From NCBI GenBank assembly GCA_020629835.1, contig JAHDCO010000009.1, forward strand, positions 1-64,000: a DNA stretch of 64,000 nucleotides, read 5' to 3'. The notes beneath the pieces are model-generated. The model ran no database searches and was not told the DNA's origin. It was given only the letters and a program-made list of their open reading frames with translations. The DNA is from Granulosicoccaceae bacterium (lineage in GTDB: Bacteria; Pseudomonadota; Gammaproteobacteria; Granulosicoccales; Granulosicoccaceae). How positions within the stretch are numbered: position 1 is the first letter of the stretch; the number at the start of each line of letters is the position of its first letter. Made by a program: the position numbers and the translations under genes. Positions 1 through 64,000 of the stretch are shown here, piece after piece.

Positions 1-829
1 TTTCGGATAAGCGCTGATCGACTTGAACGCGAAGGTTACCGTCCGGGTCATCGGTGGCGCTCGCTTCCACACTTAATGTATTTAACCGAGATTCCAGCGC
101 CTGGTTTGCATCTGTCAATTGCGCCAGATTGGCGTTTAATTCAGCCAGTGGTTCTTGCTGACTACTGGCCAACTCAGCTAACTGCGCATCCATGGCATCG
201 ATACGCGTGCCGATGTTAGTCAGCGTTTGTTCAGCGTCCTGGTCGCTGATTGCCAACGCGAGTGAATCCAGTTGCGTGCGAAGCGCATTAATGTTGTCTG
301 CTGTGGTTGTCGCGGTGCCGGCCGAGGCTGCTACGTTGTCATTCAGATTACCCAGGCTGCTGGACACAGTATCGATGTCAGCCGCCAGCGTTTCTGTGGT
401 CGCCGACAGCTGATTAATTTGTTGCTCGGTCGTTGTTGCCGCTTCGGTTAACGAATCGGAGAGCTGGGTGAACTTTTGCTCCGTATCACTAGCCAGTGTT
501 TCTAAACTGTCGCTTAGGCGGTCAATTTTTTGATCCGATGCATCCATGCGCCGTTCGGCATCGGTGAGCCTTCCGTTGACGACTGTGCTGTCAAGCGCGG
601 GTGCCGAGGGTGTAGCGGATGCCTCAGCGGATGTCGAATCCCCGGTGGCAGCAGCGGATGCGCTGGTGGCGTCGTTGTTGCGGAAAGCTTCGAACCCGGT
701 TTTGGCACGGTCCATTGTGCTCAACGCGCCGGCTTTCAGGTCGTCCACCGTGGCATCGGGATGTTCGAGTTTCCAATACGCGGCACCAAGACCAAGGGCT
801 GCCAGCAATATCACAATTAGGGTTTTCAT
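1..829 (-). CDS. membrane-anchored coiled-coil protein (3' end outside window)
   Basis: An open frame runs from an ATG at 829 to the left edge, giving 276 visible residues. It begins with a short hydrophobic segment (MKTLIVILLAALGLGAAYW), read as a signal anchor. A low-complexity Ala/Ser/Thr linker follows at about residues 55-80. From about residue 85 to the edge the sequence is rich in Gln, Leu, Thr, Asp and Ala in heptad-like order, typical of a long coiled coil; stretches such as DQKIDRLSDSLETLAS repeat in style. No catalytic domain is visible, and the C-terminus is missing. It is divergent from the ABC exporter genes. Function unknown; a structural periplasmic coiled coil is the most that can be said. 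Confidence 0.7.
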   Translation of the reverse strand, partial: MKTLIVILLAALGLGAAYWKLEHPDATVDDLKAGALSTMDRAKTGFEAFRNNDATSASAAATGDSTSAEASATPSAPALDSTVVNGRLTDAERRMDASDQKIDRLSDSLETLASDTEQKFTQLSDSLTEAATTTEQQINQLSATTETLAADIDTVSSSLGNLNDNVAASAGTATTTADNINALRTQLDSLALAISDQDAEQTLTNIGTRIDAMDAQLAELASSQQEPLAELNANLAQLTDANQALESRLNTLSVEASATDDPDGNLRVQVDQRLSE

Positions 830-951
830 CAATCAAGAGAACCATCAGCGGTAACGTGCGAAGTGTAACAAGGTTAGTCTTATGCGGCGAGCGATGTACC
901 TAAGTGTGCAATCCTTAGCCGGCCCATTAACTCAACGAAGCTGTGCCCGTC

Positions 952-1854
952 ATGAATCCGCCACTACTTGAAGCCGTTAACCTGACACGTCGTTACGACG
1001 AGCTGGTTGCTGTTGACGGCATTTCGTTCAAAATTCAACCAGGTCAATGCGTTGGGCTACTAGGCCCGAATGGCGCAGGTAAGACCACGACCGTGGAAAT
1101 GCTCGAGGGGCTAGTACCGCCAACATCGGGTGAAGTGCGTTTTCGCGGAGAGCGCTTGACCACTCAACTGAATGAAGCTGCGGGCATTATGTTTCAGTCC
1201 ACCGCGCTTCAAGACTACATGACCGTGCGCGAAGCGTTAAAAATGTTCAGCCGGTTCTACCAACAACCCGTGTCGTTCGACACGCTGGTTGATCAGTGCG
1301 GGCTCGAGGCGTTTCTAGACCAGGACACCCGCAAAGTGTCCGGTGGGCAACGGCAAAGACTGTTATTGGCCATCGCGCTGGTCAATAACCCAGCCGTGTT
1401 GTTTCTGGACGAACCCACGACGGGTTTGGACCCGGATGCCCGGCAGCGCTTCTGGCATTTAATCGCATCCATTCAGGCCGAAGGGAAGACCATCGTGCTA
1501 ACCACGCATTACATGGAGGAGGCGCGTGTGTTGTGCGACGAATTGCTGTTCATGCATAAGGGGCAGATCCTGGCCCAAGGCAGTCCGGATGCATTACTGT
1601 CAGAACGATTTGAAGACGCGACCTTGACACTACCCACACCGGTTATGCAGCCGGCACAGGCTGAGTTGCAAGCGCGCTTTCCTAACGCAAGACTTACCGC
1701 CTCGGATTCTCATACCAGTGTAACGACCTCGGATGTGAATAAAACACTCGCACTATTGGTGGAACACGGAACCGATTTGACCGAGCTCGTGATTGCCAAG
1801 CCAACCTTGGATGATTTGTTCATGTCGTTGTCTGCTGAAGGAGATGCTGCATGA
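952..1854 (+). CDS. ABC-2 type exporter, ATP-binding subunit
   Basis: Complete ABC ATPase of the DrrA/NodI/YadG type. Visible motifs are Walker A (GPNGAGKTTT, near residue 40), the Q-loop region (IMFQSTAL), the signature (KVSGGQRQR), Walker B (AVLFLDEPTTGLD) and the switch histidine (LTTHYMEEA). The C-terminal 80 residues form the accessory domain usual in this subfamily. I prefer the ATG at 952; an in-frame GTG at 943 is possible but leaves little room for the GAAG upstream. The stop overlaps the start of the permease gene (ATGA), so the two are translationally coupled. Together they would export a small molecule or lipid/glycan substrate; the substrate cannot be read from the sequence. Confidence 0.9.
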   Translation: MNPPLLEAVNLTRRYDELVAVDGISFKIQPGQCVGLLGPNGAGKTTTVEMLEGLVPPTSGEVRFRGERLTTQLNEAAGIMFQSTALQDYMTVREALKMFSRFYQQPVSFDTLVDQCGLEAFLDQDTRKVSGGQRQRLLLAIALVNNPAVLFLDEPTTGLDPDARQRFWHLIASIQAEGKTIVLTTHYMEEARVLCDELLFMHKGQILAQGSPDALLSERFEDATLTLPTPVMQPAQAELQARFPNARLTASDSHTSVTTSDVNKTLALLVEHGTDLTELVIAKPTLDDLFMSLSAEGDAA

Positions 1855-2852
1855 TGGGTTTACAACGTTTTCTTGCTGTTCTGGCTGCGCGTAACAGAGA
1901 GTTCATAAGAGACCGCTCAAGCTGGGCCTGGAATGTAATTTTTCCTGTGTTATTGGTTATCGGTTTGTCGGTGGTATTCAGTGGTGAAGATCAAACTAGG
2001 TTTCGGGTGGGTGTGTTGTCTGCAGACACGCCACACGCGCTCAGCGAACAGCGTTACACCGCTTTTGTCTCGGTCGAAAACGAAGCGGAAGGGATCAGCA
2101 AAGTTGAGCGGCACCAGTTGGATGCGTTGATCGATGGTACAAACAATCGATACTGGGTGAATGAAACATCACCCAACGGTTATGTACTTGATCAGTTATT
2201 AATTCGAAGTGACTATCAACGTGAGCCGGTTAGCGGTGCGGCGGTGCGTTACATTGACTGGGTGTTACCGGGTATTTTGGGTGTGAACATGATGTTCGCC
2301 TCGTTGTTTGGTGTGGGCTACGTCATCGTCCGATATCGCAAAAGTGGTGTGCTAAGGCGACTTAAAGCAACCCCGTTAGGCGCCTTTGAGTTTCTGGCAG
2401 CACAGGTGGTCTCTCGTTTGTGGTTAATCCTGGCGGTGGCCACCGGCGTGTTTCTGGCCACCCATTGGTATCTGGATTTCACCGTCCGCGGCAGTTATGC
2501 CTTACTGTTTTTGGTGCTGTTGTTGGGCGCACTCAGCCTGATTAGCTTAGGGTTGCTATTGGCCTCTCGTACACCGAGTGAAGAATTAGCCGGTGGCTTA
2601 CTGAACCTTTGCACTTGGCCAATGATGCTGCTGTCCGGTGCCTGGTTTACCCTGGATGCGGCACCGCGCTGGGTTCAGCTGGCGGCCGAAGCGCTGCCAT
2701 TAACGCAAGTCATTTCAGCGGCAAGAGCTATTATGATCGACGGTGCAGGCTTCACCGATATCGCCCCCAGGCTGGGGGCGTTACTGCTGATAACGCTTGT
2801 GTGTCTGCTGCTCGGTGCGCGTCTGTTTCGTTGGGAGAATCAAGCCAACTGA
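1851..2852 (+). CDS. ABC-2 type exporter, permease subunit
   Basis: Membrane partner of the preceding ATPase, overlapping its stop codon by four bases, with a good GAAGGAG ribosome site inside the upstream gene. One membrane segment lies near residues 25-45, followed by an extracytoplasmic loop of about 100 residues and then about five segments from residue 140 on. The cytosolic stretch [20 protein letters not shown] is the ABC-2 signature that sits between membrane spans. Length (333 residues) is normal for this subfamily. The gene is convergent with glgB, and the two coding ends overlap by 13 bases. Confidence 0.88.
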
Positions 2853-5020
2853 AAGACCAGTACTGATAGCGGTGGCAGCGTTAATACCAAAGAATCGGGC
2901 AAGCCATGGCACGGGATGCCCGTGGCTTGTACTGCGCCGGCATGGCCCAGGCCGCTACCTGCGTACACGCTGGCGTCTGAATTTATAACCTCATTCCATT
3001 TCTCGCCGCCGTCGCCCAAGGCCGGCACACCGATTCGATAACCTTCGCGTGGGACAGGCGTGAAGTTACATACAACTACCATGCGTTGATCGTCAATGGA
3101 TGAAAACCGTTGGAAAGCTACGACGCTCTGGTCTGCATCGCTGCAATCAATCCAATCAAATCCGGTGGATTCGCAATCGCTGGAATGAAGTGCTGGGTTT
3201 TGTTTGTACAAGGCGTTGAGGTCGGTAACCAGTTGAAGAATTCCGGCATTGCCTTCGTTGTTCAGTAAATCCCAATGCACGCTGTCGTCGTGTGACCATT
3301 CCGTGTACTGCCCAATTTCGCACCCCATAAAGAGTAACTTTTTACCCGGATACGTAAACATCAAGGCCAAAAGTGCACGTAAGTTTGCTCGTTTTTGCCA
3401 ATCGTCCCCGGGCATTTTATTAATCAGCGAGCCTTTACCGTGTACCACTTCATCGTGAGAAAACGGAAGCTGGAAATTCTCACTGAATGCGTATAGCAAT
3501 CCAAAGGTCAGATGTTCCTGGTGGTACTTGCGATGCGCAGGATCTTTTTGAAAGTACGCCAGGGTGTCGTGCATCCAACCCATGTTCCACTTGAACGTAA
3601 ATCCTAAGCCGCCGCTGTACGTCGGGTGACTCACTTGTGGAAAGGACGTGGATTCTTCGGCGAACGTCATACCGCCTGCCAGATGTACGGCTTCATTCAT
3701 CCGACGTAAAAATTCGATAGCGTCCAAGTTGTGGTTACCGCCATCTTTATTGGGTATCCACTCGCCGTCCTCACGCGAGTAATCCAGGTACAACATAGAG
3801 GCCACCGCATCCACACGTAAACCATCCAAATGGAATTCCTGAATCCAGTACAGCGCATTACTGATGAGATAATTGGCCACTTCATTGCGGCCATAATTAA
3901 AAATTAAGGTATTCCAATCTTTATGTACGCCCTGACGCGGATCTGCGTGTTCGTAAAGAGCGGTACCGTCAAACTGGCCTAAACCGTGAGCATCACTGGG
4001 GAAGTGGGCCGGTACCCAATCCATGATGACGCCGATCCCCGCTTTATGGCAGCCATCAACGAAGTAGCGAAAATCATCGGGAGAACCAAAACGGGAGGTA
4101 GGTGCGAACATTCCGATCGGCTGATATCCCCAGGATGCGGTAAGTGGGTGTTCGGTGATGGGCAGTAATTCAATATGTGTAAAGCCGCTTTTGAGTGCAT
4201 AGGGAATTAGCGTGTCAGCTAACTCACGATAGTTCAGCGAGTCGCCGTTAACATTTCGTTGCCAGGAACCTGCGTGTACTTCATACACAGATATGGGTTG
4301 TTGCAGTGCGTTTGCATCGGCACGTGAAGCCATGTGCGCTTCATCACTCCAGACAAATTTCGATTCGTAAACGATGGAAGCGTTACCTGGCGGCTGTTCA
4401 AAGTAGGGCGCATAGGGGTCGTGTTTTAACGGTAAGCATTGTCCGTTTGCATCGATAATTTCAAACTTGTAAAGCACACCGCTGACCAAGCCGGGAATAA
4501 AAATATCCCATAACCCACTGCCCGGGTGGGAACGCATGACATGCATGCGGCCATCCCATTCGTTAAATTCACCCACAACACTGACGCGTTTGGCGTTAGG
4601 TGCCCACACAGCGAACTGAACCCCAGCAACGCCGTTATGTACAACAACGTGCGAACCCAGGTGTTTGTGTAATTCATAGTGCCGGCCCTCAGCAAACAGG
4701 TGCCGGTCGGTATCACCGAGCATGCTGCTAAAGGAATAGGGATCGGTGGTGGTCCACTGGTACTGCTCGCGAGAGCAGTCGAGCTGATAGCGCGATACAG
4801 CAAAGTCGACGGTTGCTTCGAAAACTCCGTCGGCGTGCACTTTCTTTAGCGGTACCTTCGGTTGCTGGTCAGCGACGTAAACAACCTCGCTGGCTTTGGG
4901 CTGAAACGTACGAATCACGGTAGAGCCGTCATTGAGTGCATGGGCACCGAGCACTGCAAAAAGTGCAGCGTGTTGCCCCGTTGCAATGGCTTGTAATTCT
5001 TCTTTGGACAGTTGACTCAT
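2840..5020 (-). CDS. glgB: 1,4-alpha-glucan branching enzyme
   Basis: GH13 branching enzyme that cuts alpha-1,4 glucan chains and re-attaches them through alpha-1,6 links to branch glycogen. Its 726 residues match the length of the E. coli enzyme. An N-terminal CBM48-like region (about 20-220) precedes the catalytic barrel. The catalytic Asp is in [17 protein letters not shown], the acid Glu in FAEESTSFP, and the transition-state Asp in [12 protein letters not shown]. The start codon overlaps the glgA stop by four bases, so the minus-strand order glgC-glgA-glgB forms an operon. The enzyme acts in the cytoplasm with GlgA and GlgX. Confidence 0.97.
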
Positions 5021-6612
5021 TCAGCGTCTCGATAAAGTAATTCGCGGTATTGTTCTGCGCTAGCAGACCAAGTGAAACGTCGGGATTTGGCCGTTGCCTG
5101 TAGCTTACTCCAGCTGTCCTGATCGCTTTTATGTAGGGTAATCGCCTCATCAAAACGTTTAATGCACTGTTCGGCTTGCTCCTGAGGTGAGGTGCCGCCG
5201 AATTGAAATCCGTCTACGCCATCGACGATGGTATCGCGCAAACCACCCACAGCATGCACTAAGCAGGGCTGGCCGTGGCGCATGGCAATGAGTTGGCTAA
5301 TACCGCAGGGTTCGAAACTGCTGGGCATGAAAAACAAATCCCCAAACTCAAACAAGGCATCGGCCACCGGTGCTGCGTATCGATTTAAAAACAGGCAGTT
5401 ATCATTCGCTGCCGCAATCTTCTGGCACTGCACTTCCAGTTCTTTTGTACCCGAGCCCAATAAGATGAATACGCCTTTGTCTTTGGCAAGCCTTTCCAGC
5501 ATGTGTTCAAGCGCTGTGCGGCCGTCGGCCATCGTGTGCAGCGCAATTGCCATCTTTTGATCGGTCAGTCTGCCAACACTGGTGACGATGTGCGCGGGAG
5601 GTTTGTCCTCTAACCAAGCCAATGCTCGGTGGTGCGCCAAGTAATGTACCGCCAGCATCGGGTCCGTTTCGCCCAACCAACTCAAACTGTAGTCACGAAT
5701 CATTTTCATGTTCGTCTCCCACGTTTTGGTGCGCGATGTTTTCTTCGGTATGAAGCTGGGTTTTTGTTCGTACTCGATACCGTTCAGGATACCAACGAGT
5801 CGATCCTCTCGAGCAGCCGCACCCAAATCGGCTTCTAAACCTTCACCGCCGTGGAATCCGCGAGAAGCATCGTTGGGCTGTTGAATTTCCTGGGCGTAGG
5901 TAGGCGATACGGTATGGACTTTATCGCTCAAACGAATGGCGGCCGCCACAGGGTTTACGCAATCGTCAAAGCGAGGATCGCTAATGGATTCTGCGGCAAC
6001 GGGAAATCCGGTAAACCAGTTTTGCCAGGAAGATTCGTCATTGATCAGCGGCCGGATGCCCTGCATCGCAAGGTTATGAATACTAAAGACGCGCGGTATG
6101 GGTTTAAGTGCGGCATAGCTTGGGTCATAGAACACCAAAATCGCGGCGAAAGCAGCATGCCAATCGTGTAAGTGAAGTACATCAACCGTTCCAAACAAAT
6201 CATCGGCAATGGCGCGTAACGCGGCACTGGAGAACAGCGCGAATTTGTTTGCATCGGTGGCGAATGGTCGGTCAGCACCATCGTTGCAGTAAATGTTGCC
6301 TGCACCACAGGCACTAAAACGCGGATGCTCAAGAACGATTTGTTGTACGCCTTCCGAACGTCCCGGTTTCACCGAGTACACATCGACGCGTTCAATAAAC
6401 CCCATGAACGCAACACTCGTGGTTCCAAGCTTTCGCGTACCAGGCAACTTATGAAATGTGCCGTACGAGGGCACGATGACCGTGACCTTTGCACCGGTGG
6501 CCGCAATGGCGGCAGGTACGTCTCTGATTACATCACCGATACCGCCGACTTTACCCCCGGGAAGGGCATCGTTTTCAGCGGCCAACATACAAATGTGGGT
6601 TTGAGAGGCCAT
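5017..6612 (-). CDS. glgA: glycogen synthase (ADP-glucose:starch glucosyltransferase)
   Basis: GT5/GT-B enzyme adding glucose from ADP-glucose to growing alpha-1,4 glucan. The N-terminal ADP-glucose motif reads KVGGIGDV, a variant of the usual KTGGLADV, at about residues 21-28. The C-terminal Rossmann half contains [20 protein letters not shown], the donor-binding glutamate region. At 531 residues it is slightly longer than E. coli GlgA (477); the extra length looks like insertions, not a fused domain. It lies 20 bases downstream of glgC and overlaps glgB by four bases, consistent with one transcript. The start at 6612 gives the family's typical short N-terminus ([14 protein letters not shown]). 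Confidence 0.96.
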
Positions 6613-6632
6613 GATGGGTAGAGCTGCTTTCT

Positions 6633-7904
6633 CTATCTGAGGCGGTGCAAAGACTGCCCAAGGAAATCCGGGGTAACCAAGGTCACACCATCGTCAGTGA
6701 CTCGAAAGCCCTTGGCTTCATCCGCTGCACGATCTAAACCAACATCGGTACCGGACGGTAGAACAACACCTCGATCAATGATGGCCTTTTCAATGCGACA
6801 ATTTCGGCCTACCACCACGTCGGGCATGATGACTGAATCTCTCACCCGGCTGTACGAATGCACTCGAACGTTCGAAAACAGCAAGCAGCGGTTTAATTCC
6901 GCCCCCGAGACAATGCAACCACCGGAAACGATACTGTTAATTGCCATGCCGGTTCTGCCTTCTTTATCGTGCACGAACTTCGCCGACGGCAGCTGCTGCT
7001 GATGGGTATAGATCGGCCAGATGTTGTCGTATAAATCGAGCTGCGGCGCTAACTCAACAAGTTCCAGATTGGCTTCGAACAGCGCATCCAGCGTACCCAC
7101 ATCACGCCAGTAGGGACGCTCGTTGGGGCGGTCCTCGCCTAAACGAAACGCGTAAACGCGATGGCTTGCCACTAGCCGAGGCAAGATATCGTGGCCAAAA
7201 TCGTGAGAGCTCTGAGCATCGTCGGCGTCTCGGATTAATTCGTCGTAGAGAAACTCAGTACTGAACACATAGTTCCCCATAGATGCCAGCACGCGGCCAG
7301 GTTTTCCAGGAATTTCCTTAGGGTTAGCTGGCTTCTCTTCAAACCCCACCACGCGACCAGTATCGTCAACTTGAATGACGCCAAAAGCTCCAGCAGCTTC
7401 TTCTGTGGAGACTTCAACACAGCACACGCTCATGTCGGCCTGGCGGGATTCATGACTGGCCACCAAGGGGCCGTAATCCATTTTGTAAATGTGGTCGCCA
7501 CCCAGGATCAATACGTACTCAGGTTTATGGTGTCGGATGATATCGATGTTCTGGAAAACGGCATCGGCCGTGCCTTTGTACCACTCGTCACCCACCCGCA
7601 TGGACGCCGGTAAAATTTCCATCGACTCACCAAACTCCGATCGGAAATTAGACCAACCGTTTACCAAATGTCGTACCAGGGAGTGTGACTTGTACTGAGT
7701 GACCACGCCCATCCGGTCAATGCCGGAGTTGATGCAGTTAGACAGAGGAAAATCGATGATTCGGAATTTTCCTCCGAACGGGACCGCCGGTTTAGCTCGC
7801 CATTTGGTTAGTTCGTAAAGACGGCTTCCACGCCCTCCGGCCAGGATCAAAGCCAGCGTTTGCTTCGTGAGCTTTGAAATATGCCGATCGGTTGGGTTAG
7901 CCAT
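6633..7904 (-). CDS. glgC: glucose-1-phosphate adenylyltransferase (ADP-glucose pyrophosphorylase)
   Basis: Makes ADP-glucose from glucose-1-phosphate and ATP, the committed step of bacterial glycogen synthesis. The nucleotide-binding motif [17 protein letters not shown] lies near residue 20; other family blocks are [16 protein letters not shown], the substrate loop GTADAVFQN and the sugar-binding GFEEKP. The C-terminal third carries left-handed beta-helix repeats ([15 protein letters not shown]). The longest frame opens at 7973, but I place the start at ATG 7904: it is preceded by AGGATAGGA and gives 423 residues, near the 431 of E. coli GlgC. It is divergent from glgX across a 133-base shared control region. 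Confidence 0.96.
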
Positions 7905-8037
7905 ATGTCCTATCCTCTCAAGGGTATGCATTATTTGTTTTGTTTGAATAAGAGTAACGTAGATTCGGCACAAGAATCGCGTTGTAAGTGGCGTAACAGC
8001 CCAAAAAGGGCATAAATAGCAAAGGGTTGCCGTCGTT

Positions 8038-10140
8038 TTGACAGTTATAGAAGTAGGTCAACCGTTCCCGATGGGAGCCTCGATTCAACCGGGTGGGGTG
8101 AACTTCGCTGTTTTCTCAGCGCACGCCGAAAGGGTTGAGCTGTGCCTGTTCGACAGCCAGACGCACAAAGAGCTAAAACGCTATGACTTGCATGGCCCAA
8201 ACCAGGAAGTGTGGCATGGACTGTTGCCTGAGGCCGGGGCGGGCACGGTATACGGTTTTCGCGTTCACGGACCCTACAAACCACGCGAAGGGCATCGATT
8301 CAACCCGAATAAATTATTACTGGACCCATACGCGAAAGATTGGGCTGGCGAGCTCATTTGGGACGACGCGATCTTTGGTTACACCCGCGGCCATGTAGAG
8401 GGTACCGATTCATTTGATGAACGGGACAGTGCCCCGTTTGTACCGAAAAGCGTGGTCGTCGACGGTGCTGATTACCCGCGCCCCAAGCCCGTGACCAAGC
8501 GAGCGTTTAGCGACCTGATCATCTATGAAGCGCATGTAAAGGGATTGACTCAACAGTTTCCTGGCATCCCTGCGTCGGACCAAGGAACTTACAACGGCAT
8601 AACGTCTGCAGCGCTGCTGGATTATTTAGACGGGTTGGGAGTTGGCGCGGTTGAGTGGCTACCGGTGCAGGCCGGGGCAAACGATGATTTCTTGGTAAAA
8701 CGAAAACTTAACAATTACTGGGGTTACAACACCTTGGGCTTTTTCGCCCCCACGCAACGCTTCGCGAGTGACGATGCCATACAGGAATTCCAGGCGGCGG
8801 TTTCTGCGCTTCACAGTCGCGGCATCGAGTGTTGGATGGATGTGGTGTACAACCACACAGCCGAGGGTAACGAAGAGGGGCCCACGTTATGTTTTCGTGG
8901 ACTCGACAATCGTAGCTACTACCGCCTGACGGATGAGAACGCCAACTACTTAAATGAAAGCGGTTGTGGTAACACCCTGGATTTGACTCACCCGCGTGTT
9001 CTACAGATGGTGATGGATTCTTTGCGCTATTGGGTATCCGCGTTTGGGATTGACGGATTCCGCTTTGACCTGGCCACAATATTGGGGCGAAACCCGCACG
9101 ATTTCGATACACGTAGCGCTTTTTTCAGCACCATTCGCCAGGATCCCGAACTGCAGAACACGCGTTTAATCGCAGAGCCGTGGGATATCGGTATGGGGGG
9201 ATATCAGCTTGGGGCGTACCCGCCGGGTTGGTCAGAATGGAATGATCGTTACCGAGATAACGTCAGACGGTTTTGGGCCAATGAAGACAATACTTTGCCG
9301 CAGTTGGCTGACTTACTACTCGGTAGTTACCAATCATTTTTCGCGAATAAACGCGGCCCAACCGCCAGCGTAAATTTCGTTACCGCCCATGACGGATTCA
9401 CGTTGAATGACCTGGTGAGTTACAACACGAAGCATAACGAAGCCAACGGTGAAAACAATCGCGACGGGCACGGTTCCAACTACTCGTACAACCACGGCGT
9501 GGAAGGTGAAACAGCGGACGCGTCAGTTATTCAATCCCGAGAACGTGCTCAGCGCAACATACTGGCAACCCTAATGCTGTCTCAAGGGGTGCCGATGGTC
9601 TTAGCAGGTGACGAGGTACGCAATACACAAGCAGGTAACAATAATGCGTATTGTCAGGACAATCCCCTGGGTTGGGTAACCTGGCCAGAAGCCCCCGAAG
9701 CCCATCCGCAGTCCCAGTTTTTCCGGCAACTGTGCCGGCTTCGCAAGAACTTACCGCTGCTGCGTCAGACGCATTGGCTGCATGGCGACAGACGCGACAA
9801 TCATTGGGGTTTACCCAACATCTCTTGGTTAGACGAAGCGGCAAACGTGATGACCGCTGAACAATGGACAGACTCAACGCGCAAGATATTGCTTATGCTG
9901 TTGATTGGGCAAGCTGAAGACGTTGGCGTAAAGTCAGACACTGCTGCCTTGATTGTGATCAATAATTCAGACCGAGAGTTACGTGTTCCACTGAGCACGC
10001 CGTCGTTGCCCATCGGACGTTGGCAAATGCTATTAAATACAGCCGACTGCAGTAACACCGAAACGGCTTTGGCTAGTTCGTCACACGTGCTCATATCGCC
10101 TAAAACTGTGGCGCTGCTTCACTGTTATACTGACGACTGA
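8038..10140 (+). CDS. glgX: glycogen debranching enzyme (isoamylase type)
   Basis: GH13 debranching enzyme hydrolysing alpha-1,6 branches of glycogen limit dextrin. The N-terminal CBM48-like region ([20 protein letters not shown]) is diagnostic of GlgX/TreX. Catalytic blocks are [12 protein letters not shown] (nucleophile Asp), LIAEPWDIG (Glu) and [16 protein letters not shown] (His-Asp). Length is 700 residues, close to the E. coli 657. The frame opens with TTG at 8038, about 12 bases after AAAGGG; the next ATG (8071) would cut into the conserved N-terminus, so TTG is preferred. Divergent from glgCAB, it supplies the breakdown half of the glycogen cycle. Confidence 0.95.
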
Positions 10141-10163
10141 ACTATCGACTCGACGTAACTGCT

Positions 10164-10919
10164 ATGAAGTCAAGCCTTTCGGCCGCCCACTTGTTCCGTG
10201 TTTTTGCGCTGTTTGCGCTGGTGGTGTTGTTTTTACTGACGCTAACGCGTGCTGGTTTTAGCTTGTGGCAGCTGAATCGAATCGAGTCTGTTGAAGGTTT
10301 TAATCAGCTTCAGGGACTGGCCGAGTTATTCATCCTGGGATGGCGTTTTGACCTGGCGCTAATCGGGGCTATTTTGTTTATCCCGGTAACCTTAGGCACC
10401 TTACTGGCCATGCTCGGTCCTTTGCGACATCTCGCACGCTTCCTGATACTGGTGTTCCTCGTGCTAGGTTTAGCGTTTATCCTAGTGGCCGAGTACATAA
10501 CGCCGTACTTTCTATACAACCAGGAAGTAAGGCCTGATCTGCCGATAATTCACGGCATAGAAAACCCGGTGCAAGCCATCGCTGGCTTGTGGTCTAGTCA
10601 GATGATTCCCGCAGTCATTGGCTTGGTGTTAGCCATTCTGATCCTAATCGCGTTCATTGTTCGTCTGGAGTCATCGCGGCTTTTACGTTTCCGGATTGCA
10701 CCGTTGTCCGGTATTTGTTTAATGCTGTTTGGTGGCGCTCTGTGCCTGTTTGCCGTTATCTCAAACATCGATTTCATTCAGAACCCCGGCACCTTACCCA
10801 CGGCATTACACCCGTCTGCATCATTGATATCTGCCGACCCGGTAGTAAACGAATTAACCTTGAATACGGCTTACAAAATGGGATGGTCGCTGGTTCCGAC
10901 AACCCCGGCTGCGGACTAA
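10164..10919 (+). CDS. stand-alone multi-span membrane protein resembling the N-terminal domain of LtaS-type sulfatase-fold enzymes
   Basis: This 251-residue protein has about five hydrophobic spans (near residues 15-35, 50-72, 75-100, 145-165, 178-200). The motif FILGWRFDLALIGAILFIP after the first span, and the later VAEYITPYFLYNQEVRP, are very like the membrane domain of LTA-synthase/phosphoglycerol-transferase family proteins. Those proteins continue into a large extracytoplasmic sulfatase-fold catalytic domain. Here the frame stops at 10919 and the convergent GH16 gene begins two bases later, so no catalytic domain follows. It may be a natural truncation or a dedicated small membrane protein. 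It lies 23 bases after glgX, on the same strand. Confidence 0.65.
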   Translation: MKSSLSAAHLFRVFALFALVVLFLLTLTRAGFSLWQLNRIESVEGFNQLQGLAELFILGWRFDLALIGAILFIPVTLGTLLAMLGPLRHLARFLILVFLVLGLAFILVAEYITPYFLYNQEVRPDLPIIHGIENPVQAIAGLWSSQMIPAVIGLVLAILILIAFIVRLESSRLLRFRIAPLSGICLMLFGGALCLFAVISNIDFIQNPGTLPTALHPSASLISADPVVNELTLNTAYKMGWSLVPTTPAAD

Positions 10920-10920
10920 A

Positions 10921-11781
10921 TTAGCATTCACCACTTGGTGTCATAGCGCGAACGAAATCGATCTTGTATTCCGCCGGGAAGCGGGTGCGGTTGTCCGGTG
11001 ATCCAGGCCAGGAGCCGCCAACGGCTAAATTCAAAAGAAAATGTTTGGGCGTGTTGAAGTCGGCAGGGGTTGGGTGTGTGGCTTTCAACACGCCGTCCAG
11101 GTACCAGCTCACTGTGCTTTCTGTCCACACGGCTGTATAAAGATGAAAGCCGCGGGTTAAATCGCTCAACCCATTGTGGTCGTAAGGATGTGATGTAAGT
11201 GGCCCCGTTTGATTCGTGTGCAGTGTTGTATGAAACGTGCGCGGTTCATGTCCCAGATGTTCCATCACATCCAATTCAGGCAGTACAGATACCCCTTCGG
11301 GCCAACGCTCGTGAGTAGGTAACATCCAGAATGCCGACCACAATCCTTGCCCCTTGGGCACCTGCGCTCTTACTTCAAATCGGCCGGTGTATTGTTCGAA
11401 CCAGTTTCGGCTGGTAAGCACACCCGAAATAAAAGGTTGTGATTCTGTGGTGTCCAACAAGTCTCTTGGAGTGGGTACTGCGCTTATGGTTAACACGCCT
11501 GCATCGATGCTGAACGGATTCACCGGATGATTGGTCGGGTCAACGTAGTACTGAAGCTCTTCGTTAATAATGACATCGCGTGGCCAGATGTACTGTGTAG
11601 TCCAGCCTTCACTGCTGGAATGATCGCTAAGTCTTAAGCGATCGAAGGGTTCAAAAAAGGACGTTTCCCAACACGCATCGTTAAGTGTTTTGGCAGGTGC
11701 TGCCAAAACAGGGGGCGTTGTGCCCACCAGTGCGTACGCAAGCGCAGCGCCAACGCAAATGTGTGTAGCCCTTTTACCCAT
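10921..11781 (-). CDS. secreted glycoside hydrolase family 16 endo-glycanase
   Basis: GH16 enzymes cleave beta-1,3/1,4 glucans or bacterial EPS. The catalytic signature E-x-D-x-x-E is present as PELDVMEHLG, with both Glu and the Asp intact. Substrate-cleft blocks GLWSAFWMLP and the late AVWTESTVSWYLDGV and HFLLNLAVGGSWPG are typical. The ATG at 11781 gives a clean signal peptide (MGKRATHICVGAALAYALVG... cut after VLAA); a longer frame from GTG 11820 would run into galE. It is the last gene of the EPS operon, five bases after galE, suggesting a role like ExoK: trimming or releasing the polymer. Confidence 0.88.
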   Translation of the reverse strand: MGKRATHICVGAALAYALVGTTPPVLAAPAKTLNDACWETSFFEPFDRLRLSDHSSSEGWTTQYIWPRDVIINEELQYYVDPTNHPVNPFSIDAGVLTISAVPTPRDLLDTTESQPFISGVLTSRNWFEQYTGRFEVRAQVPKGQGLWSAFWMLPTHERWPEGVSVLPELDVMEHLGHEPRTFHTTLHTNQTGPLTSHPYDHNGLSDLTRGFHLYTAVWTESTVSWYLDGVLKATHPTPADFNTPKHFLLNLAVGGSWPGSPDNRTRFPAEYKIDFVRAMTPSGEC

Positions 11782-11786
11782 AAGAC

Positions 11787-12821
11787 TTAAACCGAAGCAG
11801 GGGGATGCTGAAGGTACCACTGCCAGGCGTGTTCGATAGCCGCTCTAACGTTCGGGTAATTTGGTGACCACTGCAGTTCCTGCATCGCCTTGGAAGCGTT
11901 CGCCACAAGCTCGGCTGGGTCTCCAGCACGGCGGCCCACCAGCTCGTACTGGATATCCACGCCGGTGACTTCGCTGCAGGTATTGATAACTTCCAGGACA
12001 CTAAAACCCTGGTTTACGCCCAGGTTGTACTGTTCAGCACCTGCCTCAGGCGTTGCCAACATACGCTTGAATGCCGCGATGTGAGCAGAACATAAATCTT
12101 CAACGTGTATGTAGTCTCTTACGCAGGTACCATCGGGTGTGGGGAGGTCACTACCGAATACGCGCAGATTGGTTGCAGCCGGGTCCCCACCATTCTTAAC
12201 ACGAAGCGCTTCCCACAGTATCAGTGGAATCAGATGCGTTTCCGGATCGTGGCGCTCACCCAGGCTGCCATCGCTGGCCGAACCAGACGCATTAAAGTAA
12301 CGTAACGCGATGCTTCGAAAGCCATAGGCAACGGCGTAATCTTTTAGCACGTGTTCCACCATCAGCTTAGATTGCCCATAAGGATTAATAGGCGATTGCG
12401 GTGTACTCTCAGTAATCGGTAAGCTCTCCGGCGTACCGTAGGTGGCGCAGGTGGATGAGAATACGAGTTTATTTATTTCGTTAGCCCGCATCGCATCAAA
12501 AAGATTCATAGAACCCACAACGTTATTGCGATAATAAAGATCCGGCTCGTTCACCGATTCGCCCACATACGCGAGCGCCGCAAAATGCATTACCGCATCA
12601 AAACGCTGCGCATCAAACGCTTTTTGAATGTCGGAAGGATTGGTTAAGTTTCCCTGAATGAGGTTAACCGAAGCAGGGATAGCATCCTGGTTACCGCGTT
12701 CCAGATTGTCAAAAACCGCAACCTCAAAGCCTTCTGATTGCAGTTGTCGAACCATGTGAGAGCCAATGTAGCCTGCACCGCCAGTGACCAGGATCGAGTG
12801 AGGGTTGGATGAACTGCTCAT
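11787..12821 (-). CDS. galE: UDP-glucose 4-epimerase
   Basis: Extended short-chain dehydrogenase interconverting UDP-glucose and UDP-galactose, here supplying sugar donors for EPS. The NAD-binding motif ILVTGGAGYIGSHM starts near residue 10. The catalytic set is visible as FSSTCATYG (Ser/Thr) and YGQSK (Tyr, Lys). RYFNASGS and the late RRAGDPAELVANASKA are GalE signatures. Its 344 residues are a normal length. The start overlaps the stop of the upstream polymerase gene by four bases, so it is co-transcribed within the EPS operon. Confidence 0.95.
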   Translation of the reverse strand: MSSSSNPHSILVTGGAGYIGSHMVRQLQSEGFEVAVFDNLERGNQDAIPASVNLIQGNLTNPSDIQKAFDAQRFDAVMHFAALAYVGESVNEPDLYYRNNVVGSMNLFDAMRANEINKLVFSSTCATYGTPESLPITESTPQSPINPYGQSKLMVEHVLKDYAVAYGFRSIALRYFNASGSASDGSLGERHDPETHLIPLILWEALRVKNGGDPAATNLRVFGSDLPTPDGTCVRDYIHVEDLCSAHIAAFKRMLATPEAGAEQYNLGVNQGFSVLEVINTCSEVTGVDIQYELVGRRAGDPAELVANASKAMQELQWSPNYPNVRAAIEHAWQWYLQHPPASV

Positions 12822-14266
12822 GATGTACTCCGTTTGCGGTTGATCTGACCGTCAATGACCTGGCCGGTGCTGGAACTTGATTGGATTTGTGGGTGCGGTG
12901 TATGCGTACTTTTTAGTCGAGTTTTCATTTCGCGTTTACGACTGCGGATCGCAACACGTTCTTGAGCTTTTGCTCTTTGTTTGTCGTTTAACGCCGCAGG
13001 AATCGGGTTAAGTTGATCGTCCCTGAGTACAACGCTAACTTGCTGCAGCATACTTATCGGCATCGCGATAAAAAATATCCAGTACATCTCGCGATTAACG
13101 AGAAATCGGGCTTCTGAGTAGTTACTTAAAAGTAAAGCCACGCTGAACGCCAATAGAAACAGGGTGCCACTTTGCTGCCGTTGGTATTGGCAGTACACGG
13201 TTTCTACTACATGTTGTAAGACCATTAACAGCGCAACAAAGGCCATTGGCAGGCCGATTTCAGAAGCTACTTGTAAAAAACCATTGTGGGCATGGAACAC
13301 CAGCCAGGTGAAATCAAGTAACGACTGTTGTATGTATTGAGAGGCTGCAGTGGGATACCAGAGCGTGCCATAACCGTAGCCTGTGAGTGGTTGTTCGAGA
13401 ATGATTTTCCAGGTTTGCGTCCACACTTCACCGCGACCGGTTAAGTCACCCGAGCGCCCAATTAATTCGGCTGTATTTATCTGTTGGAACAGAACGACTA
13501 CCACGCCCACAACCAATGCGGCCAGCGCAAGGGTTGAGATAAGCCCTAATCGAAAACGATGCGCGATTACCATACCCGATACCGCGACACCGGCAACTGC
13601 CAAAGCCAGCAGCGACGTGGCCGATTCACTTTTAAGTAAGCACAACAAAGATAAACCTAGTGCCACTAACCAGAAGCCAGCTTTTAAGGTTTGTTTGTAA
13701 CTCCGCGCCATCATGGCAACACACAACATGCAGGAGATGCACGCCCAAAAACCTAAGGTGTTTTTCGCTGCCATGACCCCGCGCCATGCCATAACACCGG
13801 CATACTCTTCACTGCCGTATTCGGGTAAGCCTAGCGCCATTACTGCACTGGCAAACATCAATACAGCAAATACATAAGCACTAACCGACACAATGCGCGC
13901 TAACGGTATGGTGAACCCGATGAAAAACGCAATCAGGGTTGAGCCAACAAGATGTATCGATCGCTCTACCGTTAAGATGGTATCTAAAGACCACAACGCC
14001 GATGCCATAACGCCGATGAGTAATATAACCAGGAGTAAGCGATAGCGTATTAGCCAGGTTATCCAGTTAATACCAAAGTTGGCAAACAGCCCGGCTAACG
14101 CCAGCGCGTAAGTGCCAATCCAAACCAACGTGACAACTGGTTCTAACGGTGGAGCAAAGTGATACGCCAGTGACAGGGATGTGCTGGTACCTTGTATCAG
14201 CGCAAGCAGTAACACCATTAACGCTAATGGTGGAACCCGATACGCTGATAGGTAGTTTGCCGACAT
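12818..14266 (-). CDS. O-antigen ligase/polymerase family protein (Wzy/WaaL type)
   Basis: Integral membrane protein of 482 residues with about eleven to twelve hydrophobic spans. The family block lies in the large loop: DLTGRGEVWTQTWKIILEQP followed by TGYGYGTLWYP, and then VFHAHNGFLQVASEIGL with the conserved His. The last 75 residues are polar and strongly basic (many Lys/Arg), probably a cytoplasmic tail. In a locus with flippase, initiating transferase and Wzc-type kinase, its likely job is polymerising repeat units (Wzy), not ligating to lipid A, but the family does not separate the two by sequence alone. Confidence 0.85.
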   Translation of the reverse strand: MSANYLSAYRVPPLALMVLLLALIQGTSTSLSLAYHFAPPLEPVVTLVWIGTYALALAGLFANFGINWITWLIRYRLLLVILLIGVMASALWSLDTILTVERSIHLVGSTLIAFFIGFTIPLARIVSVSAYVFAVLMFASAVMALGLPEYGSEEYAGVMAWRGVMAAKNTLGFWACISCMLCVAMMARSYKQTLKAGFWLVALGLSLLCLLKSESATSLLALAVAGVAVSGMVIAHRFRLGLISTLALAALVVGVVVVLFQQINTAELIGRSGDLTGRGEVWTQTWKIILEQPLTGYGYGTLWYPTAASQYIQQSLLDFTWLVFHAHNGFLQVASEIGLPMAFVALLMVLQHVVETVYCQYQRQQSGTLFLLAFSVALLLSNYSEARFLVNREMYWIFFIAMPISMLQQVSVVLRDDQLNPIPAALNDKQRAKAQERVAIRSRKREMKTRLKSTHTPHPQIQSSSSTGQVIDGQINRKRSTS

Positions 14267-14269
14267 ACG

Positions 14270-15208
14270 TTAGCGCTGAATATCGCTCAATGGATTACCC
14301 CGAAAGCGAACGTATTGGTCCACAAGACGTCGATAGGCGGCTGGGAAAAAACACTGTAGAGCCTGCCGGACAGCGCCCTTTACGCTCATGGCACCGGCTC
14401 TGTTGGCTCGCCATAAAAGTTGTAGCGCTTTTAATGGTGATTGCTTTGCCAGACCCACACTTTCAAAGCGCGCTTGATAACCGGCCCAGGCTTTTTCGCT
14501 CATTAAGTCTTTTTGTGTTCGCATCCAATCGAAAAAATTGGTGTGCTTGGATGTATCGCCGCCAAATATCGGTAATTGAGATAACGCATCAGCGCTTAGT
14601 ACATCAGCATAGAGAGTGAGCGGTTTTGGCAGCAACGCAAACGGCGTGTTGGTATGCCATAAATCAATGGCGAACTGATCGTTATCACCGAAGGTCACGT
14701 TTTCATCCCAGCGCACGGTATTTTTTAAGTGGCTGGGCATAACAATCGTACTGGTTTGAATGAACATACCATCGACGTACAAGTAATCGTATATCGATTC
14801 ACCCGGCGCTATAGCTCTATCGGGCTTCACCCAATATCGCCCCACACCGCGATCAACAATAATTTGACCGTACAAAACCTGGTTTGGGTTGTCCTGCAAC
14901 ATGGCATCCGCACACGCCAGGAAATCGGGATACCACACATCGTCGGAATCAAGAAACGCAAGGTAGTCCCCGGTCGCTTTTTGCATACCGGTATTGCGTG
15001 CTGCTGCAGGCCCGGCGTTGGCTTGCGTCTCAATCACCAATCTAGGGTCGGTGATGGATTGAAGCACGTCAACCGTTTGGTCCGTTGAGCCATCGTCTAC
15101 CACAACAATTTCAAAGTCGCTAAACGATTGAGTGAAGCAACTTTCTAGCGTGTGCAGTACGGAGTCGGCCCGGTTGTACGTCGGAATGATGATTGAGAAA
15201 CGTGGCAT
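14270..15208 (-). CDS. family 2 glycosyltransferase
   Basis: GT-A fold enzyme. The N-terminus FSIIIPTYNRADSVLHTLES and VVVDDGSTDQTVDVL are the nucleotide-sugar binding elements, LAFLDSDDVWYPDFL holds the DxD-type metal site, and VRWDENVTFGDNDQFAID is the acceptor-side ED-like block. There are no membrane spans, so it acts at the cytoplasmic face on undecaprenyl-linked intermediates. It is three bases from the polymerase gene, and its start shares a base with the stop of the upstream transferase (TGATG). Sugar and linkage specificity cannot be predicted. Confidence 0.9.
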   Translation of the reverse strand: MPRFSIIIPTYNRADSVLHTLESCFTQSFSDFEIVVVDDGSTDQTVDVLQSITDPRLVIETQANAGPAAARNTGMQKATGDYLAFLDSDDVWYPDFLACADAMLQDNPNQVLYGQIIVDRGVGRYWVKPDRAIAPGESIYDYLYVDGMFIQTSTIVMPSHLKNTVRWDENVTFGDNDQFAIDLWHTNTPFALLPKPLTLYADVLSADALSQLPIFGGDTSKHTNFFDWMRTQKDLMSEKAWAGYQARFESVGLAKQSPLKALQLLWRANRAGAMSVKGAVRQALQCFFPAAYRRLVDQYVRFRGNPLSDIQR

Positions 15209-16134
15209 CAGTGCCCCTCAGGCCGTGTGGTCATGCGGTTGAAATGGGCCGTTAACTTGCCCAGAAATTTCCAGCGCAGCTGTTCTGCTTGTGCCGCCAT
15301 GGGTTTGTAGATTAGGCCAACAACGGAGTACACGCTGGCTTGCGCACCCAGTGCCACGGTTTTTGCGCCGCGAATTAACATCTGTTTACTACTGGGCTCG
15401 AGCATTTGCATCACGCGCACGCGCGAATTGGCTACGCCAATGATGCGTGTACGCAACCAACGTTTACTTAAGCGATTGGGCGGTACCTCTTCATGCACCA
15501 CAGCCGCATTGGCCCATACCATCGACACACCGTTCTGCGCTAACTGTGTGAAAAATGCCAGATCCTCACCACCGCTTTGTGCGAATGCAGGGTGAAAGCT
15601 GTCCGGGGCTGTAGCAGCCAGCGTTTCCGCTTTGATCAAAAAATTACCCGCCGCTTGCAGCTGACATGACTCACCGTCCTCAAGGTACATATCGGCACCA
15701 AAGTAAGGGTTGTTGAGCAGCTCCTCGGGAGTGTTATCAGGAAATACGGAACGAGTGGGTCCTCCAACCACGCATGACCTGGTGCTCTCCAAAACGCGCA
15801 CCAGTTCACAGAGCCATTGAGACTCAGGCCACTCGTCGTCATCCAGGAATGCTACGTACTGCGGACCGGTGGAAAGGGCCATCTTTACGGCTGCGTTACG
15901 CGCGTCCGAAATACCATTGCCAAGTTGACAAATGGCCTGCAACGCAAACCGGTAATCCGGGGCTCGTTGTTCACACACCGCAAGCCCCTCGGCATCTGCG
16001 TGGTTGTCGATTACGACGACAGCAATGGTTTGTTCGGTTGCGCCGTCGGGAAGGGACAGTTTTTCAATGCCGTCGAGGAGTCGATGTAGACCCTCAGGAC
16101 GCTGATACGTGCATATGGCGATGGTGGTGTGCAT
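15208..16134 (-). CDS. family 2 glycosyltransferase
   Basis: Second GT2 enzyme of the locus. TTIAICTYQRPEGLHRLL opens the domain, YVAFLDDDEWPESQWL carries the DDD metal site, and AQSGGEDLAFFTQLAQ is the late acidic acceptor block. The tail after residue 240 contains basic and hydrophobic stretches that could bind the membrane surface. I place the start at ATG 16134; the frame is open to 16164, but those ten residues precede the normal start of the fold. The domain is followed directly by the next GT2 gene. Confidence 0.88.
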   Translation of the reverse strand: MHTTIAICTYQRPEGLHRLLDGIEKLSLPDGATEQTIAVVVIDNHADAEGLAVCEQRAPDYRFALQAICQLGNGISDARNAAVKMALSTGPQYVAFLDDDEWPESQWLCELVRVLESTRSCVVGGPTRSVFPDNTPEELLNNPYFGADMYLEDGESCQLQAAGNFLIKAETLAATAPDSFHPAFAQSGGEDLAFFTQLAQNGVSMVWANAAVVHEEVPPNRLSKRWLRTRIIGVANSRVRVMQMLEPSSKQMLIRGAKTVALGAQASVYSVVGLIYKPMAAQAEQLRWKFLGKLTAHFNRMTTRPEGH

Positions 16135-16188
16135 GGGTGTTCTGTTGCCATCTGGGCAACGCACGCAGCCGGCGCTCTGTGGCCCTGA

Positions 16189-17487
16189 TTAGGTACTTGA
16201 TTTCAACCGACTAAAAACAATGCTTAGAAGATAGACCGCCATAAACGCCTCGGCTGCCATTATCCCCAACAATGTGTACTCCGCTGCGGTGTAGTACAGC
16301 AAGACGCTGACCATAACCGCGCTTATCAAAGCCCCATAAACGCTACTCATAGCCAGAACGCGAAAGTTTTTTAAGGCCTGCAGTGCAGCCGCGGGGGCGT
16401 TGTAGATAGCAGCAAAGAAAGTAATGGCGGCCCACATCAGCACAATGAGCTGCATGGGTTGGTCGGCGTAGTTTCTTTCGTACAGGATGGCGTTAACCCA
16501 CGGCCAGAGCACCATAAGAGCTATACCCAGCAGTATCACCGCAGCGCCCATCATGGTCAGTGTTCGTTTGATTTGGCTGGCAACCGCTTCGTTGCGATTT
16601 TGTGACAGCGCCACGGCCAGCTCAGGCTTTACCATGTTTTGCCAGGTGATTAGCGCTACCCGAACGGGGCCGAACAGCACAAAACCAGCAGCCAAAGGCG
16701 CAAAGGCCGTCGGGCCCTCAGACCACGTGATAATCAAGCTGTGGGCCTGGGCAAGAAATAAGGTAGTCATGGCACCTATCAAAGCCCATCGCGACTGACC
16801 CCATATTTCTTTGTATTGCAACAGTTGGCTCAACGCGTAGCCACGCCACCAGCGCCGATCCAGCCGCAGACGTTCTGCCACCATGGCGATGAGGTTAGCG
16901 GCACTCAGTGCCAACAACACCCATTCAACTTTTAGCTCATCGTATCGCCAGACGAGCAGCGCAACTAGAACAATGCCTGAAACCACGTAAAACGTATCGC
17001 CCAGCGCGGTAACCAGCGGGCGCAGACGGGCATAGCCCAGGCTGCGGCTGTACTGACGCGCGGCGTAGAACGCCACAAACAGCGTAACCGACAGCACCAA
17101 ATCACTGGCTAAGCCGGAATACCATAGGTACGCGATGCCAGCCAGTATCAGCACCAAAAACAACAGGATATTCAGCAAGCTGAACATTGCCTCTTTATCA
17201 GCCCGCTCGTGCTCATCCTGGACCGTTGGGGTGTAAACGGTCAGTGGTGTTGAAATCAATGCGTTGTTAACGGCAGCGGCAAACTGCGCGAGCGTGAAAA
17301 ACGCGAACGCGAATACCCCGTAGTCAAACAGCGACATACGTTGCAGCAACAAATAATTCAATCCGAAATGAAACCCGCTGACCAGCGCCTGAGCGCCCAA
17401 TGACAGCAAATAACGCTGAGAAGCCATCTCACCCAGTCGTGTCAGCAGTGAAGTGCGGCTGCTCACGGCTGATTCCTGGTTGGGCAT
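16189..17487 (-). CDS. polysaccharide flippase (Wzx/PST family)
   Basis: 432-residue protein with about twelve hydrophobic spans spread evenly, the topology of MATE-like lipid-linked oligosaccharide flippases. The N-terminal block FHFGLNYLLLQRMSLFDYGVF and the central YARLRPLVTALGDTFYVVSG resemble PST family members. It would turn undecaprenyl-linked repeat units to the periplasmic face for the polymerase. It sits between the GT genes and the WecG/TagA-type transferase. Sequence conservation in this family is weak, so the call rests on topology and context. Confidence 0.8.
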   Translation of the reverse strand: MPNQESAVSSRTSLLTRLGEMASQRYLLSLGAQALVSGFHFGLNYLLLQRMSLFDYGVFAFAFFTLAQFAAAVNNALISTPLTVYTPTVQDEHERADKEAMFSLLNILLFLVLILAGIAYLWYSGLASDLVLSVTLFVAFYAARQYSRSLGYARLRPLVTALGDTFYVVSGIVLVALLVWRYDELKVEWVLLALSAANLIAMVAERLRLDRRWWRGYALSQLLQYKEIWGQSRWALIGAMTTLFLAQAHSLIITWSEGPTAFAPLAAGFVLFGPVRVALITWQNMVKPELAVALSQNRNEAVASQIKRTLTMMGAAVILLGIALMVLWPWVNAILYERNYADQPMQLIVLMWAAITFFAAIYNAPAAALQALKNFRVLAMSSVYGALISAVMVSVLLYYTAAEYTLLGIMAAEAFMAVYLLSIVFSRLKSST

Positions 17488-17500
17488 GGGGGCGTGGTGG

Positions 17501-18286
17501 TCAGGGTTTGTCGCGGTTGAGCCGTTCGCTCAGCCACCGTTTGCTGAGAATGCCGGCAAGTAGCACGGGTTCGACGAGATAGCGAAACGCAAACCGGCGC
17601 GGGTTTTCGCCGAGGCGAAAGAGCCACTCGAGACCGGTGCGACCCATCCAACGTGGCGGAGTGCTGACGGCGCCAGCGACGTATTCCATACACGCGCCGC
17701 AGGCGAAGACGGTTGAGGCATTAATTTTTTCACGATTTGCGGCTAGCCACGCTTCCTGTTTCGGAGCCCCGAATCCTACCAGTACGATGTCCGCTTCGAA
17801 CTGATTGATCTCATCAATCACGCGCTGGCTCTCAACACTGTCAGAACTTTGATCAAAATATCCGTCATGGCCCGCAATCTCGATACCTGGCATCTCATCC
17901 CGTATGCGCTGCATCGCCGCCTGCTGCACCTCAGCTTTTTGCCCAACGTGAAAGACTTTCAAACCCTGATCCCGCGCCAGCTTCATCATAGGCATGATGA
18001 AATCAACGTAGGTGAGCCGGTGGTCGCGTGTGACCTTAATGCCATGGGCCTGCATTAGCCAGATAACTGGCATACCGTCAACCAGTACCGTGCAATTCCT
18101 GTAGTCCGCCTGCAGCTGTTCGGATGTGAAATAGCTGTAGAGCGAGTGGAGGTTGTGATAGAGCACGGTGTAGCGCTGGTTGTGCGCTACGGCATGAGTA
18201 ATCAGGTTGAGATATTCATCCAGCGTGCCGGGGTGTACGTCAAAACCCAGAAGGTGATGATGGGGTAAGGGGTGCTGGTTTGTCAC
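17501..18286 (-). CDS. WecG/TagA/CpsF family glycosyltransferase (GT26)
   Basis: GT26 enzymes add the second sugar (ManNAc, ManNAcA or Glc) to a lipid-linked first sugar. Family blocks are CTVLVDGMPVIWLMQAHG, the KVFHVGQKAEVQQAAMQRI region and the strong signature DIVLVGFGAPKQEAWLAANR, followed by GACMEYVAGAVSTPPRWM and GLEWLFRLGENPRR. Its 261 residues are typical. It lies eight bases downstream of the initiating sugar transferase gene, which fits acting directly on that enzyme's product. Confidence 0.92.
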   Translation of the reverse strand: MTNQHPLPHHHLLGFDVHPGTLDEYLNLITHAVAHNQRYTVLYHNLHSLYSYFTSEQLQADYRNCTVLVDGMPVIWLMQAHGIKVTRDHRLTYVDFIMPMMKLARDQGLKVFHVGQKAEVQQAAMQRIRDEMPGIEIAGHDGYFDQSSDSVESQRVIDEINQFEADIVLVGFGAPKQEAWLAANREKINASTVFACGACMEYVAGAVSTPPRWMGRTGLEWLFRLGENPRRFAFRYLVEPVLLAGILSKRWLSERLNRDKP

Positions 18287-18294
18287 TTAAGATT

Positions 18295-19047
18295 TCAGTA
18301 TGCGTTCTCGTGCGTCCAGCCTCGAAAGACAGTCAACACTAGGATTTTGATGTCCATCCACAGGCTCCATTGCCGGATGTACTGTCGGTCGTGTTCAATT
18401 CGCCCCAACATATCTTTCAACTGCCTGGTTTCACCACGAAAGCCATTGATCTGGGCCCAACCGGTGATGCCTGGCTTCACGCAGTAGCGAGAGTGCAGTG
18501 CCGGGATCACGTGGCGAAAATCGTCGTCCAGTTTCAGTGGGTGTGGCCTTGGACCAACCAACGACATGGAGCCCTGGATAACGTTAAAGAGCTGAGGTAG
18601 CTCATCCAGGCTCGTGCGGCGCAGAAACGCCCCGATGCGGGTCACTCTGGGGTCATTTTTGGATGCTTGTACAAATTCGGAATCAGGCGGTGCCTGAACC
18701 ATCGTGCGGAACTTGTAGACCTTGATGATTTCTCGGTTACGGCCGTTTCGCGGTTGGCAGAACAGGGCCGGTCCGGTGCTGTCGAGTTTGACGGCGATAG
18801 AAATGATCACCATCACAGGGAAAAGCAGTACGAGCGCTATAGACGCTGCCACGAAGTCGAACGCACGCTTCAGGGCGCAGGCCATACCGGAAAGAGGGCG
18901 TAGTGAGGTGTTATCACGCGTGGCAATGGATACCCAATGGGAATCGCTGACAACCGGTTCGACCGAAGCGGCATTTGCCGATCCGCCGGCGAATGCTGAA
19001 ACCACATTCGAATTATTGTTGTTTTTTTGCAACTTTGCGTCTGCCAC
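18295..19047 (-). CDS. undecaprenyl-phosphate sugar phosphotransferase (initiating transferase, ExoY/WcaJ type)
   Basis: Starts repeat-unit synthesis by moving a sugar-1-phosphate onto undecaprenyl phosphate at the inner membrane. One membrane hairpin (AASIALVLLFPVMVIISIAV) follows RAFD at about residue 63. The catalytic block has KVYKFRTMVQAPPDSEFVQ, RRTSLDELPQLFNVIQGSMS, VGPRPHPLKLDDDF and PGITGWAQINGFRGE. The N-terminal 55 residues are polar with no recognised domain, shorter than the CoA-binding-like region of WcaJ. It is the first gene of the minus-strand run, 237 bases from the kinase gene. Confidence 0.94.
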   Translation of the reverse strand: MADAKLQKNNNNSNVVSAFAGGSANAASVEPVVSDSHWVSIATRDNTSLRPLSGMACALKRAFDFVAASIALVLLFPVMVIISIAVKLDSTGPALFCQPRNGRNREIIKVYKFRTMVQAPPDSEFVQASKNDPRVTRIGAFLRRTSLDELPQLFNVIQGSMSLVGPRPHPLKLDDDFRHVIPALHSRYCVKPGITGWAQINGFRGETRQLKDMLGRIEHDRQYIRQWSLWMDIKILVLTVFRGWTHENAY

Positions 19048-19074
19048 TAGAACGACTCCAAAATTCAGCGCGCT

Positions 19075-19089
19075 GGGTAGAACCTACCC
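19075..19089. promoter_or_regulatory. 15-bp inverted repeat upstream of the initiating transferase gene
   Basis: Perfect 6+6 inverted repeat GGGTAG-AAC-CTACCC ending 28 bases before the start codon of the minus-strand sugar transferase gene. The three-base loop is tight for a hairpin, so a protein-binding site or a leader stem are both possible. No known regulator can be assigned. Confidence 0.3.
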
Positions 19090-19176
19090 GATAAGCTAAA
19101 TATTATCCGTCGTCTATGCCCCCATGTTGTTAAGTAATGGTACTTTTTACCGAATGATACGTTCGCGTCACAAATG

Positions 19177-19193
19177 TTGACGATTTCCGTCAA
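19177..19193. promoter_or_regulatory. inverted repeat TTGACG-N5-CGTCAA in the EPS promoter region
   Basis: Perfect 6+6 inverted repeat with a five-base spacer in the 237-base gap between the kinase gene and the sugar transferase gene. It is a possible operator for the downstream EPS transcript. The site is about 130 bases upstream of the sugar transferase start; no clear -35/-10 pair was found at a fixed distance from it. Confidence 0.3.
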
Positions 19194-19284
19194 ATTAACA
19201 TCCGATGAGAGCTGGAGTATTCCATCCCCGTACTGTTGCTTTTAGAACACTATGCCCAGTACGACAAGCAAAAGTGGTGAATTT

Positions 19285-21531
19285 TTAATCAATTTGCTCG
19301 CGGTAGTAAGCATAGTGCCGAGGCGTCGGGGTAGAGGCACCATTCAAAATGCAACCGTTGACTCGAATCCCGGAGAAACTCAAGCGTTTCAGGGACTCGG
19401 CAAGCTGAGGTTCTTTGATTTCGCCTTCTTTGACCACCATCAACGTGGAGCCGGCCTGTTTGCCCAGGGTAGCTGCTGTTGAGACGCTCAACACCGGTGG
19501 CGTGTCGATCACGCAAATATCAAAGCGATGCGCGACGACATCCATGAATCGACCGAATTCTCGATCGCCCGGCATTTCCCGACCACTGCCGTCTCCCATG
19601 AAGCCTCTGGGGATCAGATAGAGATTTTCGACGCGTGTGGATTTAACGGTCTCTTTCAATTCGGATTTGCCTCTGACAACCTCAGGCAGCCCCGGGCCCA
19701 TTTTCAAACCAAACTGTTTGTGCAATTGTCCGCGTTGGTAATCTGCATCGATCAGCAGCACGCGTTTACCGGATTGAGCCAACAACACGGCCAGATTGAG
19801 ACTGATAAACGACTTGCCCATGCTGGGTAGCGGGCTTGTGATCATCAGAATGTTGTTTTTCGCGCCATCCATGACGTCCTCTAACATCGACCGCAGCCCA
19901 CGCATGCTCTCAACTGAGTAATCATCGGGTTTGCCGACCGCCAGCACATTGGTCAATGCCTTTTCTTCTGTGGGTTCTGATTTACCCGGCAGCAGCTTTC
20001 TGTGATCCGTAGTAGGCGCAGGTCCCAGACGTTTTTGAGCGTTACTTTTCGGGATACTCATGTACACCGGTAGGCCGGAGGCACGTTCCAGGGATTCCTG
20101 ATCCGAGATCAGTGTGGATAGCGCTGAACGCAGCGTCAGATACAACATGTACAAGAACAGTGTGCCCAACGTGGCTCCGACCAACGCCAGCAGCTTGTTC
20201 GGTGAAATAGGGCGCTCGGGAACAATCGCTGTGTCCCAAATTTTGACAGGCCCGGAGGTAATGGACTCCTTGATGCGAATGCTGTCCAGACGCTCGCTAA
20301 GCTCGTTGTAGATCTTCCGCTTCGAATCCACTTCTTGTTCTAACTGCACAAGCTCCCGTTCGGTGTTCGGTGTGGCACGAACGCGACCACGCAGTTGACC
20401 GATCTTGCGCTCAAGGATGCCAATTTCTTTGTCCAGCCGTTTGGTGCTGGGGTGCAGCTCGGTGTAGCGTTCGCGTAATTCATCGCGGTCGATCTGCTTA
20501 CTGGTTAGCTCGCGTTCTAATGTGTCTAACTGGCCGAGAATGTTGTCAGCCTGGCGCGAGGTGTTAATTGCGTTCGCTCGAGTCCGGAAGTCCGATAACG
20601 CATTCTCAGCAGCACGCAGCTCACTTTCCAGTTCTGGCAGATTGGCTTCAATGATTTCGCGCTCTTTCACCGTATCACCGACGTCATCTGAGAGCTTTAC
20701 ATCACGAAATACCTGCACGATTTGATTGGTTACATCGGTGGTTTCTACCGGGTCGGTACCGAGGTACTTCACCGTGATCATGCGCGACTTGGAATCTGAG
20801 GTTTCAGTGGCAAGGCTTGCGCGCACGCCGTTAATGGTGGATTCCAGCGAGCGGCGTACAACCGAAAATTCGACGCCAGCGGGTGCGTCCAAATTGACCA
20901 CTGTGATACTCACGGGTAAATTTTCTCCAACGTCGATACGCAGGTTGTCACCCACGCGCGCGCTTTCCGCCAGGGTTCGGCCGTCCTTGTGCAGAGAATA
21001 TTGCTGATCGCCCAGCGCTACCAACGTCATTTCACTGTCTTCCCAGGCTCTGGGAACAGATAAATTGGTTAGCTCAACTTCTTCGCCATTCCATGCATAA
21101 GAGCGAGCAAACTCTAATCGGCTGATCCAAGAGGCCAGCGCTGGTACGCGTTCAGTGACATCGCCGAGTACCTTAAATTTCTTCGCATGGGCTTCGTTGC
21201 GCAGTTGATAGAGATCCACCACCGGCTGCAGAACTTTGCGAGAACGAAGAATGTTGGCTTCTTCTTTAATCGATGGACGAGTCCAGTCCACGACGTTGTT
21301 GTCGTCGAGCGGATTTTTGTCGTTGACCTCAATCAGGGCTTCGGATTGATAAATTGGCGTTGTACTAATGAGATAGAGCGTGGCTAAGCCCACACCCAAC
21401 AACAGCGTCAGTAGGATGCCGAATTTATGCCGCAGGATCAACCGCAGGTATTCTTTGGCGTCGCTGGTGGCGGGAACCGTTGCATAACCTTGTAGTCCGG
21501 CACCAGGATGCATGTAATTCACTTGTTTCAT
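19285..21531 (-). CDS. polysaccharide co-polymerase / BY-type tyrosine autokinase (Wzc/ExoP-like)
   Basis: Inner-membrane protein controlling EPS chain length and export. A Wzz domain begins after residue 25 with a first span (GILLTLLLGVGLATLYLIS). A long periplasmic coiled-coil region (about 270-420) leads to a second span (LLALVGATLGTLFLYMLYL). The cytoplasmic BY-kinase has Walker A SPLPSMGKSF near residue 565, Walker A' KRVLLIDADYQRG and Walker B DICVIDTPP. The C-terminus carries a small tyrosine cluster (HYAYY) for autophosphorylation, smaller than in E. coli Wzc. No Wza-type outer-membrane exporter or Wzb-type phosphatase gene is present in the window. Confidence 0.93.
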   Translation of the reverse strand: MKQVNYMHPGAGLQGYATVPATSDAKEYLRLILRHKFGILLTLLLGVGLATLYLISTTPIYQSEALIEVNDKNPLDDNNVVDWTRPSIKEEANILRSRKVLQPVVDLYQLRNEAHAKKFKVLGDVTERVPALASWISRLEFARSYAWNGEEVELTNLSVPRAWEDSEMTLVALGDQQYSLHKDGRTLAESARVGDNLRIDVGENLPVSITVVNLDAPAGVEFSVVRRSLESTINGVRASLATETSDSKSRMITVKYLGTDPVETTDVTNQIVQVFRDVKLSDDVGDTVKEREIIEANLPELESELRAAENALSDFRTRANAINTSRQADNILGQLDTLERELTSKQIDRDELRERYTELHPSTKRLDKEIGILERKIGQLRGRVRATPNTERELVQLEQEVDSKRKIYNELSERLDSIRIKESITSGPVKIWDTAIVPERPISPNKLLALVGATLGTLFLYMLYLTLRSALSTLISDQESLERASGLPVYMSIPKSNAQKRLGPAPTTDHRKLLPGKSEPTEEKALTNVLAVGKPDDYSVESMRGLRSMLEDVMDGAKNNILMITSPLPSMGKSFISLNLAVLLAQSGKRVLLIDADYQRGQLHKQFGLKMGPGLPEVVRGKSELKETVKSTRVENLYLIPRGFMGDGSGREMPGDREFGRFMDVVAHRFDICVIDTPPVLSVSTAATLGKQAGSTLMVVKEGEIKEPQLAESLKRLSFSGIRVNGCILNGASTPTPRHYAYYREQID

Positions 21532-21725
21532 TTGGATTTTGCTCGTCGTCCCTAGAAGATGTCGGCAGTCATCCCGTAAAGCATAGTGCCGTCGCCACCT
21601 AAACGCCTCAGATCATGTGTTATCACCCGCGTCGGCGCGATTCTAACAACGTAACCTTCTATATTTGTGACGTTGTTTTAATAAACTGCGCCCGCCTTCG
21701 GCGAGTGAGGGACTGAAGAGCTGAG

Positions 21726-23264
21726 ATGTCTGCAAAAGTTTTCAGCCTGCCGCGCAAACGGTGGTGGATTATTGGCGTTGTGACTTACGTGGTTTTGAGC
21801 GTGGCGGTTCGCGCCATTGTTCCGGCGCCAGAAGGCACCGCTGTGCAGTCATCCTGGTATCCCGCCGAGGACGCAACTCTGCTGATCGATCAAAGCTGGA
21901 TTGACGAAAATAACAACCGAGTGCTGCAGCAAACGCTGTTTGACGCGGTTCTACAACAAATCGCACGGGCCGATCGGTACGTTTTGGTGGATATGTTCTT
22001 ATTCAACGATTGGCAGGGGCCAACGCCAGAGACCCACCGAGCACTGACACAAGATTTGACCAACGCGCTCGTGTCGGCTGCAAAAAAGTACCCTGAAATG
22101 CCTGTTGTCGTGATTACGGACCCCGTTAACACCGTGTATGGTGGCGTGAGTTCAGTGCATTTAAATGCACTGGTGGATGCGGGCGTAAGCGTGGCCACTA
22201 CGCCGCTGCCGAGATTGCAAGACAGTAACCCCTTGTATTCCAGTGCCTGGAGATTCCTGATTCAACCATTTGGCAATACGCCGGACGTTGGACGCGTGCC
22301 AGGACCTTTTGGCGATTTCGATGTAACTGTGCGCAGTTGGTTGGCTCTGCTTAACTTCAAAGCCAACCACCGAAAATTGCTTGTGAGTGGTCAAGGCTCA
22401 ACCGATCGTGCCATTGTCAGTTCAGCTAATCCTCACGATGGCAGCAGCGCTCATCGAAATATCGGGCTGCAATTTTCTGGTCAAGCCGTTCAGAGTTTAT
22501 TAGCCAGTGAATTAACCTTGCTGCAGTGGGTAATTGCTAAGGCAGACTTTGAATCGACTGACCAGGCTGAGCGATTGCGCCGTAATTTGGCGCTTTTGCA
22601 CGATCGTGTGAATACACAACTCCACGAATCCGAGTCGACTGAGCAGCCGATAGCAGCGCAAGACGTTCCGCCAATCGAGTCGGCAGAGCTACGCGTATTA
22701 ACAGAAAGTGCGATCCGACGTAGCGCCTTGGCCGCCATCGACACGGCGAATCGTGGCGACAGCATCAAGCTACTGATGTTCTACCTATCTCATCGGGAGA
22801 TAGTGACGGCATTAAAATCTGCCGCACAGCGCGGTGTTAACGTGCAGGTGTTACTGGACGCGAATAAAGATGCGTTTGGTCGGGCGAAAGACGGTGTACC
22901 GAACCGGCCGGTTGCGCATGAGCTTCGAAGTGCGGGCGTTGATGTGCGGTGGTGCAGTACTCAAGGTGAACAGTGTCATGCAAAAGTGTTGTACACACGC
23001 AAGGACGATACGTCGCGTTTAATCCTTGGCTCTGGCAACTATACCCGGCGTAATTTGGACGATTTTAATCTTGAAACCAATGTGGATCTCAAGGGGCCGA
23101 GCAACACCCCGGCTATTGAGGCCTTTATTAAGCATTTTGATCAACAATGGAATAACCGTTCAGGTCGTCAATACAGTACCGGCTACGAAACTTATGCAGA
23201 TGACAGCCTGTTTAAAACGTGGAAGTACCGATTTATGGAAGCTACCGGTTTATCCACGTTTTAA
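21726..23264 (+). CDS. phospholipase D-like / cardiolipin-synthase-like membrane protein
   Basis: 512 residues with an N-terminal membrane anchor (WWIIGVVTYVVLSVAVRAIV). Two PLD half-sites are visible: the first as FKANHRKLLVSG with IVSSANPHDGSS, and the second as EQCHAKVLYTRKDD with LILGSGNYTRRNLDDFN. The His-x-Lys pairs are intact (HRK, HAK), but the usual Asp spacing of the first site is atypical. Between the halves lies an acidic, helical insert (about residues 255-320). The enzyme would act on phospholipid or another phosphodiester at the membrane. Its 3' end overlaps the next reading frame by about 70 bases. Confidence 0.82.
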   Translation: MSAKVFSLPRKRWWIIGVVTYVVLSVAVRAIVPAPEGTAVQSSWYPAEDATLLIDQSWIDENNNRVLQQTLFDAVLQQIARADRYVLVDMFLFNDWQGPTPETHRALTQDLTNALVSAAKKYPEMPVVVITDPVNTVYGGVSSVHLNALVDAGVSVATTPLPRLQDSNPLYSSAWRFLIQPFGNTPDVGRVPGPFGDFDVTVRSWLALLNFKANHRKLLVSGQGSTDRAIVSSANPHDGSSAHRNIGLQFSGQAVQSLLASELTLLQWVIAKADFESTDQAERLRRNLALLHDRVNTQLHESESTEQPIAAQDVPPIESAELRVLTESAIRRSALAAIDTANRGDSIKLLMFYLSHREIVTALKSAAQRGVNVQVLLDANKDAFGRAKDGVPNRPVAHELRSAGVDVRWCSTQGEQCHAKVLYTRKDDTSRLILGSGNYTRRNLDDFNLETNVDLKGPSNTPAIEAFIKHFDQQWNNRSGRQYSTGYETYADDSLFKTWKYRFMEATGLSTF

Positions 23265-24429
23265 ATCGTTACGACGCTTAGCGATTAGCTTCATCGTTTG
23301 CATCAACGCGGCTTGCAGTTCTGGCGAGCACGGCAATGAGAAGGTTTCTGATCCATCCCTGGATGTAAACGGCGTGACATCGGGCGGCGTGTTGCCGCAA
23401 GGTTTGGGCAACGTGGATGTTTTGGCCCTGTTATCAAGCTCGGTTATTAGCGATCCCGAAAGAGGAACGGCTGACTTAAATAACCGAATTGCGGATAGCT
23501 ATCCGAACCCCTCCTTACAATACGCGACTCAGTATTACGCACTGCAGCCAGCTTATCGCTTCGAATACTGGGTGTTAGCTGCAATGGTCAGGGACCCCAA
23601 CTCACAGCAGTGGCGATGGCAGGAAGATCAGTTTGTGCGTTTCGGGGTAAAAGCACGCGATGGCACTAATCACGCGGCCGTTGAACAGAGCGTATCGGCG
23701 TGGGAGTTCGGTTCCATCGTCGGACATCAGAGCACAACTTACGACTTTTCGTCAGCACGTAGCGAAACGTTCGTTCAAGCCGATCGTTTGGCCTTGGGTT
23801 TTGCTGAGGTGAGTGAAAATTCTATGTCGATAGGTAGTACAGAATTGCAAGTTGATGGCAGCGGTTGCAATAGTGTGATGAGTATTGACAGTCCTGCAGC
23901 GCAACATCAATCGCTGCAATGGCAAGTTGACACTTGTGTGGAATCCTTATTGATTAACGATACCGTCTTTGCATCGAATACAGCATCGGTTCTGAACGGC
24001 GTAGGTTGGGTAAACCATAGCTACGGCCAGTTACCCAATCAGGCGGGGGCTGTGTTTATTGAACGAAGTGTTATTCACATCGCGCCGGACCAACAGCTTA
24101 TTGTGGAAAGAAGCCGCCGTCGAAGCGGTCAAGGCCCAGTCACCGTAAGTGGATTCATTAAACGCGCAGGTGTTGAGCAACGTTTACGAGGTGTTCAGTG
24201 GCAAGAGGAACAGCTGCCGGGTAATCGTTTTCCGACAATGATCACAATCAGTGCCGATGGGCTGGCCGAAGCCTGGCAGCTGAACGTCCCCGCGGATGTT
24301 TTAAACCAACGTGCAGAATCTCCAGCCGGCCAGCAACATGGGGTGCTGGCAACGTCAACTGCCCCCGATAACAACGAACCACGACCTGGAATAGTGACTC
24401 TTTATCCTCGTACCCTGGTGGGTAGCTGA
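23194..24429 (+). CDS. lipoprotein of unknown function
   Basis: The body of the protein is clearly coding and shows a lipobox-like signal (RLAISFIVCINAACSS), with the modified Cys near residue 41 of this model. The start is uncertain: the frame is open upstream inside the PLD-like gene, and the nearest ATGs are 23194 and 23200, which leave an unusually long n-region and overlap the PLD gene by about 70 bases. The mature part is about 370 residues, mostly beta-strand-like, with no family I recognise. The stop shares one base with the next start (TGATG), so it is coupled to the cytochrome gene. Confidence 0.65.
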   Translation: MQMTACLKRGSTDLWKLPVYPRFKSLRRLAISFIVCINAACSSGEHGNEKVSDPSLDVNGVTSGGVLPQGLGNVDVLALLSSSVISDPERGTADLNNRIADSYPNPSLQYATQYYALQPAYRFEYWVLAAMVRDPNSQQWRWQEDQFVRFGVKARDGTNHAAVEQSVSAWEFGSIVGHQSTTYDFSSARSETFVQADRLALGFAEVSENSMSIGSTELQVDGSGCNSVMSIDSPAAQHQSLQWQVDTCVESLLINDTVFASNTASVLNGVGWVNHSYGQLPNQAGAVFIERSVIHIAPDQQLIVERSRRRSGQGPVTVSGFIKRAGVEQRLRGVQWQEEQLPGNRFPTMITISADGLAEAWQLNVPADVLNQRAESPAGQQHGVLATSTAPDNNEPRPGIVTLYPRTLVGS

Positions 24430-25898
24430 TGCGACTATTTGGCGTAGTCATCACGTGTTTGATTTTATCGGCTTGCAATAACACCGACACTACTCAGACA
24501 ACGTCCGGTAAATCAAATATAGGTACCAGCGCAAGTGCAAGTGCAAGTGCAAGTGCAAGTGCGAGCTTAGGAAAGGAGGCTGAGTTAGAAACCAGTGACT
24601 CGTGGTTGTCTCCGCTTGGATCGGTTCCCGAGTATTCGCAAAGACCGGGGGATGCTCAGCGCGGTCGCGAAGCTTTATTCAACGAAAGCTACGTGAATTG
24701 CGGAATACCCGAACGGGTGTTTCGACAATTACAGACTAGTTTCCAGACGTCAAACGATTTGCCATTTTCAACCAATCGAGTCATCGGTAAGACCGGCATT
24801 CCGGTTGTGAGTTCTAACTGCTTATCCTGCCACGGCACTTCACTGTTCGGTGAGCTGGTCATCGGGTTGGGAAATGAGTTTGCTGATTTCACACAAAACC
24901 CATCAGCATTAGTCGAGCGAGCCGGTGCCTTGGTACAAGGTGCGCAGGAGGTTGCTGAGTGGGAACGGTTTGCAGACCGCATTGCTGCAATTGCGCCTTA
25001 CATACAAATGGAAACCGTCGGTGTTAACCCGGCCAAAAATTTAACCTTTGCGCTTATTGCTCATCGAGATGTCGATACGCACGAGTGGCTTCCGGAAGCG
25101 CGTTTGCCGCTTCCCAGCACGCAGCCTCCACCGATTAGTGTTCCACCGTGGTGGCGTATGTCAAAAAAGCACGCATTGTTTAATCTTGCAGAAGCCAGAG
25201 AGGATCATGCGCGAATGATGCTGGCGGCCTCTATGCTGTGTGCAGATTCCATTGCTGAGTTGGATAACATCGACCAATACGCGCCGGACATCCGCGCGTA
25301 CCTAAGCAGCCTTGAGCCTCCTGCGTATCCCTTTGCAATCGACACTGCATTGGCTGATCAAGGTCAAGTGGAGTACGAGCGTTTGTGTGCCGATTGCCAT
25401 GGCAGCCACGCAGGTGGCTTGCCTTATCCCAATCGGTTAATCGCCATTGAGGACATTAAGACCGACCCCGAAGTCATGTTGTCATCCACCGATGAGCGCG
25501 GAAAACGCTACGCCGACTGGTTTAATCAATCGTGGTTTGGACAGCGTTCTCTCGCCGCACCCGCGCTAGGATACATTGCCCCTCCGCTGGACGGAATCTG
25601 GGCTACCGCGCCCTACTTACACAATGGATCAGTGCCAACCCTTGCTGCGTTGCTTGAACCCAAAACGCGGCCGACCGTCTGGCGTCATTTGGTGACCGAT
25701 ACCAACGACCCGGAGAGCTACAACACACAGGACTTGGGCTGGCGCCATGAACGACTGCAAGCTGGCTCATACGACCTGAACGACACGCGTGTTTACGACA
25801 CGAATCGGCTCGGATACGCTAATTCCGGGCACACCATGGGACAGGAACTCTCACCAGAGCAACGTTTGGCCTTGCTGGAGTATTTGAAAACCCTCTAG
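24429..25898 (+). CDS. di-haem cytochrome c lipoprotein (RoxA/thiol-oxidoreductase-like)
   Basis: 489 residues. The signal ends in a lipobox (VITCLILSACNN). An Ala-Ser dipeptide tract (about residues 35-46) tethers the domain. Two haem c sites are visible: SSNCLSCHGTS near residue 137 and LCADCHGSHAG near 321. The block PPLDGIWATAPYLHNGSVPT, close to the C-terminus, is shared by RoxA/LoxA-type and related di-haem cytochromes. The protein therefore probably works at the outer or inner membrane surface as a periplasmic electron carrier or oxygenase; the substrate is not evident. It is translationally coupled to the preceding lipoprotein. Confidence 0.85.
   Translation: MRLFGVVITCLILSACNNTDTTQTTSGKSNIGTSASASASASASASLGKEAELETSDSWLSPLGSVPEYSQRPGDAQRGREALFNESYVNCGIPERVFRQLQTSFQTSNDLPFSTNRVIGKTGIPVVSSNCLSCHGTSLFGELVIGLGNEFADFTQNPSALVERAGALVQGAQEVAEWERFADRIAAIAPYIQMETVGVNPAKNLTFALIAHRDVDTHEWLPEARLPLPSTQPPPISVPPWWRMSKKHALFNLAEAREDHARMMLAASMLCADSIAELDNIDQYAPDIRAYLSSLEPPAYPFAIDTALADQGQVEYERLCADCHGSHAGGLPYPNRLIAIEDIKTDPEVMLSSTDERGKRYADWFNQSWFGQRSLAAPALGYIAPPLDGIWATAPYLHNGSVPTLAALLEPKTRPTVWRHLVTDTNDPESYNTQDLGWRHERLQAGSYDLNDTRVYDTNRLGYANSGHTMGQELSPEQRLALLEYLKTL
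24531..24566 (+). repeat. hexanucleotide tandem repeat (GCAAGT)5 plus one variant unit
   Basis: Five perfect GCAAGT units and one degenerate GCGAGC unit encode an Ala-Ser repeat just after the lipobox of the cytochrome lipoprotein. Because the unit is six bases, slippage would change linker length without breaking the frame. Confidence 0.9.
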
Positions 25899-25961
25899 TC
25901 GACAGATTCGCGGTGATTGTCGGTGCTACACTCACGCCCGATTTCACACGGTGACCATTCG

Positions 25962-26960
25962 ATGATTATCCAATCTCCTTACTTATTATTTCTAGGTGAC
26001 GCGCGCGATGGTTTGGCTGCAAAGGTCGCGCAAGGCATCAAAGACTGGCGTCCGGACATGTGCGTGGGTCAATTCCGCCAAGCCGGCTGTAACGCGGATT
26101 TAGGCTTGCAGGACATGACGATTCAAGAGGCCATTGATGCGGGTGCGAAAACCTTGGTGGTTGGCGTGGCTAACCGCGGTGGTGTCATCAGCGAATCATG
26201 GATCAATGTGTTCGTTGAAGCGTTGGAAGCCGGCATGGACATCGCCTCGGGCTTACACAATTTACTGGAGGACGAGCCGAAACTTGTTGAAGTCGCGAAT
26301 GCCAGAAATCGTCAGCTGATCGACGTCCGCATTCCGCAAGTGGAATACCCGATAGCGAACGGCAAGCCACGCACCGGTAAGCGATGTCTTGCAGTCGGAA
26401 CTGACTGCTCGGTGGGAAAAATGTATACCGCATTGGCGATGGATAAAGCCATGCGCGATGCAGGTCGGCCATCCAGCTTTCGTGCTACCGGTCAAACCGG
26501 TATTTTGATTACTGGTGATGGCGTACCGTTGGATGCCGTTGTCGCTGATTTCATGGCCGGCGCTGTGGAGTATCTCACGCCCGATAACGACGAAAATCAC
26601 TGGGACATGATCGAAGGGCAGGGAAGCTTGTATCACGCGTCGTACAGCGGTGTAACCATGGCCTTGATTCATGGAGGGGCACCGGATGCATTGATTGTCT
26701 GTCATGAGCCCACGCGTACACACATGCGAGGGTTACCCGAGTATGAGCTACCAACTATTACTGAGGTACGTGATTTAGCACTGACGCTTGCGAAGATCGT
26801 TAACCCGAAGTGCGAAGTCGTGGGTGTGTCCATAAACACCGCAGCGCTCAGTGAAGAGGACGCTAATGCATTGTGCGCCTCTGTGGAAGCAGAATTAGGC
26901 CTTCCAACCGTTGATCCTTTTCGACACGGTGCGGAGCGCCTGATCGCTGAACTTAAGTAG
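25962..26960 (+). CDS. dgcN: D-glutamate N-acetyltransferase DgcN (DUF1611 family)
   Basis: DUF1611 protein. The family member paired with a dipeptide-epimerase-like gene has been described as DgcN, acetylating D-glutamate in marine bacteria. The central P-loop-like block AVGTDCSVGKMYTALAMDKA (residues about 145-165) is present, as are RATGQTGILITGDGVPLD and IEGQGSLYHASYSGVTMALI, which are strongly conserved in DUF1611. I place the start at ATG 25962, with GGTGA seven bases upstream; an open frame from GTG 25917 adds 15 unlikely residues. dgcA follows 12 bases downstream. Assignment rests on family and gene pairing. Confidence 0.85.
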   Translation: MIIQSPYLLFLGDARDGLAAKVAQGIKDWRPDMCVGQFRQAGCNADLGLQDMTIQEAIDAGAKTLVVGVANRGGVISESWINVFVEALEAGMDIASGLHNLLEDEPKLVEVANARNRQLIDVRIPQVEYPIANGKPRTGKRCLAVGTDCSVGKMYTALAMDKAMRDAGRPSSFRATGQTGILITGDGVPLDAVVADFMAGAVEYLTPDNDENHWDMIEGQGSLYHASYSGVTMALIHGGAPDALIVCHEPTRTHMRGLPEYELPTITEVRDLALTLAKIVNPKCEVVGVSINTAALSEEDANALCASVEAELGLPTVDPFRHGAERLIAELK

Positions 26961-26972
26961 GAAGCGCTAACC

Positions 26973-27950
26973 ATGTTGGTATCGGTTACACGAGATGCGT
27001 TCAAGTTAAAGCAAACGTTCACCATATCGCGAGGATCACGCGATGTGGCTGAAGTGCTAACCGTGCAACTAACAAAAGGTGAGCATACCGGTCGTGGTGA
27101 ATGTTACCCGTACGCCCGCTACGGTGAATCGTTGGATAGTGTGACCGAACAAATACGTGCGATTGAAGCTCAATTGAGTAACGGTTTGGACCGTCACGGG
27201 CTGCGTGAACTGATGCCAGCAGGGGCGGCCCGTAACGCGGTTGATTGCGCCCTGTGGGACTTAGAAGCCAAACAATCAGGCGTGCCGGTTTGGAAACTTG
27301 CTGGACTTCCTGCGCCTGAAACAATCATTACCGCTTACACCCTGTCGTTGGATACACCGGATGCCATGCAAGCAGCGGCGGCTGAACACAGTAGCCGGCC
27401 TCTGCTAAAAATTAAGCTGGGCGGAGAGGGCGACCTGGAACGCTTGCAAGCCGTTCGACGTGGTGCTCCGGATGCGCGTTTGATTGTCGATGCGAATGAA
27501 GGGTGGTCGGCCACGGATTACGACCGACTTGCTCCGGTCATGTTAGAGCTTGGCGTGACCATGGTAGAGCAGCCATTACCGAGTCAGCAAGACGATGAAC
27601 TGTTGGGACGAACAAGGCCACTCACCGTATGCGCTGATGAAAGCTGCCACGACGTGGCGTCGTTAGCTGGACTGTCGGGCAAGTACGACATGATTAACAT
27701 CAAATTGGACAAAGCCGGTGGCTTAACCGAAGCGCTTGCGCTTCGCGACGCTGCGATTACGGCTGGCTTTGAGATTATGGTTGGTTGCATGGTTACCAGC
27801 TCACTGGCTATGGCGCCGGCAATGCTGGTGGCACAGGGTGCGGCGGTAGCTGACCTTGACGGGCCATTGCTGTTAGGCGAAGACCGTCAATCAGCTATCG
27901 TTTACAACGGCAGTGAAATGGAGCCGGCTAGCGCAGCACTCTGGGGTTAA
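26973..27950 (+). CDS. dgcA: N-acetyl-D-glutamate racemase DgcA (enolase superfamily)
   Basis: Muconate-lactonising/dipeptide-epimerase branch of the enolase superfamily. The catalytic lysines are in LKIKLGG and NIKLDKAGGL; metal ligands are in LIVDANEGW (Asp), VEQPLPS (Glu) and CADESCH (Asp). Its 325 residues match L-Ala-D/L-Glu epimerases, and as an isolated gene it would be called that. The adjacent dgcN argues instead for the D-glutamate catabolic pair, which converts N-acetyl-D-Glu to N-acetyl-L-Glu. A good AGGAAG ribosome site precedes the ATG. Confidence 0.87.
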   Translation: MLVSVTRDAFKLKQTFTISRGSRDVAEVLTVQLTKGEHTGRGECYPYARYGESLDSVTEQIRAIEAQLSNGLDRHGLRELMPAGAARNAVDCALWDLEAKQSGVPVWKLAGLPAPETIITAYTLSLDTPDAMQAAAAEHSSRPLLKIKLGGEGDLERLQAVRRGAPDARLIVDANEGWSATDYDRLAPVMLELGVTMVEQPLPSQQDDELLGRTRPLTVCADESCHDVASLAGLSGKYDMINIKLDKAGGLTEALALRDAAITAGFEIMVGCMVTSSLAMAPAMLVAQGAAVADLDGPLLLGEDRQSAIVYNGSEMEPASAALWG

Positions 27951-28010
27951 ATTACCGCCGGCCCAAAAAGCGCTGCGCTATCGATTCGCTTATCTGTAGC
28001 TCATTGCAAT

Positions 28011-28733
28011 TCAGCTGTCCGTTTTTTCCAGCCGAGCTTTGGCATTTTTACGTCCGTCTTTAAGTTTACTGCCCGCCTCTTCAGACAACTTCTTGGCTTT
28101 GTTTTTGACTTTGCCCAGCGCGCCGTCGTCTTTCATGGCTTCCTGAGCTTTGGCTTTCACTTTTTCTAATGTGCCGTTGCCTTTCATGGCGTTTTGGGCT
28201 TTATCCTTGACTTTGCCCAAAGCGCCATCGTCTTGTATGGCCTTTTTCGCTCTGTTTTTTACCTTGCCCAAAGCGCCATCATCTTTTAAAGCTTTTTTTG
28301 CCTTGCCCTTAACTTTGCCTAGAGCGCCGTCTTCTTTCATGGCTTTTTTTGCTTTGTTTTTTACCTTGCCCAAAGCGCCGTCATCTTTAAAAGCCCCTTG
28401 CGCTTTCAGCTTCGCTTTGCCTATCGCGCCATCGTCTTTCAATGCCTCTTGGGCTTTGACTTTCGCCTTGCCCAAAGCACCGTCTTCTTGCAATGCGTGC
28501 TGGGCTTTTAACTTCGCTTTACCCAGAGGCTTATCGCTTTGAAACGCTGCGTGGGTTTTGTCTTTTATTTTATCTCCAGCGTTTGACAGGTCGTTAAGGT
28601 CGGGCAGAATGCCAGGATCGGCAGCAACCTTTGCGTCGTGGCTGTGAGCGATAACCCAGCGTCGTTCATTAAGTGCATTCATCAACAACCAAACAATGAT
28701 TAATGCAAACAGGAGAGTGGCGATAAGAAACAT
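28011..28733 (-). CDS. membrane-anchored cationic 17-residue tandem-repeat protein
   Basis: 240 residues. Residues 1-20 form a single hydrophobic anchor (MFLIATLLFALIIVWLLMNA), followed by a 40-residue linker. Residues 63-215 consist of nine tandem 17-residue units with consensus A-[LM]-K-D-D-G-A-L-G-K-[VA]-K-x-K-A-K-x, predicted helical and Lys/Ala-rich; a basic tail follows. The pattern recalls LEA/CsbD-like stress proteins and histone-H1-like tails, but no family assignment is certain. The cytoplasmic or periplasmic side of the repeats is not determined. It is a single gene convergent with dgcA. Confidence 0.8.
   Translation of the reverse strand: MFLIATLLFALIIVWLLMNALNERRWVIAHSHDAKVAADPGILPDLNDLSNAGDKIKDKTHAAFQSDKPLGKAKLKAQHALQEDGALGKAKVKAQEALKDDGAIGKAKLKAQGAFKDDGALGKVKNKAKKAMKEDGALGKVKGKAKKALKDDGALGKVKNRAKKAIQDDGALGKVKDKAQNAMKGNGTLEKVKAKAQEAMKDDGALGKVKNKAKKLSEEAGSKLKDGRKNAKARLEKTDS
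28089..28547 (-). repeat. nine 51-bp tandem repeats within a coding region
   Basis: Each 51-base unit encodes one 17-residue block of the cationic repeat protein. Units 4-7 and 9 are most alike at the DNA level (GCGCCGTC/ATC blocks recur every 51 bases); units 1 and 8 are the most diverged. The repeat must have spread by duplication and is liable to copy-number change in frame. Confidence 0.88.
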
Positions 28734-28942
28734 AGTTAGTCTTCATGTTGGTGCTTGAGCAACAGTTTACCAGTGGTCATCTTGACCATGGCAGCACCAC
28801 CGCGTGAGGTATCATTTGGCAAGCCACGCGCGCACTATCACGCACCGAATTGACGCAAAACAACTCGGATGTATTGTGCTGAGAGTTCCCGCAACGCGTT
28901 GGACTGCAACGAGCGTAAAGGCCTGTCAATGCCATAGCTATC

Positions 28943-28964
28943 CCGAGCGCTGTGTCGTGCTCGG
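28943..28964. terminator. hairpin downstream of the PfkB kinase gene, no T-tract
   Basis: Stem CCGAGC/GCTCGG with a ten-base loop, 24 bases past the stop of the minus-strand kinase gene. There is no run of T on either side, so a rho-independent terminator is doubtful. The rest of the 254-base gap to the repeat protein holds no convincing gene. Confidence 0.25.
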
Positions 28965-28987
28965 TTACTGCTTTATGGCTGGATGCC

Positions 28988-29944
28988 TTATGCGAGCTGG
29001 CTTTGGATATCCTGTAACGAGGGCAGATCTGCACCACGTCGTGTACAGGTAATGGACGCTGCAGTAAGGGCAAAGTGTAAGCAGCCATTCAAATCCAGCT
29101 GCCCCCCCAACCTGGCTTTACTTTCGTGCGACATCTCAATATGTTGGTGCGTAACCAACCAATGAAGTACCGCGGCTTGAAATGTGTCACCTGCGCCAAC
29201 GGTGTCTTCAACGGTAATGGCAACACCGGGTAATGCGGCTTGGTTTCCATGGGCATCCAACGCCATGGCCCCGTCAGGCCCACGAGTCACGAACGCCACC
29301 TGAGCACCGAGCGCTATGCACCGTTTCAAAAACGCATCATATTGACCTGGGCCCATAAGAGCATCCACATCTTCATCGCTCGCTTTGATGATAAAGGCGT
29401 GTTGGCCAAACGCTTCAAAGGCGTGCTGCCATAGAGCGATGTCCGGCTCAACCATTAACCGCAAATTCGGGTCATAACTGATCGCACAACGCTCAGCTTC
29501 CTGGCTAGCCAGCTTTTGAAGCGTCGCTCCAGTATCGGCTAATACCGTACTGTAAGATGCAAAATGCAGAATCTTTATATCGCTTGGTAGTGTGCTTGGT
29601 ACATCGTTCAGCTGTAGCGTGGCATCGGCGGTGTTGTCTGTGTAAAACACGTACTTTGCCGAACCATCGATTTGTTTTTCAACAATGGCCAGGGTCGTGT
29701 TTTGATCGGTCTGTACACACAGTGATGTGCCCACATTGTTTGAGGCAATGTGGCGCGACATACGACGACCGAATGGGTCGGTACTAAGCTTTGTAAAGTA
29801 GGCACTTTCATGACCGAGGCGAGACAAGCCGATTGCCACGTTAAGTGGAGAACCACCCACTGCACCACTAAGGGCTATGTGGTTTTGGTCGGGGTCTGAA
29901 TCGACAAACAAATCGAACAGAGCGTCTCCACAACTTAAAAACAT
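28988..29944 (-). CDS. PfkB-family sugar/nucleoside kinase
   Basis: 318-residue ribokinase-fold kinase. PfkB signature 1 is seen as GAVGGSPLNVAIGLSRLG near residue 30, and signature 2 as VEDTVGAGDTFQAAVLHW with the catalytic Asp near residue 255. Fructokinase-like features dominate, but the substrate is not certain. The gene starts two bases after the stop of the amidinotransferase gene, so they form an operon. This raises the possibility that kinase and amidinotransferase work on related substrates, as in guanidino-cyclitol pathways; that is inference only. Confidence 0.85.
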   Translation of the reverse strand: MFLSCGDALFDLFVDSDPDQNHIALSGAVGGSPLNVAIGLSRLGHESAYFTKLSTDPFGRRMSRHIASNNVGTSLCVQTDQNTTLAIVEKQIDGSAKYVFYTDNTADATLQLNDVPSTLPSDIKILHFASYSTVLADTGATLQKLASQEAERCAISYDPNLRLMVEPDIALWQHAFEAFGQHAFIIKASDEDVDALMGPGQYDAFLKRCIALGAQVAFVTRGPDGAMALDAHGNQAALPGVAITVEDTVGAGDTFQAAVLHWLVTHQHIEMSHESKARLGGQLDLNGCLHFALTAASITCTRRGADLPSLQDIQSQLA

Positions 29945-29946
29945 GC

Positions 29947-31083
29947 CTAGCGTCCTTCTCTAAGTAGGGTTCCGGGTACCTGATTTGGAAAGTAATCCTC
30001 ACAGCTTCCTTCCCGGTACACATCACCGGTGGCGCAGTGTAAACCGCCACCGAATGGATAGGCATCTCGGAATGGCACGGGGATAACGTTCATGCCCAGC
30101 TTATCCATCTGTTCTTGCTGATATACCTCACTGGCCTCTACCACCACCGTTTTGTGATCAATGATCAAACAGTTCATGGACAACCAGATACTGGAGTAAC
30201 ACAACGGCGGAGGTTGGTTATGCGACGGCGGTGCTGCATCAACAATTTCCCAGTCATTGGCTTCGAAAATTTTTCGTTGTGCTTCCGGGAGTTTCCGATT
30301 TGGGTTATTAATGATGAGGCCGGGGCGCAGCGGCACGAACGTGGCGTCAATGTGGATGGGATAGGGGTCTCCGGGGAAATTTACCGCGTGTACCCGATGA
30401 TCCGGAAAGTGGCGTTGCAGCCACTCCATGCCGCGACGATTGGTGGTTAGCCCGTGCTGTACAAACAAGTCCTTACCCAATCGGCACACATCGGCTGCAT
30501 CGAACAGAGGTTCATGTTCTGTCGTGACGAAGTCTAAATCTGCCGTGCGCTGAAGCCGTTCATCCAAGGTGATTTCATCAAAATAACCCGCCTGATATGA
30601 GCGGTCATCAAGGCGTGGTCTTGGGGCTTGTTCCCACCGAAAATTAGGATCTTCATCAAAGTAACGCTGCATTAAGTCGTGGTACGCGAGGTACTCAAAG
30701 TAGCGACAGCGAAACGACATGGGGGCGGATAAAATCTCCGAGCCAACCGTTAGCAACACGTCTCTTGGGGGCATGCAGCCAAACTGACTGGCGGTTGAAA
30801 AATCCGGCGTATTGACCGCTTGATTCCATTGGATGGGAGTCGGTCGATCTACCGTTATGCCACGAGCCTCCAGGGTTTTAGCCAGGTTATCCAGTTGTGC
30901 GTTTGCCTTTTCCACCGTCTCCAATGGTCGGGGGCCCCACATGCCGCGCATGTCGCTGTCTTCAGGCACTTTGGCCTCGGTTGCAGGCTCACTCGGTGGG
31001 ATACAGGTGTGATCCGCGCGCCCAACAATGACATGTTTCAGCGGGTCGAACTCGTTCCAGGAATTGACTATGGTGTTGCTCAT
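29947..31083 (-). CDS. glycine amidinotransferase-like enzyme
   Basis: Transfers an amidino group from arginine to an amine (glycine in the vertebrate AGAT enzymes). The catalytic triad of the guanidino-modifying superfamily is intact: Asp in LFDAADVCR, His in YPIHIDATF and the Cys nucleophile in FGGGLHCATGDV near residue 355. Long blocks such as NSWNEFDPLKHVIVGRA and APMSFRCRYFEYLAYHD closely resemble animal glycine amidinotransferase. Length is 378 residues. Acceptor amine unknown; glycine, a related amino acid or an aminocyclitol are possible. Confidence 0.88.
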   Translation of the reverse strand: MSNTIVNSWNEFDPLKHVIVGRADHTCIPPSEPATEAKVPEDSDMRGMWGPRPLETVEKANAQLDNLAKTLEARGITVDRPTPIQWNQAVNTPDFSTASQFGCMPPRDVLLTVGSEILSAPMSFRCRYFEYLAYHDLMQRYFDEDPNFRWEQAPRPRLDDRSYQAGYFDEITLDERLQRTADLDFVTTEHEPLFDAADVCRLGKDLFVQHGLTTNRRGMEWLQRHFPDHRVHAVNFPGDPYPIHIDATFVPLRPGLIINNPNRKLPEAQRKIFEANDWEIVDAAPPSHNQPPPLCYSSIWLSMNCLIIDHKTVVVEASEVYQQEQMDKLGMNVIPVPFRDAYPFGGGLHCATGDVYREGSCEDYFPNQVPGTLLREGR

Positions 31084-31182
31084 AGGAAGATGCTCTGGGC
31101 TGTGTAAAAAATCCGACGCAAGTTTAATCGAGAAAATCGATGTGAGGGGGCAAGCTCTGAAGAAACCAACGAATTGATGACC

Positions 31183-31833
31183 TTATTGCCCAAACGTTTT
31201 TGCATCCGTCAGATAGTCTTTCTCGGCGGACGTGTTCGGGCGACCTAGCACCGCATTCCGGTGCGGAAAGCGCCCGAAACGTCGGATGATATCTCGGTGT
31301 TCGATCGCTGAAGGGATGCCATTGGTAATACCCAACTGGGTGAACAGCGACACACACTGTTCCTGGTCGGGCAAAGACTCTGAGTGCATAAGCGGCATGA
31401 TGGCAAATTGCGCCTGCGCGGTGGTCAATCCCTCCAGCTGGCCGCTGCTGATTAAATAGTTGGACAAGGCAAGCGCTTGTATATCGGTGGAAAAAGCCCG
31501 AGCATCGCCGCGATTCAGATTGCGGCTGAATTGATCGGTCACCAGGATCGCGCCCAGTAGACTTTCAGTGTTATCGATGCCCCACCGGGCTAACGTGAGG
31601 GCGGTTACTGGTGGTAAAACCGTGTCAGCCGCCAGAGTTTCCCACAGCGAACCAAAGCGATCCTTGATGGTTTGATCCAGAGCCGGGGAGGATACAAACC
31701 ACTGTTTCGGGGTCAGTTCGTCGAACCAGAACGTAACAACCTGGCCCCAAGTGTCTGAATCTAGTACTACTTTCTGTTCGGGCATAACCGGTACGAGCTC
31801 GATGGTATGAAATGAGCGTAGGTTCCCACCCAT
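31183..31833 (-). CDS. DUF924 family protein
   Basis: Helical, TPR-like DUF924 protein. The typical N-terminal VVTFWFDELTPKQWF and the central LLGAILVTDQFSRNLNRGDARAF are diagnostic, followed by PLMHSESLPDQEQCVSLF and HRDIIRRFGRFPHRNAVLGR. No enzyme activity is established for the family. The frame opens at ATG 31833; an internal ATG at 31785 would give a protein beginning at the conserved part, and neither has a clear ribosome site. Stands between the amidinotransferase and the acetate kinase fusion, all on the minus strand. Confidence 0.83.
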   Translation of the reverse strand: MGGNLRSFHTIELVPVMPEQKVVLDSDTWGQVVTFWFDELTPKQWFVSSPALDQTIKDRFGSLWETLAADTVLPPVTALTLARWGIDNTESLLGAILVTDQFSRNLNRGDARAFSTDIQALALSNYLISSGQLEGLTTAQAQFAIMPLMHSESLPDQEQCVSLFTQLGITNGIPSAIEHRDIIRRFGRFPHRNAVLGRPNTSAEKDYLTDAKTFGQ

Positions 31834-31919
31834 TAGGATGGCGCGTCACCGCCGATTCTAACCGTTAATTCGCTAGCCGAACGTCTAGTTAAGTACCGTA
31901 TACGCACTCAGTTGTGCGA

Positions 31920-33689
31920 TTACGTCTGGCAAGCGCCTTCACCCATTTGTTTTACCCCGCCTTCCTCATCGATGTCTGTGACGGATAATCCTCCGGATGC
32001 GCCCCCACCCAATTCGGCTGCGTTCGCCTCGTCGGTGTCGATGTGCATTTCCAGAACGTAGCTGTCTTTTACTCGCACTAACACATCGCCAAAGATCAAA
32101 CTGCGCTCACCACCCAGGACAGAAACAGACACTTCATCTTTATCCTTCACTCCGAACTGTTCGGCATCGTTAGGGTGCATATGGATGTGTCGCCGCGCGC
32201 AGATGAGGCCTTCTTTTAACGTGACCGTTCCTTTTGGGCCCTCCAAAGTGATGGGGGCTGAATTCGCAACGTTACCCGAATCACGCACCGGTGCATCCAC
32301 GCCTAAGCGAAACTCATCGGTTCGTGATACCTCCACCTGGTTGACGCCACGCAGCGGGCCAAGAACGCGCACGCCGTCTATGCGGTGGCGAGGACCGATT
32401 AGGTTCACACGTTCCTTACAGGCGAATTGCCCAGGTTGAACCAACGGCTTGTCTACCGTAGGTTCTGCGCCTTCTCCAAACAAGGCCTCAAACGTTTCTT
32501 TAGTCAGATGACAGTGACGGGCGCTGACCGCGATGGGTATGCGCGGGACCGCGGTTACACGATCACTGTTAACGACGCGCGACGTTTCCCTGGCAATCAT
32601 TCGCTCTTCGTTGGTTTTCACCACAATGACATCGACTCGCGAGTGCGGCTCTGAAATAACGGCGTATTCGTCTTCTTTGGCGATTTGCGTACGGCGATTC
32701 AAATCGATATCCAATTGCACCCCTAAAAACTCAAGTCGCTGCAGAATGCGTTCTCGCATGCTGGCGCTGTTTTCGCCAATACCACCGGTAAAAACGATCG
32801 CGTCGATCCCGCCCATGGCTGCTGCATAGGCTCCAACGTATTTTCGCGCTCGGTGAGCAAATACATTTATGGCTAGCTGTGCGCGATCGTCGGAGTTGGC
32901 GGCGGCCTGCTCAATATCGCGCAAGTCATTACCGATTCCCGACAGGCCTTTTAAGCCACTGTGCTTGTTTAACAGTTCGTTTACCGAAGCGGCGTCGTGT
33001 TCGCCGGTTTGCAGTAATTGAAGAATAACGCCTGCGTCCACATCGCCAGAACGGGTACCCATAACCAACCCCTCCAGCGGCGTATTACCCATGCTGGTTT
33101 CAGCTGACCGACCGTATTCCACTGCACAGGCACTGGCGCCGTTGCCCAAGTGCAACGTGACAAGCCGCAGTGAATCCAGAGGGCGCTGTAAAAACCCAGC
33201 GGCGACCCCGGCGGCATATTCATGAGAGATGCCGTGAAAACCGAATCGGCGGATGCTGTGCTTCTTGGCGGTGTCGAAGTCAATCGCGTAGGTGGAGGCG
33301 CGTCGTGGCATACGCGCATGAAACGCAGTATCAAATACGGCCACGTTAGGTTTGCCAGGAAACTGTTGCTCGGACGCTTTAATTGCAACCAGTGCAAACG
33401 GGTTATGCATCGGAGCAGCCGGGCTCCACTGTTCGATCGCGGTGATGACTGTGTCGTCGACTTGAGTGGGTGCTCGAAATGCATCGCCGCCGTGTACCAC
33501 GCGATGGCCTATCGCATGGATGTTGAAGCGATCGAGTTCGGTAAACATCTCTGCCAAGGCTTGCTGATGACTTTGGCCTTCATCCGATGACAATCGCTCG
33601 CGCCGACCTTCATGCACAACGCTCTCGTTGTTATCAAAAACAGCGTATTTAAGGCTGGATGAACCGCAGTTAATAACTAGTGTATTCAT
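31920..33689 (-). CDS. acetate kinase fused to PduL-type phosphotransacylase
   Basis: A single 589-residue protein. Residues 1 to about 380 are a full acetate/propionate kinase: NCGSSSLKYAVF, GHRVVHGG, FDTAFHARMP, FGFHGISHEY, HLGNGASACAVE, VFTGGIGENSASMRERI. Residues about 388-589 are a PduL-type phosphate acyltransferase, with zinc ligands in SARHCHLTKE, CARRHIHMHPNDAEQF and VLEMHIDTDEANAAEL. Together they would convert acyl-CoA plus phosphate and ADP to acid, CoA and ATP, or the reverse. No microcompartment shell gene is nearby and PduL's usual encapsulation peptide is replaced by the kinase, suggesting a free cytosolic enzyme. Confidence 0.93.
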   Translation of the reverse strand: MNTLVINCGSSSLKYAVFDNNESVVHEGRRERLSSDEGQSHQQALAEMFTELDRFNIHAIGHRVVHGGDAFRAPTQVDDTVITAIEQWSPAAPMHNPFALVAIKASEQQFPGKPNVAVFDTAFHARMPRRASTYAIDFDTAKKHSIRRFGFHGISHEYAAGVAAGFLQRPLDSLRLVTLHLGNGASACAVEYGRSAETSMGNTPLEGLVMGTRSGDVDAGVILQLLQTGEHDAASVNELLNKHSGLKGLSGIGNDLRDIEQAAANSDDRAQLAINVFAHRARKYVGAYAAAMGGIDAIVFTGGIGENSASMRERILQRLEFLGVQLDIDLNRRTQIAKEDEYAVISEPHSRVDVIVVKTNEERMIARETSRVVNSDRVTAVPRIPIAVSARHCHLTKETFEALFGEGAEPTVDKPLVQPGQFACKERVNLIGPRHRIDGVRVLGPLRGVNQVEVSRTDEFRLGVDAPVRDSGNVANSAPITLEGPKGTVTLKEGLICARRHIHMHPNDAEQFGVKDKDEVSVSVLGGERSLIFGDVLVRVKDSYVLEMHIDTDEANAAELGGGASGGLSVTDIDEEGGVKQMGEGACQT

Positions 33690-33768
33690 ACTGATCTTGA
33701 CTCGCTTTGTGGACTGCTGATCCCTGTTGGATTGCCGCTAGCGGCGTAGTAGAAATATATCGACACAG

Positions 33769-35004
33769 TTAACCGTCTAGCGGTGGGTTGGCTGGCCATC
33801 TTTGTGCCCGAGTGTTGAGTACTTTAGAGCAAACGGTTAGCGCCAGGCTACCCAGTAAACAACTCAAGGCCATAACCCAGGTTTGACTAGGGTAATTGAT
33901 GCCCTGATCGATGAACCATCCTGTTACACCCGGGCCAAGCGCTGAACTGAATACCATGCCCGCCATTACGAGACTACGAATAGCACCTAAATGTTGTGTA
34001 CCGTAATTTTCTGGCCATAGCGCGCTTAAAAGCGTGCTGGAAAAACCACTGGATACCCCCAATAACATCATGTAGCACCAAAGCGCTGATGGTGCATCAA
34101 AATAAAACAACACCAGACATGCCGCGCCTAAAGGTAATAAGTACAGAGGCAAGATAGCACGCGCACTAAAGCGGTCGATCAACACACCTGCGACTAGCGC
34201 GCAGACAATATTAACCATGGCCATGCCGGCAAAAGCACTGGCAATTAATGGCGGGCTCCATTGCTTGATACTGCCGATGTGTAGCTGGTGAAAAAAGAAC
34301 GAGGTACCGATGAACGCCGGCATCAAAGTGGTGGAACACAATACCCAAAACACAGGGTCCTTAGCCGCTTGCAAACGCGTGTATTGCGGCTGATGTTGAT
34401 TGGACTCGTGGTAGCCGGTGCTACCTCGCGGAAGACGTTCGACTTTCATTAACAACACAATTAATGGCAACGCAAAGCCCAGCATGACCATTCCGGCGTT
34501 TTTCCACACCTGCACCCAGGCTGTTAACCCGAGCAAAGACACCACCACGATAGGCATTATTGCTTCGCCAATTTGATGACCAAGACCGGTGATGGATATC
34601 GCACGACCTCGCTCACGTTCGTACCAGCGTCCCATAGCCGTCATGGCGGTGTGCGTCATTAAGCCCTGACCGAATAAACGTAATCCAAACAGTGTGGCAC
34701 CCAACCCCCAGACAGTCGTCACTTGAGACATGCTGAAGCACATCAACGCTAATCCCGTGCAAACCCCAGCCGCAACCCAGGCTACCGGTGCATAATCTAC
34801 AACCTTGCCAACAAATACGAGCAGGGTGGCACTAGCGATGGTTGCGAGCATGTATATCCAACCAAATTCACCGTGTGTCAGTTCAAACGCATTGCGAATT
34901 TCAATGGAGAACAACGAGATAAAAAACGTTTGACCAAAGCTCGAAAACACACACAGCAAACAACCTCCGATCAACCATCGAAGGTTATGTTGAATGAACA
35001 CCAA
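33769..35004 (-). CDS. MFS transporter (OFA/monocarboxylate-like)
   Basis: 411 residues with twelve hydrophobic spans and a central cytoplasmic loop (about 190-215). The loop between spans 2 and 3 reads VGKVVDYAP, and MGRWYERERGRAISITGLG is a motif of the oxalate/formate and monocarboxylate branch of MFS. Substrate is unknown; proximity to the acetate kinase fusion suggests a small carboxylate but does not prove it. Single gene on the minus strand, separated by about 80 bases from each neighbour. Confidence 0.8.
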   Translation of the reverse strand: MVFIQHNLRWLIGGCLLCVFSSFGQTFFISLFSIEIRNAFELTHGEFGWIYMLATIASATLLVFVGKVVDYAPVAWVAAGVCTGLALMCFSMSQVTTVWGLGATLFGLRLFGQGLMTHTAMTAMGRWYERERGRAISITGLGHQIGEAIMPIVVVSLLGLTAWVQVWKNAGMVMLGFALPLIVLLMKVERLPRGSTGYHESNQHQPQYTRLQAAKDPVFWVLCSTTLMPAFIGTSFFFHQLHIGSIKQWSPPLIASAFAGMAMVNIVCALVAGVLIDRFSARAILPLYLLPLGAACLVLFYFDAPSALWCYMMLLGVSSGFSSTLLSALWPENYGTQHLGAIRSLVMAGMVFSSALGPGVTGWFIDQGINYPSQTWVMALSCLLGSLALTVCSKVLNTRAQRWPANPPLDG

Positions 35005-35093
35005 CGTGTTAATAGGGTGATGCTCTCAATGGGAACTGCACGATTTTTATAGTCAGGCTATTAATCGGTTTCATCTTGGAGCGTGTTTTTAAC

Positions 35094-36083
35094 TTATGCG
35101 TTTCCAATGATGATTCCAGCGGCGAACACCAACGAACCACCCAACAGTACCTGAAACATGGCGCGTCCCCACGGGGTTTCCATGTATTTGTTTTGAATCC
35201 AGGTTATGGCCCAAAGCTCAACAAAAACGAACGCGATGGCAACCGTAGTTGCTATTTTGAAGTCAGGTATTAAATAAGGCAGTGTATGACCCAAGCCCCC
35301 GAGCAAGGTCATGATTCCAGAGGCAAAGCCACGTTTAATCGGCGACCCTCGTCCTGTCATAACCCCATCGTCATGGGCGGCTTCGGTAAATCCCATGGAA
35401 ATGCCTGCACCTACAGACGCTGACAGTCCGATGAGAAATGTTGACCAGGTATTTCCGGTAGCAAAAGCGGCGGCAAAAATCGGCGCTAGCGTGGAAATGG
35501 ACCCGTCCATCAAACCTGCCAATCCAGGCTGCACATAAGTCAGCAGGAACTGCTTATGCGCCTTGTCGTCCTCTTCGCTTTTAACTTCCGGTGTTAGATG
35601 CTCTTCTGCCAAAGAGATGGCCGTGTTTTGATGTTTACTCTCGGCGTGGGCCAAGTCGCCCAGTAGTTTTCGAGTACCCGCATCGGTGGCTTGTGCCGCT
35701 GCCGCCAAGTAGAACCGCTCGGCGTCCTGTTCCATCTTGTTCGCCATGGCGCGTGTCTTTTCCAGCGACAACGGGCGAACTAACCAATCGGGTGCGCGTT
35801 CAAAATAGCCACTGACGTGTTCACGTCTAATAAGCGGAATATGGTCGCCAAAGCGCTGTCTATGGTGCTCAATTAGTGCGCGTCGATGGCCGTCTTCTTC
35901 GTCTGCCATACCCTCAAACACCTTGGCACTGGCAGGGTACTCATCTCGAAGTCCGGCCGCATAGGCGCGATAAATACGGCCATCATCTTCTTCAGCCGAA
36001 ATCGCCAGCGCCAGTACTTCCTGCTCAGACAAGGTTTTAAAGCGGCGTCTTAGTGAGGGAAGCCAACGTGTTTGTGTCATCAT
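35094..36083 (-). CDS. mbfA: membrane-bound ferritin-like iron exporter MbfA
   Basis: Two-domain protein. Residues 1-165 form a ferritin/rubrerythrin-like four-helix domain with repeated metal ligands (ISAEEDDGRIY, ADEEDGHRRALIEHH, MEQDAERFY, AHAESKHQNT). From about residue 185 a VIT1/CCC1-type membrane domain follows, with about five spans and PGLAGLMDGSIS. MbfA exports iron and protects from iron and peroxide stress, and in alphaproteobacteria it is controlled by Irr. AGG six bases before the first ATG supports the start. It is divergent from the tupB gene across 41 bases; no clear iron box was seen. Confidence 0.9.
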   Translation of the reverse strand: MMTQTRWLPSLRRRFKTLSEQEVLALAISAEEDDGRIYRAYAAGLRDEYPASAKVFEGMADEEDGHRRALIEHHRQRFGDHIPLIRREHVSGYFERAPDWLVRPLSLEKTRAMANKMEQDAERFYLAAAAQATDAGTRKLLGDLAHAESKHQNTAISLAEEHLTPEVKSEEDDKAHKQFLLTYVQPGLAGLMDGSISTLAPIFAAAFATGNTWSTFLIGLSASVGAGISMGFTEAAHDDGVMTGRGSPIKRGFASGIMTLLGGLGHTLPYLIPDFKIATTVAIAFVFVELWAITWIQNKYMETPWGRAMFQVLLGGSLVFAAGIIIGNA

Positions 36084-36124
36084 TCAAACCTCATGAAAAC
36101 TCCGGGGCATCATTGTAAGGCACC

Positions 36125-36844
36125 ATGGCCAGCTTTTCCGACGCGCTAGCTGAAGCGGTTCGACTGGTAGTTGAATTCGATGAAGACTTAGCCGAAATCA
36201 TCCTGCTGTCTCTTCAGGTCAGTGGAGCTGCGGTCTTGGTAGCAGCGATAATCGGTTTGCCGCTAGGAGCCTGGCTCGCTGTACATCGCTTTCCGGGGCG
36301 AGGCATTTTGGTGTTGCTGATTACCGCCTTGATGGGCCTACCTCCTGTGGTGGTGGGCTTAGTGGTGTACCTACTGCTATCGAATGCTGGCGCTCTGGGG
36401 CCATTGCAGTTGTTGTACACACCAACCGCTATGATTATCGCTCAGTCCTTGTTGGTTACACCCATCGTGGCGGCCTTGTGCCGACAGCACATTGCTCGCG
36501 TCCACTCGGAATTGGCCGATCAACTCACGCTGCTTGGCATGAATCGCTGGCAGCGAATCCGAACACTCCTGTGGGAAACACGCGCTGCGCTCGCGACCAC
36601 GTTATTGGCAGGCTTTGGACGGGCGATTGCCGAAGTTGGTGCGGTAATTGTGGTCGGTGGGAATATCAATCATGTCACTCGCGTGATGACGACAACTATT
36701 GCGTTGGAGACCTCAAAAGGTAACTTAAGCCTGGCGCTTGGTTTGGGGCTTGTGTTGGTGTGCATTGCTATCGCCGTTAATGTGTTGGTGATGCTGGGCA
36801 CACGCGCCGTTGCACGAAACAGCACCACGGTGGACGCACTTTAA
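36125..36844 (+). CDS. tupB: tungstate-type ABC transporter, permease subunit
   Basis: 239-residue permease with about five spans. Features of the TupB branch are ALMGLPPVVVGLVVYLLLSN, the cytoplasmic EAA-type loop (ADQLTLLGMNRWQRIRTLLW) and GFGRAIAEVGAVIVVGGNI. AAGG lies five bases before the ATG. It is coupled to the ATPase gene (TAATG overlap). No TupA-type periplasmic binding protein is adjacent, so the substrate receptor must be encoded elsewhere; molybdate or another oxyanion is not excluded. Confidence 0.85.
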   Translation: MASFSDALAEAVRLVVEFDEDLAEIILLSLQVSGAAVLVAAIIGLPLGAWLAVHRFPGRGILVLLITALMGLPPVVVGLVVYLLLSNAGALGPLQLLYTPTAMIIAQSLLVTPIVAALCRQHIARVHSELADQLTLLGMNRWQRIRTLLWETRAALATTLLAGFGRAIAEVGAVIVVGGNINHVTRVMTTTIALETSKGNLSLALGLGLVLVCIAIAVNVLVMLGTRAVARNSTTVDAL

Positions 36845-37593
36845 TGACGGCTGTTTTACCTATTCAAGGAAACAACTTACGGTTGAGCGTTCAAGGACGA
36901 ACTGTATTGGATGTGCCTGATATTTCTGTGGGGACAGCGGCCTGCACCGCCATCATTGGGCCGAACGGTGCGGGAAAATCCCTGCTGCTGCGTGCATTAG
37001 GTGGTTTATTGACGCTTGACCAGGGGCATGTGACCTGGGGCGGCCAACCCGCACTACGTCCGCTACAACGTTTACGCCCGGCTGAGCGCGAACGCCGCCT
37101 GGCTGTAGGGTTTGTCAGTCACAAGCCTGCGCTACTGGCGCGTTCTGCACTTCACAACATGGTTTACGCGCTGAGGGCACGGGGTTTCAGCGGTCATCCG
37201 GCTCGTCAACAAGCGTTGGAATCGCTTGAATCGGCGGGTCTTAGCGCTATTGTCAACACGCCGGCACAGCGCCTTTCCGCTGGGGAACAGCAGCGCCTCT
37301 CTTTGGCGCGTGCATTGGTGCTCGAACCTGCGATACTGCTACTGGACGAACCCACTGCAAGTGTTGACCCGGTATCCACAGCGCCTATTGAGACTATGCT
37401 TAAGCAGGCCTCTGCCGCAGGCTGTCGGATTGTCATCGTTAGTCACGACTTGAACCAGGTTAAACGCATTGCGGATGAAGTGATACTGATGAACCGAGGC
37501 TCGGTAGAAGAACAGCAAGCTGCCCAGCCGTTTTTTGAAACACCGCAAAGCCAGGCCACAAAGCAATGGTTGGCGGGAGAGTTGCTGGTGTAG
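36844..37593 (+). CDS. tupC: tungstate-type ABC transporter, ATP-binding subunit
   Basis: ABC ATPase of 249 residues. Motifs are Walker A (GPNGAGKSLLLRALGG, near residue 40), signature (RLSAGEQQRLSLAR), Walker B (ILLLDEPTASVD) and the switch His in IVIVSHDLNQVKR. The first base is the last base of tupB's stop, so the pair is translationally coupled. Imported tungstate or molybdate would feed molybdopterin enzymes such as the heterocycle hydroxylase encoded about 15 kb away; this link is inferred, not shown. Confidence 0.87.
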   Translation: MTAVLPIQGNNLRLSVQGRTVLDVPDISVGTAACTAIIGPNGAGKSLLLRALGGLLTLDQGHVTWGGQPALRPLQRLRPAERERRLAVGFVSHKPALLARSALHNMVYALRARGFSGHPARQQALESLESAGLSAIVNTPAQRLSAGEQQRLSLARALVLEPAILLLDEPTASVDPVSTAPIETMLKQASAAGCRIVIVSHDLNQVKRIADEVILMNRGSVEEQQAAQPFFETPQSQATKQWLAGELLV

Positions 37594-37638
37594 TGACCAG
37601 TGGTAATGCGTTAAATAAATAACCGTACGAGGGATTAA

Positions 37639-38637
37639 ATGGCTCGCGACTTTGGCACCCGCTTCATGCCGGAAATGACAGTAAGCACCTTCGAGGGCGA
37701 ATGGGGGCCCATTGCTTTCCAGCCTTCCGATAAGTTAACCGTGCACCCAGGTGCACACGTACTGCATTATGCCAGCACGTGTTTTGAAGGACTTAAAGCG
37801 TTCCGTCACGCAGACGGGTCGGTGAAAATCTTTCGTATGGATAAAAACATCAAGCGCTTTTCTCAAAGCAGCCAGCTTTTGTGTTTACCTGCCTTCACCG
37901 ATGAACACGCGGGACAAATGATCACTGATGTAGTGGAACGGTTCGCCGCTGATGTGCCGGCGCCGCCAGCGTCGATGTACATTCGGCCCACGCATATTGG
38001 TCTTGAAGCTGCGATTGGCAAAGCAGCCGAACCCTCCGATACCTCTATGATGTACGTGCTCTTGTCACCGGTCGGCGACTACTTCACCGGTGGAGAGGTA
38101 TCGCTGCGTTTGTTGGTGGACGATACCGGCATGCGCTGCGGTGACGACCATGGCATGGTGAAAGGTGGTGGTAACTACGCCAGTGCGCTTAAACACATTC
38201 AGCGAGCCATCGCTGAACACAACGCTCAGCAGGTGTTGTTTTGTAATGAAAGGGGGGTAAGTGAAACCGGCGCCGCAAACTTTATTTTAATCGACGGCAA
38301 TGAGCTGATCACCAAAGCATTGGACGACTCTTTCCTGCATGGGGTCACTCGAGATTCGTTGTTAACGATAGCTGCAGAGAAGGGCTACACCGTGGTGGAG
38401 CGTGATATTGGCGTAGAAGAACTGCTGGAGCGTGCCAAAAACCCGGATTGTGAAGCAGGTCTGTCTGGCACAGCCGCTGTGCTAGCGGCTGTGGGCACCT
38501 TCATTTATGAAGGTAAAGACTACGCAGTAGGAAATGGCGAACCGGGTCCAAAAATCCGCGCGTTGCGAGAGCACTTAAACGCTATTCAATGGGGCCAGGC
38601 AGAAGACACTCACGGCTGGTTAACCACCGTCGCCTAG
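37639..38637 (+). CDS. ilvE: branched-chain amino acid aminotransferase
   Basis: Fold-type IV PLP enzyme making or degrading Leu, Ile and Val. The PLP lysine sits in MVKGGGNYASALKHI near residue 185. Other class IV blocks are LHYASTCFEGLKAFRH, SMYIRPTHIG and NERGVSETGAANFILI. Its 332 residues fit the longer type II IlvE group (about 330-360). A clean GAGGG ribosome site lies six bases upstream of the ATG. It follows tupC by 45 bases; functional coupling to the transporter is not obvious. Confidence 0.92.
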   Translation: MARDFGTRFMPEMTVSTFEGEWGPIAFQPSDKLTVHPGAHVLHYASTCFEGLKAFRHADGSVKIFRMDKNIKRFSQSSQLLCLPAFTDEHAGQMITDVVERFAADVPAPPASMYIRPTHIGLEAAIGKAAEPSDTSMMYVLLSPVGDYFTGGEVSLRLLVDDTGMRCGDDHGMVKGGGNYASALKHIQRAIAEHNAQQVLFCNERGVSETGAANFILIDGNELITKALDDSFLHGVTRDSLLTIAAEKGYTVVERDIGVEELLERAKNPDCEAGLSGTAAVLAAVGTFIYEGKDYAVGNGEPGPKIRALREHLNAIQWGQAEDTHGWLTTVA

Positions 38638-38652
38638 AGGCAAATAATCGCA

Positions 38653-39804
38653 ATGAATGTGGATTTTCACAATGCGGTGCTGGTGTTACCAGAGGCGGTT
38701 GAGCCCGGGAGCCTATCCATTCGTGACGGTGTAATCCAACGAGTGGGTGATCAGGTGGGCGATGCCTCGAATGTTGCTTGCAAGGTTGATTGCCAAGGGG
38801 ATTTTTTGCTGCCAGGGCTTATCGAACTTCATACCGATAACATGGAGCGTCATGTTATTCCCCGGCCCAAAACCTTTTGGCCCAACGTCATGGCAGCAGC
38901 CCTGGCACACGATGCTGAAATGGCCGCCAGTGGAGTCACTACCGTGTTCGATTCCACCCGAGTTGGCGCAATACCGTATGAGGATAAGCCACAGAATCGC
39001 TTATTCATGGCATTACAAGAAGCGATACACGAAGCGGATGCGGCCGGTGCTTTTCGCATTAACCATCGGCTGCATTTCCGGTGTGAGTTAACTGACCCCA
39101 ATATCCTTTCAGTGTTGGAACCGGCTTTGGATGCAAGACTGCTCGGATTAGTGTCGCTCATGGATCACACACCTGGTCAGCGACAGTGGCGAAATTTGGA
39201 TCAGCTACGACGACACAACAGCGACAGTGATAAAAGCGAACAAGCCATCGACGATATGATTCAAAAGCGTATCGAACAGGGCCAGCAACACGTACCAGTT
39301 AATAGAAAAAAAGTTCTGGACAGCTTTAAAGACCATGACAATATCGTGTTTGCGAGTCACGACGACACAACCCGGGAGCACGTATTGGACGGCGTCCGAG
39401 ACGGGGTAAAGATCTCAGAATTCCCCTGTTCGTTAGAAGCGGCTAAAGAAGCGAAAAAACACGGTCTTTTTACTATCGCTGGAGCTCCGAATGTGGTTCG
39501 AGGCGGATCGCATTCAGGCAACGTCAGTGCAGCAGAGCTGCTTGATCATCAGGTACTTGATGGTCTCAGCTCGGACTACGTGCCGTCGAGCTTGTTGCAA
39601 GCTGTGTTCACTATCGCTGAATTAGAGCATTGGGATTTACCCAAAGCGACCGCCCTGGTAACCGCTAATAATGCTGATATGGCAAACCTGGATGACCGTG
39701 GCCGCTTAACATCGGGTCAGCGAGGCGATGTAATTCGGGTTTCTGTCGTAGGCAATACACCGATTGTCCGGGAAGTCTACGTTTCTGGGAAAAGAGTCAG
39801 TTAA
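38653..39804 (+). CDS. phnM: alpha-D-ribose 1-methylphosphonate 5-triphosphate diphosphatase
   Basis: Amidohydrolase-superfamily enzyme of the C-P lyase pathway, releasing diphosphate from the ribosyl-phosphonate triphosphate. Diagnostic blocks are LLPGLIELHTDNMERHVIPR with the metal-binding His, SLMDHTPGQRQWR, FASHDDTTREHV and PNVVRGGSHSGNVSA. Its 383 residues match E. coli PhnM (378). The stop overlaps the start of the DUF1045 gene. The remaining C-P lyase genes (phnGHIJKL) are not in the window, so this would be a split locus. Confidence 0.93.
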   Translation: MNVDFHNAVLVLPEAVEPGSLSIRDGVIQRVGDQVGDASNVACKVDCQGDFLLPGLIELHTDNMERHVIPRPKTFWPNVMAAALAHDAEMAASGVTTVFDSTRVGAIPYEDKPQNRLFMALQEAIHEADAAGAFRINHRLHFRCELTDPNILSVLEPALDARLLGLVSLMDHTPGQRQWRNLDQLRRHNSDSDKSEQAIDDMIQKRIEQGQQHVPVNRKKVLDSFKDHDNIVFASHDDTTREHVLDGVRDGVKISEFPCSLEAAKEAKKHGLFTIAGAPNVVRGGSHSGNVSAAELLDHQVLDGLSSDYVPSSLLQAVFTIAELEHWDLPKATALVTANNADMANLDDRGRLTSGQRGDVIRVSVVGNTPIVREVYVSGKRVS

Positions 39805-40481
39805 TGCACTCGCGGGATACAGCTTCTGCTCGATACGCGGTCTATTTTGCACCCGACGAGGCCACACCACTGGCGGAATTTGGCGAAGAGGTTCTAAGCT
39901 TATCGCTGCTAACGGATGATCACCCCATACGGCTTTCTGTTATCGAAAAGGCAGCCTACTATGGCTTTCACGCCACGCTGAAAGCGCCCATGTCGCTCGC
40001 CCCGGGTATCAGCGAGGATGATCTGCTCAGTGCTGTGGAAACACTGATGAAAAACAAGCAGCCGATAGAAATGACAGGGCTGGCTCCGAGAACGGTGCGT
40101 GGTTTTCATGCGCTAACGTTACCGAGCTGCCCAGAGGTGGATGAGCTGGCGCAACAGACAGTTACCGATCTCGATGCGTTCCGGGCACCGATGAGTCAAG
40201 CCGAGCGGGCCAGGCGGCAGCCTGAAAAATTAACCCAATCTCAAAGATTCAATTTGGATACTTACGGCTATCCGTTTGTGGCACAGGATTTTGAATTCCA
40301 TATGACGTTGTCGTGCCATATGGATCCCGGTCGTGACTCAAGTAGTTATGGTGAGTGGCTGACGGCTCGATTTACCGATCTGGTTACCGACACGCCCACA
40401 CTAGATCGCGTAGCAATTTTCTGGCAACCCGATCGTGACACCCCGTTTACTCGTATTCACGACGTGTTAGCTGGGCACTGA
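39804..40481 (+). CDS. DUF1045 phosphonate-associated 2H-phosphoesterase-like protein
   Basis: Two H-x-T/S motifs of the 2H phosphoesterase fold are visible: GFHATLKAP near residue 53 and FHMTLSCHM near residue 165. Family features RFNLDTYGYPFVAQDFEFH and the N-terminal RYAVYFAPDE confirm DUF1045, which is commonly encoded inside phosphonate operons. It probably acts on a cyclic ribosyl-phosphate intermediate, but the precise reaction is not established. Its start overlaps the phnM stop (TTAATG), so the two are co-translated. Confidence 0.87.
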   Translation: MHSRDTASARYAVYFAPDEATPLAEFGEEVLSLSLLTDDHPIRLSVIEKAAYYGFHATLKAPMSLAPGISEDDLLSAVETLMKNKQPIEMTGLAPRTVRGFHALTLPSCPEVDELAQQTVTDLDAFRAPMSQAERARRQPEKLTQSQRFNLDTYGYPFVAQDFEFHMTLSCHMDPGRDSSSYGEWLTARFTDLVTDTPTLDRVAIFWQPDRDTPFTRIHDVLAGH

Positions 40482-40543
40482 TTCAATTTTCTGACGGCCT
40501 TCGAAGTAGAGGTACCAGAGTAGGGGTTGTCTGTGACCAGTCG

Positions 40544-40587
40544 CACCAATCCCTTGGTGGCCTGTGCCACGCCGTGGGGGCGTTTTT
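40544..40587 (+). terminator. hairpin cluster with T5 tract: terminator or attenuator before yhhQ
   Basis: The 177-base gap before yhhQ contains three overlapping stems: CACC/GGTG (40544-40547 with 40556-40559), GTGGC/GCCAC (40557-40570), and CGCC/GGCG (40570-40582) followed by TTTTT at 40583-40587. Only some can pair at once. It may simply end the phnM-DUF1045 transcript, or attenuate the transporter gene 71 bases further on. It does not match the preQ1 aptamer consensus that I know. Confidence 0.5.
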
Positions 40588-40658
40588 GTCGTAAACTAAG
40601 CCCGCGCCGTGATTCTCGGTCCGGCTTCCACATCACCAACCAATCGACGTCCTGCACT

Positions 40659-41219
40659 ATGACTTTTGCTCGCATCCCTTGGCACTTCGTTGCTGCCATG
40701 GCGATTATTGTTGCCGCCTCTAATTATCTGGTTACCATCCCCATCAATTCCTGGCTGGTTTGGGGGTCATTAACCTATCCCGTTGCTTTCCTTGTAACGG
40801 ATTTAACCAATCGAGTGTACGGAGCAGCAACGGCCAGAAAAGTGGTTTTAGTTGGTTTTATTGTGGGCGTTGCTTTGTCGGTTTACCTGGCAACCGATGC
40901 GGCTGGGCTTCGCATTGCGGCAGCCTCTGGGGCGGCTTTTTTGATCGCACAGATGATGGACGTCTCGGTATTTAACCGTTTACGTCAGCACATCTGGTGG
41001 GTAGCGCCCATCGTGTCGTCTGCGCTCAGCTCATTTGTGGACAACACGCTGTTCTGGGTATTGGCGTTTGCTGGCCAGGGCGATTGGTGGCACATGCCAA
41101 TGGTTACCGACCTGGCAGTGAAGTGGGGCGTAGCTCTCGCGGCGTTATTGCCGTATGGCGTTCTAGCGCGAATTTTACCGAGTAAAGTCGACGATCAGGC
41201 GCGCAGCGCACTGTCTTGA
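40659..41219 (+). CDS. yhhQ: queuosine precursor transporter (YhhQ/VUT family)
   Basis: Small membrane protein with about six spans that imports 7-deazaguanine precursors (preQ0/preQ1) for tRNA queuosine. Family blocks are WLVWGSLTYPVAFLVTDLTN, FLIAQMMDVSVFNRLRQ and the conserved SSFVDNTLFWVLAF. The frame is open from 40527, but ATG 40659 gives the correct short N-terminus (MTFARIPWHFVAAMAI) and 186 residues. The 3' end overlaps the convergent response-regulator gene by 25 bases. Confidence 0.9.
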   Translation: MTFARIPWHFVAAMAIIVAASNYLVTIPINSWLVWGSLTYPVAFLVTDLTNRVYGAATARKVVLVGFIVGVALSVYLATDAAGLRIAAASGAAFLIAQMMDVSVFNRLRQHIWWVAPIVSSALSSFVDNTLFWVLAFAGQGDWWHMPMVTDLAVKWGVALAALLPYGVLARILPSKVDDQARSALS

Positions 41220-41881
41220 TTGTTGTCGAGCAGCCCGCGTTTCTGAGCTTCTCGAACGCAGGATGTGCGGTTTTTAACATCGAACAACTTAAAGAGCTGC
41301 GACGTGTGATATTTCACGGTGGCTTCACTGATGCCCACGATCTGTGAAATCTGCTTGTTCGAGTTGCCTTCGGCCATAAGCCGTAACACCTGCAATTGTT
41401 TCTCGCCTGGTCTGCGTTCTAACGAATCGGCCAGGTGAGCCGTTCCGGAACCCGGGACTGCAGTGGTGCCTGCGGCCGCATGATCTTCTAGTGCTGAGCG
41501 GTTAGGGAAGCATCGCTGCCCGGACATTACGCTCTTTAAACTGTTGATGAGCTCTACGCTGGGTAGGGTCTTGCTGATGAACCCGGCTGCGCCGTTTTCG
41601 TACGCGCTACGGATGGCTCGATCGTCCTCCAGACCGGTAATAATTACAACCGGTACATTCACGCCACGATTGTTTAAGCCTACCAACAAACCTAAACCAT
41701 CAATGCCGGGCATCAGTAGATCCGTCAGGATCAAATCAAACCGCGCGTTTTCATCCAGCACAGAAAACGCATGCTGGGTGGAATAGCAGGCTGTAACCGA
41801 CACATCGGGGCCAAGTTGCGCCAGCATCAATTGCATCGCATCGGCCACCAGTCGGTGATCTTCCACCAGCAGAATCTTCAT
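41195..41881 (-). CDS. LuxR/NarL-family response regulator (orphan)
   Basis: Receiver domain (residues 1-120) with the acidic pair EDH, the phospho-acceptor Asp54 in LILTDLLMPGIDG, the conserved Thr region VVIITGLED and Lys in GFISKTLP. A linker leads to a GerE/LuxR DNA-binding domain at about 155-215 (KQISQIVGISEATVKYHTSQ). AGGGAT six bases before ATG 41881 fixes the start. No sensor kinase gene is adjacent. It is divergent from the DUF1989 gene across 85 bases and might control it. Confidence 0.92.
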   Translation of the reverse strand: MKILLVEDHRLVADAMQLMLAQLGPDVSVTACYSTQHAFSVLDENARFDLILTDLLMPGIDGLGLLVGLNNRGVNVPVVIITGLEDDRAIRSAYENGAAGFISKTLPSVELINSLKSVMSGQRCFPNRSALEDHAAAGTTAVPGSGTAHLADSLERRPGEKQLQVLRLMAEGNSNKQISQIVGISEATVKYHTSQLFKLFDVKNRTSCVREAQKRGLLDNNQDSALRA

Positions 41882-41966
41882 CGATATCCCTACCACTCAA
41901 TCTGTCTATAGGTATAGGATCAACTAACCCCTTAGGCCAGTCAACAAGACTTTCGGATGAGATTTT

Positions 41967-42824
41967 ATGCAAACCAACCTAACGCCTGAACCCGCTGACG
42001 CGGCACAAAGACGTGCTCAGCCGCCACTGGTTAGCTATCAGGTAGACCAGCTTCCCGAATTCGATCATGACTTCTATGCGGCCGTACGCAGTGACTTAAC
42101 CTTAGTCGACTCCGTCACAGTACCTCCCAGGGATGCCAAAACGATTACCATTCCCGCTGGACACATTGCTCGTATCGTCAGCATGGAAGGCCCTCAGGTG
42201 GGTGACTTAAACCTGTGGAACGCCAACGATCTGAATGAACGATTTTTCAGTGGAAAAACGCGTCAATTGCACGCCACGCATGTTACGCGCGGTCACCGAC
42301 TATGGAGTGCAATGCCGTATTTGCGGCCGCTGGCGTCTATCACGCACGACACCTTGGATTGGTACGGGTTCGATGATGACGGAGGCAGTGTGCATGACGT
42401 TATTGGCACGCGTTGCGATCCTTACACCAACTACACGTTGAACGGTGTTGATTACCACCGCTGTTGTCATTCCAACCTTTCTCGCGCATTAGCTGAAACT
42501 TTAGGGTGCAAACCCACCGAAGTTGAGCACCATATTCACGATGTACTGAACGTTTTTATGTGCACCGGGTTTACGCTAGACACGCACCAGTACTTTATGA
42601 AAGCTAGTCCTGTGCGACCGGGTGATTACTTTGAATTTTTTGCCGAACTGGATTTACTGTGTGCGTTGTCGACGTGTCCAGGTGGTAACTGTGGCAGCAG
42701 TCATTCTGATGATGCAACGCCGTGTTACCCGTTGCGGGTTGATGTTTATAAGTCTAATGCCAGCGTCATGGAAGGTTGGACAGCTTGGCCTATTAACGGA
42801 TATTCCAGAAGCCACGGAGTTTAA
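41967..42824 (+). CDS. DUF1989 (urea carboxylase-associated) family protein
   Basis: 285-residue protein of the urea-amidolyase-associated/aminomethyltransferase-like DUF1989 family. Family blocks are TITIPAGHIARIVSMEGPQVGDLNLW near residue 70, GTRCDPYTNY, and the Cys-rich LCALSTCPGGNCGSSH. Members occur with urea carboxylase and guanidine or purine catabolic genes, but their activity is not settled. Here it is alone, divergent from the response regulator and several kilobases from the heterocycle island. A nitrogen-compound role is the reasonable inference. Confidence 0.87.
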   Translation: MQTNLTPEPADAAQRRAQPPLVSYQVDQLPEFDHDFYAAVRSDLTLVDSVTVPPRDAKTITIPAGHIARIVSMEGPQVGDLNLWNANDLNERFFSGKTRQLHATHVTRGHRLWSAMPYLRPLASITHDTLDWYGFDDDGGSVHDVIGTRCDPYTNYTLNGVDYHRCCHSNLSRALAETLGCKPTEVEHHIHDVLNVFMCTGFTLDTHQYFMKASPVRPGDYFEFFAELDLLCALSTCPGGNCGSSHSDDATPCYPLRVDVYKSNASVMEGWTAWPINGYSRSHGV

Positions 42825-42863
42825 TTTTTTCCATGCGTAGTTAACTGTCCGAATTAACAAGGC

Positions 42864-42974
42864 TGTCTTGTTTAACCCTTCTTAATAAGGGTCTCTTGTT
42901 TAACACTACTTAATAAGCGTCTCTTGCTTAACACTACTTAATGAGGCGGTCTTGTTTAACCCTACTTTTTGTGG
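42864..42974. repeat. four imperfect ~28-bp tandem repeats
   Basis: Units beginning near 42864, 42891, 42919 and 42948 share the pattern TCTTGTTTAAC-[AC]C[TA]-CTTAATAAG. Copies 2 and 3 are nearly identical. They lie in the 234-base gap between the DUF1989 and ankyrin genes, at the foot of the former and about 85 bases ahead of the latter. AT-rich with TTAA at a fixed phase; could bind a regulator or be a minisatellite. Confidence 0.8.
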
Positions 42975-43058
42975 TGTAGAAACTTTTAAAAGCCAGGTTC
43001 ATACTCGTTATTACGGCTAATGCGCGGCGTTTAAAGCACGCTAACGAGGTAGGACACC

Positions 43059-43556
43059 ATGACACCGGAATCATCTGTTGCGGCTAGAATATTTGAAAGG
43101 CACTCTGGTGTTGGATGTTTATCAGCCCAGGAACTAATTGTTGCAGCTGCGCGTAAAGATACCGCGGCTGTGCTAACTCACTTAACACTGGGTGGAGAGG
43201 CCGATATTACGGTTTGTGGAAAACCTACTGCACTGTGCTATTCCGCGTTGGTTGGTGATAGCGACGTTACCATGGCCTTGTTACGCGCTGGAGCGCGCGT
43301 TAATTTTCAAGATAAGGTAGGTAATACCCCTTTAATCTATGCGGCTATTGGAAATAGCTTGGCGTCAGCAGAGCTATTATTGTCTCACGGTGCGAACCCA
43401 TTCCTACGTAATAACTCACAACAGTGTGCTCGTTGTTTTTTGCAATGTTCAGGTCGTGAAAAATCCCAAATGGCGGAGCTGTTAACTGAGTACCAACACA
43501 TCGGAATTAACTTTGGCCTTTGGACTGAAGGGGGTCACACATCTCAATCCCGATAA
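43059..43556 (+). CDS. small ankyrin-repeat protein
   Basis: 165 residues with three ankyrin repeats between about 25 and 125; the clearest unit contains VGNTPLIYAAIGNSLASAEL and LLSHGANPFLRNN, and the one before has SALVGDSDVTMALLRAGARV. No signal peptide. Ankyrin repeats mediate protein binding; the partner is unknown. Several Cys in the last repeat (CARCFLQCSG) are unusual. GAGGTAGGA precedes the ATG. Codon use is more A/T-rich than in flanking metabolic genes, and the upstream tandem repeats add to an accessory look. Confidence 0.8.
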   Translation: MTPESSVAARIFERHSGVGCLSAQELIVAAARKDTAAVLTHLTLGGEADITVCGKPTALCYSALVGDSDVTMALLRAGARVNFQDKVGNTPLIYAAIGNSLASAELLLSHGANPFLRNNSQQCARCFLQCSGREKSQMAELLTEYQHIGINFGLWTEGGHTSQSR

Positions 43557-43618
43557 TAAAATTTGATAATGATTTAACTGAGACGGTACAGGTTAGTATT
43601 CCGACCAAGTCTTTATTT

Positions 43619-43834
43619 TTGCTACTGAACGCAAAGTGTTTGCATGCAGAGCACATCAAATGCCTGAATAAAGATAGTCAGCAGTGCCTGCGAAAAATGA
43701 TCTTGATGGCAGTGCAGGAAGATATGGATGAGTTGTCGATAAGCTTGTTGGAAGCGGACAACCCATTGGTGAAAGGTACTACGCTCGCAAGCCTATGCCC
43801 GGTCCGAAAACACCTAATCGATGAATCAGCGTGA
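43619..43834 (+). CDS. possible small protein of unknown function
   Basis: 71-residue frame from TTG 43619. The same frame continues upstream without a stop to just inside the ankyrin gene end, so the true start may lie further 5' at a non-standard codon; no ATG and no convincing ribosome site is present near 43619. The sequence is hydrophilic and helical (MILMAVQEDMDELSISLLEA). The whole 370-base stretch between the ankyrin and acyl-CoA dehydrogenase genes has no better gene candidate, so this entry is tentative. Confidence 0.35.
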   Translation: MLLNAKCLHAEHIKCLNKDSQQCLRKMILMAVQEDMDELSISLLEADNPLVKGTTLASLCPVRKHLIDESA

Positions 43835-43926
43835 GTGCCGAAATACCTTTTTTGCCAGACGTGTAGCCAAAACACATTTTCTGTGTCTCAATAGGCGGCA
43901 ACCCATAGCTCGTCAGCTTCAACATC

Positions 43927-45087
43927 ATGTTTACTAACAATCTCAGCCACAACGAGATTCGCGAAGCGGTTAGAAAACTTTGCGCACAATTTTCACCGAC
44001 GTATTGGCGCAAGGTTGATAAAGAACGGGCGTACCCGACTGAATTTGTACAAGCCCTGACTGACGCCGGATGGCTAGCTGCGTTGATTCCTGAAGCTTAC
44101 GGAGGGTCGGGGTTGCCGTTATCTGCAGGGGCCGCGATATTGGAAGAGATTCATCGTTCAGGCGGTAACGCGGGTGCCTGCCATGCTCAGATGTACACCA
44201 TGGGCACTTTACTGCGGCACGGTTCCGACCAGCAGAAGCAGCAGTATTTACCTTCGATTGCTGATGGATCGTCAAGGCTACAAGCCTTTGGGGTCACCGA
44301 ACCAAGCTCGGGAACGGATACCGGCGCGCTAAAAACCACGGCAAAACTGGACGGCGACGAATATGTCATTAACGGTCAAAAAATTTGGACCAGTCGAGCA
44401 GAGTATTCAGATTTGATGATTTTGCTGGCTCGTACAACCCCTTTAAGCGACGGCATCAAGAAAACTGAGGGTTTGTCTGTATTCATTGTGGACATGCAAC
44501 AGGCCTTAGCGAATGGCTTAAGCATTCGTCCCATTCGTACCATGATGAATCATTCAACGACTGAAGTCTTCTTTGATGATGTGCGTGTTCCCAAAGAAAA
44601 TTTAATTGGCGAGGCAGGTAAGGGCTTTAAGTACATACTGTCTGGTATGAATGCTGAGCGAATTTTAATCGCAGCAGAATGTATTGGGGATGCGAAGTGG
44701 TTGATCGAACGGTCGGTGAACTACGCAAACGACCGAGAAGTGTTTGGACGGGCAATTGGAAAAAACCAAGGCGTTCAATTCCCGTTAGCTAAAGCGTACG
44801 CTAACATGCGTGCCGCGGAGTTGATGGTCAATGAGGCAATCAGGCTTTTTGAGGCGAACGAAAATCCTGGCGCGGAAGCCAATATGGCTAAGCTGTTAGC
44901 CGCGGACGCGTCCAACGAAGCAGCTAACGCGGCTGTTCAAACGCACGGTGGTTTTGGATTTGCTGAAGAGTACGATGTTGAACGTAAGTTTCGAGAAACC
45001 AGGCTGTATCAGGTCGCGCCCATTTCGACGAATCTGATTCTGAGTTACTTGTCTGAGCATGTGTTGGGTTTGCCAAGGTCCTACTGA
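43927..45087 (+). CDS. acyl-CoA dehydrogenase
   Basis: Flavoenzyme oxidising an acyl-CoA to the 2-enoyl-CoA. Family blocks are LQAFGVTEPSSGTDTGALKT (FAD/substrate region near 120), VINGQKIWTSRAEYSDLMIL, FFDDVRVPKENLIGEAGKGF, the AERILIAAECIG helix, and the C-terminal QTHGGFGFAEEYDVERKFRE. The usual catalytic Glu position in this class falls in the last region (EEYDVER). At 386 residues it is a normal length. Chain-length preference cannot be read. It is convergent with the alpha/beta hydrolase gene. Confidence 0.9.
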   Translation: MFTNNLSHNEIREAVRKLCAQFSPTYWRKVDKERAYPTEFVQALTDAGWLAALIPEAYGGSGLPLSAGAAILEEIHRSGGNAGACHAQMYTMGTLLRHGSDQQKQQYLPSIADGSSRLQAFGVTEPSSGTDTGALKTTAKLDGDEYVINGQKIWTSRAEYSDLMILLARTTPLSDGIKKTEGLSVFIVDMQQALANGLSIRPIRTMMNHSTTEVFFDDVRVPKENLIGEAGKGFKYILSGMNAERILIAAECIGDAKWLIERSVNYANDREVFGRAIGKNQGVQFPLAKAYANMRAAELMVNEAIRLFEANENPGAEANMAKLLAADASNEAANAAVQTHGGFGFAEEYDVERKFRETRLYQVAPISTNLILSYLSEHVLGLPRSY

Positions 45088-45153
45088 AAAGTAGTCGCCC
45101 CTGAAACTACTCTGCAGGAGCGTTTGTGGTTAAGTCGGCGGACAAACCGGTGT

Positions 45154-46014
45154 CTACAGAGCGGCTTCAATAAGAATAGCCACGAGTTCATCCGGACGTG
45201 AGTAGAACGGCGAATGACTACTATTCAAAAAGTGAACCTGAGTTGCATTTCCCATCGTGTTATCCACCGCCGAGATCATATGCTCCTGTCCGGACAAAGT
45301 AATGGCCTGATCTTGCTGGCACTTTACATAGTGTCTAGGGATTGAGCCAAACCGCTCCGCTGTCATGGTCGATTCCTGTAGTGCCACAGCCACCGGTTCA
45401 TCACAGTGCAGTTGGGACATAGCCTCATCGGTCTCTTCATCGGACAAGTCTGCATAAAACGCAGCTTTGGCTAACGCCCGATAGCTGGGGTCAGTTGAGG
45501 CAACATCCCAGCGAAGCGCACCGACCTGTTCAGGGTCAGCCATAAATAACTGGGGAACAAGCGCTGCTGACATCGTTTCGTGTTGAATCATTTGCACGGC
45601 CATCATGCCGGTCGGAAGCATAAAGGCCGTAACGTACACCACCGCATGGAGCTGCTCGGGAACTGATTCGGCAACCGGAGTGACAGTGACACCCCCTAGT
45701 GAATGCCCAACCAGGACGACTTTTCCGTTGCCGAGCGTAGCGGCTTCTTCAATCGCGCTGCAAACAGCCGCGTTGCGTTGTTCCTGAGTCGTGCCGGCGT
45801 TTGGTGAGGGCTCTGTAGCGAAAGCGCTCGGGTCAAGAGGACGCTGGCGAAACGCTTCCGGGCTTATGGAATATTCGCCGGCACCGGGTAAATCCAATGC
45901 GATCGCTGCATAGCCCTTGGACTCCAGTCGGTCTACGACCTTGTGCCACGTTGCTTTGTTATGCCAAGCGCCGTGAATAAAAACAAAGGCCGGTTTGTCT
46001 CTTTGCATCATCAA
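45154..46014 (-). CDS. alpha/beta hydrolase (plant-esterase/methylesterase-like)
   Basis: 286 residues. The nucleophile elbow VVLVGHSLGGVTV carries the catalytic Ser near residue 104. FVFIHGAWHNKATWHKV is the oxyanion region, and LNSSHSPFYSRPDEL holds the catalytic His. KCQQDQAIT marks the acidic-residue strand. This branch includes salicylate methylesterase and hydroxynitrile-lyase-like enzymes, but also many small-ester hydrolases. It is divergent from the AraC-family gene, whose putative operator lies in the shared control region, so AraC control is likely. Confidence 0.85.
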   Translation of the reverse strand: MMMQRDKPAFVFIHGAWHNKATWHKVVDRLESKGYAAIALDLPGAGEYSISPEAFRQRPLDPSAFATEPSPNAGTTQEQRNAAVCSAIEEAATLGNGKVVLVGHSLGGVTVTPVAESVPEQLHAVVYVTAFMLPTGMMAVQMIQHETMSAALVPQLFMADPEQVGALRWDVASTDPSYRALAKAAFYADLSDEETDEAMSQLHCDEPVAVALQESTMTAERFGSIPRHYVKCQQDQAITLSGQEHMISAVDNTMGNATQVHFLNSSHSPFYSRPDELVAILIEAAL

Positions 46015-46080
46015 AACCTCTTATTGGCTAAGTTCTAGATCTCCATTGTGGATATCAGCGTACGTTTATCAGCCACTATT

Positions 46081-46122
46081 GTCGTTGGGTGAGGGTTGAC
46101 AATCGTTGGCTAAGAGTTGACA
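46081..46122 (+). promoter_or_regulatory. 21-bp tandem direct repeat, likely AraC-family operator
   Basis: Two adjacent 21-base units (46081-46101 and 46102-46122) match at 17 of 21 positions, each holding CGTTGG and ending in GTTGACA. A 21-base spacing is two helical turns, the usual arrangement for AraC/XylS half-sites. The repeat lies 31 bases before the AraC gene and about 67 bases before the divergent hydrolase gene. Confidence 0.65.
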
Positions 46123-46152
46123 GTTCGAGCAAATTGAAGAATCAACTCGATC

Positions 46153-47115
46153 ATGGCCAACAGTGAAACTGCGTTTGAGAGCACGTGGAGTACGGGCGAG
46201 ATAAAACACGGCGAACAATTCTCGTACTGGAACGATGCCATTTGCGATGCCATTATGAAATTGGAATTGGAGCGAACGCAAAGCGGGACGTTCCAGGCAG
46301 AACTTGTGGCACGCCAGGCCGGAGATATCGGCTTCAATTGCGTTAGATCCGATGGTCATGTGGCTCGACTCACTCAGTCGGGTATCAGCAAACTGAGCGA
46401 CTACCACTTTTATTTTCTTATACAAAAAAATGGAAAATTACCCAGTTCGCAGCACGGGGTAAAGAACCAGTTGCTGCCAGGTGATGCAATCATTATTGAC
46501 GGCCTGTATCCCTTTGAGCTCAGTTTTCCAGATGCGTTCGAATGTATTTCGATTAAGATTCCACGAACGTTACTCGCCTCAAAATTGACGGATACGGATG
46601 CTCTGAGTAACTCGAAAGTCGCAAGAGGATCTCATTTGAGTCAGGCGATTTTTCATTACATCCACTTTATTTTAAATAGCCCTGATTCGTCTTATTCGGT
46701 GGACATAACAACGGAAACGTTATTGAACTTAGTCGCATCTTCCAGCTCGTCAAGAGAGTCAAAAGAGCTTACAACTCGACCAACGCGTACTATTCAAAAA
46801 TATCGGGATATTGAACGTTACATCGATGAACACTTTTATGATGAGTTAACTCCGGTGAGCGTGGCGCGTCAGTTCAATATTTCCGTTAACTATCTGCATA
46901 AGATATTTGCACAGAACGGCGTTACTTTAGGGGAGTGTGTGCAAAAAACCCGACTTACCCATGCGCACAAGCTAATCACTGCAAGCGATACAAAGGACCT
47001 ACCGGTTTCAGATATTGCCTATCAATCAGGGTTTAAGGATCTATCCCATTTTTACAAGGCGTTTAAAGGTCGGTTTGGGATGCCGCCAGGTCGATACCGA
47101 AAAATTGCTCAATAG
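46153..47115 (+). CDS. AraC-family transcriptional regulator
   Basis: 320 residues. The N-terminal half (about 20-185) matches the AraC-binding-like ligand domain seen in FeaR/NahR-unrelated AraC proteins (FSYWNDAICDAIMKLELE). The C-terminal half has two helix-turn-helix units: LTPVSVARQFNISVNYLHKI and VSDIAYQSGFKDLSHFYKAF, ending in FGMPPGRYRK, the family's signature. It is preceded by its own probable direct-repeat operator and is divergent from the alpha/beta hydrolase gene, suggesting regulation of that gene plus autoregulation. Confidence 0.9.
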   Translation: MANSETAFESTWSTGEIKHGEQFSYWNDAICDAIMKLELERTQSGTFQAELVARQAGDIGFNCVRSDGHVARLTQSGISKLSDYHFYFLIQKNGKLPSSQHGVKNQLLPGDAIIIDGLYPFELSFPDAFECISIKIPRTLLASKLTDTDALSNSKVARGSHLSQAIFHYIHFILNSPDSSYSVDITTETLLNLVASSSSSRESKELTTRPTRTIQKYRDIERYIDEHFYDELTPVSVARQFNISVNYLHKIFAQNGVTLGECVQKTRLTHAHKLITASDTKDLPVSDIAYQSGFKDLSHFYKAFKGRFGMPPGRYRKIAQ

Positions 47116-47185
47116 CGGCTTGGTGAGTTTTAAATCCTTATTACTATTCGCTTCATAACTATGATCATTTTAACTGTAATCATTA

Positions 47186-47929
47186 TCACTGTGCGGCACT
47201 GAGTAATTTACTTAGTTCAGCGGTTAATATCGTACGATCAAAACCTCGATAGGCTTGCCCACCATCGGTCTTTACTTCAAGCCCAGCGATAGCGTGATAG
47301 GGCAACATGTGTGCTGCGTACTTACCAGTATCTTTGAGTGAAAATACAATTGGCACGAAAGGAAACGCGTCAGCGTCAAAGCCAGTTTCCAGTGCGGCTT
47401 CCGCCCCGTTGGGTGCCAGGTAGGATTCGATGTGTACTACGATAAAGTTCTTGGCGACAAACTCGTTTAATGCCTTAGCTTCCGCGTTTGCATTGACGTT
47501 TTCAGTTTCCTTCATAGCCCACTGTTTGTCGTTACCGTCGTGGTACTGCCACTCATAGGTAAATTCTCTACTGTGGCCTTTTACGTACTTATCAAATACG
47601 TGGCACCACAGGCAGTACTCCGCACCGTACACCACCAATACGGTTTTTCCCGTCTTTCGTCCCTGATCTATCGCACGATTTAGTAGGGTAGATTGGTCGG
47701 AGCATTCGTCGTAAAGTTTGGCAATGCCGTCCCGGCAATTACTGTCGATACGTTCTGGGTAGCTCTGTACTTCAAAGTAAATTGACGGGTTACCGGCTAC
47801 CGCACTGCCCATCATAAAAAACAGTGAAATGCAGCAGAGCCAACTTGATAAACGCGCAACTAAACGTACGAATGAACGTACAAATAAACGCACAACTAGG
47901 CGCACAGATAAACCAACAGATAAACGCAT
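47186..47929 (-). CDS. exported thioredoxin-fold protein
   Basis: 247 residues. A CxxC motif (GAEYCLWCHVF, near residue 105) follows the strand KTVLVVYGA, typical of the thioredoxin fold; a following His is seen in DsbD/YyaL-like proteins. The signal region is odd: the first 29 residues are an R-L-x-V tandem repeat coming before the hydrophobic core SSWLCCISLFFMMGSAVAG. AGGA six bases before the ATG at 47929 supports that start in spite of the odd N-terminus. It lies 32 bases downstream of the enamidase gene, on the same strand. Function unknown; redox or maturation role possible. Confidence 0.75.
   Translation of the reverse strand: MRLSVGLSVRLVVRLFVRSFVRLVARLSSWLCCISLFFMMGSAVAGNPSIYFEVQSYPERIDSNCRDGIAKLYDECSDQSTLLNRAIDQGRKTGKTVLVVYGAEYCLWCHVFDKYVKGHSREFTYEWQYHDGNDKQWAMKETENVNANAEAKALNEFVAKNFIVVHIESYLAPNGAEAALETGFDADAFPFVPIVFSLKDTGKYAAHMLPYHAIAGLEVKTDGGQAYRGFDRTILTAELSKLLSAAQ
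47843..47926 (-). repeat. seven 12-bp tandem repeats encoding the signal-peptide n-region
   Basis: On the minus strand, seven degenerate 12-base units (type CGTTTATTTGTA) follow the ATG of the thioredoxin-fold gene and give RLSV-GLSV-RLVV-RLFV-RSFV-RLVA-RLSS. The repeat lies wholly in the positively charged n-region. Copy changes would keep the reading frame. Confidence 0.85.
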
Positions 47930-47961
47930 TTAATGTCCTGGATTCGTTAAAACAAGGGGCA

Positions 47962-49134
47962 TCAAATGATGCTGGGTAATCTGCCGGCGGGCGGTGTGTT
48001 TCGGCTTCGATGCGAACGCACTTCGCCATCGATAATGGTCATTCCGATGCCCGGTAGGTTGCCTTGTTGAATACTTTCAAGCATGTCTTTACCTGGCGAA
48101 TGTTGCGCCTGATCCAGCAGGATAACGTCTGCTGCCATGCCCACTTCCAGAATTCCAGTATTTAGTTCGCGCATACGCGCGGTGTTGCCTGTGGCAAAGC
48201 AAAACGCGATTTCCGCCGGTACATTGCCTAAGCTCGATAACATGGCGATCATGCGTAAAATTCCCAGCGGCTGCACACCAGAACCTGCCGGTGAGTCCGT
48301 GCCGAGGATCACGCGTTCAGATTCTTCCAATTCAAACGCGGTTCGCATGGCCAGTAAGCCGGCGCGTTCGTTGCCATTGTGAACAATTTCAATGCCACGC
48401 TTACAACCTTCACACAAGCACATGATTTGATCATCGGGCAGTGCGGTATGACCTCCGTTAATGTGGCCAATGATATCTGCATCGGCTTCGAGCACCACGT
48501 CTTTATCAATCAGGCCCGAGCCGGGTATGGAAGGGCCGCCGGTATGAATGGTGGACTGCATGCCGTACTTACGCGCCCACTTAACCATTTGTGCCGCGGT
48601 TTCGCCTGCCTTCACCGAGCCTAAGCCCACTTCACCTAACAACTTCACCCCGGCTTCAGCCAGTTCTTTGAAATCGTTTTCTTCCATGCCTTCTTCCAAC
48701 ACCGGTGCACCGGCAAGCATCTTTACACCGCTAGGGCGAAAGTTTTCATACCAACGCTGCGAAGCGATCGCCATGGCTTTCAGTCCAACAATGTCTTTGG
48801 GTCTGCCGGGCAAGTGCACTTCGCCCGCAGAAATCATGGTGGTAACCCCACCGTGCAAACAGGAATCTATCCAATGTATTTGTTGCTGGCGAGGCGTGTA
48901 GTCGCCGATAACCGGGTGTACATGACTGTCAATTAACCCGGGTGCTACCCACACATCATTTGCGTCCACAACGGTGGTTGCGTTATCAGTGTCCAGGTTG
49001 GCGAAATCTCCAATGTCGGTAATGACACCATCGATTGCGATGATGCAGTTGCCGTCGATTAACGGTGATTCAAGTTTGCCCGATAACATTCGGCCAATAT
49101 TTTTTATCACCAGTTTTTTTTGTGTATCGCTCAT
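47962..49134 (-). CDS. enamidase-like metal-dependent amidohydrolase
   Basis: Amidohydrolase-superfamily protein whose whole length resembles enamidase of Eubacterium barkeri nicotinate fermentation. That enzyme hydrolyses 1,4,5,6-tetrahydro-6-oxonicotinate to ammonia and 2-formylglutarate. Metal-site elements are APGLIDSHVHPVIGDYTPRQ (His71, His73), LLGEVGLGSVKAGE (Glu), MQSTIHTGG (His), IGHINGGHTA (His) and ILGTDSPAGSG (Asp). Shared specific blocks are GGVTTMISAGEVHLPGRPKD and the C-terminal RSRNTPPAGR. ATG 49134 is preferred over 49146. It is transcribed away from the hydroxylase genes, downstream of the MarR gene. Confidence 0.88.
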   Translation of the reverse strand: MSDTQKKLVIKNIGRMLSGKLESPLIDGNCIIAIDGVITDIGDFANLDTDNATTVVDANDVWVAPGLIDSHVHPVIGDYTPRQQQIHWIDSCLHGGVTTMISAGEVHLPGRPKDIVGLKAMAIASQRWYENFRPSGVKMLAGAPVLEEGMEENDFKELAEAGVKLLGEVGLGSVKAGETAAQMVKWARKYGMQSTIHTGGPSIPGSGLIDKDVVLEADADIIGHINGGHTALPDDQIMCLCEGCKRGIEIVHNGNERAGLLAMRTAFELEESERVILGTDSPAGSGVQPLGILRMIAMLSSLGNVPAEIAFCFATGNTARMRELNTGILEVGMAADVILLDQAQHSPGKDMLESIQQGNLPGIGMTIIDGEVRSHRSRNTPPAGRLPSII

Positions 49135-49151
49135 AGGGAGTTCCATTGAGG

Positions 49152-49187
49152 TTCGTGGGCAGAGGTAACTTCGTGGGCACAGGTAAC
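49152..49187. repeat. two 18-bp tandem direct repeats before the enamidase gene
   Basis: TTCGTGGGCAGAGGTAAC and TTCGTGGGCACAGGTAAC lie head to tail (17 of 18 identical), 17 bases from the start of the enamidase gene. They could be a regulator site or a recent duplication that alters leader length. Confidence 0.7.
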
Positions 49188-49195
49188 TATGTCGT

Positions 49196-49222
49196 AAAAG
49201 CGGGGTCGTCGTAAACGCTTTT
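49196..49222 (-). terminator. weak hairpin between marR and the enamidase gene
   Basis: Stem AAAAGCG/CGCTTTT with a 13-base loop in the 122-base gap after the marR stop. Part of the T-run belongs to the stem, so termination strength is doubtful; partial attenuation is possible. Confidence 0.3.
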
Positions 49223-49256
49223 TAAACAACAGGGTATTCACGGGTGGTCTGGCACG

Positions 49257-49685
49257 TCATTCCTGCAGCTCGTTGACCGTCAACCGGTCTAACAGACTGA
49301 GTAACTGCGCTTGCTCAGACTTGTTCAAAGGTTCCAGAGTTTGTTTTGAAATGTCCGCCCCTGCTTTAACTGCATTGGCAATGATGCTTTGGCCGCGACG
49401 GCTCAACGATATGTTGTGGCGTCGTTTGTCTTTTTCGCACCGGTTAGATACCAACCAACCCCGCTCGATCAATCGATCAACCACGCCTTTGATGGTGGCC
49501 GCATCCATACAGACTGAGCGTCCCAGCTGATTCTGTGACAGCTCGGTCTCTTCGCGCAGCCGCGCCATCACACTGAACTGTGTGGGCGTCACATCGGGCA
49601 GATGCTGATGAAAGATATCGACATGACGCTGCTGTGCCAGCCGCAGTTTGTAGCCAATCTGTTGGTCGAGCTGATACATGATCAC
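49257..49685 (-). CDS. MarR-family transcriptional regulator
   Basis: 142 residues. A winged helix-turn-helix is visible: VTPTQFSVMARLREETELSQ, then LGRSVCMDAATIKGVVDRLIERG (recognition helix) and the wing CEKDKRRHNISLSRRG. The ends form dimer helices. MarR proteins of this type are released from DNA by small aromatic or heterocyclic ligands. It lies between the enamidase gene and the divergent hydroxylase operon, with a candidate operator in the 88-base divergent region, so it is probably the local repressor of the pathway. Confidence 0.9.
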   Translation of the reverse strand: MIMYQLDQQIGYKLRLAQQRHVDIFHQHLPDVTPTQFSVMARLREETELSQNQLGRSVCMDAATIKGVVDRLIERGWLVSNRCEKDKRRHNISLSRRGQSIIANAVKAGADISKQTLEPLNKSEQAQLLSLLDRLTVNELQE

Positions 49686-49706
49686 CTTGAAAGTGGCAAA
49701 AAAAGG

Positions 49707-49735
49707 TTGACCCTGAGCGGGACACCGGTTTCAAT
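49707..49735 (+). promoter_or_regulatory. predicted sigma-70 promoter of the heterocycle operon
   Basis: TTGACC (49707-49712) and TTCAAT (49730-49735) are separated by 17 bases and precede the first DUF1185 gene by 38 bases. The -35 matches consensus at five of six positions, the -10 at four of six. Predicted by eye only. Confidence 0.45.
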
Positions 49736-49737
49736 AA

Positions 49738-49759
49738 GATCATTCGTACACCAACGATC
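49738..49759. promoter_or_regulatory. 22-bp imperfect palindrome, candidate MarR operator
   Basis: Half-sites GATCATTCGTA and the complement GATCGTTGGTG match at 8 of 11 positions and flank the centre of the site. It directly follows the predicted -10 element, a usual position for MarR repressors, and sits between the start of marR and the DUF1185 gene. Confidence 0.4.
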
Positions 49760-49773
49760 GAAGAAACGCAAAT

Positions 49774-50370
49774 ATGACAACAGCCATACCTACCTCGGTG
49801 GACTTGCGAAAACTCAGCGTTTCGGTGGAAGAGGTTTTTCACGAGGGCGGGCCGGTGGCTGCCGTACCGCTGAAGAAGGCAGCCTGTGTGGCTGTTATTC
49901 AGAATCCATTTGCTGGCCAGTATGTGGAATCCATCGAAGGATTTATGGACACACTGAAGCCGTTGGGATTAACCATGGCGCAGCGGCTGATCGACACCTT
50001 GGGTGGGCCTGAACAAGTACAAGGATTCGGTAAGGGGGCGATTGTGGGTGCTCATGGCGAAATCGAACATGGCGCGCTGTGGCATGTGCCAGGTGGTTAT
50101 GCCATGCGCGAACTGCTGGGTGATTCCAAAGCCATCGTGCCGTCGACCAAGAAGGTGGCTGGCCCTGGCGCTCAATTGGATATTCCGCTTACGCACATCA
50201 ACGCTTCGTATGTGCGCAGTCATTTTGATGCGGTAACTGTCGGACTTAACGATGCGCCCCGGGCTAATGAACTGTTACTGGCTTTGGTTATGAGTACGGG
50301 AGCTCGCGTTCACGAACGTGTCGGTGGCTTGAAAGCAGACGACATCTTAGGGGTGGACGGCCTGCGCTGA
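49774..50370 (+). CDS. DUF1185 (amino acid synthesis family) protein, first paralogue
   Basis: 198 residues of PF06684, whose known structure is a variant of the Bacillus chorismate mutase fold; the reaction is not established. Conserved blocks are VAVIQNPFAGQYVESIEGF, the GKGAIVGAHGEIEHGAL region, PSTKKVAGPG, INASYVRSHFDAVTVGLNDA and PRANELL. A second paralogue lies two genes downstream; the two share all these motifs. As first gene of the MarR-controlled operon it probably acts on a pathway intermediate, but the activity is not known. Confidence 0.9.
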   Translation: MTTAIPTSVDLRKLSVSVEEVFHEGGPVAAVPLKKAACVAVIQNPFAGQYVESIEGFMDTLKPLGLTMAQRLIDTLGGPEQVQGFGKGAIVGAHGEIEHGALWHVPGGYAMRELLGDSKAIVPSTKKVAGPGAQLDIPLTHINASYVRSHFDAVTVGLNDAPRANELLLALVMSTGARVHERVGGLKADDILGVDGLR

Positions 50371-50378
50371 CGCAATCG

Positions 50379-51290
50379 ATGAACACTTCTCTGCACACAG
50401 GTTTCGATCAGTTTGACAGCCGGAGTAAACACTCCAGCGTGTCATGGAACCCGGTGTGGCGAACGCTCAACTCGCGTCGACTGCACTTGCATTACGGGCC
50501 CATCGATCTACTGATCGATGTATCAGGCACTGAAGACAACATTCACCAAGCTCATGAAGCGGCCAGGCAGTGTTTTGCTGGTGTTCTGGAAGCGTTGGTT
50601 GCTGAATTACCGCTACTTCGCACGCCGTGTACAAGCGGAAGCCTGCGCCCAAAAGGAGTTGTAGCGCAACGAATGTGGAAGGCCTGTCAGCCGCATACCA
50701 ATCGCTTTGTTACCCCCATGGCAGCGGTTGCCGGTGCGGTTGCTGATCATGTCTTATCGGGCATCGTGCAACGGGTACCTTCGGTACCTCGCGTGTGGGT
50801 CAACAACGGAGGTGATATCGCGTTCCACCTGGCGCCGGGTGAATCTACATCATTGGGTGTATCCCGAGCCAACGCGAAACGTGCGGCAACACTGAATCTG
50901 TCTTCAAGCGATGACGTGCGCGGTGTTGCGACCAGTGGGTGGGCCGGACGAAGTTTTAGTTTAGGGATTGCAGATGCAGTGACGGTTCTAGCAGCTACGG
51001 CAGCCGATGCGGACGTGGCGGCTACGTTAATTGCTAACGATGTTTGTTTACAAGATCCGCGCTTAGATAAACAGTTTGTCGTTCGCAAAAAAGCGCAGGA
51101 CATCGCCTGCGATTCAGATTTAAACGATCAATGGGTGGTTACTGATGTGCACTCACTGCCCAGTGAACTGTGTGAACGTGCAGTTTCGAACGCACAAGTA
51201 ACGGCCGAAGCGCTAATTAGGCGTGCGCCGATTACTGCGGTTTTCATTGAATGTCAGGGCCACAGTGTGGCTGTAGGAGCACGTGTATGA
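50379..51290 (+). CDS. UPF0280 family protein (ApbE-like fold)
   Basis: 303 residues. Blocks RVWVNNGGDIAFHLAPGES and GVATSGWAGRSFSLGIADAV resemble the flavin-binding core of ApbE FAD:protein FMN transferases, to which UPF0280 is distantly related. The neighbouring 6-hydroxynicotinate-reductase-like protein belongs to a family whose characterised member has a covalently bound flavin, so a flavin transferase role is attractive; it is inference. No signal peptide, hence cytoplasmic. The gene begins eight bases after the first DUF1185 gene, and its stop overlaps the next start. Confidence 0.85.
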   Translation: MNTSLHTGFDQFDSRSKHSSVSWNPVWRTLNSRRLHLHYGPIDLLIDVSGTEDNIHQAHEAARQCFAGVLEALVAELPLLRTPCTSGSLRPKGVVAQRMWKACQPHTNRFVTPMAAVAGAVADHVLSGIVQRVPSVPRVWVNNGGDIAFHLAPGESTSLGVSRANAKRAATLNLSSSDDVRGVATSGWAGRSFSLGIADAVTVLAATAADADVAATLIANDVCLQDPRLDKQFVVRKKAQDIACDSDLNDQWVVTDVHSLPSELCERAVSNAQVTAEALIRRAPITAVFIECQGHSVAVGARV

Positions 51291-51874
51291 CTCAAGCAAA
51301 AATTCGGAAAATTGCGGTTTTTTTAGATGAAACACACCAGGAGATGGGGAAGCCAATTTCCCCACCTACACGTCGTGCTGCTGCGGTAGCGGTTATCGAA
51401 AACCCCTACGCCGGTGTGTATTCCGAAGACTTAGAAAAACTGATGGTGATTGGGGAAGAGTTGGGTGACCTACTGGGACGACGAGCCGTGGACGCGTTAG
51501 GGATTGAGCCAGCCGCTGCAGAGAGTTATGGCAAGTCGGCCATGGTGGGTGAAAACGGTGAACTAGAGCATGCCGCAGCCATACTGCATCCGAGGTTAGG
51601 TAAACCCTTAAGGGCAGCCGTCGAAAAGGGCGCAGCCCTGGTTGCTTCGAGTAAAAAAATGGGCTCGATGGGGCAGGTACTGGACGTGCCACTCGGTCAC
51701 AAAGATGCCGCGTATGTGCGTTCCCATTTTGATGGTATGGAAGTGTCCATAAACGATGCGCCGCGCGCTAACGAAATTTTGGTTGCGGTGGCTGTAACCG
51801 ACTCAGGGAGACCTTTACCGCGGGTGGGTGGGTTAACGCACGACGAGGCTGAAGGCAAGGATGGGCTACGGTGA
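51287..51874 (+). CDS. DUF1185 (amino acid synthesis family) protein, second paralogue
   Basis: 195 residues starting at ATG 51287, overlapping the UPF0280 stop (ATGA). It has the same motifs as the first paralogue: VAVIENPYAGVYSEDLEKL, GKSAMVGENGELEHAAAI, KDAAYVRSHFDGMEVSINDA and PRANEILVA. The region between these blocks has diverged, so the pair is an old duplication and not a recent one. Two copies in one operon suggests a heteromer or two successive substrates. Confidence 0.9.
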   Translation: MTQAKIRKIAVFLDETHQEMGKPISPPTRRAAAVAVIENPYAGVYSEDLEKLMVIGEELGDLLGRRAVDALGIEPAAAESYGKSAMVGENGELEHAAAILHPRLGKPLRAAVEKGAALVASSKKMGSMGQVLDVPLGHKDAAYVRSHFDGMEVSINDAPRANEILVAVAVTDSGRPLPRVGGLTHDEAEGKDGLR

Positions 51875-52716
51875 GTTTGCAACGCGCCCTAGCACTTTTA
51901 TCGGAGTCAGCGTTTCCTGTTGTGGCCGGTGGTACGGATTTTTACCCAAGCCTTCAAGATAAAGCGCCCCCGTTGGATGTCATCGACATCACGAAATTTG
52001 ATGAGCTGAAACAGATTGAACGATTCGACGACCACTGGCGCATCGGCGCCGGCGTCACCTGGAGCCAGCTGGTAAAGGCAGAGCTACCGCAAGCCTTTAG
52101 TGCGCTAAAAGCCGGTGCGTTAGAAGTCGGATCGATACAGATACAAAACCGCGCAACTTTGGTTGGCAATGTTTGCAACGCATCACCCGCAGCGGATGGT
52201 ATGCCGGCGTTGTTAGCGTTGGATGCACAAGTTGAATGCCAGAGCTCACGCGGTACACGTGTTGTACCGTTGTCGGCTTTTGTCTCTGGTGTGCGCAGTA
52301 CCGACAAACAAGCGGATGAGATCGTTACGGCATTATTGGTTCCTAAGTTTTCTCACACCGAGTGCAGTGGATTTAAGAAACTGGGTGCGCGACGTTATCT
52401 GGTGATATCCGCTGCAATGGTTGCCGTTAACATTGATTGTGATGAGCAGGGTGATATTCAACGTTGCGCGATAGCCGTTGGCTCATGTTCACCGGTCGCC
52501 GCCCGATTAAGCGATCTGGAAAACGCGATTCTTGGTGCGAATATAGCGGACACGCAAGGCTTGTTAAATGCCGTGTCACTTCATCACTACCGTGAGCTTT
52601 CACCCATAGACGATGTTCGAGGTTCAAAGGCGTATCGATTTTCGGTAGTCAAAGCATTGATTGGTAGAACACTTATTGACGTGTGTAGTCAATTCACGCC
52701 ACGACGGAATGCTTAG
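51871..52716 (+). CDS. xanthine dehydrogenase-family FAD subunit
   Basis: 281-residue FAD-binding protein of the CoxM/XdhB type. The FAD-binding motif FPVVAGGTDFYPSLQD is near residue 20, and the second conserved block is IQIQNRATLVGNVCNASPAADG near residue 95. The C-terminal CO-dehydrogenase flavoprotein domain follows. The start is GTG 51871, overlapping the DUF1185 stop (GTGA). It passes electrons from the fused Fe-S/molybdenum subunit next door to an acceptor such as NAD or a quinone. Confidence 0.92.
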   Translation: MSLQRALALLSESAFPVVAGGTDFYPSLQDKAPPLDVIDITKFDELKQIERFDDHWRIGAGVTWSQLVKAELPQAFSALKAGALEVGSIQIQNRATLVGNVCNASPAADGMPALLALDAQVECQSSRGTRVVPLSAFVSGVRSTDKQADEIVTALLVPKFSHTECSGFKKLGARRYLVISAAMVAVNIDCDEQGDIQRCAIAVGSCSPVAARLSDLENAILGANIADTQGLLNAVSLHHYRELSPIDDVRGSKAYRFSVVKALIGRTLIDVCSQFTPRRNA

Positions 52717-52718
52717 TT

Positions 52719-55427
52719 ATGAGCATTGACTTTCGCATTAATGGGCAAGCGGTTGAGGTTTCAGTACCGTCTACGACCCGGTTGAGTGACGTACTTAGAG
52801 ATCATCTTGAGTGTCGAGATGTAAAAGTTGGCTGTAATGCGGGCGACTGTGGTCTGTGTTCTGTCTTGGTTGATGGTGATGTGGCTTGCGCGTGCCTGGT
52901 CCCCGTGGGTCAGGTGGCGGGGTGTGATGTGGAGACGGTTGCCGGTTTAATTCAATCAGAACCGGTGACGCAACGACTGGCCGACGCCTTTTTGACCCAT
53001 GGCGCTGCTCAATGCGGTGTTTGTACGCCGGGGTTATTGGTATCGGCCACACCGCTTCTGCGCGAGGATTCGCAGCCGTCAGAGCAAGCAGCAAAAGACG
53101 CGTTGGGTGGCGTGTTGTGTCGCTGTACGGGCTATCGAAAAATTCTCAGCGCGGTATGCCAGTCTCAATGCGCTGAAACGCCTGGCACTGAAACGCCTGA
53201 GAACTCGGCGATGAATTCTGCAAACGTATACGTAAACGCAGACGCCATCGTGGGTCAGTCTCCGCTTCGAGTCGATGGCCGAAACAAGGTCTTTGGCACT
53301 GAGAAGTTTGGTGATGATGTGGCACCAGCTGATGCGCTGGTGCTAAAAGTAATACGTTCACCCACACACCGAACGCGTTTTACTTTTGGTGATATCGACG
53401 GTTATCTACAGCGTCACCCGGGTATTCATCGCGTGTTTAGTGCGAAGGATGTACCCGGCTCCAACGCCTTCGGCGTGATTCCTCCGTTTATCGATCAGCC
53501 GGTTTTTGCCGAATCGCACACAAGGTTTAAAGGCGAAGCGGTTGCGGCGGTCGTGGGTGATGCCTCGGTTATGGCGCGTTTTAACGCTGATGATTTTCCG
53601 ATTGAATTTGAAGAACTGCCGTGTGTATTGACCGCACGGGACGCCCTCGCCAGCACCGCGCCCCAATTGCACGCGTCATCCGAGCACAACACAATGTGTG
53701 AAGGTTTTGTGAAACGCGGCGACGCGAAAGCTGCGTTGGAAACCTCGGCCTTTACCGCGGACGTTGCGATTGAAACGGGCTTTGTTGAACATGCCTATCT
53801 AGAGCCTGAGGCTGGCTATGCCATACGCACGGGCGACCGTATTGAAATGTTTGGGTGTACGCAAGCGCCTTATATGAATCGTGACAGCATTGCTGACGTG
53901 TTAGGCATCGGTACGGATCAAGTGCGTATGTCTCCCAGTGCTACCGGGGGTGGGTTCGGTTCCAAGCTTGATCTATCGTGGCAACCGTTGGTAGCGGTTG
54001 CTGCGTGGCATTTAAACCGTGCGGTGCGCGTTACGTTCACTCGGCGCGAGTCCATGCAATCGACAACAAAGCGACATCCCGCATCCATTAACGCACGCTT
54101 TGGGTGCGATGCATCGGGCACGTTAACCGGGGCTACGTTTGAAGGTTACTTTAATACCGGTGCCTATGCGTCTTGGGGGCCGACCGTCGCCAATCGCGTG
54201 CCGATACACGCATCCGGGCCTTACGCTGTGCCGCACTACACAGCCCGCGCAAAAGGGATTTACACCCACTGTTCTCCGAGCGGTGCCTTTAGAGGGTTTG
54301 GTGTGCCACAGGCGGCTATCGCACAGGAAAGTGCGTTTGATGAGTTGGCGACGAAAGTCGGTATGGATCGATTGGAGTTTAGGCTGCATAACGCGCTAAC
54401 AAACGGTCGTGCAACCGTGACGGGACAGGTGTTCGATACGGCTGTGGGCATTACCGAGTGTTTTGAAGCGCTTAGGTCTCGTTGGCAGGAGGCTAAGCAA
54501 CGAGTCAACGATAAAAACAAGCAGACGATCAAAGCAAATTCTGCCTTGCGTTACGGTGTTGGCATTGCCGGTGGTTGGTATGGCTGTGGCAACACGTCGT
54601 TACCGAACCCATCCACTATCAAAGCAGGCATAAGGGCGGATAGAACCGTGTACCTGCACCAGGGTGCGGTGGACATCGGGCAGGGTTCTAATACCGTTAT
54701 CACGCAAATTTTTTGCGATGCTTTCGGTATCGGCATCGATGAGGTAACGTTGATTGGAAGCGATACCGACAAAACACCCGATGCGGGTAAAACGTCTGCA
54801 TCAAGGCAAACGTTTGTGTCCGGCAATGCGGCCCGCTTAGCGGGGTTAGCATTGCGAGAACAGGTAACACGGCTGGATAACACACCGGATTGGTCGGGTT
54901 TACCCGTGGATAAAGAAGGGTATGTGGTGTGTGTGAGTGAAACCTACGATCCGCCAACCGAACCACTGGATGAAAATGGACAAGGCGTGCCGTACGCTGT
55001 TTATGGCTATGCGGCGCAAATGGTGGAGCTGTCCGTTGATATTGAACTGGGGCAAGTGGAACTCATTAATTTAGTGGCAGCCCATGACGTGGGTAAGGCC
55101 ATTAACCCGCTGTTGATTGAAGGACAAATACACGGTGGGGCTGCCCAGGGTATTGGTCTTGCGTTAATGGAATCGTTTATCCCAGGTCGAACGGAAAACT
55201 TGCACGATTATTTAATTCCGACGATCGGCGACATTCCACCCATTGAATCGATCTTGGTGGAAGTTGCCGATCCTCACGGGCCTTTCGGTGCCAAGGGTCT
55301 GGGCGAGCATGTGTTGATACCCACCGCGCCTGCCATTTTAAATGCCATTCAACACGCCTGCGGTGCAAGGGTTCGAAACTTACCGGCAACGCCGGATGCG
55401 GTGTTGGCCGCTATTCCAGGAGAATAA
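52719..55427 (+). CDS. fused [2Fe-2S]/molybdopterin hydroxylase subunit
   Basis: 902 residues combining the small and large subunits of xanthine-dehydrogenase-family enzymes. Residues 1-155 carry a ferredoxin-type cluster (Cys39, 44, 47 and 57/59) and a second cluster (QCGVCTPG and LCRCTGYRK). From about 185 the molybdopterin domains follow: EHAYLEPEAGYA, SATGGGFGSKLDL, SGAFRGFGVPQAAIAQE, QGAVDIGQGSN and GAKGLGEHVLIPTAP, which carries the catalytic Glu. It would hydroxylate an N-heterocycle next to nitrogen using water. The two subunits are separate in E. barkeri nicotinate dehydrogenase. Confidence 0.93.
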   Translation: MSIDFRINGQAVEVSVPSTTRLSDVLRDHLECRDVKVGCNAGDCGLCSVLVDGDVACACLVPVGQVAGCDVETVAGLIQSEPVTQRLADAFLTHGAAQCGVCTPGLLVSATPLLREDSQPSEQAAKDALGGVLCRCTGYRKILSAVCQSQCAETPGTETPENSAMNSANVYVNADAIVGQSPLRVDGRNKVFGTEKFGDDVAPADALVLKVIRSPTHRTRFTFGDIDGYLQRHPGIHRVFSAKDVPGSNAFGVIPPFIDQPVFAESHTRFKGEAVAAVVGDASVMARFNADDFPIEFEELPCVLTARDALASTAPQLHASSEHNTMCEGFVKRGDAKAALETSAFTADVAIETGFVEHAYLEPEAGYAIRTGDRIEMFGCTQAPYMNRDSIADVLGIGTDQVRMSPSATGGGFGSKLDLSWQPLVAVAAWHLNRAVRVTFTRRESMQSTTKRHPASINARFGCDASGTLTGATFEGYFNTGAYASWGPTVANRVPIHASGPYAVPHYTARAKGIYTHCSPSGAFRGFGVPQAAIAQESAFDELATKVGMDRLEFRLHNALTNGRATVTGQVFDTAVGITECFEALRSRWQEAKQRVNDKNKQTIKANSALRYGVGIAGGWYGCGNTSLPNPSTIKAGIRADRTVYLHQGAVDIGQGSNTVITQIFCDAFGIGIDEVTLIGSDTDKTPDAGKTSASRQTFVSGNAARLAGLALREQVTRLDNTPDWSGLPVDKEGYVVCVSETYDPPTEPLDENGQGVPYAVYGYAAQMVELSVDIELGQVELINLVAAHDVGKAINPLLIEGQIHGGAAQGIGLALMESFIPGRTENLHDYLIPTIGDIPPIESILVEVADPHGPFGAKGLGEHVLIPTAPAILNAIQHACGARVRNLPATPDAVLAAIPGE

Positions 55428-55430
55428 GCG

Positions 55431-56936
55431 ATGGTGCGTCAAACCGTAACGCCAGAGCCTAATGGCAAGATTCGTTGCGATGCGTGTCCAGTGTTGTGTT
55501 ACATCAAAGATGGTCGTACTGGCGCGTGCGATCGATACGCTAACGACGGTGGTGACCTGGTGCGGGTAGATCCTTTCACCGTGCTGCAACACCAGCAACA
55601 ACAAGGGGACGTTGCCGTTGTTGAGTTTCATAAGTCCGGCAGCGATGAACCGGCTTGGGATGGTTCCTGGTTACCCTCGACCAAGCCTTTTGTTACAGCC
55701 ATTGGCGCAGGCACCACTTACCCGGATTACAAGCCAGCGCCATTCATCGTTAGTCAAACCGTTGATGATGTGGATATGGTCACGGTGGTAACCGAAGGCA
55801 TATTCAGTTACTGCGGCGTAAAAGTGAAAATTGATACTGACCGGCACTTAGGCCCGGAACAATCTTTGGTGCGAGTGCAGGGTGAGGCAATCGGTCACGT
55901 CACAACCGGCGAGTACGGCTCGCAAATGCTGTCGCTGGGTGGGGTAAATCACTTAACCGGAGGCTCTAAAAAGGAGGGTCGTATAACCTGCGAGGCGCTG
56001 TTGACTTTGTGCAACCGGGGTGCGGTTGAAATGACGGTTGATGAAGGGGTAACGGTGGTTGTGCAAGCCGGCGAAGCACCCATCGTCGATGGTGTCAAAG
56101 AAGAGGTCATGCGGGTAGGGTGTGGGTCTGCCACCATCGGTATGTTCGCCCGTCAATGGGCGCCCTATGTGGATGAAGTTGTGGTGGTGGATGACCACAT
56201 CACAGGCGTACTCTCAGAGCATCAGGCCGGACGCATGCTGGGTATGGAGCCCAGTGGCATCCGAATTAAAGGCAGGCGTTCCACGCCTGGACGCTATTTC
56301 CAGGTGGCAGAGCCTGGCAGTGGTTGGGGAGGAACTGATATCGACAACCCGCTGTCCTTGATTGATGGGTTCAAACCCAACACCGCTGAACCTGGGCTGC
56401 GATTGTTAATGATTTCAACCACCGGCGAGCAGTACGCGTACTTTGAATTAGATGACAACCTGCAACCGCAATCGGTAGATCTTCCCGGGGCGCTGCGACC
56501 ATCGGTTGACCGCATTGCCGAAAATTGTGAACCTTCCTTGTGCACCGTTTTGTTTATGGGTGGCGCCGGTGGCAGCTTACGCGCAGGGGTCACTGAAAAC
56601 CCCGTGCGTTTAACTCAGTCTGTACAGAAACGATTAACCAACATTACCTGCGGCGGCGCACCGGTGTATCGCTGGCCGGGGGGCGGCATTACCGTGATGG
56701 CCAACGTGCTGGATATGCCGAAACACGCATTTGGTTATGTGCCGACACCGGCGCTGGTTGCACCTATTGAATTTACACTACGCTACAGTGACTTCGAGGC
56801 ATTAGGAGGGTATACCGATGCGGTGGTGCCGTTAGATGTTGTGAAGAGTGAATTCAGCCGATCGGTAACGAACGAAACGGACATTCCCTGGGCGCTAAAC
56901 GCCGATCTGTATCAATGGAGTAAAACGAATCTGTGA
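55431..56936 (+). CDS. 6-hydroxynicotinate reductase-like Fe-S flavoprotein
   Basis: 501 residues matching the family annotated as 6-hydroxynicotinate reductase, which reduces the hydroxylated pyridine ring. An N-terminal cysteine cluster (Cys16, 19, 23 and 33 in RCDACPVLCYIKDGRTGAC) should bind an Fe-S centre; later cysteines (SYCGVK, TCEALLTLC, ENCEPSLC, TCGGAP) may bind others. The E. barkeri enzyme carries a covalent flavin, [2Fe-2S] and [4Fe-4S] clusters. A good GGAG site precedes the ATG, four bases after the hydroxylase gene. Substrate may differ from 6-hydroxynicotinate. Confidence 0.85.
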   Translation: MVRQTVTPEPNGKIRCDACPVLCYIKDGRTGACDRYANDGGDLVRVDPFTVLQHQQQQGDVAVVEFHKSGSDEPAWDGSWLPSTKPFVTAIGAGTTYPDYKPAPFIVSQTVDDVDMVTVVTEGIFSYCGVKVKIDTDRHLGPEQSLVRVQGEAIGHVTTGEYGSQMLSLGGVNHLTGGSKKEGRITCEALLTLCNRGAVEMTVDEGVTVVVQAGEAPIVDGVKEEVMRVGCGSATIGMFARQWAPYVDEVVVVDDHITGVLSEHQAGRMLGMEPSGIRIKGRRSTPGRYFQVAEPGSGWGGTDIDNPLSLIDGFKPNTAEPGLRLLMISTTGEQYAYFELDDNLQPQSVDLPGALRPSVDRIAENCEPSLCTVLFMGGAGGSLRAGVTENPVRLTQSVQKRLTNITCGGAPVYRWPGGGITVMANVLDMPKHAFGYVPTPALVAPIEFTLRYSDFEALGGYTDAVVPLDVVKSEFSRSVTNETDIPWALNADLYQWSKTNL

Positions 56937-57676
56937 ATGAGCATGATACGGCGTTAGTGCGCCAGCAACTTTGCCCCACTGGTACACTGCGGGCGGCCAT
57001 CAACATGACCAACGGGCTGTTGGTGACAGGGCTTGGCGATAGTGGCGAACCGGTGGGGGTATCACCTGACATGGCAGCCGCGATCGCTTCGAAGCTGGAG
57101 GTGCCGGTGCAATTAAAACCGTATCCCGGACCAGGTTTCGTAGCTGATGCTCTGGCAGAGGATGCCTGGGACATTGGCAACATAGCTAACGAGCCAGCTC
57201 GCGCTAAGCTCATATGTTTTTCTCCCTCATACTGCGAAATTCAGGCAACGTATCTCGTTTGGGAAGACGAGCCCCTGAAGACGCCCAAGGATGTGGATGC
57301 ACCGGGCCGACGGATTGCGGCAAAAGCAAGGGCGGCTTATGAGCTGTGGTTGTCGGACAATTTATCGCAGGCAGAACTCGAGACAACCGACAGCTTTGAC
57401 TCATCGGTGGAGTTGTTTGTTTCGCAGCATTTGGATGCGCTGGCGGGCTTACGGCCGGCATTGCTTAAGGAACATAAAAACATACCCGGCACTCGGCTAA
57501 TGGAACAAAGCTTTACCGCTGTGCAGCAAAGCATCGGCTGTCGCCACGGCATTCCAGAGGCCGCGCAATGGTTACAAAATTTCGTGAATGAATCACTTCG
57601 CAACGGGTTTGTAGCGGAGCTCATTGAGCGCCATGGGGTAACCGGGCGGTTGTCGCCTAGCCCGTCACTGAACTAA
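56933..57676 (+). CDS. periplasmic-binding-protein-like protein lacking a signal peptide
   Basis: 247 residues with the solute-binding family 3 fold: GTLRAAINMTNGLLVTGLGD opens the domain, then VSPDMAAAIASKLEVPVQLK and AEDAWDIGNIANEPARAKLI, typical of amino-acid ABC binding proteins. The first 20 residues are polar (MNEHDTALVRQQ) with no hydrophobic core, so it should remain in the cytoplasm. The start is GTG 56933, overlapping the reductase stop. No ABC permease or ATPase follows. It could be a cytosolic ligand or substrate carrier, or a misplaced or degraded binding protein. Confidence 0.8.
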   Translation: MNEHDTALVRQQLCPTGTLRAAINMTNGLLVTGLGDSGEPVGVSPDMAAAIASKLEVPVQLKPYPGPGFVADALAEDAWDIGNIANEPARAKLICFSPSYCEIQATYLVWEDEPLKTPKDVDAPGRRIAAKARAAYELWLSDNLSQAELETTDSFDSSVELFVSQHLDALAGLRPALLKEHKNIPGTRLMEQSFTAVQQSIGCRHGIPEAAQWLQNFVNESLRNGFVAELIERHGVTGRLSPSPSLN

Positions 57677-58619
57677 CCGCCAGCCAGGTAAATACCCCGT
57701 AGCCTGCTAAAAACACAGCGCCCAGGGTTCTGCCAATCGGCCATTTGGCAAACACGATCAGCGTCAGTATGGCTGTGATTGCCACCAGCATCATAAGGTC
57801 AGCAAACAACAGCGGTGAACTGGTGTCCAGCGGTGAGATGATTGAGGTTACACCGATGATAAGTAGGATGTTCATCAGGTTAGAGCCGATTACGTTACCC
57901 ATGATCACGTCTGTACGGCCCCGCCATGCGGCCGCCACACTCGCAGCCAATTCAGGTAGCGATGTGCCCAGGGCAATAACGGTTAAGCCCACAGCGCTTT
58001 CGGATAGGCCAATGGCTAAAGCGATATCCTGAGCGCCGGTAATGAGCCCGTGTGCTCCAATGGGCAGTCCAATCACACCAGCCAGTAAATAACCTACCAA
58101 ACGAGGTGTCGGCAGCTTAGCAACGGTGGTGTCAATGTCCTTGGGCGGCGAGTCTTCGTCTTCGCTGGCGGTTTTGGAAAGACGTAAGCTGATCGTGATG
58201 ACCACAATAAGCCCGATCAGAAAGCACACGCCTGCTATCCGGCTAATGGTGCCAACCCACGCGACGCCAGCGAAAGCGACCGTTGCCGCAAGCATCATTA
58301 AGCTGTTGCGCCGATGTTCCCGGCCGCTCGTGGTCACCGCCAGGATAAGGGCGGGAACGCCGAGTATAAGGAGGATATTGGCAACGTTGCTGCCAATGAC
58401 ATTACCTAACGCTATATCAGGCGAGCCGCCTAATGCAGCTTGAACGCTGACTAACAGCTCTGGAAGTGAAGTACCCAGTGCAACCACGGTAAGGCTGATA
58501 AACGTAGCTGACAGACCTGATCGGAGGCTGACACCCATAGCACCGCGAACCAGCGCATCGCCAGCGAACATTAAAAGAACGGCACCACCGATGAGATATA
58601 CAAAACTAAGAACGGTCAT
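57657..58619 (-). CDS. calcium/sodium antiporter (CaCA family, YrbG-like)
   Basis: 320 residues with about ten spans. The two inverted alpha repeats are very clear: ALGTSLPELLVSVQAALGG with GNVIGSNVANILLILG, and ALGTSLPELAASVAAAWRG with GNVIGSNLMNILLIIG. A short acidic cytoplasmic loop (SEDEDSPPKD) separates the halves. Exchanges Ca2+ (or other cations) against Na+ at the inner membrane. It is convergent with the preceding gene; the coding ends overlap by 20 bases. Confidence 0.93.
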   Translation of the reverse strand: MTVLSFVYLIGGAVLLMFAGDALVRGAMGVSLRSGLSATFISLTVVALGTSLPELLVSVQAALGGSPDIALGNVIGSNVANILLILGVPALILAVTTSGREHRRNSLMMLAATVAFAGVAWVGTISRIAGVCFLIGLIVVITISLRLSKTASEDEDSPPKDIDTTVAKLPTPRLVGYLLAGVIGLPIGAHGLITGAQDIALAIGLSESAVGLTVIALGTSLPELAASVAAAWRGRTDVIMGNVIGSNLMNILLIIGVTSIISPLDTSSPLLFADLMMLVAITAILTLIVFAKWPIGRTLGAVFLAGYGVFTWLAVSSVTG

Positions 58620-58929
58620 AAGTTCGGTGGCCTAATGTGGGGAGTGATGAACAAACACGGGCTGATCAATGAAAGTGATTTGGCCGCTCGGCAATGGCAT
58701 TGCAATCGCGCGCGGCTTTACCACTTCAATACCAGTATGGCTCATTGCCTGGCTTTTATAGCCCGTTGTTCGGAAAAAGGGTTAGCGTCTGGGGTTAATT
58801 CTTCGGCTTTTTAGGATGTTATCTTCGGTTTTGTCGCGCCGGGAGCTACTATGCTTTAACGGGTCTCAATGCGTGAATGACTTAATGAACATAACCATCA
58901 GGGCAAAAGTGGCAAAGCAATGGGTGCTC
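58620..58929. other. 310-bp divergent intergenic region
   Basis: Lies between the antiporter gene (minus) and a lipoprotein gene (plus), so it must hold both promoters. The reading frame of the lipoprotein is open back to 58816, but those residues look non-coding. I see no clear repeats, tRNA or terminator in it. Confidence 0.4.
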
Positions 58930-59634
58930 ATGCGCGCTCGGAATATCGTTATCGTTTTATTCTGTTCTCTCGCGCTCAGCGGCTGCACCATCACCCGTAC
59001 GATGTATCAGCAGGATGCAGATTTGATTCGGCTGGAGCATCTGGAGTACTGGACTGCGCTGCTTGATGAGTACCATCAGCGCAAAGGGCATTACCCGCTG
59101 CAAAAAAGGTTACAAGAACGTGCTGATATCGGCCTGGTAAAAATTGCAACGCCACAACAATTGTCGTATTTATCGCCCGGTTCTCTGGATTACGATGAAC
59201 GTTTAGACAACAATATCAACAATCGATTCATCGAATTTTCGATGGCGGATTTTGTATCCACATTGGAATCTGGATTGGGTCGCGTGGTACTTGAAAAATA
59301 CGACGCGCAGCGCGTGCCAACCAGCAGCCCCGTGGGCTATAACTATTTTGTTAACACAGACGGCTACCTGTTCTGGACGACGTGCATAACCTGTGGTGTC
59401 ACCGACATCTCAACGCTACTGTTTGACGGCTACACCCCCACGGTAAATATTGTGTCAGAGGGTATGAAAGGTAAGGTCACCAAAGGGTTTGAAAGAGCGG
59501 AGCTACTGGCGCACCCCACATACAAAAGCTGGAAAGCTCGAACCTTTAGAAAAGAAGGCTATATGCGAGCCTTGGTAAAGTCGAACGAAGCCGCGACCAA
59601 GCAAAAAAGTCTGTTTGATTTGGGTGACAGCTAA
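58930..59634 (+). CDS. lipoprotein of unknown function
   Basis: ATG 58930 gives a typical lipoprotein signal (MRARNIVIVLFCSLALSGCT) with lipobox LSGC and an uncharged +2 Thr, favouring the outer membrane. The mature part (about 215 residues) has helical content (EHLEYWTALLDEYHQRKGHY) and a Cys pair (TTCITCGVTD). The sequence FYxWxx-like PVGYNYFVNTDGYLFWTT is distinctive but I do not recognise a family. The longer frame from 58816 adds 38 residues ahead of the signal and is not supported. Confidence 0.75.
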   Translation: MRARNIVIVLFCSLALSGCTITRTMYQQDADLIRLEHLEYWTALLDEYHQRKGHYPLQKRLQERADIGLVKIATPQQLSYLSPGSLDYDERLDNNINNRFIEFSMADFVSTLESGLGRVVLEKYDAQRVPTSSPVGYNYFVNTDGYLFWTTCITCGVTDISTLLFDGYTPTVNIVSEGMKGKVTKGFERAELLAHPTYKSWKARTFRKEGYMRALVKSNEAATKQKSLFDLGDS

Positions 59635-59732
59635 TTACCTTGGCGTTGAGGGCGTAACTACTCGCGGCAGTACTCGCCCGATTTAAGCTCACCACCGTTG
59701 GTCACAGTGCGCGTCTCGAAACGATAGCAATC

Positions 59733-60377
59733 CTAGTCAATACTCAGTCGGCAAAGAACGGTGTTGTTGGTTTCCAGATCAGGCCCCCAAATCAATTCAG
59801 CTTCGCTAGTCCACGCGATATCGTCATACCCGTGTTTCGGACTGACCGCCTGTTCGCTATAAACTATGGCAGATAACCACTGACTGTCATCAAAATCCGG
59901 AGTTGACCAATCGGTTGGCGTGTCGATAGCAGTAAACTGGCAAGATCCCTCTCCAGCAACCGGATTGGATTCATCGGCGCAGGCTTTGTCCAGTGGCGCG
60001 GTGTGGATTACCAGGCATCGCCAGGTGGCGTCAGTAACGGCCACAATGTCCCCGTTACTGTTCTTAATCTGTGCGATCACACCACCATCGCCGAGTTGTT
60101 GTCGTCGGGTGCCAATGTATTCCAGTCCGGTGTCGTTCTCTTTAAAATCTTTCGCCATCAATCCTAAGGTTATTGGGCCTGACGCATCGAAGGAAAAAGA
60201 CTCTGCGTTGAAGGAGCGTTCGGTGGTAATCGAAACTGAATCTTCGGCAACCCGTTCGCCGTTAATATGAAATTCAAACCAGTTGTCTGCCCACACGTCT
60301 ACACGGTAGGTCTCGGCCTGGGCTGCCTGAGCTGTTGCGGTTAGAAGTAGCGCAGTTAAAAATCGTTTGTTAATCAC
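59733..60377 (-). CDS. secreted protein of unknown function
   Basis: I choose GTG 60377 as the start: it gives a normal signal peptide (MINKRFLTALLLTATAQAAQA) and has TCTGGA about eight bases upstream; the frame is open to 60560, but the extra 61 residues look unlike a coding N-terminus. The mature part is about 193 residues, beta-rich, and contains paired Cys (WRCLVIH, KACADE, GSCQF, VLCRLSID). YRVDVWADNWFEFHINGE suggests a carbohydrate-binding-like beta-sandwich. Single gene, divergent from the nitroreductase gene. Confidence 0.65.
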   Translation of the reverse strand: MINKRFLTALLLTATAQAAQAETYRVDVWADNWFEFHINGERVAEDSVSITTERSFNAESFSFDASGPITLGLMAKDFKENDTGLEYIGTRRQQLGDGGVIAQIKNSNGDIVAVTDATWRCLVIHTAPLDKACADESNPVAGEGSCQFTAIDTPTDWSTPDFDDSQWLSAIVYSEQAVSPKHGYDDIAWTSEAELIWGPDLETNNTVLCRLSID

Positions 60378-60584
60378 TGTTGAGTCCAGATAAAAGCTGA
60401 TGTCGAAAAGGTACGGCAGAACTGTGTAAGCAATATGCAAAAATCGGATGAAACCAAGAAATTTCACAACCTTGTGCCGTGTAGTCGATACGCCCCATTC
60501 ACGTATGCGATGAACTGTCAGAACGCTTTCAGCCGGTGATTCCACTAAACTGAAAAACACGAATCCTTGTGGAGTGTGATCTCG

Positions 60585-61319
60585 GTGGGAACCTCTGACG
60601 AAAACGACGGACTAGCATTAGCCGCAGAGCAAAGTACAGAGTCATCAGCCGGTGTTCTGGACTGGGTGATTCGCCGGCGCTGCACTCAGAAGCTGTTTGC
60701 AGACCCGCAAGAGCGATCTGATCGACAAAACCTGTGGCATCCTTCGCACGAAGCGGAGCTGCGCGGCATGATAGAAACAGCAGGGCATGCGCCGTTTCAT
60801 CTGCGTTCGCCAGTTCATGCACGGGGCACCTCCGGTCAGGATTCAGCTGTGCCCTGGCGGTTTTACGTGGTGGCGGGAGAGCACATCGCATCACTGTTAT
60901 CAGTGTTGTCTGAGAACGCCGAAAGCCAGCCGGGAAGCGAGTGGTCGCGGGCGTGGAAAACCAAAATACCGAATATGCTGGCCGCCTGTGGCGCGCTGGT
61001 TCAGGTCACCTGGCTGCCTGAAGAAGAGGCCGAGTTGTCCATCAAGAATGTTGAGCACATTGCAGCGGCCTCAGCCGCAACACAAAATTTGCTGCTGTGT
61101 GCACAAGCTCGCCGCTGGCGCAGTTACTGGTCAAGTGGTGGAATTTTGAAGTCGCCAGAGCTCTTTGAAGTGTTAGGTATTCCAAGCCAACAGCAGCTGC
61201 TGGGAAGCGTATTTTTAACGCCGGACGATATGGTTCAGGGTGAAGGTGTGCCTGGGCGCCTACGTGATGAACGAGGTGAGGTATCTACCTGGTCGCGGTG
61301 GGTAACCCTAGCCTCTTGA
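60585..61319 (+). CDS. nitroreductase-family flavoprotein
   Basis: 244 residues. The family's N-terminal RRRCTQKLF, the VPWRFYVVAG core strand with the FMN contact, and the late VEHIAAASAATQNLLLCAQA helix and SGGILKSPELFEVLGIP block are seen. No membrane spans. I use GTG 60585, ten bases after GGAG; TTG 60567 and GTG 60576 are in frame too. Uses NAD(P)H and FMN; the natural substrate is unknown. Its end overlaps the DMT exporter start by 22 bases. Confidence 0.82.
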   Translation: MGTSDENDGLALAAEQSTESSAGVLDWVIRRRCTQKLFADPQERSDRQNLWHPSHEAELRGMIETAGHAPFHLRSPVHARGTSGQDSAVPWRFYVVAGEHIASLLSVLSENAESQPGSEWSRAWKTKIPNMLAACGALVQVTWLPEEEAELSIKNVEHIAAASAATQNLLLCAQARRWRSYWSSGGILKSPELFEVLGIPSQQQLLGSVFLTPDDMVQGEGVPGRLRDERGEVSTWSRWVTLAS

Positions 61320-62227
61320 AAATTCCAAACTGGCTAACCCCCTGGCTCTTCGTGTTTCTTTGGAGTACCGGGTTCATCGGTTCAAAGCTTGGTGCACCGT
61401 ACGCTGAACCGCTGACGTTTTTATGTGTGCGCTTCGCGATCGCGGCTGTGTTATTGGCGTTGCTTGTGCCCATGCTAAAGGAATCGTGGCTGCGTTCGTG
61501 GTCGCAAGCCGGTCACGCAGCGGTGGTTGGCTTGCTATTACATGGGTTGTATCTTGGTGGTGTTTTCATTGCGATTGATCGGGGTGTGAACGCCAGCTTT
61601 AGTGCGCTGATCGTGGGGTTGCAGCCACTACTGACGGTGCTGCTCGCGGCGGTGTGGTTAAAGGAACCTCTTTCCATTTTGAAGATTGCCGGTATTGCAC
61701 TCGGGCTTGTGGGAGTGGCCCTTGTCATCAACGATCCAGGCTCAATCATCACTGACCCGGCAGCCGTTTTGAACGCGAAAGATGTCGCTACTTTGGATAC
61801 CCTTGGTATCGCATTTTGTGTGCTTGCGCTGGTGGGCATTACTGTTGGCACGCTCTATCAGAAGCGCTATTGCGGGCAAATTCCTCTGGTGTCCGGCGCG
61901 GTTGTGCAGTATGCCGCTGTGGCGATTGTTCTGTACCCAATGATGATGGCATTTGAGCACGAACCCTTACAGTGGTCACCCACCTTTATTTTTGCCATGG
62001 TTTGGCTGGTTGTGGTGTTGTCGCTCGGTGCGGTTTTGCTGCTGATGCGTTTGCTGCGTGAGGGCGAAGCTGGCCAGGTGGCCAGCTTATTTTATTTGGT
62101 GCCACCGCTGGTAGCCGTTGAAGCCTGGCTTTTGTTTGACGAACAAATTGGCTGGGTTGGCATCGCAGGTTTTGTATTCTGTGCGGGCGGTGTTGCCACA
62201 GTGATAAAAGCCGGCTCAGCTCGCTGA
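61298..62227 (+). CDS. EamA/DMT-family transporter
   Basis: 309 residues with ten hydrophobic spans in two EamA repeats: FLWSTGFIGSKLGAPYAEPL in the first half, GVALVINDPGSIITD at the loop between halves, and the second repeat ending in GWVGIAGFVFCAGGVATVI. Likely a drug/metabolite exporter. GTG 61298 overlaps the nitroreductase gene end; a TTG at 61316 is an alternative. Its end overlaps the convergent thioredoxin-fold gene by 12 bases. Confidence 0.87.
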   Translation: MGNPSLLKIPNWLTPWLFVFLWSTGFIGSKLGAPYAEPLTFLCVRFAIAAVLLALLVPMLKESWLRSWSQAGHAAVVGLLLHGLYLGGVFIAIDRGVNASFSALIVGLQPLLTVLLAAVWLKEPLSILKIAGIALGLVGVALVINDPGSIITDPAAVLNAKDVATLDTLGIAFCVLALVGITVGTLYQKRYCGQIPLVSGAVVQYAAVAIVLYPMMMAFEHEPLQWSPTFIFAMVWLVVVLSLGAVLLLMRLLREGEAGQVASLFYLVPPLVAVEAWLLFDEQIGWVGIAGFVFCAGGVATVIKAGSAR

Positions 62228-62851
62228 GGCGGCCGTTTTCACGCTGGGCGATAAGCTGCATTGACCGCGATCCGGGTTCGGCTCTACCGGGGTTTGCACA
62301 ATATCTTGTAATTCGTTCGCACCACCGACGTATTTGCCGTCAAACCAAATCTGCGGCACGGTGATCGGTGTTTTGGGACCAACGATAGGCTTGACTCTAC
62401 CCAGCATTTCGTACAGCGAACCGGGTTGCCTGACTACGTCGTGGTAGGTGTATTCGAAGCCCGCTTTTTCGAGGTAGCCTTTGGCACGGGTGCAGTGGGG
62501 GCAACTTTCTTTACCAAACAGATGAGTGCCTACCGGTTCTGATTGCTTCACATGCTCAGCGATCACCGCTTCGGTTAACACACCTCGGTTCAACGCGTGG
62601 CCCTGACTAACAACACGTCCACCGACAATAACAATCGGTGCATGCCACCCTCCCGCTCGCAGTGGGCGCCACCATTCAGATAGCCAATCGTGCATTTCAA
62701 GTTCTACCGGAATGTGGGCGAGATCGGTTGCGAAAGTGTCCTGAATTACATCAACCGTCAGGGAACACTCACCGCAGGGAATATTCACTTTAAAAGGGCC
62801 GAATGAACCTGCCCATCGATAGAGGATGACTTTGACGGGTTTTTGAGACAT
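62216..62851 (-). CDS. double thioredoxin-fold protein (CGEC domain plus glutaredoxin)
   Basis: 211 residues in two halves. The N-terminal half (about 1-95) has NIPCGECSLTVDVIQ and the PIVIVGGRVVSQG strand of a thioredoxin-like domain. The C-terminal half (about 105-185) is a full glutaredoxin: LFGKESCPHCTRAKGYL with active site CPHC, and TVPQIWFDGKYVGGANEL with the cis-Pro and glutathione site. Fusion of two redox domains in one short protein is unusual. No signal peptide, so cytoplasmic. Function as a thiol-disulfide reductase is likely; partners unknown. Confidence 0.85.
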   Translation of the reverse strand: MSQKPVKVILYRWAGSFGPFKVNIPCGECSLTVDVIQDTFATDLAHIPVELEMHDWLSEWWRPLRAGGWHAPIVIVGGRVVSQGHALNRGVLTEAVIAEHVKQSEPVGTHLFGKESCPHCTRAKGYLEKAGFEYTYHDVVRQPGSLYEMLGRVKPIVGPKTPITVPQIWFDGKYVGGANELQDIVQTPVEPNPDRGQCSLSPSVKTAASAS

Positions 62852-62969
62852 GCGTAATCCTTAAACTGCTTGGTCACAATGTAATTTAAATTATATGGCT
62901 CATGAGAGGCTTCGCACAGGCTTAAGTTCCGCGGCGTTTGGGAATCGCCAGCACAAGCCTGTTACACCG

Positions 62970-64000
62970 CTAGCTCTGAAAGCGACCCCTGTCGATACTG
63001 TGGCGCTGCAATTTGTCGTTAAGCGTACGTCTGGGAATGCCCAGTGCCTGAGCGGCATCGGCCAGACGTCCGCCGTGTTGCGCCAACGCATGCTCAATTA
63101 ATGACTGTTCAAAGGCCTGCACTTGCTGGGTCAGAGATTCCGGTGTTTGTGAGGTGTCCTGCGGTTGCATCAGTTGGGCGAGGCTTCGAGTCTGATACAG
63201 CACAAACTGCTCAGCAACTTTCTCTAGCTCGTAAACATTCCCCGGCCAGTTATGAGTGTGTAGTTGCGCAACGTCCTGAGTACTAATTTCTGGCAGCGCT
63301 ACATTGAAACGCAATGAGGCAAGTGTGGCGAAGTGTTCAAACAACAATCCAATATCTTCGCCACGTTCAGCCAGTGGGGGAAGTGAGAGGGTGACCGTGC
63401 TTAAGCGATGATGAACGGGTGCTTGTTTTGGAAAATCGGCCTGCGTTGTCGTGCCAACAACGCGGGTGCTGTTTTCTTGCATGGCATCGGTTAACTGAGT
63501 AAGCATTGGGGTGTCAAGATGATCGATGCTCTCTAACACCAAGGTGCCGCCTTCGCAGTCTTGCAACCAAGTCGGTAAGTCGTTCGTGTTGGCTAGGTTG
63601 GTACAGTCCAATCGGACTAAGTTCGATGGTGGTTTACGACTTTGTGAATGCAGGCACTGAGCTACGACGCTTTTCCCCGTACCCACCGCTCCTGTGATTA
63701 GCACGTTAACGTCCACATCAGCAAAGCGTTGAATGTCTTCTCGAATTGTCTGTATCGGTTCACTCTGGCCAATCAAGCAATCCTGCATATCCGTGGTATT
63801 TCCCAGTGTTTGCCTGAGTTGCCGGTTGTTGATGATGAGATGACGTTTTTCTTGCGCTCGTGTGATCGTGGTTAACAGGCGCTGCGGTTGAAAGGGCTTT
63901 TCAATAAAATCATACGCGCCGTTTTGCATGGCCTGAACCGCACTATCGATGTCTCCATGACCTGTGATTAAGATCAACGGAATGTCCGGATCAATGTTTT
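62970..64000 (-). CDS. NtrC/DctD-like response regulator with degenerate AAA+ domain (5' end outside window)
   Basis: The frame runs to the right edge; 343 residues are visible. Residual receiver domain elements are LILITGHGDID (Thr) and YDFIEKPFQP (Lys). The AAA+ domain has Walker A GAVGTGKSVV, but the GAFTGA loop is missing: CTNLANTNDL passes straight to LPTWLQDCEGG. Walker B reads GGTLVLESID where the family has LFLDE. The Fis-type HTH at the end is intact (GGRLADAAQALGIPRRTLND). It therefore probably binds DNA but cannot remodel sigma-54 holoenzyme in the usual way. Confidence 0.85.
   Translation of the reverse strand, partial: NIDPDIPLILITGHGDIDSAVQAMQNGAYDFIEKPFQPQRLLTTITRAQEKRHLIINNRQLRQTLGNTTDMQDCLIGQSEPIQTIREDIQRFADVDVNVLITGAVGTGKSVVAQCLHSQSRKPPSNLVRLDCTNLANTNDLPTWLQDCEGGTLVLESIDHLDTPMLTQLTDAMQENSTRVVGTTTQADFPKQAPVHHRLSTVTLSLPPLAERGEDIGLLFEHFATLASLRFNVALPEISTQDVAQLHTHNWPGNVYELEKVAEQFVLYQTRSLAQLMQPQDTSQTPESLTQQVQAFEQSLIEHALAQHGGRLADAAQALGIPRRTLNDKLQRHSIDRGRFQS

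Follow-up and report, generated by a model that had tools for sequence, protein, structure and literature searches.

A cluster homologous to the one analysed here has been published for Azorhizobium caulinodans (AZC_2804-2790) and for Bradyrhizobiaceae strain SG-6C, for which nicotinate and 6-hydroxynicotinate both serve as growth substrates (PMC3511419). The reductase homolog of SG-6C matches Hnr of Eubacterium barkeri at 42% (PMC3511419), and it is through this paper that the reductase of the window, the whole 64,000-nucleotide stretch of DNA that was analysed, is tied to Hnr. The window comes from a marine Granulosicoccus-type genome and harbors a divergent cluster of nine genes at 47962-57676. 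Our results make it very likely that this island encodes an aerobic reductive nicotinate pathway, in which nicotinate, or vitamin B3, would be converted via 6-hydroxynicotinate and tetrahydro-oxonicotinate to 2-formylglutarate, each of these substrates being a prediction.

Organization and recurrence of the cluster

Every open reading frame named in the preliminary description was found again at its position; the start of DUF1185b lies at 51287, the start in the open reading frame list (51251) being too early. Profile searches confirmed the family assignments, namely, the xanthine dehydrogenase (XDH)-type FAD and molybdenum cofactor domains, MarR, amidohydrolase, and SBP_bac_3, and PF06684 was matched twice (E < 1e-69). 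The features are as follows.

47962-49146, minus strand: enamidase, a lactam/enamine hydrolase predicted to open the ring of tetrahydro-6-oxonicotinate (2VUN homology, motifs)
49257-49685, minus strand: MarR-family regulator (PF01047, E 1e-12; found again in many relatives)
49707-49735, plus strand: predicted sigma-70 promoter, TTGACC, 17 bp, TTCAAT (pattern in relatives)
49743-49754, no strand assigned: candidate MarR operator TTCGTACACCAA, an imperfect dyad (inference)
49774-50370, plus strand: DUF1185a (PF06684) with the canonical His cluster, nearest to BB2672/3BYQ (profile, residues)
50379-51290, plus strand: UPF0280/COG2122 protein folded like the ApbE superfamily, a candidate partner in maturing the reductase (NF003322, AF2, Foldseek, co-occurrence)
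51287-51874, plus strand: DUF1185b (PF06684), ortholog of SPO0826/2QTP, with H174 replaced by Leu (2QTP, E 3e-97; residues)
51871-52716, plus strand: FAD subunit of the Mo hydroxylase (PF00941, PF03450; 3hrd_C among the top PDB matches)
52719-55427, plus strand: fused 2Fe-2S/molybdopterin subunit, predicted nicotinate 6-hydroxylase (domains; PDB bit scores)
55431-56936, plus strand: 6-hydroxynicotinate reductase homolog (alignments; annotated homologs at 61-67% identity)
56933-57676, plus strand: SBP_bac_3-like protein, clade specific, with no evident signal peptide (PF00497)

Neighboring plus-strand genes are separated by -4 to +8 bases, which is consistent with a single transcript. The earlier placement of the DUF1185 and UPF0280 genes within the operon is borne out. 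The sequence TTGACC, followed 17 bp on by a -10-like hexamer, is found in the window and at four further loci (L128, L129, L130, and L132), and TTCG/TTTG-N4-CGAA-like sites related to TTCGTACACCAA lie directly past the -10 element in four relatives. TTCGTACACCAA is a candidate operator, and MarR would control both divergent transcripts.

The gene set recurs across 80 fetched loci, which is far beyond chance. In this gene neighborhood comparison, of a kind proposed at the outset, a core is common to all 80, and 65 full-length loci provide the counts for hydroxylase, ring opener, and DUF1185a given below. At least 593 relatives of the reductase are present in GTDB genomes, mostly from Alphaproteobacteria among those listed; the module is widespread yet little studied. 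The DUF1185, UPF0280, and SBP-like genes had been regarded as unassigned extras. DUF1185 and UPF0280 are no peculiarity of this locus, being parts of the module in nearly all relatives; the exception is the SBP-like gene, which was present in just L128 and L129 among the loci checked and was found solely in the window's own small clade. The best PDB matches of the SBP-like protein are ancestral cyclohexadienyl dehydratase constructs.

Predicted route from nicotinate to 2-formylglutarate

The FAD and FeS/Mo proteins would hydroxylate nicotinate at C6. Although the best single PDB match of the fused subunit is an aldehyde oxidoreductase (the best single chain scoring 401 bits), its highest summed score is with E. 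barkeri nicotinate dehydrogenase (537 bits over the NDH chains). The 6-hydroxynicotinate ring would then be partly saturated to 1,4,5,6-tetrahydro-6-oxonicotinate by the reductase, which is 61-67% identical to proteins annotated as 6-hydroxynicotinate reductase and carries a four-Cys cluster site at its N terminus in alignments. Profile searches returned no Pfam or NCBIfam model for this protein, its AF2 model has a pLDDT of 74, and for its fold no PDB match was better than E 0.25. For a ferredoxin-NADP reductase of the linked type, the window genome gave only a weak match. As a separate observation, the reductase displays weak similarity to the C-terminal barrel of glycine-cleavage T-protein (best E 6e-4; rank 25 in the PDB match list).

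The enamidase would hydrolyze the lactam and the enamine to produce 2-formylglutarate and ammonia. It matches the crystallized E. barkeri enamidase 2VUN over residues 10-393 (E 3e-104), retains the metal-site motifs HVH, GEVGLG, HTGG, and HINGG, and has TDSPAG aligned with NDAPSG. It is a full-length homolog with 44.5% identity over 384 residues. The proposal that the island corresponds, in an aerobic setting, to the first steps of nicotinate fermentation in E. barkeri is upheld. The genes for the downstream part of that fermentation (hydroxymethylglutarate dehydrogenase, B12 mutase, and later ones) had been reported absent, and indeed none was recognized among the open reading frames at 42-64 kb; in an aerobic reductive route they are not expected. 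Carbon would instead leave via glutarate semialdehyde, glutarate, and glutaryl-CoA, with genes elsewhere in the genome, and a glutaryl-CoA dehydrogenase is found on another contig, C3 (E 1e-194). The acyl-CoA dehydrogenase at 43927-45087, which adjoins the island, is unlikely to be that enzyme, its top PDB matches being other acyl-CoA dehydrogenases.

The hydroxylase is of the FAD plus FeS/Mo type in 51 of the 65 full-length loci and of the NicB type in 10, with the two never found together, and the ring opener is an enamidase in 42 and a caprolactamase-like HyuA protein in 8, again never both. A pyridine carboxylate as substrate and a lactam as intermediate would lead one to expect such swapping. 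The preliminary description had favored an N-heterocycle related to nicotinate, and XDH-type hydroxylases are indeed versatile; in addition, the hydroxylase, being fused, and the SBP-like gene set the island apart from E. barkeri. We nevertheless regard it as very improbable that the island degrades picolinate, a pyrimidine, or a hydroxypyridine. The enamidase and the reductase are both homologous to nicotinate pathway enzymes, a homologous cluster is known from Azorhizobium and SG-6C, and in rhizobial loci NicB-type hydroxylases accompany the same reductase core. Because this core pairs with alternative hydroxylases and lactam openers, the evidence favors nicotinate over an unrelated heterocycle.

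Helper families UPF0280 and DUF1185

UPF0280 and DUF1185 are helper families that are almost always present, with roles that we infer. The UPF0280 protein scores above the NCBIfam cutoff (312 versus 290 bits, NF003322), and its AF2 model (pLDDT 92.5) retrieves 2o34 and ApbE/FmnB structures in Foldseek with probabilities mostly of 0.95-1.00, the TM scores being only about 0.3-0.4. It is present in all 36 reductase-positive genomes, including that of the window, and in 4 of the 107 genomes without a detected reductase, all four of which are incomplete assemblies from the same family; at one long locus (L081) it is absent from the flanks. This distribution suggests that UPF0280 may be an obligate partner of the reductase, and the chances that it is a maturation factor of that enzyme are about even, which would be its most likely role. 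The near-perfect co-occurrence, the ApbE-like fold, and the conserved GGD, ATSG, and ADxxxT motifs would also fit UPF0280 acting as an FMN transferase, with the reductase as the protein to which it covalently links flavin. This reading is doubtful, as COG2122 homology seemingly stops short of the flavin-binding region of ApbE, and COG2122 has been tied to homocysteine synthesis and persulfide chemistry instead (PMC5764234). GCGSAT is the only ApbE-like target motif seen in the reductase, and attachment at its Thr235 was rejected: 13 of 50 proteins have Ala at this position, whereas the acceptor motif of an ApbE target would have a conserved Ser/Thr.

Both DUF1185 proteins belong to a family whose conserved interface residues (E90, E92, H93, H98, R172, and R176) are present. 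H174 is retained in DUF1185a and is Leu in 79 of 86 DUF1185b proteins; DUF1185a itself was undetected in 14 of the 65 full-length loci. The "amino acid" label of the family was drawn partly from adjoining genes for branched-chain-type ABC transporters, including those beside SPO0826 (PMC2954203), and transporters of this kind seem here to belong to the nicotinate module. Other DUF1185 genes are located in trigonelline tgn-type ring-opening operons. We tentatively propose, as less than probable, that the pair acts on a ring-opened aminomethylene- or formyl-dicarboxylate by tautomerization, hydrolysis, or decarboxylation. The helper genes of a module with at least 593 relatives in GTDB genomes are currently labeled "amino acid synthesis" and "UPF0280."

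Trigonelline and comparison with known systems

Marine particulate samples are known to contain trigonelline (N-methylnicotinate), and for Ruegeria pomeroyi, the species with the DUF1185b ortholog, trigonelline supports better growth than homarine does (PMC8269262). One possibility, a reasonable extension of the nicotinate pathway and not its opposite, though one we rate as less likely than not, is that trigonelline is the environmental substrate, imported by a dedicated ABC transporter and demethylated by a Rieske oxygenase before the island degrades nicotinate. In a sister species (L130), the operon itself contains the Rieske and ABC genes, which separate DUF1185b from the FAD gene; on Sulfitobacter plasmids they adjoin the module; and the window genome harbors the same five-gene cassette (69-78% identity) on a different contig. 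The embedding in the sister species of an operon that is unlinked here is what suggests trigonelline. The Rieske protein is of the VanA/DdmC type with the NdmA N-demethylase among its PDB matches, and no clear tgn-type monooxygenase was found in the window genome. Strong Rieske matches were found in 12 of 25 module-bearing genomes versus 0 of 20 others, an association that is inflated by genome relatedness. However, only 5 of 19 reductase-positive genomes checked from other groups have a Rieske ortholog with >50% identity, most being without a close one; L132 has the transporter without the Rieske gene; and other N- or O-methylated pyridines are equally compatible. Our literature search for Rieske trigonelline demethylases found nothing.

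A more ambitious combination is rather unlikely to hold as a whole: UPF0280/COG2122 would serve specifically to mature reductive FeS enzymes (the reductase here, DUF39 homocysteine synthesis enzymes elsewhere), DUF1185 would turn aminomethylene/formyl-dicarboxylates into semialdehydes after ring opening in both reductive nicotinate and oxidative trigonelline routes, and a marine Rieske demethylase would feed trigonelline into the reductive route. With the three families tied to the use of nicotinate or trigonelline, functions can be tested for two of them that had been orphans, and the link is relevant to what becomes of trigonelline in the sea.

Among known systems, COG2122/DUF39 homocysteine synthesis (Desulfovibrio, methanogens) is alike in that UPF0280 is the obligate partner of another enzyme, and unlike in that DUF39 gave no match in the window genome or in 299 sampled Pseudomonadota genomes. 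The E. barkeri fermentation shares hydroxylase, 6-hydroxynicotinate reductase, and enamidase with the window; its hydroxylase Mo subunit is split, whereas that of the window is fused, and no fermentation genes were seen near the island, from which carbon is predicted to exit via glutaryl-CoA. The tgn-type operons, composed of flavin monooxygenase, flavin reductase, aldehyde dehydrogenase, hydrolase, and DUF1185, likewise have DUF1185 as a partner in pyridine-carboxylate ring cleavage; in contrast to the window, their ring opening is oxidative, and they have neither reductase nor enamidase. The Azorhizobium/Bradyrhizobiaceae cluster shares the reductase homolog, the first three steps, a transporter, conserved unknown proteins, and an aerobic host. 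It differs in that the ABC/Rieske cassette of the window lies on another contig, and the Bradyrhizobium and Rhodopseudomonas loci examined (L070, L087, and L108) utilize a NicB-type hydroxylase where the window has FAD and fused FeS/Mo subunits.

Gene content and regulation of the island

All ORFs that the preliminary description had claimed were found exactly at their positions, and family searches (Pfam and NCBIfam) upheld the labels of all island genes except the reductase, for which neither collection had a covering model. The enamidase and MarR genes are transcribed leftward, and the rightward genes follow one another at spacings of -4 to +8 bases in the order DUF1185a, UPF0280, DUF1185b, FAD subunit, FeS/Mo subunit, reductase, and SBP-like gene:

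49774-50370, plus strand, DUF1185a (PF06684)
50379-51290, plus strand, UPF0280 (COG2122)
51287-51874, plus strand, DUF1185b (PF06684)
55431-56936, plus strand, 6-hydroxynicotinate-reductase-like protein
56933-57676, plus strand, SBP_bac_3-like protein

A promoter, TTGACC-N17-TTCAAT followed by TTCGTACACCAA, was predicted upstream of DUF1185a. Four relatives harbor the same -35, a -10-like hexamer, and a site similar to TTCGTACACCAA, which is a plausible candidate for the MarR operator. The SBP_bac_3 protein has no evident signal peptide, its nearest PDB entries are reconstructed ancestral cyclohexadienyl dehydratases, and among the loci checked its gene is confined to the close clade of the window (loci L128 and L129). 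Beside the island, a thioredoxin-like ORF (47186-47929) has a Val/Arg-rich, repetitive N terminus (RLSVGLSVRLVVRLFVRSFVRLVARL), and its start is perhaps misplaced.

Exchangeable enzymes around one reductase

Over its full length, the enamidase matches the Eubacterium barkeri enamidase of known structure (E value 3e-104, 44.5% identity), and it keeps its HxH, Glu, and two His motifs, the Asp motif being TDSPAG/NDAPSG. The hydroxylase is of the XDH type, and its nearest solved relative overall is E. barkeri nicotinate dehydrogenase, since the bits summed over three chains of that enzyme reach 537 versus 401 for the best single-chain match. The reductase is 61 to 67% identical to proteins annotated as 6-hydroxynicotinate reductase; comparison of its predicted fold with the PDB gave no match. 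Its N-terminal Cys motif weakly matches ORFs of ~360 to 400 aa from unrelated gammaproteobacteria.

A search of GTDB genomes yielded at least 593 relatives of the reductase, and the 80 kept for comparison are chiefly from Alphaproteobacteria, with some from Acidobacteria and Granulosicoccus. The nearest named records belong to Granulosicoccus, which makes a gammaproteobacterial host of the family Granulosicoccaceae very probable. Among 142 sampled relatives of the window genome, 35 harbor the reductase, nearly all of them from the family of the host. The commonest gene order in the 80 loci is FAD, Mo, reductase, UPF0280, DUF1185a, and DUF1185b, with MarR and enamidase genes nearby. In the 65 loci long enough to judge, the hydroxylase is of the window type in 51 and of the NicB type in 10, and the lactam opener is enamidase in 42 and a HyuAB pair in 8; no locus has both hydroxylases or both openers. 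HyuAB scores best against the caprolactamase CapAB, though under its cut-off. HyuAB adjoins DUF1185, without enamidase, in L050, L051, L066, L067, L071, L095, L113, and L115 (Rhizobiaceae and Pleomorphomonas), which suggests that in these loci a non-orthologous enzyme has taken over ring opening from enamidase. That two hydroxylases and two lactam openers alternate around one reductase argues that the intermediates common to these loci are 6-hydroxynicotinate and its reduced lactam. The outline of the preliminary description is right, and nicotinate is preferred to the related N-heterocycle that it had considered more likely.

Candidate roles of UPF0280 and DUF1185

UPF0280 is present in 36/36 reductase-bearing genomes (window included) and in 4/107 without a detected reductase, all four being incomplete (74 to 86%) and of the same family; the Fisher value for this co-occurrence overstates its significance because the genomes are related. 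A possible exception to the pairing is L081 (Acidisphaera, 10001-12000), where DUF1185b directly follows the reductase and no UPF0280 lies within the fetched flanks. The UPF0280 structure model (pLDDT 92.5) matches Desulfovibrio DVU1097 (2o34) first and then ApbE/FmnB flavin transferases, and GGD, ATSG, and ADxxxT are conserved, which we take to be equivalent to the ApbE motifs. Homocysteine synthesis in Desulfovibrio depends jointly on COG2122, DUF39, and a ferredoxin protein, and the same study regards the resemblance of COG2122 to ApbE as only distant (PMC5764234). The idea that flavin is attached to the reductase at Thr235 did not hold up when tested; we therefore propose a role in maturation with its chemistry left unspecified.

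DUF1185b is orthologous to SPO0826 (PDB 2QTP) of Ruegeria pomeroyi, and DUF1185a is nearer to BB2672 (3BYQ). Glu90, Glu92, His93, His98, Arg172, and Arg176 (BB2672 numbering, register set by motif) do not vary in any of the aligned DUF1185 proteins. DUF1185a and DUF1185b are distinct lineages, because His174 is kept in DUF1185a, as in tgn-type proteins, and is Leu in 79/86 DUF1185b sequences. More distant DUF1185 genes on plasmids accompany alpha/beta hydrolase, flavin reductase, LLM monooxygenase, and aldehyde dehydrogenase genes (6/6 sampled), which is the make-up of the trigonelline tgn operon. A DUF1185-bearing operon of the tgn type (L139, Ensifer plasmid, 684-13264) directly adjoins the nodulation genes nodL, noeA, and noeB. 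After ring opening, both routes convert a formyl- or aminomethylene-dicarboxylate to a semialdehyde, and by this analogy DUF1185 may act on that common step. TgnF, a DUF1185 homolog, reportedly stimulates semialdehyde oxidation in the trigonelline pathway (PMC7913881). No third DUF1185 gene was found in the window genome.

A possible link to trigonelline and the known aerobic route

In L130 (a sister Granulosicoccus), the operon includes a Rieske gene together with four ABC genes; the ABC genes occur without the Rieske gene in L132, and both adjoin the operon on Sulfitobacter plasmids. In the window genome the five genes form one operon on contig C10 (L118, 5236-15360), unlinked to the island and adjoining genes that match methylthioribose kinase and methylthioribose-1-phosphate isomerase. 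Its Rieske oxygenase belongs with demethylases of the VanA/DdmC type. Strong Rieske matches occur in 12/25 module-bearing genomes versus 0/20 others. The oxygenase is accessory, since just 5/19 sampled locus genomes of other groups have a match above 50% identity. The simplest reading of these sequences is that the Rieske protein would be a trigonelline N-demethylase. No clear tgn-type monooxygenase was found in the window genome. R. pomeroyi grows better on trigonelline than on homarine, and the authors of that study assumed the TgnAB route (PMC8269262).

A clear glutaryl-CoA dehydrogenase is encoded on another contig of the window genome; therefore, the E. barkeri fermentation genes are not needed. 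The reductive nicotinate pathway in aerobes is already known: Azorhizobium, Bradyrhizobium, Rhodopseudomonas, and strain SG-6C share a conserved cluster that encodes its first three steps along with a transporter and two conserved proteins of unknown function, and the carbon exits through glutarate (PMC3511419). The new points are the breadth documented here, the variant with a fused hydroxylase, and the exchangeable front and ring-opening enzymes, along with concrete hypotheses on UPF0280, DUF1185, and the Rieske cassette.
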